From assembly GCF_900104045.1 (NCBI RefSeq), contig NZ_FNIN01000018.1, forward strand, positions 1-35,259: a DNA stretch of 35,259 nt, written 5' to 3'. A program made the translations under genes and the position numbers. The notes beneath the pieces were generated by a model, which saw only the letters and a program-made list of their open reading frames with translations, had not been told where the DNA came from and ran no database searches. This document shows positions 1 through 35,259 of the stretch, in pieces; within the stretch, counting starts at the first letter, position 1; each line of letters begins with the position of its first letter. Origin of the DNA: Desulfonauticus submarinus. Its GTDB lineage: Bacteria > Desulfobacterota > Desulfovibrionia > Desulfovibrionales > Desulfonatronovibrionaceae.

Positions 1-37
1 GAAGAAAAAACACAGCGAGAGAGAACTCTCGCTGTGT
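1..37 (-). terminator. Rho-independent terminator of the nuo-ferredoxin-TauE operon
   Basis: A perfect 11-bp inverted repeat (11-21 pairing with 26-36) encloses a 4-nt loop. Read on the minus strand it is followed by a run of six T (positions 10-5). It lies about 30 bases past the TauE stop codon. I see no comparable hairpin between nuoN, the ferredoxin gene and tauE, so it probably ends the whole operon. Confidence 0.9.
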
Positions 38-68
38 AAAGGTAAAAGAAGTGGATAAGTAGAGGTTT

Positions 69-1226
69 TTAGAAGGGAGGCAGTATGCTATATCCTAAGA
101 ATCCTTTGGTTGTGTAGCGAATACCTACATAAAAAGCCAACACTACAAACAATCTCTTCAACCAAATGTCTGGAATATATTTGGAAGTCCTTGGACCAAT
201 CACTGATCCTACTATTATTCCTAACAATTCCACTCCTATTAAAGGCCAAAATACAGGAGTACCTTTAACAAACATATAAGAAAATATACTTGTAATCATA
301 CCTATCAATACTGCTAATGCTGAAGTTCCTGCAACCAAATACATGGGCAAACCTGCAACACTAGTCAAAAATGGTACTAATAAAAATCCACCACCTACTC
401 CCAAAAAGGAAGCTATTGCAGCAATAAAAAATCCACCAACTACTGGAATCAATGGATTAAAAGAAAATTCTACTCCATAAAATGTAAATACTACTCTGGT
501 TAAACTAAATGACCTTACCTTTACTCCTAACTCACTCTCATCTATCTGAGCACCTTCTTTTTGCTTCTTCACACTCTCCTGAAATGCTTTGGCTGCCTCT
601 TTGGCCTTCTTCTTCTTAGCCTGACCTGCTGGAGTGGTCTCGTAAAATAAATAACACCCCAAAAACAACACAAATAATCCAAAATATCCAATATATTGCT
701 TTAAAGAAATCTTACCAGCTGTAATTACTGGTACCAAATAACTACCACTAATAGATCCAATGGCTAACGCTAATCCCAACGGCAATACAAGTCTGCCCAT
801 CTTCCAATAATTAAATGATGATATTGCTGCACTCGTACCTACCAACCATTGGTTAGATACCCTAATTGAGTCCGTTAATACCTTATTTAATACTGGAGAT
901 GTCTTCTTAAAGGTAGAGGCATAGTTGCCTAAACCATACACCGTAATATGACCAACTCCTGCCATTATCCCACCAAATGCTCCTACTGTAGAAAATATCC
1001 AACCTACCCATATGGCCCAAAAAAAACCAACTATTAAATTAATCTGAGGAGCTCCTGGTATCCCTAAATAACCCTTTGCTGCCCCTTCATTAATCATCCC
1101 CGCTCCCTCTCCCTTAGGAGCCTGCGCTATCGCTTCACCTAACCTGTCCGCTAACGCAGGATGACTAGTTAAAAACAATAAGCCTAAAACAAGAAATGAA
1201 AATAACCACAATCTTTTCTTTAGCAT
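69..1226 (-). CDS. TauE/SafE family sulfite/anion exporter
   Basis: A 385-residue polytopic membrane protein of the TauE/SafE family (PF01925), whose members are proposed to export sulfite, sulfoacetate or related organosulfur anions. Residues 1-26 look like a signal peptide ending in Ala-Leu-Ala. Two hydrophobic halves are visible, each with Gly-rich helices; the second contains the family-typical FLGVGGGFLLVP. A Lys/Glu-rich cytoplasmic loop at about residues 200-235 separates the halves and makes the protein longer than the common ~250-residue form. The start is supported by GGAGGG a few bases upstream. It is the last gene of the operon, 25 bases after the ferredoxin gene. A sulfur-anion substrate fits a sulfur-metabolising host but cannot be read from the sequence. 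Confidence 0.85.
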   Translation of the reverse strand: MLKKRLWLFSFLVLGLLFLTSHPALADRLGEAIAQAPKGEGAGMINEGAAKGYLGIPGAPQINLIVGFFWAIWVGWIFSTVGAFGGIMAGVGHITVYGLGNYASTFKKTSPVLNKVLTDSIRVSNQWLVGTSAAISSFNYWKMGRLVLPLGLALAIGSISGSYLVPVITAGKISLKQYIGYFGLFVLFLGCYLFYETTPAGQAKKKKAKEAAKAFQESVKKQKEGAQIDESELGVKVRSFSLTRVVFTFYGVEFSFNPLIPVVGGFFIAAIASFLGVGGGFLLVPFLTSVAGLPMYLVAGTSALAVLIGMITSIFSYMFVKGTPVFWPLIGVELLGIIVGSVIGPRTSKYIPDIWLKRLFVVLAFYVGIRYTTKGFLGYSILPPF

Positions 1227-1251
1227 ATACCCTCCTTATGTTAAGAATGTT

Positions 1252-1758
1252 TTAGCCACTTTGACTTAAAAGCAACTTTTGAGCAAAATCTTGGCGTGCA
1301 AATCTAGAAGCCTGATTAGGACGGACAAAAGTTAGAGCTCTCGTAGTACAGGCACTTACACAAGCAGGATCTAATCCCTCATCAATGCGATCTTGGCATA
1401 AATCACACTTTATAACTTGACCATTTAGCTCATCCCATTGAGGAACTTTCCAAGGACAGGCCAAAATACACGCTTTACAGCCTACGCATAAACTTTTTTC
1501 TACATAAACAATTCCATCTTCTCTTCGTCTCATTGCCCCGGTAGGACAGGCTGCTACACACCATGGATTTTCACAATGAAAACAAGGTAAAAAGATTGTT
1601 GGATAGGCTGGTTTACCTTGTTTCTCTATAGGTCCTATGCTCACAAGTTGACCTAACTTTGCTCCAGGTGGAACTTTGTTTTTGGCTTTACAGTGTACTT
1701 CACACGCCTTACAACTTATACATCGTTTTTGATTTAAGTGAATGAAATAATTACTCAT
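1252..1758 (-). CDS. Four-cluster [4Fe-4S] ferredoxin (PsrB/PhsB/DmsB-like electron-transfer subunit)
   Basis: A 168-residue cytoplasmic iron-sulfur protein with 16 Cys in four groups: C13/16/19/23, C59/62/67/71, C91/94/97/101 and C118/121/133/137. This is the standard arrangement of the electron-transfer subunit of molybdopterin enzymes (PhsB, PsrB, DmsB, HycB/FdhB relatives), predicting four [4Fe-4S] clusters. There is no signal peptide or membrane helix. GAGGT precedes the ATG. It starts 16 bases after nuoN in the nuo operon and is followed by tauE. No catalytic partner is adjacent; the only molybdopterin oxidoreductase in the window is the divergent gene at 13370. The pairing is my inference. 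It could instead feed electrons directly into the complex I-like assembly. Confidence 0.9.
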   Translation of the reverse strand: MSNYFIHLNQKRCISCKACEVHCKAKNKVPPGAKLGQLVSIGPIEKQGKPAYPTIFLPCFHCENPWCVAACPTGAMRRREDGIVYVEKSLCVGCKACILACPWKVPQWDELNGQVIKCDLCQDRIDEGLDPACVSACTTRALTFVRPNQASRFARQDFAQKLLLSQSG

Positions 1759-1774
1759 AAAACTTACCTCACCT

Positions 1775-3181
1775 TTATGGAATTAATTGGTTAACAGAGT
1801 TTATTAAAAAATGCAATATATTTTGCGGAATTATACCAATAAGGACAATACTTATACTTAAGGCCAGAGCCACTAAGCGACAATTGAATGAAATGTCAAG
1901 AGATGGGTTATTGGTTTCTTTAGTGTAAGCAAATCGAACTAAATTTAGATAATAAAATATAGCAATGGCGGTATTAATTGCTCCGATAATAACTAGCCAA
2001 TTAAATCCATATCCCCAAGCAGAAGAAAGAAGAAGGAATTTCCCAATAAAACCAATAGTTGGAGGAATTCCAGCTAATCCAAAGGCTGCAGCAGCTAATA
2101 CAAAGGCTAGAAATGGTTCGCGCTTATAGAGGCCTTTTAGGTTGTCTATGGTTATGTTTTCACCTTGTTGACTTAGGTTGGTAATAACCCAGAAAATAGC
2201 AAGATTCATTAAAATATAGGCTAACGCATAAAATGCCACAGCACTAAGACCTTTAGGTGTTCCTGCAACTAATCCTAGGATCATATATCCTGCATGAGAA
2301 ATTGTAGAATAGCCAAGTAGTCTTTTAATATCTTTTTGGACCAGAGCTACTAAGTTACCATAGGTCATAGAAAAAGCTGCAAAAATGGCCAGAGTTGTTT
2401 TTAGTTCTATGCTTGGCATAAAACTGATTAATCTAATAAGTATTATAATAGCTCCTATTTTAGGCATAGTAGCAGCAAAAGTAGCAGTCTCATTACTTGT
2501 GCCCTCGTAGAGGTCTGGGCTCCAAAAGTGAAAAGGGAATAGAGAAAGTTTATATAAAAAGCTTAGTAAAAAGAGACCAAAGCCAACAATTGCTAAAGCA
2601 GAAGAATCCCAAGTCCAAGATTGTGTTGCTAAAGTTGTTAGAAAAGTAGTGTGCTTTTGGACTAAAATATAAGAAGCTCCGTATAAACCAAGAGCAGTTG
2701 CTACTGCTCCGTAGAGCATATATTTAATGGCACTTTCTACTGCTTTGGGCTCTCTATTTTTTAGAGGTACCAGGATATATAAACTATACGAAGTTAGTTC
2801 TAACGCAATATAAATAGTAAAAATTTCTATTGCACTACTTAAAAAAAGAATGCCCAGGGAACTGAAAGCCATAAAAAGAAAATAATCAGCTTTTTTGACA
2901 GAAGAGGTAAGAGCAGGATTCTTAAATGCATTTAAAACACATATACTTAAGCCCAGGTAGGTAAGGAATTTAAAAAATTGACTTAAGGCATCGATTTTAT
3001 AGGTATTAAAAAATAATATTCCTTTAAATTGTAGGGAATATATACTTATAAATATCCCTAAAAAGCAAGCATATGGTAACCATTTAAGGCTAAAGTTTTT
3101 TTTAGAAATGCTTTGTAAAAAAAGGATAATAATTATAGCAATTAAATAAAGCTCTGGAAGAAAAAGGTGTAAATTAGTCAA
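1775..3181 (-). CDS. nuoN: Complex I subunit NuoN
   Basis: A 468-residue antiporter-like membrane subunit of complex I, one of the proton channels of the membrane arm. The conserved charged residues are visible: Glu in IYIALELTSYSLY, Lys in ATMPKIGAI, Lys in QKDIKRLLGYSTISHAGYM and Lys in GFIGKFLLLSSA. About 14 hydrophobic helices fit the family. The start is TTG at 3181, preceded by GGAGAAG and overlapping the end of nuoM by 8 bases, which implies translational coupling. Length is normal for NuoN. Confidence 0.95.
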   Translation of the reverse strand: MTNLHLFLPELYLIAIIIILFLQSISKKNFSLKWLPYACFLGIFISIYSLQFKGILFFNTYKIDALSQFFKFLTYLGLSICVLNAFKNPALTSSVKKADYFLFMAFSSLGILFLSSAIEIFTIYIALELTSYSLYILVPLKNREPKAVESAIKYMLYGAVATALGLYGASYILVQKHTTFLTTLATQSWTWDSSALAIVGFGLFLLSFLYKLSLFPFHFWSPDLYEGTSNETATFAATMPKIGAIIILIRLISFMPSIELKTTLAIFAAFSMTYGNLVALVQKDIKRLLGYSTISHAGYMILGLVAGTPKGLSAVAFYALAYILMNLAIFWVITNLSQQGENITIDNLKGLYKREPFLAFVLAAAAFGLAGIPPTIGFIGKFLLLSSAWGYGFNWLVIIGAINTAIAIFYYLNLVRFAYTKETNNPSLDISFNCRLVALALSISIVLIGIIPQNILHFLINSVNQLIP

Positions 3182-4706
3182 GACTCTTCTCCTTTGCCTC
3201 GTTTAAAGTTAGTTCAAATTGATTTTTTCCCTTATCCTGAACAGCAATTTGAACTTTTTGTACTTTGATTAAAGTTTTTTGAATAGATTTATCCATGGTT
3301 TTTAAAGCTAACTTGGGGGCAAATCCAAGATAAAAAACCAATATAGCTAATGGTAATAGATAAGCCCATTCTCTTTTATTTAAGTCTTTAAAGTTTTGTG
3401 CTTTGCTTGGGCTTCCCCATGCTAATTTTTGAAGAAGTCTTAGCATATAGGCGGCTGCTAAAAGCGCTCCTGGAATGGCTACTAAACCTATTATTTTGTT
3501 TTTGGTAAATGCACCAATTAAAACTAATGCTTCTCCTACAAAGCTGTTAGTTCCTGGAAAGGCTAAAGAGGAGAGGGAAAATAGGCCAAAAAAGAACATA
3601 TAAGAAGGAAGGTATTTACCCAGACCTAAATTCTCGCTTATTTCCCTGCTGTGGCTTCTTTCATAAATTGCTCCTACTAACATAAATAATGCGCCTGTGG
3701 TTATACCATGATTGAGCATCTGCATAAGCGCACCTTCTATTCCTCTAAGATTAAACATAAAAATACCTAAAGTTACAAAGCCCATATGAGCAACAGAAGA
3801 ATAGGCAATTAATTTTTTCATATCTGTTTGCCCTAAAGCTACTAATCCTCCATATAAGATTGAGGCAATGGAAAGGGCAATCATTAAAGGAGCAAAATGG
3901 ATGCTCGCTGCTGGAGTTAATCCTAGACAAAATCGGATAAATCCATAAGTGCCCATTTTTAATAGCACAGAAGCTAATAGCACAGAACCAGCAGTAGGAG
4001 CTTCTACGTGGGCAGCAGGAAGCCAAGTATGGAAGGGAAACATTGGCACTTTAATGGCAAAAGCCAAAGCCATTGCTAAAAAGGCCCAAAACTGAAAATT
4101 AAAAGAAAAGTTATGTTGCAATAATTCTGGGATAGAAAATGTTTTGCCTACCAAGTAAAACCCGATAATGGCCACTAATAAAAGAGTACTTCCAGCTAAA
4201 GTATAAATAAAAAATTTAATAGAGGCATATTTCTTTCTTGGACCACCCCATATAGCAATTAATAAAAACATAGGGATTAGCATTGCTTCCCAGAAAATAT
4301 AAAACAATACAAAATCTAGGGCTACAAAAACTCCTATACACGCAGAAGTCATTAATAAAAGACAAATATGAAATTCTTTTACTCTTTTAGTTATGTAAGT
4401 CCATGAACATAAGACGCATAAAGGCAATAAGAATATTGTTAATAAGACCATTAGATAGCTGATACCATCTATTCCAAGATGATAATTGATATTAAATTGT
4501 TCTATCCAAGGTTTTAGCTCTACAAATTGGAATACAGAAGAATTTAGTTTAAATTTTAGTAGTGGTATTGCCAGAACGATTTCTATAAAGCTTATAATGA
4601 GAGTAGAAATACGTACTGATTTCTCTTTGTTTATTCCTAAAATGAAAACTACACCCAATAATGGGAAAAAGATTAATGTTGTTAAAACAGGCCAAGTTGT
4701 AACCAT
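3174..4706 (-). CDS. nuoM: Complex I subunit NuoM
   Basis: A 510-residue antiporter-like proton-channel subunit of the complex I membrane arm. Diagnostic features are Glu in YIFWEAMLIPMFL, Lys in ASVLLKMGTYGF, Lys in GQTDMKKLIAYSSVAHMG and a Glu (instead of the Lys of NuoN/NuoL) in NSFVGEALVLIGAF, which is the NuoM signature. The last ~30 residues are a Lys/Glu-rich hydrophilic tail. The ATG at 4706 has GGAG upstream and follows the preceding antiporter gene after 12 bases. Confidence 0.95.
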   Translation of the reverse strand: MVTTWPVLTTLIFFPLLGVVFILGINKEKSVRISTLIISFIEIVLAIPLLKFKLNSSVFQFVELKPWIEQFNINYHLGIDGISYLMVLLTIFLLPLCVLCSWTYITKRVKEFHICLLLMTSACIGVFVALDFVLFYIFWEAMLIPMFLLIAIWGGPRKKYASIKFFIYTLAGSTLLLVAIIGFYLVGKTFSIPELLQHNFSFNFQFWAFLAMALAFAIKVPMFPFHTWLPAAHVEAPTAGSVLLASVLLKMGTYGFIRFCLGLTPAASIHFAPLMIALSIASILYGGLVALGQTDMKKLIAYSSVAHMGFVTLGIFMFNLRGIEGALMQMLNHGITTGALFMLVGAIYERSHSREISENLGLGKYLPSYMFFFGLFSLSSLAFPGTNSFVGEALVLIGAFTKNKIIGLVAIPGALLAAAYMLRLLQKLAWGSPSKAQNFKDLNKREWAYLLPLAILVFYLGFAPKLALKTMDKSIQKTLIKVQKVQIAVQDKGKNQFELTLNEAKEKSLD

Positions 4707-4718
4707 AGATTACTCCAC

Positions 4719-6488
4719 TTAAAAAAGATAGATTAAGCTAAAAATAGCAAAGGCAATTAATACACTAATACCTAGATATATTCTAACATCACCTTTTTGT
4801 ATTTTTGATATATTATTGCCACATCGGATAAAGTTATAGGCAAAACCATCTATGACTCTGTCTATTTCTTCCCAATCAAATAGAGCAGATCCTCTCGCTA
4901 ACCCCATAAGACCGCGTAAACCTATTTTTTTGTATATTTCAGACCACCAATTATCTATTTTTTCAATAGGATTTTTACAGAGTTTAAGGAAACTTCTTCC
5001 AATAAGTCGATAAAAATAATCAAAGTCTAAGTTAAGTTTAGGCTCGGGAGTAAGTTTTTTACGAAGAACATAAAATCCTAGTCCTGTAAAAGAGAGTAAT
5101 AAAAGTGTTTGTTCTAAGTGCCAAGGAGTATAAGGAGTATATTCTACTTCAAATGGTAATAGATGATAAAGGAAGTTTGGATAAACACCGATGAAGAAGC
5201 ACAAGAAACTAGCTATAAACATAGCTACGTACATGTTTTTGGGAAGCGGTTTAATGCTGCCTGAATATTTTTTTTCTCCATAAAAGGCAAAGTAGGGTAA
5301 TTTTATTCCTACAGAGAGGAATGTTCCTACTGCAGCTAATTCTAATCCGAGGGCTAAAATAGTTCTGTGAGCTTCAGCTGCTCCAGAGATTACCATAGTT
5401 TTACTTACAAAACCTGAGAATAGAGGAAATCCAGAAATAGAAACAGCTCCTACCATGTAAAATACAAAGACCCAGGGTAATTTTGTGGCAAGGCCGCCTA
5501 GTTCGGAAAGCTTGGCTGTACCTGTAGCATATAGTAATGATCCTGCTCCCATGAAAAGCAGTCCTTTATATAGGATATGAGCATAAGCATGGGCACATGC
5601 ACCATTTAAAGTCATACTTGTACCTATTCCAATACCTGCCACCATATAGCCTACCTGCGATACAATATGATAGGCTAGTATTCTTCTGGCATTATTCTCA
5701 ATGGTAGCATAAAATACGCCATAGATAGCCATTATTGTCCCAGCAATTGCCAATATTTCAAACCCTGCAAAGCCTCTGGCAAGGACGTACACTGCAGTTT
5801 TAGTAGTAAAGGCACTCATAAACACTGCTCCTGTAATTGTTGCCTCTGGATATGCGTCTGGGAGCCAGGCATGTAAAGGCACAACAGCAGCGTTTACTGC
5901 AAAGCCAATTAATATAAGATAATCATATATAGTAGCGCTACTTGGGGAAATTGGAACAAAATCAAAATTACCCACAACTTTATAGCGTAAAAGCAATCCA
6001 CCTAACAGAAAGAGTCCTCCCAGAGTATGAAATATAAAGTATCTAAAACCTGCGTTTGTCGCTTTAGGATTGTTTTGATTTAGCCATACCAAAAAAGTTG
6101 AGGCTACCGCCATAAGTTCCCAAAAGATAAAAAGTGTAAAATAATCCCCAGCAAAAGTAGAGCCAAAGGCGCCTGCTACATATAATGCTGCGGCTATATG
6201 TTGGGCCCTTTCTTTAACATGAAAAGCATAAATAAAGCCGATAATGGATTGGATGGCAAAGACGTGAGCAAAAACTATGCTTAAGGTATCTACTCGGCCA
6301 AGAGTTAGTTTGAAACCTAAATAGCTAATTTCATTATATATTCCAGGTTTCATTAAAAGTACGCAAAAAATAGCAATTATTCCTGGAAGAGGAAGAAGAT
6401 ATTTAAAACTCCTATGTTTCCAGATTGTTAAAATACCTGCAAAGATGATAAAAATAAAAGCTGGATGAATAAAATTAGTTGCGTTCAT
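4719..6488 (-). CDS. Complex I antiporter-like subunit, MrpD-type body with NuoL-like C-terminal arm
   Basis: A 589-residue membrane protein of the NuoL/MrpA/MrpD superfamily. The core resembles MrpD-type antiporter subunits: Glu in FIFWELMAVAS, Lys in FTTKTAVYVL, Lys in HILYKGLLFMG and Lys in SGFVSKTMV. After the last core helix (about residue 450) there is a hydrophilic, amphipathic stretch, then a conserved IDRVIDGFAYN segment and a terminal helix beginning GDVRIYLG. That pattern matches the lateral helix and final helix of NuoL, so this gene probably fills the NuoL position at the distal end. Databases may call it Na+/H+ antiporter subunit D; its place in the nuo operon argues for complex I. 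Its ATG overlaps the preceding small gene by 14 bases and has GAGGA upstream. Confidence 0.85.
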   Translation of the reverse strand: MNATNFIHPAFIFIIFAGILTIWKHRSFKYLLPLPGIIAIFCVLLMKPGIYNEISYLGFKLTLGRVDTLSIVFAHVFAIQSIIGFIYAFHVKERAQHIAAALYVAGAFGSTFAGDYFTLFIFWELMAVASTFLVWLNQNNPKATNAGFRYFIFHTLGGLFLLGGLLLRYKVVGNFDFVPISPSSATIYDYLILIGFAVNAAVVPLHAWLPDAYPEATITGAVFMSAFTTKTAVYVLARGFAGFEILAIAGTIMAIYGVFYATIENNARRILAYHIVSQVGYMVAGIGIGTSMTLNGACAHAYAHILYKGLLFMGAGSLLYATGTAKLSELGGLATKLPWVFVFYMVGAVSISGFPLFSGFVSKTMVISGAAEAHRTILALGLELAAVGTFLSVGIKLPYFAFYGEKKYSGSIKPLPKNMYVAMFIASFLCFFIGVYPNFLYHLLPFEVEYTPYTPWHLEQTLLLLSFTGLGFYVLRKKLTPEPKLNLDFDYFYRLIGRSFLKLCKNPIEKIDNWWSEIYKKIGLRGLMGLARGSALFDWEEIDRVIDGFAYNFIRCGNNISKIQKGDVRIYLGISVLIAFAIFSLIYLF

Positions 6489-6732
6489 AAAAATCCTCGT
6501 CTTTTCCTAAAAAAGTATGTGCGCATCCTTTAGCTATTTTTACTAAGATTATAGTACAGCCAAATCCAAAAATAGCCCAGAACCCTGGTATTAATTCAGC
6601 TTTAAAGTGGGGATGGTGAGGTTTTAGAAAAATGTTTATTATCACTAAAATAGCTAGACAGGTAAAAAAGAACTTCTTCCACCACATTTTCTTTTGTTGT
6701 GCCTTGGTCAACCATTCTCTTAAAATGGCCAT
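6475..6732 (-). CDS. Small two-helix membrane protein of the complex I operon
   Basis: An 85-residue protein that I cannot assign to a named family. A basic N-terminus (about residues 1-20) is followed by two likely membrane helices, about residues 21-36 and 49-68, joined by a His/Pro-rich loop (KPHHPHFKAE). The C-terminus is short and acidic. The start has a strong GGAGGTG site. The gene overlaps both neighbours (13 bases with the upstream antiporter gene, 14 with the downstream one), so it is probably translated with them and may be an accessory subunit joining two antiporter-like subunits. It is not NuoK, NuoJ or an obvious MrpB/C/F/G. Confidence 0.75.
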   Translation of the reverse strand: MAILREWLTKAQQKKMWWKKFFFTCLAILVIINIFLKPHHPHFKAELIPGFWAIFGFGCTIILVKIAKGCAHTFLGKDEDFYERN

Positions 6733-8213
6733 TTAACACCTCCAAGGGTTTTTATAAAATTTAAAAATGGGTCAGGGTATAATCCTAATAATACCGAGAT
6801 AAGGGCTGTGATAGTTAATGGAACTACCATGGTAAGAGGAGCTTCCTTATATTCATCCAAATTTATATCTGGATGAGGTTTTCCAAAAAAGCCTTTATAT
6901 ACAATAGGACCAAAATACGCTGCATTTAAGACAGTGCTGGCAAGCAGAGCGATTAGAAGGATAACTCTATTAATATCTACCGCACCGTTGACTAAGTACC
7001 ATTTACTCACAAACCCACACACAGGAGGAACTCCAATCATACTTAGAGAAGCTAGAGCAAAGGCAGTATATGTGAGAGGCATTTTTTTGCCTAATCCATT
7101 CATGAGGCTGATTTTCTTTAGATGAGTTGCCACATAAATGGCACCTGCTGCAAAAAAGAGGGTAATTTTACTAAAGGCATGGTGGGCAATGTGGGCTAAT
7201 CCTCCTGTTACTGCAAAAGGAGAGAGCATAGCTACTCCTAATACAATATAAGAAAGTTGACTTACTGTAGAGTACGCCAATCTAGCCTTTAAGTCGTCTT
7301 TAGTTAGAGCGATTAAAGAAGCTGTTACAATAGTAAAGGCGGCTAAATAGGCTGTAGGAATGCCTAAGTTAAAATGATTCATTGCTTGAAGGCCAAATAC
7401 AGAAAGAATAATTCTACTAATAGAGAATACTCCAGCTTTAACTACTGCTACAGCGTGGAGTAGTGCAGATACAGGAGTAGGAGCAACCATTGCCGAAGGA
7501 AGCCAGTTATGTAGGGGCATAATAGCAGCTTTGGCTAATCCAAAGATATATAAAAAGTAGGTAATAGTAATCCATATAGGGTTTGTCCCAGGCGGGAAAA
7601 TTCCTTTGGCAATATCTCCTAATCTAAAGTCTAACGTACCTGCAAGAACATAGGTTAAAATCATTGCAGGAAGTAAAAAGAGTTTTGATGTGCCCATTAA
7701 ATAAACGATATATTTTTTAGCCCCTGTATATGCTTCTTCGTCTTGATGGTGGGCTACTAAAGGATAGGTAAAAATAGTTATGACTTCATAAAAGAGGTAA
7801 AGGGTAAAGACATTACCACTTAGAGCTACACCTTGAGCCCCAAAAATCGCAATGGCAAAGCAAATATAGTATCTGGTCTGAGCGTGTTCATTTAGAGAAC
7901 GCATATATCCAATATTATAACTTGTAGCAAAAAACCATAAAAAGGAAGAGATGATAGCAAAGATTAGACTAAGTCCATCTGCACAAAATTTAACATTTAT
8001 GCCTGGAAGAATTTCAAATAGAGTATAAGTATAGATATTGCCTTTTAAAACTCCTAATCCAATAGGAATTAAGCTTAGAAAAGTTAATAAAGCCGCAACA
8101 AAAGAAATGCTTTCTCGTAAATTAACATTTTTTCTAAAAATCCATACAAAGAGAGGGGCAATCATTGTAATGCCCAAGGGTATAAGTAGTAGTGCAGAAT
8201 AAATAGTTGTCAT
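6720..8213 (-). CDS. Complex I antiporter-like subunit, MrpD/NuoL type without lateral helix
   Basis: A 497-residue antiporter-like membrane protein (proton-conducting membrane transporter family). Conserved charged residues are visible: Glu in LYLFYEVITIF, Lys in VAVVKAGVFS, Lys in HHAFSKITLFF and Lys in CGFVSKWYLV. It ends shortly after the core helices and lacks the long C-terminal arm of NuoL, as in MrpD or NuoM. It lies between nuoK, the usual neighbour of nuoL, and the small two-helix gene. With NuoM, NuoN and the 589-residue paralogue it makes four antiporter-like subunits in one operon, one more than canonical complex I. Confidence 0.87.
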   Translation of the reverse strand: MTTIYSALLLIPLGITMIAPLFVWIFRKNVNLRESISFVAALLTFLSLIPIGLGVLKGNIYTYTLFEILPGINVKFCADGLSLIFAIISSFLWFFATSYNIGYMRSLNEHAQTRYYICFAIAIFGAQGVALSGNVFTLYLFYEVITIFTYPLVAHHQDEEAYTGAKKYIVYLMGTSKLFLLPAMILTYVLAGTLDFRLGDIAKGIFPPGTNPIWITITYFLYIFGLAKAAIMPLHNWLPSAMVAPTPVSALLHAVAVVKAGVFSISRIILSVFGLQAMNHFNLGIPTAYLAAFTIVTASLIALTKDDLKARLAYSTVSQLSYIVLGVAMLSPFAVTGGLAHIAHHAFSKITLFFAAGAIYVATHLKKISLMNGLGKKMPLTYTAFALASLSMIGVPPVCGFVSKWYLVNGAVDINRVILLIALLASTVLNAAYFGPIVYKGFFGKPHPDINLDEYKEAPLTMVVPLTITALISVLLGLYPDPFLNFIKTLGGVKWPF

Positions 8214-8214
8214 A

Positions 8215-8523
8215 TTAACCTCTCAAGGAGTTTATTTTATCTGCTTCTATTTGACCAAAGCGTCTAAATACAACTAAAATAAGTGCTAGTAGGACTGTTG
8301 CTTCAGCAGCAGCAAGTCCCATCACAATTAGTGTTCCTGCTTGTCCAAGAAAATCCGCAGTTTCAGTCAGCTTGGTTGAAGCCATTATGGCAAGACCTGC
8401 TCCATTTAAAAGCAATTCTATACAGATTAGTATTCCTACCAAGGTTCTTCGCCAAATAATGCCCACTATCCCTACAACCATTAAAAAGAGAGCAACTAAG
8501 TGGTAGATAGTTAAGAAATTCAT
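8215..8523 (-). CDS. nuoK: Complex I subunit NuoK
   Basis: A 102-residue, three-helix subunit homologous to MrpC, part of the proton path between the quinone site and the antiporter-like subunits. The two membrane Glu residues characteristic of NuoK are present, in CIELLLNGAGLAI and AAAEATVLLALI. Length is typical. GAGAGGA precedes the ATG. It begins 2 bases after nuoJ ends and stops just before the next antiporter gene. Confidence 0.95.
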   Translation of the reverse strand: MNFLTIYHLVALFLMVVGIVGIIWRRTLVGILICIELLLNGAGLAIMASTKLTETADFLGQAGTLIVMGLAAAEATVLLALILVVFRRFGQIEADKINSLRG

Positions 8524-8525
8524 TT

Positions 8526-9038
8526 TTATTCCTCTCGACTTATTTTTTTCTCAAATCCTAAAACAACAGCTCCTGCCATTGCCACTAATAATACTACAGA
8601 GATTAACTCAAAAGGTAACATATATGGGCCAAGAAAAAAAGTTCCCAGGTCCTGGATAGAGGAAACTTTTGGCGTTTGAGAGGATCGTAGTTCATTTAGC
8701 AAAAAATAACCAAGTACACTAACTAAAATGAAAGGTAAGGTACAGATTAAAAAGTACTGACTTTTCTTCCGAGGTTTTGCTTCATCTCCTTGAGACGAGG
8801 CTTTGGTAAAAGCAATGGCAAAGAAGATTAAGATACTAATTGCTCCTACATAAATTAAGATTTGCATGATTCCAATAAAAGGAGCAGCCATTAAAAAATA
8901 AAGCCCAGCAACTCCAAATAAAGTTAAGATAAGGCCTGTTAGGGCTCGGATAATGTTTTTAGTAAAAATAGTAACCAGGCCACCAAAGATAATCATTGCT
9001 ATATGGATGCCTAAGACTATTGCTCCTATTTTTTCCAT
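8526..9038 (-). CDS. nuoJ: Complex I subunit NuoJ
   Basis: A 170-residue, five-helix membrane subunit. The conserved helix with QILIYVGAISILIFF, whose Tyr-Val-Gly is the flexible segment of NuoJ, is present. The frame is open upstream to 9188, which would give 220 residues, but that extension is hydrophilic and lies wholly inside nuoI. I chose the ATG at 9038 because it has GAGGATT just upstream and directly follows the nuoI stop. Confidence 0.92.
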   Translation of the reverse strand: MEKIGAIVLGIHIAMIIFGGLVTIFTKNIIRALTGLILTLFGVAGLYFLMAAPFIGIMQILIYVGAISILIFFAIAFTKASSQGDEAKPRKKSQYFLICTLPFILVSVLGYFLLNELRSSQTPKVSSIQDLGTFFLGPYMLPFELISVVLLVAMAGAVVLGFEKKISREE

Positions 9039-9039
9039 C

Positions 9040-9600
9040 TTAATCCTCGATGTTTTGTTTTTGTCTGGCTTGATTTTGTAATCTTGCCAGAAGGTCAAAT
9101 TCAAATTCTTTTCTACTGTATCCTGCCAAATAAATATCTTTTGAAAATTTAAGCGAACCTGCTGGGCAATTTTGAACACATAATCCACATAAACTGCAAT
9201 AATTATAGTCTAACTCAAAGGAAAATAATTTTTTTCTCATTTTAGGTGGTGGAGCTACTTTATGTTTAATATCTAGAGGAGTATCTTGAATATCTGGATG
9301 AGGGGTATGAACTGTTTTTGTTTCTATAGGCTCTTTTACAATTTTTATTTTTATACAACCAGATGGACAAATATTTTCACATAAACCACACGCAATACAT
9401 TTGGGTACAAAGGGGTTGTTCTCTTTAGGCACTAACTCTATATGTCCTCGATATCCTTCCAAGCCTGTTGGGGTAACTACTTCTCGAGGATAATGAATAG
9501 TGACGTTAGGTTTTAAGAAATTTTCCCCTGTAATTTTTAGCCCTACAATAAGGCTTACAAGACCATCAAATGCTTCTTTTAATTTAGTCCCTATAGTCAT
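9040..9600 (-). CDS. nuoI: Complex I subunit NuoI (two [4Fe-4S] clusters)
   Basis: A 186-residue peripheral-arm subunit that passes electrons to NuoB. Two ferredoxin motifs are complete: C68/71/74/78 and C135/138/141/145 (counted from the ATG at 9600). The gap between the two motifs is about 56 residues, roughly twice that usual in NuoI, and contains a Pro/His/Lys-rich insert. The ATG at 9600 overlaps the nuoH stop by one base (TGATG); a GTG one codon upstream is less likely. GGTGGTGA lies upstream. Confidence 0.94.
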   Translation of the reverse strand: MTIGTKLKEAFDGLVSLIVGLKITGENFLKPNVTIHYPREVVTPTGLEGYRGHIELVPKENNPFVPKCIACGLCENICPSGCIKIKIVKEPIETKTVHTPHPDIQDTPLDIKHKVAPPPKMRKKLFSFELDYNYCSLCGLCVQNCPAGSLKFSKDIYLAGYSRKEFEFDLLARLQNQARQKQNIED

Positions 9601-10577
9601 CACAGTTTCACCACCAACGCTGTTATTAAAATATTAATTAACGTAAGAGGAATAAACCACTTCCAAGTTAAGTTTAGTAATTGATCAAATCTTACTCTGG
9701 GATAAGTCCACCTTACCCAAATCATTAATAACAGAAGTCCATATACTTTTAGTAAAAACCACCACCAACCTGGGGCAACAGGTCCCTGGTATCCTCCTAG
9801 AAATAAAATAGAAGCAAGAGCACATCCTACTACCATATAAGAATATTCTGCTAAAAAGAATAGGCCAAAACCCATTCCCGAATATTCTGTGTGAAACCCT
9901 GCGGTAAGTTCACTTTCTGCCTCAGGTAAATCAAAGGGAGCTCTATTCGTTTCTGCAAATACACAGATAAAAAAGATAATAAAGGCTAGTGGTTGTTTTA
10001 CAACCAACCATTGCCAAGGCCACGCTCCTTGATAGTTAGTGATATCTACTAAATTTAGGCTTCCGGTTAATAAAACAACAGGCAAAAGAGAAAGCAAAAG
10101 GGGGATTTCATAGGCTACAGATTGAGCAATATTTCGTGCTGCACCCAATAAAGACCATTTATTTTGTGAACTCCAACCAGCCAAGCACAAAGCTAAAACA
10201 TTTAGGCCACTAAAGGCTAGAACTAAAATCAAACCGATATTTATAGAAATATTTTGTAGAGTTGGGCCAAAAGGTAAAGGCAGAAAACATACAATTGCTG
10301 GAGCAAAGGAGATGAGGGGGGCGGCCCAATAAAGAATAGGATCTGCTCCTTTAGGAGTGATCATTTGCTTTGCAACTAGTTTAACTGCATCTGCCAGGGG
10401 CTGTAGAATTCCATGGGGGCCAACTTCAAAAGGACCTGGTCGTCTTTGAATATGGCCAGCTATTTTTCTTTCAAGATAAACACATACTAACCCATTTAGA
10501 CCAACAAAGGCTAATATTCCTATCAGTCCAATTACTATTTGAATAAAAGGTAAGGGTATTTGGGATATATTTATCAT
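9600..10577 (-). CDS. nuoH: Complex I subunit NuoH
   Basis: A 325-residue membrane subunit that forms part of the quinone-binding site. Hallmark segments are ERKIAGHIQRRPGP near the N-terminus, ADAVKLVAKQMITP, and the acidic loop with AETNRAPFDLPEAESE followed by LTAGFHTEYSGM. Length and about eight hydrophobic helices match the family. Its ATG overlaps the nuoD stop (ATGA). Confidence 0.97.
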   Translation of the reverse strand: MINISQIPLPFIQIVIGLIGILAFVGLNGLVCVYLERKIAGHIQRRPGPFEVGPHGILQPLADAVKLVAKQMITPKGADPILYWAAPLISFAPAIVCFLPLPFGPTLQNISINIGLILVLAFSGLNVLALCLAGWSSQNKWSLLGAARNIAQSVAYEIPLLLSLLPVVLLTGSLNLVDITNYQGAWPWQWLVVKQPLAFIIFFICVFAETNRAPFDLPEAESELTAGFHTEYSGMGFGLFFLAEYSYMVVGCALASILFLGGYQGPVAPGWWWFLLKVYGLLLLMIWVRWTYPRVRFDQLLNLTWKWFIPLTLINILITALVVKL

Positions 10578-11746
10578 CTGTCGATCTCCGGAATTACTAA
10601 GTCTAAACTACCTAAAATAGATACTGCATCTGCCAATAATGTCCCTTTTGCTACTTCAGAAAAAAGACTTAAATTAGAAAAACTAGGGGAGCGGAGTTTC
10701 AATCTATAGGGAAAAGCAGTTCCATCACTTACTAAATGGACTCCTATTTCTCCCCTAGCCCCCTCTACAGCAAAATAAACTTCTCCTCGAGGAGGTTTAG
10801 GGCGCTTTGGAGCCTTGGGGTGAATATATTTTCCAGATGGTAATTGTTTAAGAGCTTGCTCAATAATATTTAAGCTTTGCTCCATTTCTTGCATACGGAC
10901 TAAATATCTTCCCAGAGCATCTTTAGTTTGTGTAGTAGGGATTTCAAATTCTAACTCAGGATATATGGAATATGGCTCTGCTCTTCGAATATCATATTTG
11001 ACATCAGAGCCTCTTAATACAGGCCCTGTTGCTCCATATTTACGAAGAGTCTCTTTTTCTATGATGCCTATTCCTTCTACCCGTTTTCTTAAAATAATAT
11101 TATCTGTAACAAGAGCCTTATACATTTTTAGCCGTTCTCTTAAATATTTGCAGAATTCTGTTGTTTGAGCGATAAAAGTGTCATCTATGTCTTGACTAAC
11201 TCCCCCAAATCGATAGTAACAATATGTTAATCTAGAGCCAGTTATTCGCTGGAGAATATCCATTACAATTTCTCTATCTTCAAATGCGTACATAATAGGA
11301 GTAAATGCTCCTAGGTCTAAAAGATATGCGCCCCACCACAGGAGGTGTGAATTTATTCTATTTAATTCACACGTTATTACTCGAATATATTCTGCTCGTT
11401 TTGGTACTTCCAGTCCGAGAAGTCTTTCTACTGCACCTACATATGCCCAATTCCAAGCTAAAGCATGTAAATAATCTATTCGCCCTAAATTAGGTAAATA
11501 CTGCTCATATCTTTTTACTTCTGCCATTTTTTCGTGCATACGGTGAATATAACCTAAGACAGGTTCGGCTTTTACAATATATTCTCCATCTATTTCTAAA
11601 ATGATACGCAGCACACCATGGGTGGAAGGATGTTGGGGGCCCATGTTTAGGATAAGAGTATCTTCAGATGGAGTGGGATGAAAATGTCTAGTATAAAAGT
11701 CACCACATAATTCACATGCATCTAAATTTGGATTTAACATAGCCAT
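10574..11746 (-). CDS. nuoD: Complex I subunit NuoD (49-kDa subunit)
   Basis: A 390-residue peripheral-arm subunit, the relative of the [NiFe]-hydrogenase large subunit that binds the quinone head group. The conserved NMGPQHPSTHGVLR is at about residues 32-45, and the C-terminus ends in the typical ...EIDR. NuoC and NuoD are separate genes here. Before the conserved region is a short extension with C11, C14, H21 and H23 that is not part of the usual NuoD core. The [NiFe]-hydrogenase metal-binding CxxC pairs are absent, so this is not a hydrogenase subunit. The start could be the ATG at 11746 or the one at 11740; the nearest Shine-Dalgarno-like sequence, AAGGGT, does not decide between them. 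Confidence 0.96.
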   Translation of the reverse strand: MAMLNPNLDACELCGDFYTRHFHPTPSEDTLILNMGPQHPSTHGVLRIILEIDGEYIVKAEPVLGYIHRMHEKMAEVKRYEQYLPNLGRIDYLHALAWNWAYVGAVERLLGLEVPKRAEYIRVITCELNRINSHLLWWGAYLLDLGAFTPIMYAFEDREIVMDILQRITGSRLTYCYYRFGGVSQDIDDTFIAQTTEFCKYLRERLKMYKALVTDNIILRKRVEGIGIIEKETLRKYGATGPVLRGSDVKYDIRRAEPYSIYPELEFEIPTTQTKDALGRYLVRMQEMEQSLNIIEQALKQLPSGKYIHPKAPKRPKPPRGEVYFAVEGARGEIGVHLVSDGTAFPYRLKLRSPSFSNLSLFSEVAKGTLLADAVSILGSLDLVIPEIDR

Positions 11747-12285
11747 TACCCTTTTTTAGAACACTCAATAAGGTAGTTAGAAAGTTCTTCGTCCCGCGGA
11801 TGTTGTAATACCTGTTCGCATGCAGGTAATAATTGGTATAAATCTTTTTTCTTATTTTCTGGTTTTAAAAGAGGAGGATCTATTGGGTTTTCTGGGTCTA
11901 AAAGAAGAGGTATTAAATTGGGATGATTTTTGAATATAATCCCAAAAAAATCATAACATTCTCTTTCATGCCATAAGGCACCTGGATATACTGATGAAAT
12001 AGATTCCACCTCTTTCTTTCCTTCTGTTAAAAGCACTCGGAGGACAAGCCTGCCAGGAGTTTCCCAATGATTAAAATGATAAACTAATAGAAATCCTTCT
12101 TTTACTTGAGAGGCAACAATGTCTTCTAAATAATATCCTAAAGAATCCAATTTTTGGACACTTTTTAAAAGGGTTTTTGGAGTAATGAAAAAATGCCGTT
12201 CATAACCTGTTTGTTCATGAGAACAGGAAGAAAAACAGCAAGCATCTTCTATAAAAGGCGGGAAGAGAGATGTCTTGTTATTCAT
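11746..12285 (-). CDS. nuoC: Complex I subunit NuoC (30-kDa subunit)
   Basis: A 179-residue peripheral-arm subunit. The signature [19 protein letters not shown] is present, followed by the usual acidic/Pro-rich end. The N-terminal 25 residues carry C16, C17 and C21 in the segment [11 protein letters not shown], which is unusual. The ATG at 12285 overlaps the end of nuoB by 8 bases and has AAAGGAGAG upstream. Confidence 0.94.
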
Positions 12286-12811
12286 GAAACTCTCCTTTGG
12301 GTTTAGGCCACCACCGTTTCCCTGTAATTTTCTCTTGAAGTTTAAATAATCCTTCTAATAAACCTTCTGGCCTAGGCGGGCATCCAGGGACATATACATC
12401 AACAGGGATTAGTTTATCTACTCCCTCCACTATTCCATACTGTCCTTTAAAATAAAAAGGGCCACCTGAAATCGCACAATTTCCCATAGCAATAACCCAC
12501 TTGGGAGCAGGCATTTGTTCGTAAAGTCTTACTACCATAGGTGCTATTTTTTTACTTACAGTGCCTGCTACAATCATAAGGTCTGATTGCCGAGGCGAAG
12601 GACGAAATACTTCAGCTCCAAATCTTGCTATATCAAATCTAGCCATACCTACAGCCATCATTTCAATAGCACAACAGGCTAATCCAAATGTCATAGGCCA
12701 CAAAGACATAGACCTACAAATATCTAGGTATTTTTTAGTTAATTGGAGGTTGATAATAGGTGTTTCTATTTCAGGTAAATGAAATTTTAAATTTTTATTC
12801 TCTTGGGCCAC
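12278..12811 (-). CDS. nuoB: Complex I subunit NuoB (cluster N2)
   Basis: A 177-residue peripheral-arm subunit that binds the terminal [4Fe-4S] cluster N2, which reduces quinone. The four ligands are present: the tandem Cys pair C46-C47, C112 in [12 protein letters not shown] and C144 in [13 protein letters not shown]. The start is GTG at 12811, inside the 3' end of nuoA, with AAGGAG 8 bases upstream. Confidence 0.96.
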
Positions 12812-13167
12812 GAGAACACTCCTTTTTTAAAGAAAAAGATAAGAGCTGCAAATAATATGGAAACAAAGATAAATATTTCTATAAAAGGTAAGAAGCCTTT
12901 ACTTGAAAAATAGCAACTAGCTACTGGGAAAAGATATAACACGTCTACATCAAAGGCTAAGAATAAAAGGGCGTAAAAATAGTAATTTATTCCAAATCGT
13001 ATCCATGGGGAACCATAGGGACACATTCCACATTCATAAGGAAGAAGAAGATTTTTTTCTTTTGATTTTGGAGCAAGAAGCAGAGAAGCTAAAAGAGGAA
13101 CACCTGCAAAAATTAAACCCGCAACCAAAAATAGAATAATAGCTACGTGTATCCATAAAAAATTCAT
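12787..13167 (-). CDS. nuoA: Complex I subunit NuoA
   Basis: A 126-residue, three-helix membrane subunit and first gene of the operon. The conserved loop [20 protein letters not shown] and the helix [13 protein letters not shown] identify it. The second acidic residue of that helix is Asp, where Glu is common. A GAGGT sequence precedes the ATG. All downstream genes to 69 are on the same strand with overlaps or short gaps. Confidence 0.95.
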
Positions 13168-13369
13168 TCAGCTTACCTCATAAAATAAATAAAGTTATTC
13201 AAAAAGTTTTTCAAAGTTTAACCAGGCTAAACACAAAAGAAGAAAAATTGTCAAGAAAGTTTTTTGTAAGTTATTTTATTCACAAAAAAAATTTTTCTTG
13301 CCTTTTTTTTCTCATTAGTTAACACCATAACCTAAAAAACCATTTCGCTAATAAAATGGGGGTAAAATT
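13168..13369. promoter_or_regulatory. Divergent leader between nuoA and the molybdopterin oxidoreductase gene
   Basis: A 202-base AT-rich spacer must hold both outward promoters. On the plus strand, TTGTCA (13248-13253) followed after 17 bases by TTATTT is a weak sigma70-like candidate. On the minus strand, TTGAAA followed after 17 bases by TATTTA lies just upstream of nuoA. An imperfect palindrome (CCATTT, 8-base spacer, AAATGG; 13340-13359) sits just ahead of the GGGGGT ribosome site of the plus-strand gene and could be an operator. Shared control of the two units is possible but not shown. Confidence 0.4.
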
Positions 13370-15451
13370 ATGAAAGAAAAAAAATATTCTATTTGTGGAA
13401 TGTGCACCTCAAGATGTCCTATTGAGGTAGATGTAGAAGATGGTGAAATAAAATTTATTCAAGGAAACAGACAGAGTGGAGTAAGAGGAGGGTTATGTGC
13501 CCGTGGAGCAGCAGGCACAGCCTTGATTGAAGATGCTGAAAGGCCTCAATATCCTTTGATTCGTGAAGGAGCAAGAGGAGAGGGTAAGTGGAGAAAGGTT
13601 TCCTGGGAGGAGGCCTTTGCTTATGTAGCAGAAAGGTTGAAAGAGGTAATTGATAAATATGGCACAAAGTCTGTGCTTTGGTCGGATAGGGGAGGTCCTT
13701 TTGCAGACCTTCATAAAGCTTTTGTTAGGGCTATTGGCTCTCCAAATTATTGTAACCATGATGCTAGTTGTGCGAGAAATGTTCAGCATGCTGCTTTATC
13801 CTTGTTTGGTTTTGGTAGAAAAGGTGTTGTCTATGATTTTAAAAATGCTAAGCATGTTGTTTTACAGACAAGGAATTTATTCGAGGCTATTAATGTTAGT
13901 GAGTGTGTAGGGATGATGGATGCCCTAGAAAAGGGATGTAAACTTACAGTAATAGATGTTAGGGCTACTATTACTGCAGGCAAAGCAGATACTTTTTTTA
14001 TGATTCGTCCAGGTACAGATTATGCCTTTAACTTAGCTGTGATTAATGAAATTTTGAGGAAGAAACTTTATGATTCTCACTATGTCAATAAATATTTTGA
14101 AGGATTGTCAGAATTACGAAGTTTTGTAGAGCCTTATACTCCTGAATGGGCAGAGGAAGAAACAGGTATACCAGCCAAAGCTTTAAGAAATTTTGTTCAA
14201 GAACTAGCCGCAGCTAGTCCTTCTGTGATTTGGCATCCTGGTTGGAATAATGCTCGCTATACGGATTCTTTTTATGTTTCGAGGACTATTTATATTATTA
14301 ATGCCTTATTGGGTTCTATTGGAGCTAAAGGTGGTTTAGCTTGGGCAATGACTCCAAAGGACTGTGGGAAACAAGGCCTAAACTCTTTAGCTGCTCAATT
14401 CCCAAAACCAGAGGAAAAGCGAGCTGATGGAGTTGGTTGGAAGTATAAGTATTTTGATGCTGGCCCAGGTTTGTTGCATTTGGCTTTTAAAGCAATTGAA
14501 ACAGAAGATCCCTACCCACTAAAAGCTTATATATGTTATAGGCATGATCCTTTGATGGCGTTTCCTGACCCTAATCAACTGAAAAAGATTTTAGATAAAT
14601 TAGATTTTCTTGTGTCTGTGACCTTTTCGTGGTCAGAGACTGCATGGTATGCAGATGTGGTTTTGCCTTTATCTCCTTATTTAGAACGAGAAAGTATTAT
14701 TGCAACTAAAAAAGGCCCAAAACCTCATTTTATTGTGCGTCAGAGATGTGTTGAACCTAGGTTTGATACAAAAGCAGATTGGGAAATTATTTGTGGCCTG
14801 GCTAAAGCCATGGGTATTGAGAAGTTAAGTTTTGATTCTATTGAAGATATTTGGAACTTTCAGTTAAATGGTACAGGAGTGAAGATAGAAGATTTTAATA
14901 AAAATGGCATGGTGATGTTAACAGATACTCCGCTTTATATAGATAGAGAGAATTTAAAATTTAAAACACAATCGGGTAAGATTGAAATAATTGCACCAAA
15001 ATGGGAAGAGGCAGGAGTACCTTCTTTAAAACCTTATGAACCAAAACCTCATCCTGAAGAAGGGTCTTTTAGGCTTACTGTGGGAAGGTGTGCTATTCAT
15101 ACCCAAGGACATACTATAAATAATGCTTTACTCGTAGAACAAATGCCAGAAAATGTGTTATGGATAAATAGAGATGTAGCAAAAAGTATGGGGATAGAAG
15201 ATGGAGATATAGTAGAGGTAGATGCTAATAATGGCTATAAAGGCAAAATGAGAGCTTTTGTTACTCCTTTTATACATCCTGAGGCAGTATTTATGGTGCA
15301 TGGATTTGATTCCGCAACACCCCCAGAGACAAAGGCAAGAAATAGAGGAGTGGCTGACCATAAGTTAATGATAGGCGGCCTAGATGTGTGGGATAAAGCA
15401 GGGGGAGCTGTGGCTTTACAAGAGCATTTTGTCAAAATTAAAAAGATTTAA
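13370..15451 (+). CDS. Molybdopterin oxidoreductase, PsrA/PhsA-like, cytoplasmic
   Basis: A 693-residue catalytic subunit of the DMSO-reductase (bis-MGD Mo/W) superfamily. The N-terminal [4Fe-4S] site is C9/C12/C16/C43, and C134 in HDASCARNV is the likely metal ligand. The middle holds the molybdopterin domains (about residues 60-440), and the C-terminal dinucleotide-binding domain is about 570-690, with GRCAIHTQGHT and a conserved DGDIVEVD segment. It best resembles polysulfide/thiosulfate reductase-like enzymes, but the substrate cannot be told from sequence. There is no twin-arginine signal, unlike periplasmic PsrA/PhsA, so it should be cytoplasmic. No B or C subunit is adjacent; the nearest candidate partner is the ferredoxin at 1252. 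A terminator follows directly, so it is transcribed alone. Confidence 0.9.
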   Translation: MKEKKYSICGMCTSRCPIEVDVEDGEIKFIQGNRQSGVRGGLCARGAAGTALIEDAERPQYPLIREGARGEGKWRKVSWEEAFAYVAERLKEVIDKYGTKSVLWSDRGGPFADLHKAFVRAIGSPNYCNHDASCARNVQHAALSLFGFGRKGVVYDFKNAKHVVLQTRNLFEAINVSECVGMMDALEKGCKLTVIDVRATITAGKADTFFMIRPGTDYAFNLAVINEILRKKLYDSHYVNKYFEGLSELRSFVEPYTPEWAEEETGIPAKALRNFVQELAAASPSVIWHPGWNNARYTDSFYVSRTIYIINALLGSIGAKGGLAWAMTPKDCGKQGLNSLAAQFPKPEEKRADGVGWKYKYFDAGPGLLHLAFKAIETEDPYPLKAYICYRHDPLMAFPDPNQLKKILDKLDFLVSVTFSWSETAWYADVVLPLSPYLERESIIATKKGPKPHFIVRQRCVEPRFDTKADWEIICGLAKAMGIEKLSFDSIEDIWNFQLNGTGVKIEDFNKNGMVMLTDTPLYIDRENLKFKTQSGKIEIIAPKWEEAGVPSLKPYEPKPHPEEGSFRLTVGRCAIHTQGHTINNALLVEQMPENVLWINRDVAKSMGIEDGDIVEVDANNGYKGKMRAFVTPFIHPEAVFMVHGFDSATPPETKARNRGVADHKLMIGGLDVWDKAGGAVALQEHFVKIKKI

Positions 15452-15481
15452 ACTAGTTGAGGATATAAAAAAATTATTTTA

Positions 15482-15522
15482 AAAAGGGGAGGCGGATTTT
15501 TCGCTTCCCCTTTTACATTTTT
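15482..15522 (+). terminator. Terminator after the molybdopterin oxidoreductase gene
   Basis: A hairpin with GGGGAGGC (15486-15493) paired to GCTTCCCC (15503-15510), including a G:T wobble, has a short loop and flanking A and T runs. It lies 30 bases after the stop codon and ahead of the chemoreceptor gene. Confidence 0.8.
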
Positions 15523-15565
15523 AGGCTTATTGCTTAAAAAAAGTATGATAAGTTAGGAGTAGGGT

Positions 15566-17710
15566 ATGAAATTAAAACTTAAGTCTAAAATATTTTTGCC
15601 TTTAACAATTGTTTGTGTGGTTTTGTTGGGAGCTATTTATTTCTTTTTTAGCTTAAAACTTGGTAAATTAACTAATTATTTCATTTGGCAGGTAGGGCAG
15701 GCAAAATCAAGAGAAATAAGTTCATATTTTGACTTGGCAACTCAAGAGGCAATGAAGTTATCTTCTTTATTTGTGGCGTTGCCACAGGTAAAAGAGGCAT
15801 ATAAAATGGCTTTGAGTGGTAATATTGATGTAGAAGATGATCCCACTGTTGAAGAGGCACGCAAGCAGCTTAGAAATGCACTGATGACTTTTTTAGAGGG
15901 CTATCATCAGGTTTTAGGCCAAAAGCTTAGAATACATTTTCATCTTCCTAATGGTAGAAGTTTTGTGCGGTTGTGGAGAGAAAAAAATGCCAAAAGGCGA
16001 GGTGTGTGGGTAGATATTTCTGATGATATTTCTAGCTTTAGGAAAACTGTTTTAACTGTTGCTAGGACAGGTAACAAAGTGTTGGGTATAGAAATTGGTA
16101 GAGGTGGATTTTCTTTAAGAGGAGTTTTACCTATAAAAGAAGGAGATAGGCTTTTAGGTTCAGTAGAAGTTTTGGTTGATTTTAATTCTATTTTAAAGGC
16201 GGCTAGCAAATCCAAAGAAGAATATTTGGCTGTGTATATGGATAGTAGTTATCTACCAATAGCTACAAAATTACAAGATAAGACAAAATTTCCTATTTTA
16301 GGGGATAAATTTGTACAAGTCTATGCACCTAATGAAAAGTTAAATATGCTTTTTGATATTCAATTGTTAGAGAAAGGGTTAGATGGCTTAGTAGTAAAAG
16401 AGAAAAATAATTTTGGTGTTGTAGCTTTTCCCATTAGAGATTTTAGTAATAAAGTGGTTGGAGTTTTGGCCTATGCTTTTGATGATAGCAGGCAAGTAGC
16501 TTTAGTGAATAATTTGAAACATATTTTATTAGGAGGAGTCAGCCTAATATTAGTGATTTTTCTTTTAATTGGAGTAGGAGTTGTTAGAAGATTTGTGTTA
16601 GTTCCTATAGATATTTTGAGAGATTTTGCAGTAAAGGTTGCTAAAGGAGATTTAAAAGCTTCTTTACGTTTTAAAAGTGATGATGAGTTAGGAGAACTTG
16701 CTACTGCTTTACAAGAAATGGTGGTAAATTTGAAAAATAAAATTAAAGAAGCTCAAGAAAAGAGTCTTTTAGCAGAGGAGGCTACTAAAAAAGCTAAGAA
16801 GGCATTGGCTGAAGCAGAAGAAGCACATAAAAAGGCTGCAGAAGCTACTTTAGCAGGAAAGCTGGAAGCTGCAAAAAGAGTAGAAGAAGTAAGTAAAGTT
16901 TTAGAAAAACACAGTACGAATTTATTAGAGAAAATAAACAAAACTTCTTCTGGTGCTAGTTTTCAGAGACAAAGAATACAGGAAACAGCAACTGCTATGG
17001 GAGAGATGAATGCGACAGTATTAGAGGTAGCTAGAAATGCTTCTGAGTCAGCTAAAATTTCTGAGGAAACAAAGGAAAAGGCGAATGCTGGATATGATTT
17101 GGTTAGTAGAGCAAATGAGATTATGGGAGAAGTTAAAGAAAAATCAGATACAATGAAAAATGCTATGGATAAGTTAGGAGCTCAGGCTCAGGATATTGGA
17201 AAAATTATTACAGTGATCGAGGATATTGCAGATCAAACGAATTTATTGGCCTTAAATGCAGCTATTGAGGCAGCAAGGGCAGGAGATGCAGGAAGAGGTT
17301 TTGCTGTAGTAGCTGATGAGGTTAGAAAACTAGCAGAAAAAACAATGCAGGCAACAAAAGAAGTTGGAGAAGCTATTGAAGAAATTCAAATAGGGACAAA
17401 AAATAATATTCAACATGTAGATCAAGTAGTCCAAATAATTGCTAAAACAGAAGAATTAATTACTCACTCAGGTCAAGCGCTTGAGGAAATTGTTCAATAT
17501 GCAGAAAGAGCTGCTGATAGTGTTACTGCAATTGCAACTGCTTCAGAGGAACAATCTGCAGCTAGTGAAGAAATTAACGCTCAAATTGAAGAAATTAATA
17601 AAATTGCTGAGCAAACAGAACAGATAATGCAAGAAGCAGAAAAATCTGTGACCAGATTGGCAGAGCAAGTAGAAAATCTAAAACATATTATTGAAGAATT
17701 AAAGTCTTAA
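15566..17710 (+). CDS. Methyl-accepting chemotaxis protein with periplasmic double-Cache-type sensor
   Basis: A 714-residue transmembrane chemoreceptor. The first helix is about residues 11-31. A large periplasmic sensor (about 35-315) contains [14 protein letters not shown], as in dCache_3-type domains. The second helix is about 318-342, followed by HAMP (343-397). Next is a long Ala/Lys/Glu-rich coiled coil (about 398-445). The signalling domain has its hairpin tip at about 551-592, with [19 protein letters not shown] then [18 protein letters not shown]. The ligand is unknown. There is no C-terminal CheR-binding pentapeptide. AGGAG precedes the ATG. It stands alone between two terminators. 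Confidence 0.93.
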
Positions 17711-17750
17711 TTTGATTTTATTCCCTTTTTTAAAAAATGTACTTGTCAAT

Positions 17751-17785
17751 AAAGGCGCCCTTTTGGGCGCCTTTGATATTTGTTT
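17751..17785 (+). terminator. Terminator after the chemoreceptor gene
   Basis: A perfect 10-bp stem (17751-17760 with 17765-17774) encloses a TTTT loop and is followed by a T-rich but interrupted tract. The stem ends in AAA/TTT, so it could also act in the other direction. Confidence 0.82.
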
Positions 17786-17919
17786 GGTAAATAAGAGTAT
17801 TAGGTTAATGTTTATTCTTTTATTTTTAAAATGAAATAGAGAGCAAAATTGGGGAATTAGTTTATATCTTTTATGTAACATATTGATTTTATTTAAAATT
17901 ATATTTTTTTAAAAAATTT

Positions 17920-17946
17920 TTAGCACTCACTCTTGACGAGTGCTAA
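17920..17946 (+). promoter_or_regulatory. CIRCE operator (HrcA-binding site)
   Basis: TTAGCACTC and GAGTGCTAA form a perfect 9-bp inverted repeat with a 9-base spacer, exactly the CIRCE consensus. It lies about 85 bases ahead of groES and overlaps the likely -35 element, so HrcA should repress groESL until heat stress. The hrcA gene is not in this window. Confidence 0.96.
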
Positions 17947-17961
17947 TAGCGTGCTTATATG
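17933..17961 (+). promoter_or_regulatory. Predicted sigma70-type promoter of groESL
   Basis: TTGACG (17933-17938) is followed after 17 bases by TATATG (17956-17961). The -35 hexamer lies within the spacer and right arm of CIRCE, which explains repression by steric block. The start site is inferred, not seen. Confidence 0.6.
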
Positions 17962-18030
17962 AGCCACCGTCTCAAGTATTAGTGTAAAAAATACAGTTTT
18001 GACAAGAAAAACCTTGAAGGAGGGATTGGT

Positions 18031-18318
18031 ATGAATCTGAAACCTTTACATGACAGAGTATTGGTAAAGCGTTTAGAAGAGGAAGAAGTTACAAAAGGTG
18101 GAATTATTATTCCTGACACTGCTAAGGAAAAGCCTATTAAAGGCGAGGTAGTAGCTGTAGGGCCTGGAAAGGTCTCTGATGATGGCAAAACAATTCCTAT
18201 GACTGTAAAAGTAGGAGACAAGATTCTCTTTAACAAATATGCTGGCACAGAAGTAAAGATTGAAGGTGTTGAGCACTTGGTTATGAGAGAAGATGATATT
18301 TTAGCTATTATTGAGTAA
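18031..18318 (+). CDS. groES: GroES co-chaperonin
   Basis: A 95-residue Hsp10 that forms the heptameric lid on GroEL. It opens with [17 protein letters not shown]. It has the mobile loop ([15 protein letters not shown]) and ends with [11 protein letters not shown]. Length and motifs are standard. A GAAGGAGGG site precedes the ATG. groEL follows after 28 bases; both are under the CIRCE promoter. Confidence 0.98.
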
Positions 18319-18322
18319 TTAA

Positions 18323-19978
<1,656 letters not shown>

Positions 19979-20006
19979 TATTAATCTTCCAGTTAAGTTA
20001 TGCTTT

Positions 20007-20035
20007 AAAAAGGCCACCTATGGGTGGCCTTTTTT
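20007..20035 (+). terminator. Terminator of groESL
   Basis: An 8-bp GC-rich stem (AGGCCACC at 20011-20018 with GGTGGCCT at 20023-20030) has a TATG loop, is extended by AAAA/TTTT and ends in a T run. It lies about 30 bases after the groEL stop. Confidence 0.93.
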
Positions 20036-20069
20036 ATTGCTTCTTGCGTTTCTATGGCTTAACATTGAT

Positions 20070-20075
20070 TATAAT
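20070..20075 (+). promoter_or_regulatory. Candidate -10 element for the cobD-cobQ fusion gene
   Basis: A perfect TATAAT lies 26 bases before the ATG at 20102, between the groEL terminator and the gene. No good -35 is found at 16-18 bases (TTGCGT is 20 bases away). The leader it would give is too short for a cobalamin riboswitch. Confidence 0.35.
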
Positions 20076-20101
20076 TAATATAGATAAAAAGGTTGATTTT
20101 G

Positions 20102-22660
20102 ATGAGTATTGTGCATGGTGGAAATGTTTGGCGTATTGCTAGAGAATTAAAGTGCAAACCAGAAGAAATTTTTGATTTTTCAGCAAGTTTAAACCCCATT
20201 GGTCCGCCTAATTGGATAGAAGAAATTGGGAAGACTTTTTTATCTAAAGCTACTCATTATCCTGATATAGAATATTGGGAGCTTAGAGAGAAAGCGGCTT
20301 TTTATTATGGTGTAAAAATTAGCCAAATTTGGCCTCTTAACGGTTCTTCAGCTCTTTTTCCGTTGTTACCTTTTTTAAAAAAAGTAAAACAAATAATAAC
20401 GTTCCCTCCTTGTTTTGGAGAATATATTAGTATATTTTGTGAAAAAAAGCGCAAAATAAAGGTACATTTAGAGTCTGAAAATAATTTTTTATATCCATTT
20501 GATGACTTGGAGAAATGTTTGGAGTATCCATCTTTGGTTATTTTGGCCCATCCTAATAACCCAACAAATTCTTTGCTCGATTTTGGAGTAATTAAAAATT
20601 TAGCTAATAAATATCCTGAGAGTATTTTTGTTTTAGATTTAGCTTTTTGGGATTTTTTAGATCCACAATTTCAATTTAAACTCAATATTTTGCCTAATAT
20701 CGTTTATGTTTTTTCCTTGACTAAAATATTGGGATTGCCAGGAGTTAGAATAGGCTTTGTTGTAAGTTCTTCTCAAATTATTGAATCAGCCCAAAAGATG
20801 TTACCGCCTTGGTCTGTAGGTACTTGTGGTGTGGAGATTTCCAAAGCATATTTTTCTGATGATTTTTTTGTTGATCATACCAGACAAAGGGTTAAGCAAT
20901 TGCGCCAAGAATTGATTTCTTTTTTTCAAGAAATGGGGGCAAAAGTTTATCCCAGTTGTTCTAATTTTATTTTAATCCAACATGATAAAGCTAAACAATT
21001 AGCTAAATTTTGCTTTGAGCATAGAGTTATTCTCAGGGAGTGTGATTCTTTTGAGGGCTTAGGAGATAATTTTTTACGTATTGCTGTAAGACCTTTTTAT
21101 GAGCAGGAGCATTTGTTTCAGGTTGTAAGAGAGTTTTTTGGTCAAAAACAAGTTGTTAGGGGTAGAAGAAAGAATAAAAAAAATAAGAGTCCTAAGGTTT
21201 TAATGGTACAGGGAACGGCTTCGAATGTAGGTAAATCTTTTTTAGTAGCTGCTTTGGGTCGTATTTTGGCTAGAAAAGGTGTTAAGGTGGCTCCATTTAA
21301 AGCTCAAAACATGGCTTTAAACTCTTTTGTGACTAAAGATGGTTTAGAAATAGGACGAGCACAGGCTTTGCAGGCGCAAGCGTGTTTTTTAGAACCAGAT
21401 ATTAGAATGAATCCTATTCTTTTAAAGCCAAGTTCAGAGATAGGGGCGCAGGTGATAGTAAGAGGACAGCCTGTTTCCAATATGAGTGTGGAAGAATATA
21501 TTGCCTATAAGCCCAAAGCATTTGAGGTTGTAAAAGAATGTTTTAGAGAGTTGAGTTTAGAGTATGATGTTATTTTAGTAGAGGGGGCTGGTAGTCCTGT
21601 GGAAATAAATTTGAAAACCCATGATATTGTAAATATGAATTTTGCTCTGTGGGCAAAAGCTAAGGTTTTGTTGGTTGGGGACATAAATTTAGGAGGTATA
21701 TTTGCTTCTTTTTGGGGAACTTTTTCTCTTTTAACTAAGGAAGAACAAAATCTTATCTTAGGTTTTATTATAAATAAGTTTCGGGGGAGAAAAAGACTTT
21801 TAAATTCTGGCCTAGATTTTATTTATCAACTTACTGGCAAACCCGTATTGGGTATAATTCCTTATGTTTCTTTTAATCTTCCAGAAGAGGATTCTGTTAG
21901 TTTTAAACAAAAAACAAAGTTTTTTTCTCAGGCTAAGGATAGGGTAAAGATAGGTATTATAGATCTTCCTCATATTTCTAATTTTACTGATTTTGATGCC
22001 TTAAAAATGGAAATAGATGTAGATTGTTGTATCATTAGAAGCAAAGAAGATCTTTTAGATAATTTTGATGTGGTTATTATTCCAGGAACTAAAAATGTAT
22101 TTTTTGATTTAAAATTTTTGCATTCTTCGGGAATAGCTACTTGGCTTTTGGAGAATAAAGATAAGTTAGAGATAGTAGGCATTTGTGGTGGATATCAGAT
22201 GTTAGGAAGTGTAATTCAAGACGATAGTGGCTGGGAAGGTAAAGGAGAAATTAGCGGGTTAGGATTATTACCTGTTAAAACAGAGTTTAAATCCAAAAAA
22301 TCTTTATTTCAAACTAAGGGGAAAATTTTTTTTCAAGAAAAAACATTTGATGTTAGCGGCTACGAGATTCATCATGGTGAAACCAAACCTTTAAGTGACC
22401 TTCTGGTTTTTGGGTATAATGAAAAGAAAAAATCTTTGGGTTATAAAACAAAAAATGAAAAGATTTGGGGAACATATTTACATGGAATTTTTGATAATGA
22501 TGATTTTAGACATGCATGGTTAAACAATTTGAGGTCTCGAAAAGGTTTATCTATTTTAGAGCAAAGGCCCACTTATACTATTTCGCAAGAAATAGATAAA
22601 CTAGCTGATTTGGTTGAAGAAAATATAGAACTTGATTTATTAGATAAAATAATAGGCTAG
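20102..22660 (+). CDS. Fused threonine-phosphate decarboxylase (CobD) and cobyric acid synthase (CobQ)
   Basis: An 852-residue two-domain enzyme of cobalamin biosynthesis. Residues 1 to about 350 are a PLP aminotransferase-fold domain like CobD, which makes aminopropanol phosphate for the nucleotide loop. It opens with IVHGGNVWRIA and has K208 in FSLTKILGLPGVRIGF as the likely PLP lysine. A basic linker (RGRRKNKKNKSPK) leads to CobQ from about residue 363: the ATP-binding QGTASNVGKSFLVAALG, then a class-I glutamine amidotransferase with C695 in GICGGYQMLG and His in GYEIHHGE. CobQ amidates adenosylcobyrinate a,c-diamide. I chose ATG 20102, which has AAGG 9 bases upstream, over a TTG three codons earlier. 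No frameshift is seen. The gene abuts the convergent xerC stop with no spacer. Confidence 0.92.
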   Translation: MSIVHGGNVWRIARELKCKPEEIFDFSASLNPIGPPNWIEEIGKTFLSKATHYPDIEYWELREKAAFYYGVKISQIWPLNGSSALFPLLPFLKKVKQIITFPPCFGEYISIFCEKKRKIKVHLESENNFLYPFDDLEKCLEYPSLVILAHPNNPTNSLLDFGVIKNLANKYPESIFVLDLAFWDFLDPQFQFKLNILPNIVYVFSLTKILGLPGVRIGFVVSSSQIIESAQKMLPPWSVGTCGVEISKAYFSDDFFVDHTRQRVKQLRQELISFFQEMGAKVYPSCSNFILIQHDKAKQLAKFCFEHRVILRECDSFEGLGDNFLRIAVRPFYEQEHLFQVVREFFGQKQVVRGRRKNKKNKSPKVLMVQGTASNVGKSFLVAALGRILARKGVKVAPFKAQNMALNSFVTKDGLEIGRAQALQAQACFLEPDIRMNPILLKPSSEIGAQVIVRGQPVSNMSVEEYIAYKPKAFEVVKECFRELSLEYDVILVEGAGSPVEINLKTHDIVNMNFALWAKAKVLLVGDINLGGIFASFWGTFSLLTKEEQNLILGFIINKFRGRKRLLNSGLDFIYQLTGKPVLGIIPYVSFNLPEEDSVSFKQKTKFFSQAKDRVKIGIIDLPHISNFTDFDALKMEIDVDCCIIRSKEDLLDNFDVVIIPGTKNVFFDLKFLHSSGIATWLLENKDKLEIVGICGGYQMLGSVIQDDSGWEGKGEISGLGLLPVKTEFKSKKSLFQTKGKIFFQEKTFDVSGYEIHHGETKPLSDLLVFGYNEKKKSLGYKTKNEKIWGTYLHGIFDNDDFRHAWLNNLRSRKGLSILEQRPTYTISQEIDKLADLVEENIELDLLDKIIG

Positions 22661-23581
22661 TTATTTTTTTTTGGCCAAAGGATGGGCTGTGTCATAGATT
22701 TTCATAATATTATCTAAATTAAGGTGAGTATAACGCTGAGTTGTTGAGATTCTAGAATGTCCTAATAACTCTTGGACTGTTCTAAGATCAGCTCCTGCTT
22801 GCAGCAAATGGGTGGCAAATGAGTGTCGTAAAGTATGAGGGCTAATATTTAAATCTAGTTTTGCCTGTTGGGCAAGTTTAAGTAAAATTCGATTTGCTTC
22901 TCGTCGATTAAGTCTTTTCCCTCGCATGCCTAAGAAAAAAGCCTCTTCAGTGGGTTTTGGATTAAATGCTTGTCTTTGGTCAAGATAGTTTAAAAGCCGT
23001 TTATTGGCTTTGGAACTAATGGGTACCATTCGTTGTTTTTGACCTTTGCCTAAAACTATGACTATATTTTGTCCAAGATCAATATCTCCTAGGTTCAACC
23101 CTATGGCTTCACTAATCCTTAGGCCAGAACCATAGATCAACTCTGCTAAAGCCAAATTTCTAAGGTTTTTAGGTGTTGGTTCTAGATCAGTTTCTAATAA
23201 GGTTAATATTTGATCTATATTTAAGACACGGGGTATTTTCTTATCTTGTTTAGGGTTTTTAATTCCTAAAATTGGATTTTTAGATATTTTTTTTCTTTTT
23301 AAAAGAAAATTAAAAAATGTTCGCAAAGAAGAAAGTTTGCGAGCCATAGAACTTTTTTGTAAATTTTTTGCATATAAGGAACTTAGATAGGATAAAATAT
23401 CATTTTTTTCAATATGTTGAGGAGAATCGAGGGTTTTAGCAACTGATTGCAAATATGATTCAAAATCTATTAAATCCCTACCATAAGCACTTATGGTGGC
23501 TTTAGAATATCCTTTTTCTACATCTAAATAAGCTAAAAAGATTTGTAAGTTAATTGGTAGGTTTTCTTCTGTCCAAGACAT
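22661..23581 (-). CDS. xerC: Tyrosine recombinase XerC
   Basis: A site-specific recombinase of about 306 residues that resolves chromosome dimers at dif. An N-terminal SAM-like core-binding domain precedes the catalytic domain. Catalytic residues are visible: Arg in SGLRISEAIGL, Lys in GKGQKQRMVPI, HTLRHSFATHLL, GHSRISTTQ and Tyr in QRYTHL. The C-terminal KIYDTAHPLAKK resembles XerC rather than XerD. The frame opens 27 bases upstream at a TTG (23608); I prefer ATG 23581, though neither has a clear ribosome site. Both overlap the end of the upstream GGDEF gene. It is the last gene of a six-gene operon. Confidence 0.92.
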   Translation of the reverse strand: MSWTEENLPINLQIFLAYLDVEKGYSKATISAYGRDLIDFESYLQSVAKTLDSPQHIEKNDILSYLSSLYAKNLQKSSMARKLSSLRTFFNFLLKRKKISKNPILGIKNPKQDKKIPRVLNIDQILTLLETDLEPTPKNLRNLALAELIYGSGLRISEAIGLNLGDIDLGQNIVIVLGKGQKQRMVPISSKANKRLLNYLDQRQAFNPKPTEEAFFLGMRGKRLNRREANRILLKLAQQAKLDLNISPHTLRHSFATHLLQAGADLRTVQELLGHSRISTTQRYTHLNLDNIMKIYDTAHPLAKKK

Positions 23582-24476
23582 AGCAACTTTTGGGGTTTTC
23601 TTTGGCAATTTTTTTAAGATTCATAGCAATTTGGGCAGCTTCTCCATAGTGTTTTAATTGCCCATAATTGAAAACTACGGCAATAGAAATAGCCATAAAT
23701 GGAAATTCTCTGATATTACCTTGTCTATCTGTAGAGCGAATATAGCCATTTTCTCTATCTTTAGGATCATAAAAATTGGGCACAATGCTATCAAAACTGC
23801 TTATTATCATTTTACAGGCTTGCTCAACTTTTTGAGGAGATACAATAAAGACAAAATCGTCTCCTCCTACATGTCCGACAAAACTATTTTGTCCGCCAAA
23901 AGCCCTAATGGTGTTTACAATAATTCTGGCTGTCATCATAAGTACTTCATCGCCTCTAGAAAAGCCATATTTATCGTTAAAAGATTTAAAATAATCTAAA
24001 TCAACATAGGCAAGGGCAAATTCTTTTTTTTGATCTATAAGGCTTTGAATTTTTTGAATAATAGACGTATTTCCTGGAAGTTTAGTGAGGGGATTGGCAT
24101 CTAATGCCCTGGCTGCTCTACTGAGTACTAGATGTAAACGAGGTTCCACAATTGTAGGATTAATTGGTTTTAGAATAAAGTCATCAGCTTCTAGATGACA
24201 GAAATTTATGGATTTTAATTCATTTTGGTTTAGAATCAACACTACAGGAACTTGTCTATATACATTTTCACTTTTAAATAGACCTACAAGTTCAAATGCA
24301 CTAATATCCTTTATTGCACTATCAATTAGAAGTAGCCCTGGGGGACTATTAAAAAGATATTCTATTGCTCCTGTTCCTCGTTCAAAGATAGACCAATTAG
24401 CTTCAGGCAAGATTTTTTTTAATTCTTGGAACAAGTCATTGGAATTAGAAATAAGAAAAAAGTCTTTTTTTTGCAT
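23550..24476 (-). CDS. Receiver-like plus GGDEF domain protein
   Basis: A 308-residue predicted cytoplasmic signalling protein. Residues 1-115 resemble a response-regulator receiver: D52 in LLLIDS and K103 in FILKPIN are present, but the N-terminal acidic pair is not obvious. Residues 125-300 form a GGDEF domain with DLDYFKSFNDKYG and the signature GGDDF at 204-208, Asp replacing the usual Glu. No RxxD inhibitory site is seen in front of the signature. It is either a diguanylate cyclase or a degenerate c-di-GMP-related domain. It starts two bases after the HDOD gene and overlaps xerC. Confidence 0.85.
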   Translation of the reverse strand: MQKKDFFLISNSNDLFQELKKILPEANWSIFERGTGAIEYLFNSPPGLLLIDSAIKDISAFELVGLFKSENVYRQVPVVLILNQNELKSINFCHLEADDFILKPINPTIVEPRLHLVLSRAARALDANPLTKLPGNTSIIQKIQSLIDQKKEFALAYVDLDYFKSFNDKYGFSRGDEVLMMTARIIVNTIRAFGGQNSFVGHVGGDDFVFIVSPQKVEQACKMIISSFDSIVPNFYDPKDRENGYIRSTDRQGNIREFPFMAISIAVVFNYGQLKHYGEAAQIAMNLKKIAKENPKSCYVLDRRKPTN

Positions 24477-24478
24477 TT

Positions 24479-25318
24479 TTATTCTTCGGGGTTAAATCCA
24501 GAGAGTTCTAAAAATTCATCTGCCAATTCATCTAAAATTGCTTCAAAGGTTTTTGAAGAGAGTTTTAAGATTTTGCATGCTTCTGGATATAGTTTACTTG
24601 CATGGTCGTCTCCTGCAAAACCAACTTCAAAAACTCTAGTAATAAAGTCAGCTAAGTGTACTACCGCTGCCATTTCAGGATAATATTGGGCGCTTTTAAT
24701 TTGATGATGCCAAGCTAAACCTTCTTTAAGTCTTAAGGGCAAGTTCCAGTAGTCTGCCAACCAGGCATTTATTCTATCGTGTCCAAAGCCCATAACTTTT
24801 TTTTCTGCCACATAATAAGGAATATCTTCTTTTTTTACTAATTCTTCTACTTCTTTTTTTAATTCAGGAAGTTGAACAAGGGCAATGACTTTGCCTAAAT
24901 CGTGTAATAATCCTCCTACAGCATATTCTTCAGGGTCTTTTAGACCAACTGTTTTGGCAATTGTAGAAGCAGCTAAGGCACATCCCAGACTATGTTCCCA
25001 AAGTCCTACCATAGATTTATTCATAATATCAAAGACAGATGTGCTGATAATAAGACCTTTAATTACATTAAAGCCAAGTAGAACTAAGGCATGTTGGATT
25101 GTTGAGATGCGGCGGGGGAAACCATATATTGGAGAATTTACCATTTTTAACACCTTAGCTGATAGAACTTGGTCCTTGGAAATAACATTGGCAATTTTTT
25201 CAGTAGAGACAGTTGGATCTTCTACTAATTTGCTAACTTCTTCTAAAACTTGGGGCAGGGTTGGTAGGTCTTTAACTGCCAAGACTTTCTTTTTAGATTC
25301 CAAGCGTAAATCTTCCAT
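24479..25318 (-). CDS. HDOD domain signalling protein
   Basis: A 279-residue protein with an HDOD domain covering most of its length: LPTLPQVLEEVSKLVEDP, NSPIYGFPRRISTIQHALVLLG and LLHDLGKVIALVQ. HDOD proteins are usually regulatory and often act with c-di-GMP or two-component systems. There is no extra output domain. The ATG overlaps the preceding gene's stop by one base, with GGGGAAGAG upstream. Placed before a GGDEF protein, it likely works in the same pathway. Confidence 0.9.
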   Translation of the reverse strand: MEDLRLESKKKVLAVKDLPTLPQVLEEVSKLVEDPTVSTEKIANVISKDQVLSAKVLKMVNSPIYGFPRRISTIQHALVLLGFNVIKGLIISTSVFDIMNKSMVGLWEHSLGCALAASTIAKTVGLKDPEEYAVGGLLHDLGKVIALVQLPELKKEVEELVKKEDIPYYVAEKKVMGFGHDRINAWLADYWNLPLRLKEGLAWHHQIKSAQYYPEMAAVVHLADFITRVFEVGFAGDDHASKLYPEACKILKLSSKTFEAILDELADEFLELSGFNPEE

Positions 25319-25662
25319 TACTCTTCCCCTTTTGAGGCTTGTTGCTCTAATGCTGCTTTTTGTTTAAAATAATTTTGAATGAGTTTTTTTATTTTTTGCA
25401 TAAATTGGTCATCTTTGTAATATCTAAATAAATAATCCAGGCGTTCAATGCGTTTAGTATAAGATGGACTTGAAGCTATTCCATCTAAATCAAGGGGAGT
25501 GCCTTTGACTGTAATATATTTTATCCCTTTGGATTCAATAATCCTAATTATGTTTTCATTTAAAGTTGCTCCAGCTGCTAAAAGAACTTGACCTGTTTCT
25601 AAAGTGACAGGCTTTTCTAAAACCATACCTGCTTGAGCAAGATTTATAGGAATTTTTTGCAT
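25318..25662 (-). CDS. Small protein resembling the N-terminal domain of HD-GYP proteins
   Basis: A 114-residue soluble protein. Residues 5-55 (LAQAGMVLEKPV, then LLAAGATLNENIIRIIESKGI) resemble the small domain found at the N-terminus of many HD-GYP phosphodiesterases. The C-terminal part is basic and helical (FRYYKDDQFMQKIKKLIQNY), and no HD or GYP motif follows. GGAG lies 9 bases before the ATG. It is coupled to the HDOD gene. Its function is unknown; it may be a detached sensor or partner domain for the HDOD protein. Confidence 0.75.
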   Translation of the reverse strand: MQKIPINLAQAGMVLEKPVTLETGQVLLAAGATLNENIIRIIESKGIKYITVKGTPLDLDGIASSPSYTKRIERLDYLFRYYKDDQFMQKIKKLIQNYFKQKAALEQQASKGEE

Positions 25663-25679
25663 TTTTCATAACTCCTACT

Positions 25680-26786
25680 TTATTTTAGACAAAAATACAT
25701 TCCTGCAAGTCTTTGAATGATGCCCTTTATCTCCATTTGAATTAGTAAGCCACTAATTTCAGCTATAGATAAATTTAAGGATTGGCTAATTTCTTCTATA
25801 TGGAGCTTATCTTGGTTTTGCAAGAGGTGGTAAATATTTTTTTCATTTTCAGAAAGATGCTCTATGGTATGATTTTCTTTTTTGTTTTGAGGGAAGTTGA
25901 TTTGTAAGGAAAGTGTTTCTAAAATATCTTCTGTTTGTTGTACCAAGTAAGCTCCTTCTTGGATAAGACGGTTGCAACCTTCAAAACTGTACATTTTAGT
26001 AGTTCCAGGAACAGCAAATATCTCTCTGCCATATTCTAAAGCATATTTAGCAGTAATAAGCGCACCACTTTTTTTAGGTGCTTCCACTACTACAACCCCA
26101 GAACAAAGACCACTAATTATTCTATTGCGAGAGGGGAAATTTTGTGGTTCTGGAGTAGTATTGGGTAGATATTCAGATAAGATTAGACCATTATTTGCTA
26201 TGTCTTTTTGTAACTTAGAGTTTTGATAGGGGTAATTTATATTCACTCCACATCCAAGTACTGCTATTGTTTTTCCTTTATGTAAAAGAGCTGCCTTATG
26301 AGCAGCAGCATCAATACCTAAGGCCAAACCAGATACTACGCATATTCCATTGGCACTTAAATTAGAAGCTATTTCCTGGGCCATTTTGAGGCCATAGGTA
26401 CTGGCCTTTCGTGACCCAACTAAGGCTATTTTAGGATAAGACAATAAGTTAATGTCTCCTTGATAAAATAAAATAGATGGGGGAGTAGAGATTTCTTTTA
26501 ATAGTTCTGGATAGATGTCATCAGTTAAAAGTATATACTTGACGTTAGATTTCTTGATAAGTTGTATTTTTTGTTCAGCTAAATTTTGAATTTTAGCTTT
26601 ATGACTTTGCGATAATTCTATGGTTTTAGAAGTTAGATTCTTTAAAACCTTATCAATATTTTTCCACGCTTGACTCGCTAGATGGGTAATAGAGATGATT
26701 TTTTTTATAGAAGCTGGCCCAATGCCTTTTATTGAGGTTAAACATAAAAAGGCAAAAAGCTCTTGTTCTGTATCCAGGCTGTTCAT
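25680..26786 (-). CDS. dprA: DNA processing protein DprA
   Basis: A 368-residue protein that binds incoming single-stranded DNA and loads RecA during natural transformation. A helix-hairpin-helix-like N-terminus (TSIKGIGPASIKKI) precedes the Rossmann-type core with ALVGSRKASTYGLKMAQ, CVVSGLALGIDAAAH and VVVEAPKKSGALITA. A C-terminal winged helix (about 305-365) follows. The length is complete. Its ATG overlaps the stop of the upstream gene (ATGA). No other competence genes are in the window. Confidence 0.96.
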   Translation of the reverse strand: MNSLDTEQELFAFLCLTSIKGIGPASIKKIISITHLASQAWKNIDKVLKNLTSKTIELSQSHKAKIQNLAEQKIQLIKKSNVKYILLTDDIYPELLKEISTPPSILFYQGDINLLSYPKIALVGSRKASTYGLKMAQEIASNLSANGICVVSGLALGIDAAAHKAALLHKGKTIAVLGCGVNINYPYQNSKLQKDIANNGLILSEYLPNTTPEPQNFPSRNRIISGLCSGVVVVEAPKKSGALITAKYALEYGREIFAVPGTTKMYSFEGCNRLIQEGAYLVQQTEDILETLSLQINFPQNKKENHTIEHLSENEKNIYHLLQNQDKLHIEEISQSLNLSIAEISGLLIQMEIKGIIQRLAGMYFCLK

Positions 26787-27538
26787 TGAAGCATTTTAAG
26801 TTTTTTCTTAGCCTTGGCTACAACGTCACTTTTGGGGTAGTCCTGAAGAAGAATTTTTAGATAAAATTTAGCATTCTCTTTGTCCCCTAACTCAGCATAA
26901 GCATAGGCAATTTTTAATAAAGCATGAGATGCTTTGTAATGTGTAGGATAAGAATTAACAATTCGTTTAAAGGTTAGAATAGATTTGGCATATTTGCCCT
27001 CACCATAATAACTTTCTCCTATCCAATAAAGGGCATTAGGAACTAATTTACTTTTAGGATAAAATTTTAAAATATTGTTTAACACAGTACGTCCTTTTTT
27101 TAATTTATTAGCTAAAATTAAAGAAAGGCCTTTTTGATATAAAAAGTTATCTGACTGCGTTAGGTTTGATTCTTGCTCGCTTACAGAAATATTATTTGTC
27201 TTATTTGAAGAAATATCATGAATATTGCTATTGGTGGTTAAAGTAGAATTTTGCGCATTGCTTTCTAACTTAGATATTTTTTGTTCAAGTAAAACTGTTT
27301 TACTTTCTAGGTTACCAACTTTTTGCTGAAGTTGAAGAATTTGATTAGAGTTTTTATCTATTGCTTTTTTTTGCTTTAAAAGCTGGTGTTTAAAGTTTAA
27401 AGAATTTTCTTCTAGACTTTCCATACGCCACTCTAAAGATTTTGAATTTTGTTGCTTTGGTTGGTGCAAAGAACATCCTATGCTTAACAATACACTTATA
27501 AATAATACGCTCGCTTTCGTGTTTTTATACTCAAACAT
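26783..27538 (-). CDS. ybgF: YbgF/CpoB-like lipoprotein with coiled coil and TPR repeats
   Basis: A 251-residue envelope protein. The N-terminus has a hydrophobic segment ending in a lipobox-like LLSIGCS, predicting an outer-membrane lipoprotein. Residues 40-100 are a Gln/Lys/Leu heptad coiled coil; residues 130-250 hold TPR-like units (ALYWIGESYYGEGKYAKSIL, then HALLKIAYAYAELGDKENAK). This is the layout of Tol-Pal-associated CpoB (YbgF), which links cell-wall synthesis and outer-membrane constriction. The tol and pal genes are not next to it here. It is the first gene of the dprA-xerC operon; AGGA precedes the ATG. Confidence 0.85.
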   Translation of the reverse strand: MFEYKNTKASVLFISVLLSIGCSLHQPKQQNSKSLEWRMESLEENSLNFKHQLLKQKKAIDKNSNQILQLQQKVGNLESKTVLLEQKISKLESNAQNSTLTTNSNIHDISSNKTNNISVSEQESNLTQSDNFLYQKGLSLILANKLKKGRTVLNNILKFYPKSKLVPNALYWIGESYYGEGKYAKSILTFKRIVNSYPTHYKASHALLKIAYAYAELGDKENAKFYLKILLQDYPKSDVVAKAKKKLKMLQ

Positions 27539-27681
27539 AATTTATTCCTTTTTTATTATTAAATCTAAATATTTTTTATTCTACTCTAAAAATAATTTTC
27601 TTTCAAGAATAGAAATTAGAAACAAATTCCAAATTTCAAAATAGCTAACTAAGATATTAACCTGAAAATGAAATTCTCCTC

Positions 27682-27709
27682 TTGACCTATAAGATAAAGG
27701 CATTATTAG
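27682..27709 (+). promoter_or_regulatory. Candidate promoter of the Tat-exported iron-sulfur protein gene
   Basis: TTGACC (27682-27687) followed after 16 bases by TATTAG (27704-27709) is a plausible sigma70-type pair, 30 bases before the chosen start. A weak palindrome (TAGTT, 9 bases, AACTA; 27707-27725) overlaps it. The rest of the 27539-27681 spacer is AT-rich, with nothing else recognisable. Confidence 0.35.
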
Positions 27710-27739
27710 TTGATAATGTTAACTATGGAGGCAAAGAAA

Positions 27740-28693
27740 ATGGTTTCACGAAGAAAGTTTATTCAGAGCATGTTAGTGGCAGGTAGCAGTTTAATGTTAC
27801 CTGGTACAATACAGGCTTATGAGCAGGGAGAAGAGATAGCAACTCTTTTAGATTTAAGTAAGTGTGTTGGCTGTGGGGCATGTGTAGACGCATGTAAGGA
27901 AACAAATGCCCATAAATTCCCCAGGCCTAAGAAACCATTTCCTAAAATGTATCCCAAAAGAGTAAAGGTCTCAGATTGGTCTGATAAACAAGATGTAGAT
28001 GACAGACTGACTCCCTATAATTGGCTTTTTATTCAAACTGCTAGTGGTGTGTGGAAAGGTGAAGAGTTTGAGATTAATATCCCTAGGCGTTGTTTGCATT
28101 GTGTAAACCCTCCGTGTGCCAATTTGTGTCCCTGGGGAGCTTGTTCAAAGCAGAAAAATGGTATTGTAAGAATTAATTCCGATATCTGTTTGGGAGGTGC
28201 TAAGTGTAAAAAAGTGTGTCCATGGCATATTCCAGAGCGCCAGACAGGTGTTGGTTTATATTTAAAGCTTTTGCCTTCTTATGCTGGTAATGGGGTAATG
28301 TATAAATGTGATCGTTGTTATGATAGAATTGCGCAAGGGAAATTGCCAGCTTGTATAGAGGCTTGTCCTGAAGGGGTTCAAACCATTGGCCCACGATCAG
28401 AAATTATTGCCAAAGCCCATAAATTGGCAAAAAAGATGAAAGGTTATATTTATGGTGAAAAAGAAAACGGAGGGACAAATACTATATATGTGTCTCCTGT
28501 TCCCTTTGAAATTCTCAATAAATTTATTGAAAAGGGACCTGGGCGCCCTCATTTAAGTCAAGTATCTTATTCTATGGCTAAAGAAGAAAATTTGGGTTTT
28601 GCTGTACTTACTGCGCCAGTAGCTGGCTTTGCTGCAGGAATTTTAACTGTGTTAAATAAAGTAAAACAGAGGAAGGATCATGAATTGGAGTAA
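27740..28693 (+). CDS. Tat-exported membrane-anchored [4Fe-4S] protein (HybA-like)
   Basis: A 317-residue periplasmic electron carrier. A twin-arginine signal (SRRKFIQ then a hydrophobic stretch to about residue 26) is followed by four cysteine groups: C42/45/48/52, C118/121/126/130, C150/156/160 and C190/193/205/209. The third group lacks one Cys, with G153 at the usual position, so it may bind [3Fe-4S] or use another ligand. A C-terminal helix at about 286-305 anchors it. Layout and size resemble HybA. I chose ATG 27740 because GGAGG lies 8 bases upstream and the signal peptide then starts correctly; the frame is open 10 codons further. The next gene overlaps it by 14 bases. No catalytic subunit is adjacent. 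Confidence 0.9.
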   Translation: MVSRRKFIQSMLVAGSSLMLPGTIQAYEQGEEIATLLDLSKCVGCGACVDACKETNAHKFPRPKKPFPKMYPKRVKVSDWSDKQDVDDRLTPYNWLFIQTASGVWKGEEFEINIPRRCLHCVNPPCANLCPWGACSKQKNGIVRINSDICLGGAKCKKVCPWHIPERQTGVGLYLKLLPSYAGNGVMYKCDRCYDRIAQGKLPACIEACPEGVQTIGPRSEIIAKAHKLAKKMKGYIYGEKENGGTNTIYVSPVPFEILNKFIEKGPGRPHLSQVSYSMAKEENLGFAVLTAPVAGFAAGILTVLNKVKQRKDHELE

Positions 28694-29120
28694 AAATTTT
28701 AAAAGGTTTTTTTATTTTTTGGTAATCATGCTAGCTTTTACTGGGTTTGGGCAAATGCCTATTTTTAAACGCTATTATCTTGCAGATATCCCTGGGTTTG
28801 GCTGGACAGCTGATTTTTATTTTAATCATCGTTTTCATTATGTGTTATCTATGATTTTGTTGTTAATTTTATCTTTTCAGACAGGGAAGGTACTTGCTTT
28901 AGGTAAGATAAAGAAAGTTTCTTTCTGGGGATGGGTAAGTATATTAATGTGGATAGGAGTAGTTGCAACAGGTATTATTAGAGTGTTGAAGAATTTTCCT
29001 CATATTTATTTTTCGCCCACTACTGTTGTGATTATTGACTGGAGTCATTTAGGATTTGTTTTCTTATTAGGACTTGCTTTCTTATTGAGAAAATTAATGA
29101 GAAAAAGTTATTTTATTTGA
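28680..29120 (+). CDS. Four-helix membrane partner of the iron-sulfur protein, possible b-type cytochrome
   Basis: A 146-residue protein with four likely membrane helices (about residues 8-26, 50-72, 82-101 and 116-137). H50 and H53 at the start of helix 2 and H123 in helix 4 (DWSHLGF) could bind heme b, and H108 lies in a loop. No named family was recognised. It overlaps the preceding gene by 14 bases and has GAGGAAGG upstream, so the two proteins are probably made together as a quinone-linked membrane module. Heme binding is inferred only from His placement. Confidence 0.8.
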   Translation: MNWSKNFKRFFYFLVIMLAFTGFGQMPIFKRYYLADIPGFGWTADFYFNHRFHYVLSMILLLILSFQTGKVLALGKIKKVSFWGWVSILMWIGVVATGIIRVLKNFPHIYFSPTTVVIIDWSHLGFVFLLGLAFLLRKLMRKSYFI

Positions 29121-29126
29121 TTTAAT

Positions 29127-30587
29127 TTATTTAATATTTAATATGTCTAAAATATACTCTAAACGATGGGTATATGTATGTTTCTGTAGAATAATTTTTT
29201 TCATATGAGTTTGAATATCTTGTTTTAAGTATTTCTCTTTTTCTAGAGTTGAGATCTTATTAAGTATTTCTTTTTTATTCTGAAATGAAATAAGCTTTAT
29301 TATATCATTGGGGAAGATATTTAATCCAGTTGAAAAATCAGTTAATAAAAAGCCATTACTTATCCAAACGTCAAAGTGACGTTGATTAAGGCTATTTGGT
29401 AAATGAAAGCTAGTTAAATTTAGAATATAATGTGCAGTTGTATAGATATTTTTTAATTGAGAATAATAATCCACAGGTCCAGAAATAGAAATATTTGAAA
29501 AAAATTTTTCCCAAGTCATATCTCCTATGATTTGTAATTGAAAATGTTTAGAAATAAATTGAAGAATTTGTATTCTATAATACAGATTTAGTTCTTCTAA
29601 ATGGGCGCCAATATTGCGTGTTTTTGCAGGAGTAAGTGGTATATATTTTGTTATCCAAGCACAATCTGAACGTTTTCCAGAGTCTATTTGTTTTTTCCCT
29701 TGGAATAAAATTTTTGTTTCTAAAGTTTGGCCTGCGAAGTATTTATTTTTATTTGGAAAATGAACTCTGCCAATAAAGGCTATTTCACTTTCCCATTTTT
29801 TTTGTTTTTTTGTCTGTTGAAAGAAGCATGGTTCTGTAGCTAGGGGTAAGTAAAAAACTTTACTAAAGCCTGCTTGTTTTAGGAAAGGAGTAAAAAAATT
29901 ATCTGTAATGAATATAGGTAGTTGAGAGATAAAGTTGCCTTTAAATTTGGTTAAAATATACCAAGGATTATCTACTATCCAAAGGGCTAAAGGAATATTT
30001 GCGGCTTGAAAAATGGCCTGTACTACTCCTAGCTTGTCTAATCCTCTGCCGTTTAAAGAAATAACTAAACAAGGTCTTTCAATAGAAAGATCTTGTTTGA
30101 GGTTTTGAGGAGAGGTTATAGTTTTTAGTTGAAGATGAAAGCCTAATTTTTGAGCGGCTAAATCAATTTCTTGAGTTAAGAGATTGTTTTTGTGAGCTAG
30201 AAGCCAAATTTTTTTTTGTACAAGAGAAGTGCTTGGTTTATAAATTTGACCCAAGATAGGTTGCCAAAAAGAAGGGAAGTATTCTAACGAAGGATGGTAT
30301 AACCAGATTTCAGCCAAATTTATTAAATCATTATTTAATTTATTGGGGGGTAATAAGATAATGTTTTGGGTGAAAGGATCTAATTTATTTAGAATTTGAG
30401 GAGTTTCTAAAACAAAAAATTTTGAAGCTTTTGGGACTAAGTGAGGTAAAATTGTTTGGTTTGGTCCTATACCTAAAAAAAGAGGGAATTGTCCTGGCTT
30501 AATTTTTTTAAAAAATATTTTACCGTGGCCGAGAGTCTTTTCTTGACCTGTCTCTGTTTTTATCCTTAAATTCTCAATTTGACGCAT
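29127..30587 (-). CDS. CgeB-like glycosyltransferase
   Basis: A 486-residue protein. The C-terminal third resembles CgeB/glycosyltransferase-4-like proteins, with the signature LNQRHFDVWISNGFLLTDF and, earlier, EIAFIGRVHFPNKNKYF. The N-terminal half contains a possible DUF3880-like region around LVISLNGRGLDKLG and PLALWIVDNPWYI, typical of these proteins in Desulfovibrio-type bacteria. It probably transfers a sugar to a surface glycan or protein; donor and acceptor are unknown. There is no signal peptide. It is a lone minus-strand gene, 6 bases from the convergent neighbour's stop, with no evident ribosome site. Confidence 0.8.
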   Translation of the reverse strand: MRQIENLRIKTETGQEKTLGHGKIFFKKIKPGQFPLFLGIGPNQTILPHLVPKASKFFVLETPQILNKLDPFTQNIILLPPNKLNNDLINLAEIWLYHPSLEYFPSFWQPILGQIYKPSTSLVQKKIWLLAHKNNLLTQEIDLAAQKLGFHLQLKTITSPQNLKQDLSIERPCLVISLNGRGLDKLGVVQAIFQAANIPLALWIVDNPWYILTKFKGNFISQLPIFITDNFFTPFLKQAGFSKVFYLPLATEPCFFQQTKKQKKWESEIAFIGRVHFPNKNKYFAGQTLETKILFQGKKQIDSGKRSDCAWITKYIPLTPAKTRNIGAHLEELNLYYRIQILQFISKHFQLQIIGDMTWEKFFSNISISGPVDYYSQLKNIYTTAHYILNLTSFHLPNSLNQRHFDVWISNGFLLTDFSTGLNIFPNDIIKLISFQNKKEILNKISTLEKEKYLKQDIQTHMKKIILQKHTYTHRLEYILDILNIK

Positions 30588-30663
30588 GCTATTTTTATGA
30601 ATTAATGACTGTGGGTGTATTTTTTATAAACATTTTAAGTTTTTATAGGAATTTATTTAAAAA

Positions 30664-31251
30664 GTGAAGCAATACAGAGATTATTACTTTAAAAAAGCGA
30701 AGCAAGAAAATTATCCTGCTCGTTCGGTTTACAAGTTAAAAGAAATTGATGCTCGTTTTAAATTATTAAAAAGAGGTTTTAAGGTATTGGATTTAGGGGC
30801 ATCTCCTGGTTCGTGGACATTGTTTTGTAGCAAAAAGGTGGGTCCCAGTGGGTTTGTGGTAGGTGTTGATTTAAATCCTCTTAAAATTACTTTGCCTAAA
30901 GGGGTTTATTTTTTCCAAGATGATGTCTTTTCTCCTTCTGATAGTTTAAAACAACAGTTTGATGAGTTGGGTGAATTTGATCTCGTTTTAAGTGATATGG
31001 CTCCTAAAACTACAGGCATAAAATTTGCCGATCAAGCGCGGTCTTATGATCTTGCAGTAGAGGCACTTTTTGTAGCTAAAAAATGGTTAAAGCAAGGTGG
31101 TAATTTTGTAGTAAAAATATTTGTAGGTCCAGATGTTCCAGAGTTTTTAAAACAGACTAGAGAGATTTTTAAACAAGTAAAACAATTTAAGCCCAAAAGT
31201 TCTCGTTCAGAGAGTAAAGAAATTTTTATTATTGGATTGAAAAAGATATGA
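30664..31251 (+). CDS. rlmE: 23S rRNA 2'-O-methyltransferase RlmE (FtsJ)
   Basis: A 195-residue SAM-dependent methyltransferase that modifies a uridine in the 23S rRNA A-loop (U2552 in E. coli). The SAM motif LDLGASPGSWTLF is at about 42-54. The catalytic K-D-K-E tetrad is K24, D111 (LVLSDMAPKTTG), K151 (FVVKIF) and E186. The start is GTG, since no ATG is in range; the Shine-Dalgarno is weak (AGGA 13 bases upstream). It heads the plus-strand block with yebC and ruvCAB. Confidence 0.95.
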   Translation: MKQYRDYYFKKAKQENYPARSVYKLKEIDARFKLLKRGFKVLDLGASPGSWTLFCSKKVGPSGFVVGVDLNPLKITLPKGVYFFQDDVFSPSDSLKQQFDELGEFDLVLSDMAPKTTGIKFADQARSYDLAVEALFVAKKWLKQGGNFVVKIFVGPDVPEFLKQTREIFKQVKQFKPKSSRSESKEIFIIGLKKI

Positions 31252-31301
31252 GAAAGTAATTATTTAAAAAGTTGAAATTAATATTTTTAGGAGGCAAATA
31301 C

Positions 31302-32048
31302 ATGGCAGGACATAGTAAATGGCATAATATTCAGCATCGAAAAAGCAGGCAGGATGCTAAAAAGAGTAAAATTTTTACTAAAGTTACTAAGGAAATTGTT
31401 TTAGCAGCTAAGGCTGGTGGAGGAAATCCAGAGACCAATCCCCGTTTGAGAGCTGCGATAGAGGCTGCTAGGAGTGTTAATTTACCTAAAGATAAAATAG
31501 AGACAGCAATTAAAAAAGGTACGGGTGAATTGGGAGGAGATAATATTGAAGAAGTTATTTATGAAGGATATGGGCCCGGTGGAGTGGCGATTTTAATAGA
31601 AGCTGCTACTGATAACAGGAATAGAACTGTGGCTGAACTTAGGCATATACTTTCTAAAAATGGCGGCTCAATGGGAGAATCTGGATGCGTTGCCTGGATG
31701 TTTGAGAAGAAGGGAGTGTTTTCTTTTGCTAAGGATAAATATAGCGAAGAGGAACTTTTAGAAATTGGATTAGAAGCAGGTATTGAAGATATAGAAGATG
31801 ATGGAGATGTATGGCAAGTTAAGTGTGATCCTAAGGATTTTTCAAAGGTAAAAGCTTATTTTGATGAACAAGAAGTAAAATATATAGAAGCACAACTTAC
31901 TATGATCCCTCAAAATACTGTAGAAGTAGACGTAGAAACAGGACAAAAACTTTTAAAGCTTTATGATGCATTAGATGATCATGATGATGTGCAAAACGTA
32001 TATGCTAATTTTGAATTGCCTGATGAACTTTTAAATGAGTTAGGATAA
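31302..32048 (+). CDS. yebC: YebC/PmpR family protein (TACO1-like)
   Basis: A 248-residue protein of the YebC/TACO1 family, described as a transcriptional regulator and, more recently, as a translation factor for proline-rich sequences. It has the hallmark N-terminus [18 protein letters not shown] and the conserved [25 protein letters not shown] 31302 has AGGAGG a few bases upstream and gives the family N-terminus; an upstream ATG in the same frame (31272) would add 10 atypical residues. It is followed 2 bases later by ruvC, a very common linkage. Confidence 0.97.
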
Positions 32049-32050
32049 GT

Positions 32051-32542
32051 ATGTTAATTTTGGGTTTAGACCCTGGCTCTAGATGTATGGGGATAGGCTT
32101 AATTGAGGAACAAGAGGCTGGTTTGAGGTTGATTTTAGCCAAGGCCATCTATCCCCCTAAAGGTAATGATTTGGGAGAAAAATTAGGTTTTATTTTTAAA
32201 GAATTGGTAGAATTAATAGATACATTTCAACCCAAAGAAGTAGCTATAGAGGATGTTTTTTTTGCTACCAATGCTAGGTCAGCTTTAAAATTGGGCCAAG
32301 TAAGAGGAGCAGCAGTTGCAGCGTGTGCGTGGAAAAATATTCCAGTATTTTCCTATGAACCGACTAAAGTTAAACAGAGTGTAGTTGGTGTTGGTAGGGC
32401 TAGTAAAGAACAGGTAAGTTTTATGGTAAAACAAATTCTCAAAGTAAAGGATAATTGGCCTCTAGATGTGAGTGATGCTTTGGCTGTTGCTATTGCTCAC
32501 CTTAATACTAGACGTTTTAATAAAATGGTTCAAAGCAAGTGA
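32051..32542 (+). CDS. ruvC: Holliday junction resolvase RuvC
   Basis: A 163-residue endonuclease that cuts Holliday junctions. The four acidic catalytic residues are visible: D7 (GLDPGS), E67 (AIEDVF), D139 and D142 (LDVSDALAVA). The family motif FATNARSALKLGQVRGAA is present. Its last codons overlap the GTG start of ruvA. Confidence 0.97.
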   Translation: MLILGLDPGSRCMGIGLIEEQEAGLRLILAKAIYPPKGNDLGEKLGFIFKELVELIDTFQPKEVAIEDVFFATNARSALKLGQVRGAAVAACAWKNIPVFSYEPTKVKQSVVGVGRASKEQVSFMVKQILKVKDNWPLDVSDALAVAIAHLNTRRFNKMVQSK

Positions 32543-33144
32543 TAGCATATTTAAAGGGAAAGCTCCTTTTTATCTCTCCAGATAGTGTTATTTTAGCTGT
32601 TCAAGGAGTTGGATATGAGGTGTTTTTACCTACAAGGATTTTAAGCCAATTAGAGCAAGGTCAAGATGTAGAGTTATTTACCTACACAGTAGTGCGAGAG
32701 GATGTTTTAGATTTGTATGGTTTTTTATCTTGGCAAGAACGGTCTACCTTTGCTACTTTACTTTCTATTCCTAAAATAGGGCCTAAGTTAGGTTTAGCCA
32801 TCTTAAATAAATTTACACCTGAAGATTTAGCTCAGATTGTTTTTAGAGAAGATGTGTCTAGGTTGGCTTCTGTGCCTGGTATTGGAGCTAAGACAGCTAA
32901 AAAAATATTTTTAGATCTCAAAGATAAATTGAAAATTTCTAATGTAGAAGATAGGTTTGCTCCTATTGAATCGGGAGATAAAGGGTCTATTTTAACAGAT
33001 ACTTTAGAAGCTTTGAAAGGACTTGGTTATACGGAAGAAGAAGTGTTACCTCTAATTAAAGAAGTATTAGCGCAAGATGAAAGTCTAGATGTATCTTTGT
33101 TGATTCGGGAAGTGTTAAAGAAAAAAGCAAATTTAAAAACCTAA
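32539..33144 (+). CDS. ruvA: Holliday junction DNA helicase subunit RuvA
   Basis: A 201-residue junction-binding protein that loads RuvB. It has an N-terminal OB-fold (MIAYLKGKLLFIS, then VQGVGYEVFLPT), central helix-hairpin-helix motifs (IPKIGPKLGLAIL and VPGIGAKTAKKI) and a C-terminal RuvB-binding domain (LEALKGLGYTEEEVLPLIKE). The start is GTG overlapping the ruvC stop (GTGA). Confidence 0.97.
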   Translation: MIAYLKGKLLFISPDSVILAVQGVGYEVFLPTRILSQLEQGQDVELFTYTVVREDVLDLYGFLSWQERSTFATLLSIPKIGPKLGLAILNKFTPEDLAQIVFREDVSRLASVPGIGAKTAKKIFLDLKDKLKISNVEDRFAPIESGDKGSILTDTLEALKGLGYTEEEVLPLIKEVLAQDESLDVSLLIREVLKKKANLKT

Positions 33145-33168
33145 AAATTATAGGTAATTATTAGTTTT

Positions 33169-34152
33169 ATGAAATCTGGCATAGAAGATAATATTCGTCC
33201 TCAATCTTTAGATGAGTTTATTGGTCAAGAAGATGTTTGTAATAACTTAAAAGTTTATATCCAAGCAGCTAGAGAAAGAGGCCAACATTTAGATCATACG
33301 TTACTTTATGGAAATCCTGGACTGGGAAAAACTACCTTGGCTTATATTATGGCTAAGGAGTTGGGGGTAAATATCGTTTCCACTTCTGGTCCTGTATTGG
33401 AAAGAAGTGGTGATTTAGCAGCTATTCTTACAAGTTTAAAGCAAAATGATATTTTATTTATTGATGAGATCCATCGGCTACATCCAGCAGTAGAAGAAGT
33501 GCTTTATCCTAGTATGGAAGATTTTAAGTTAGACTTAATAATAGGACAAGGTCCTGGAGCTAGAACTGTAAAGATAGACTTAGAACCCTTTACTTTGGTT
33601 GGAGCTACTACAAGGCTTGGCCTTTTAACTTCTCCGTTAAGGGATAGATTTGGGGTGATTTGCAGGCTTAATTTTTATAAACCTGAAGAACTAGCTCAAA
33701 TTGTTTTAAGGGCTGCAAAAATTATTGGAATTGAAATAGAAAAAGAGGCTGCTTTAGAGATAGGTCGCCGTTCACGAGGAACACCTAGAATAGCCAATAG
33801 ATTACTTAGGAGAGTAAGAGATTTTGCCCATGTAAAAGGTTTGAGAAAGGTTTCATTTCAATTAGCAAAGGACTCTTTAGATTTAATGGATGTAGATGCT
33901 AAAGGTCTTGATATTATGGATAGAAAAATTTTAGAGTGTATAATTTTAAAATATGGCGGCGGACCTGTAGGGGTAAAGACTATTGCTGCTGCGATCTCTG
34001 AGGAAGTTAGAACAATAGAAGAAATATATGAACCTTTTTTAATTCAGTCAGGGTTTATAAAAAGAACACCAAGAGGAAGGATTGCCACCCCTTTAGCATA
34101 TAAACATTTGCAACTATCTTTTAACAAAGATTTGCCTGTAGATGAAGGTTAA
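33169..34152 (+). CDS. ruvB: Holliday junction branch-migration ATPase RuvB
   Basis: A 327-residue AAA+ motor. Walker A is GNPGLGKTT (48-56), Walker [10 protein letters not shown] (96-104), and SPLRDRFG includes the sensor/arginine region. A C-terminal winged helix ends with [16 protein letters not shown]. Its short N-terminus makes it a little shorter than many homologues, but the core is complete. It follows ruvA after 24 bases. The ribosome site is weak. Confidence 0.97.
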
Positions 34153-34208
34153 TCTAGGGTGTTATATTTACTCTTGTGAATAGAGCTTTAATTAAAAGGA
34201 GTTTTTAA

Positions 34209-34937
34209 ATGCCTGTTACTGCTTTAAAAGTAGAACTTTTAGCCATGACTCCCGATGCAATGACTTTAATTTATGCTGCTTTTAGACAATGTTATGCTAA
34301 GGGATTTGTGGGCAAGGATTTTAAAAAATGGGTAAAAGGCGAAGTTCCTTTGGAACAACAAAAACAGTTTATAGAGAATATTTTGGCCTCAGGGCATCAG
34401 AGCCCTATTGAGCATGTAAGTTTTACCTTTGCGGTAGAAGGGGTCTCTAGAGCCCTTACCCACCAGCTAGTACGACATAGAATCGCTTCTTATTCCCAAC
34501 AAAGTCAACGCTATGTAGATGCAAAAGATTTTTGTTATATTCTTCCCCCTGCAATTGCTAAAAATGAAGAGGCAAAAGCAATTTTTGAAGAATTTATGAC
34601 TCAGGCGGCAGAGACTTATGCAAAGTTGCAGGCTATTTTAGAGGATTCAGGCAGAGGGAAAAAGGCTAATGAAGATGCTAGATATGTACTTCCTAATGCG
34701 TGTGAGAGTAAGATAGTGTTTACGATGAATTGTAGGAGCTTGCTTAATTTTTTTGAACTGAGGTGTTGTAATAGAGCTCAGTGGGAAATTAGAAATATGG
34801 CTTGGAAGATGTTAAAGTTGGTAAGAGAAAAGTTGCCAGTTGTTTTTAATTTAGCAGGACCTAAATGTGAGAGATTAGGATATTGTCCAGAAGGAGAAAA
34901 GTTTAGCTGTGGGAAATATCCTTGTAAACTAGGCTAA
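34209..34937 (+). CDS. thyX: Flavin-dependent thymidylate synthase ThyX
   Basis: A 242-residue FAD enzyme that makes dTMP from dUMP using methylenetetrahydrofolate and NAD(P)H. The ThyX signature RHR-x7-S is R89-H90-R91 to S99, within RHRIASYSQQSQRYVD. ELRCCNRAQWEIR near residues 187-199 is also typical. The ATG has AAAAGGAG upstream. It lies 56 bases after ruvB. No terminator is seen between it and the convergent remnant 6 bases downstream. Confidence 0.96.
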   Translation: MPVTALKVELLAMTPDAMTLIYAAFRQCYAKGFVGKDFKKWVKGEVPLEQQKQFIENILASGHQSPIEHVSFTFAVEGVSRALTHQLVRHRIASYSQQSQRYVDAKDFCYILPPAIAKNEEAKAIFEEFMTQAAETYAKLQAILEDSGRGKKANEDARYVLPNACESKIVFTMNCRSLLNFFELRCCNRAQWEIRNMAWKMLKLVREKLPVVFNLAGPKCERLGYCPEGEKFSCGKYPCKLG

Positions 34938-34943
34938 GAAATA

Positions 34944-35255
34944 TTAAAAACCCTTTTCCTTCACATCTTTAAAGGTAATAAAGATAACAGGGTATTTACC
35001 TTGATGTTCTTTAAATTCTGGCAAAGTTTCTATTTTTAAACCCTTAAATAAATCCCTAGCATTTTCATTTTTATCAAAGAAATATCTTAGCATGGAAAGG
35101 TTTAAGGTTTTTCCAAATCTTCTTGGTCTAGGAATAAGAATAACATTGTTATTTTCCCTAATAATCTCTGAGATAAATTCAGTTTTATCTATAAAATAAC
35201 AATTATTTTGGCGTAGATTTTTGAAATCGCTTTCACCAATGGGAAGTTTTTGCAT
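34944..35255 (-). pseudogene. Truncated AAA-ATPase-like protein (AAA-ATPase_like/DUF1703 family), N-terminal remnant
   Basis: A 103-residue frame matching the start of the AAA-ATPase_like (PF09820) family, whose members are usually about 500 residues. It has the N-terminal LPIGESDFKNLRQNN, FIDKTEFI, the Walker-A-like PRPRRFGKTLNLSMLRYFF and VIFITFKDVKEKG, then stops. The ATPase remainder and the C-terminal nuclease-like domain are missing. It starts at an ATG 4 bases from the window edge. The frame ends right beside the thyX stop, so the rest was probably deleted. Confidence 0.8.
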
Positions 35256-35259
35256 GGTT

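Follow-up and report, generated by a model that had tools for sequence, protein, structure and literature searches.

The locus considered here has a molybdoenzyme gene divergent from a nuo operon that lacks genes for NuoE, NuoF and NuoG, and the question is whether the molybdoenzyme is the electron partner of that complex I and, if so, in which direction the electrons would pass. It was found in Desulfonauticus submarinus, in a window (the whole stretch of DNA analysed) of 35,259 nucleotides, which makes up contig C18; the genome has 2.1 Mb and is 98.6% complete. A sequence-only reading had suggested that the molybdoenzyme, together with a polyferredoxin whose gene closes off the other side of the nuo operon, could be the missing electron-input module. 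We refer to these two proteins as MoA and FdxB.

The MoA gene (13370 to 15451, plus strand) encodes a Phs/Psr-type molybdoenzyme catalytic subunit of 693 amino acids, with one [4Fe-4S] cluster and Cys134 as the presumed metal ligand. It had been placed at 13168 to 15451: the end is right, and the start took in the gap of 202 bases between the divergent nuoA and MoA genes (13168 to 13369), which is presumably a shared promoter region. The Pfam domains Molybdop_Fe4S4, Molybdopterin and Molydop_binding are each matched over cut-off. Cys 9, 12, 16 and 43 and also Cys134 are invariant in an alignment with 13 relatives, two of them just 32% alike, and the intact [4Fe-4S] site and Cys metal ligand of the sequence-only reading are thus confirmed. 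Desulfonauticus sp. 38_4375, with 84% identity, is a near relative. The best PDB match to an AlphaFold model of MoA (pLDDT 91.4) is the polysulfide/thiosulfate reductase PsrA (2vpw), with a TM of 0.91 and 30% identity, and this is also the top PDB match by sequence (8.7e-99). With the NCBIfam PhsA equivalog model NF012032 MoA scores 523.6 bits, and eight further orthologues score 463 to 611 bits, all under the cut-off of 694. Homology favours reduction of thiosulfate or polysulfide as the most likely activity of MoA. Paralogues in the same family with 32-34% identity were considered as MoA orthologues and rejected as separate genes.

The nuo operon is on the minus strand and begins with nuoA (12787 to 13167; Oxidored_q4), nuoB (12278 to 12811; Oxidored_q6), nuoC (11746 to 12285; Complex1_30kDa), nuoD (10574 to 11746; Complex1_49kDa), nuoH (9600 to 10577; NADHdh), nuoI (9040 to 9603), for the subunit at which FdxB presumably docks, nuoJ (8526 to 9188; Oxidored_q3), a mechanical ORF for which the true start is probably an internal ATG, and nuoK (8215 to 8523; 102 amino acids), which was named by place and size. 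The usual place of nuoL is occupied by genes for two Mrp-type antiporter-like subunits, at 6720 to 8213 (NF006236 over cut-off) and 4719 to 6488 (NF009310 over cut-off), with an 85-residue protein that has no Pfam match encoded between them (6475 to 6732). There follow nuoM (3174 to 4706; TIGR01972 over cut-off) and nuoN (1775 to 3181), named from Proton_antipo_M and its place in the operon, and then, after gaps of 16 and 25 bases respectively, FdxB (1252 to 1758) and as last gene a TauE/SafE-family permease of 385 amino acids (69 to 1226). Genes for NuoE, NuoF and NuoG were not found in the operon, from nuoA down to 1775. Nuo operons usually have three antiporter-like subunits and this one has four in the segment from 1775 to 8213 (two Mrp-type, M and N); the operon at L139, in family f30, also has two Mrp-type subunits, and the extra subunit could alter how many ions are moved for each pair of electrons.

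FdxB has 168 amino acids with 16 Cys in four [4Fe-4S] motifs, and its best profile match is DmsB, so that it is a B subunit of the DmsB/PsrB type and not a plain ferredoxin. The sequence-only reading was correct on the place of this protein and mistaken on its nature. It had also reported that no B or C subunit adjoins MoA. With regard to C this stands, as the scanned window proteins, all encoded before position 29127, include no NrfD/PsrC-type subunit, but the locus does have a B subunit, 11.6 kb from MoA as the last-but-one gene of the nuo operon.

None of the 138 MoA orthologues examined has a Tat motif (S/T-R-R-x-F-[LIV]) ahead of its first Cys motif, 9 of 147 loci having been dropped for lack of a Cys motif in the first 140 residues (cut genes, for example). 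The claim that MoA has no Tat signal is thus borne out well beyond the window, and for this reason we take a cytoplasmic location to be general for MoA. PhsABC and PsrABC have in common with MoA-FdxB the fold and cofactor ligands of the A subunit and a four-cluster DmsB-type B subunit. However their A subunit has a Tat signal and they have an NrfD/PsrC-type C subunit in the membrane, in place of which MoA-FdxB appears to have complex I or NAD(P)H partners. As judged from its genes MoA-FdxB is Phs/Psr-like but fails two defining features of the family, the Tat signal and the C subunit.

We searched 395 genomes of the phylum with a threshold of E <= 1e-130 and found MoA in 101, including that of the window. 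The 111 loci besides the window were taken with up to 8.9 kb per side and annotated by BLAST with the genes of the window and another four that came from relatives. At 98 of the 111 loci no more than 1.5 kb separates FdxB from MoA, and at 102 FdxB is within 8 kb; at nine it did not occur inside 8 kb, and one of these has a flank of 1.1 kb. The TauE permease is within 8 kb at 55.

Nuo genes are joined to MoA at 27 of the 111 loci, and in the window. At 24 of the 27 there are at least three core genes inside 8 kb, L086 and L184 are linked through the distal genes of the operon, while L096, where the contig stops after nuoB, was assigned by hand; a count based on coordinates returns the same 27 linked genomes. 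Among the named loci nuo is joined at 11 of 25, including that of Candidatus Desulfobulbus rimicarensis (L025). The named and phylum sets overlap (L016/L097, L021/L104, L023/L105 and L006/L068 are identical rows), and because some genomes occur in both the two counts are not to be summed. The check put forward with the sequence-only reading, whether MoA, the ferredoxin and nuo keep each other's company in other genomes, is thus positive in many of them.

With the window's included, the linkage occurs in nine family codes (f1, f2, f16, f17, f30, f66, f80, f91 and f94) and in four gene orders. The divergent order is that of the window, L017, L063, L064, L068, L079, L080 and L082. In L086 and L184 the operon ends nuoN-MoA-FdxB. 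The order MoA-FdxB-nuoABCDHIJK is found in L091-L098, L102, L104-L106, L129, L132, L134 and L135, and in named loci such as L015, and MoA-FdxB-nuoB-D-I-A-C-H-J-K in L139, L140, L142, L145, L149 and L150. In L079, L080 and L082 the order is B-(C)-D-H-I-FdxB-TauE; nuoA lies a short way upstream and J-N are missing from this neighbourhood, so that the operon amounts to a Q-module with FdxB.

On the MoA tree the nuo label changes at least nine times, compared with a mean of 36.2 for shuffled labels, and 0 of 500 shuffles were as low; the changes are counted with gains and losses taken together. The tree was made with FastTree from 139 of the 147 loci, eight with MoA under 600 amino acids being excluded, and has the long branches L184 and L088 joined. 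The linkage is thus neither a single event nor scattered. As a control for how often another gene adjoins nuo, dsrA was within 20 kb of nuoA in 0 of 25 genomes with a listed dsrA place, these genomes having been picked partly for MoA-nuo linkage. At 84 of the 111 loci there is no nuo linkage in the flanks obtained, which are under 3 kb at 15 of the 111. In the family of the window 16 of 18 genomes have nuoA and 11 have a MoA orthologue (at least 64% identity). The sequence-only reading had named two findings that would refute it, and each of them is partly borne out. Homologues lying far from nuo in related genomes do exist, as in G007 where MoA and nuo are 158 kb apart on one contig, and of the B and C subunits that MoA might have had as its own the B subunit proves to be FdxB, the ferredoxin itself.

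Genomes with the linkage often have more than one complex I. One or two further nuoA genes are present elsewhere in 20 of the 27 linked genomes, the other seven having a single nuoA. Inside single families the additional copy goes with the linkage. In f30 there are two nuoA genes in six linked genomes and one in five other listed genomes, and in f80 two in four genomes versus one in four. The three f2 genomes with two nuoA genes are all linked as MoA-FdxB-nuo, and the 13 other listed f2 genomes have at most one. There is no NuoF-type gene inside 8 kb at 25 of the 27 linked operons. In G069, G188, G286 and G298 such a gene is within 8 kb of another nuo and not of the MoA-linked nuo, so that one complex I is near an NADH-type gene and another near MoA-FdxB. 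Of 31 linked genomes searched with PF01512, 17 gave no match anywhere.

Two linked operons, those of G106 and G271, carry FdxB2-NuoE-NuoF-NuoG-N as well, and in these two cases MoA is therefore no replacement for the NADH part. To judge from the place of nuoD the NuoG-N-terminal-like protein there can have at most about 290 amino acids, and would thus be without the molybdoenzyme-like domain of NuoG.

The genome of the window also has such genes. Contig C3 carries FdxB2, NuoE-like, NuoF-like and NuoG-N-terminal-like proteins beside a selB-like gene, the selB name being a reading of the sequence with no model run. The description 'NuoEFG-less' therefore holds for the operon, and the extension of it to the genome is rejected. 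G000 and G014 have a C3-type cluster as well as MoA, and G015, which is of the same genus and keeps nuoA, has neither. We considered whether the NuoE-NuoF-Fer2G set on C3 belongs to an NAD-formate dehydrogenase and rejected this, as L211 shows no MoA-like gene beside the C3 set. In relatives of genus g2 NuoE-NuoF-Fer2G sets are often beside a MoA-like gene (about 30% identity), several of them with TGA, and an FdhA-like protein on contig C2 may be the partner of the C3 set. The genome of the window encodes another NuoD-like protein (Complex1_49kDa; about 363 amino acids) at G000:C16:8926-9645, which perhaps belongs to a membrane hydrogenase.

Nuo is not the only neighbour of MoA-FdxB. A GltD-like NAD(P)/FAD flavoprotein (domains Pyr_redox_2 and Fer4_20) is encoded within 8 kb of MoA at 47 of the 111 loci, one of which also has nuo, and in L171 and L180 MoA-FdxB is followed directly by NuoE-NuoF-Fer2G-Fer2G, the last two being 2Fe-2S proteins like the N-terminal part of NuoG. 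MoA-FdxB is thus the constant core, with complex I, the GltD-like flavoprotein and NuoEF-type sets as alternative electron partners. In G003, G007 and G013 (loci L061, L065 and L067) a lone NuoI paralogue is found with MoA-FdxB and TauE, away from the true nuo, which suggests that NuoI is the contact of FdxB.

The distribution of dsrA bears on the substrate. The gene is present in 97 of the 101 genomes with MoA and in 93 of the 294 without it, an odds ratio of 52, and the substrate of MoA is thus very probably a sulfur compound. The potentials are about -0.40 V for thiosulfate and about -0.07 V for menaquinone. Thiosulfate therefore needs a much stronger reductant than menaquinol, and an enzyme fed by quinol requires a proton gradient, a need that Phs meets through its C subunit.

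The reading that we prefer, with a probability of about 0.5, is that of a cytoplasmic AB enzyme with no C subunit, with transfer between FdxB and NuoI and with cleavage of thiosulfate or polysulfide driven by reverse flow at the expense of the proton gradient. MoA and FdxB would make up a cytoplasmic complex iron-sulfur molybdoenzyme of the Phs/Psr type, as its A and B subunits, and FdxB would be the electron carrier that connects MoA with the NuoI end of a complex I without its own NADH module, the complex I standing in for the usual NrfD/PsrC quinol subunit both here and in several other lineages. MoA would reductively cleave thiosulfate (or polysulfide) in the cytoplasm to sulfite and sulfide, within reach of Dsr/Apr. 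The low-potential electrons would be drawn from menaquinol, with complex I driven backwards by protons, a path that should in principle be reversible.

Some published expression data bear on this. In the extracts of PMC9751629 PhsA-1 (GF1_30490) and PhsB-1 (GF1_30500) of Desulfolithobacter dissulfuricans adjoin Nuo GF1_30510 and NuoB GF1_30520 by locus tag, and PhsA-1 would appear to be MoA. The proteomics of that paper detected GF1_30510 and GF1_30520 under thiosulfate disproportionation alone, and the Nuo proteins GF1_31140 and GF1_31220 were likewise specific to disproportionation. PhsA-1 was present in both conditions, slightly higher in disproportionation, and was low at 0.124%; the authors describe the PhsAB of this locus as being without subunit C and of low abundance. 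High phsAB transcripts are reported for Ca. D. rimicarensis (PMC7117923), and Nuo without NuoEFG is reported as strongly upregulated in sulfur disproportionation (PMC12142623). As far as the extracts of these three papers go, the data are compatible with both electron directions.

One alternative is thus that electrons run the other way, with MoA oxidising a low-potential sulfur compound in the cytoplasm, either sulfite or sulfide plus sulfite, and FdxB feeding complex I in the forward direction to menaquinone with pumping of ions. The linkage counts for MoA, FdxB and nuo serve this equally well, and the TauE permease near MoA at 55 of the 111 loci would suit it. There is a precedent in the sulfite dehydrogenase SoeABC, which has a cytoplasmic A subunit with B and C subunits and oxidises sulfite. 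The induction of Nuo during sulfur disproportionation (PMC12142623) also favours the forward direction. However the closest solved relative of MoA is a reductase, and the NAD(P)H-type partners at many loci suit a reductase, and we consider forward flow unlikely. Those same partners are the basis for another alternative, a soluble enzyme in which a flavoprotein passes electrons from NAD(P)H to MoA-FdxB, either the GltD-like protein with a 2Fe-2S protein or FdxB2-NuoE-NuoF-NuoG-N. In the genome of the window the C3 cluster would then be the partner, the closeness to nuo would be due to co-regulation or chance inheritance, and complex I would receive its electrons from an ordinary ferredoxin. The 47 loci with a GltD-like gene, the adjacent NuoE-NuoF-Fer2G-Fer2G genes of L171 and L180, and the co-occurrence of C3 cluster and MoA in G000 and G014 with their joint absence from G015 all argue for this. 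It leaves unexplained the four separate nuo orders and the extra nuo copies with MoA-FdxB, and 17 of the 31 linked genomes have no NuoF-type protein; we think it rather improbable.

The suggestion that MoA is a formate dehydrogenase feeding complex I can be given very little weight. The superfamily is the same and the Fdh-alpha model matches with an E of 4e-75, yet at 253 bits against a cut-off of 666, and the score with the PhsA model is twice as high. Formate dehydrogenases have Cys or Sec followed by His at the metal, whereas none of the 13 aligned sequences has His directly after Cys134. We reject this identity on the metal-site motif and the model scores, and the dsrA association also speaks against it. 

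A more far-reaching reading, to which we give a lower probability than to the preferred one, would have MoA-FdxB, with or without NuoE, NuoF and the NuoG N-terminal protein, built into complex I as a peripheral module. A working molybdoenzyme would then take the place of the degenerate molybdoenzyme domain of NuoG, and redox reactions of sulfur compounds would directly drive, or be driven by, the proton pump. The G106 and G271 operons, with NuoE, NuoF, NuoG-N, the nuo core and MoA-FdxB, would be the fullest version of such a module.

With regard to earlier work, the linkage is already in print for one genome, as in Thermodesulfovibrio sp. N1 (THER_0567-0582) PMC5165239 describes a linkage of AB genes of the Psr type with nuoABCDHIJKLMN. 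By locus tag this has the A-B-nuo order also found here, with NuoEFG missing. However in the extracts of that paper it is a single sentence on one Nitrospirota genome, as against nine families, four orders, duplicate complex I and alternative partners here. In the open-access literature, as represented by the extracts searched (subscription papers and preprints being outside the search), we met a Psr-type AB pair joined to nuo only in that paper, and did not come across any account of how widespread the linkage is, of its four gene orders, of the second complex I, of the other electron partners or of a NuoG split as in two of the operons. The 11-subunit complex I of PMC11238625 has the same set (A-D and H-N, without E, F and G) as the window operon; its donor is given as unknown or ferredoxin, whereas the window operon comes with a molybdoenzyme pair and two Mrp-type subunits. 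The MolyAB(C) proteins of sulfur disproportionators (PMC12998232) are, like MoA-FdxB, Phs-related A and B subunits of the complex iron-sulfur molybdoenzyme family in Desulfobacterota, but MolyAB is predicted to be extracellular and has a TorD-type chaperone, whereas MoA is without a Tat signal.

As to the proposed electron-input module, a link to complex I is supported. The strict form, a missing input, is not, as nuo is one of several partners and input is only one of the two directions. With homology, the dsrA co-occurrence and the published proteomics (PMC9751629, in extract) taken together, a quinol-fed reverse-flow reductase fits at least as well as an input. A partner for the NuoEFG-less complex I can now be named in a set of sulfur-metabolising bacteria, and since some of these have close cultivated relatives the idea is testable. 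Sulfur disproportionation energetically needs quinol electrons to be pushed onto thiosulfate. If electrons do run in reverse, MoA-FdxB with complex I would supply the machine for this, and would display the molybdoenzyme ancestry of NuoG in working form.

There are some further observations on the loci. Downstream of MoA in the window (15566 to 17710, plus strand) is a gene for a chemoreceptor with a dCache_3 sensor domain, and L006, L068, L079, L080 and L082 likewise have an MCP gene after MoA; the substrate of MoA may be sensed in swimming. In L091, L095, L148 and similar loci genes for a PAS histidine kinase, a sigma-54 response regulator, TauE and a membrane protein of about 200 amino acids precede MoA-FdxB, which suggests a shared two-component control. 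Elsewhere in the window a HybA/HmcB-like Fe-S protein with a twin-arginine start is encoded at 27710 to 29120 (plus strand), followed by a small membrane protein and with no catalytic subunit adjoining. At 20093 to 22660 (plus strand) an 855-residue frame fuses a CobC-like aminotransferase domain with CbiA and GATase_3 (cobyric acid synthase-like).
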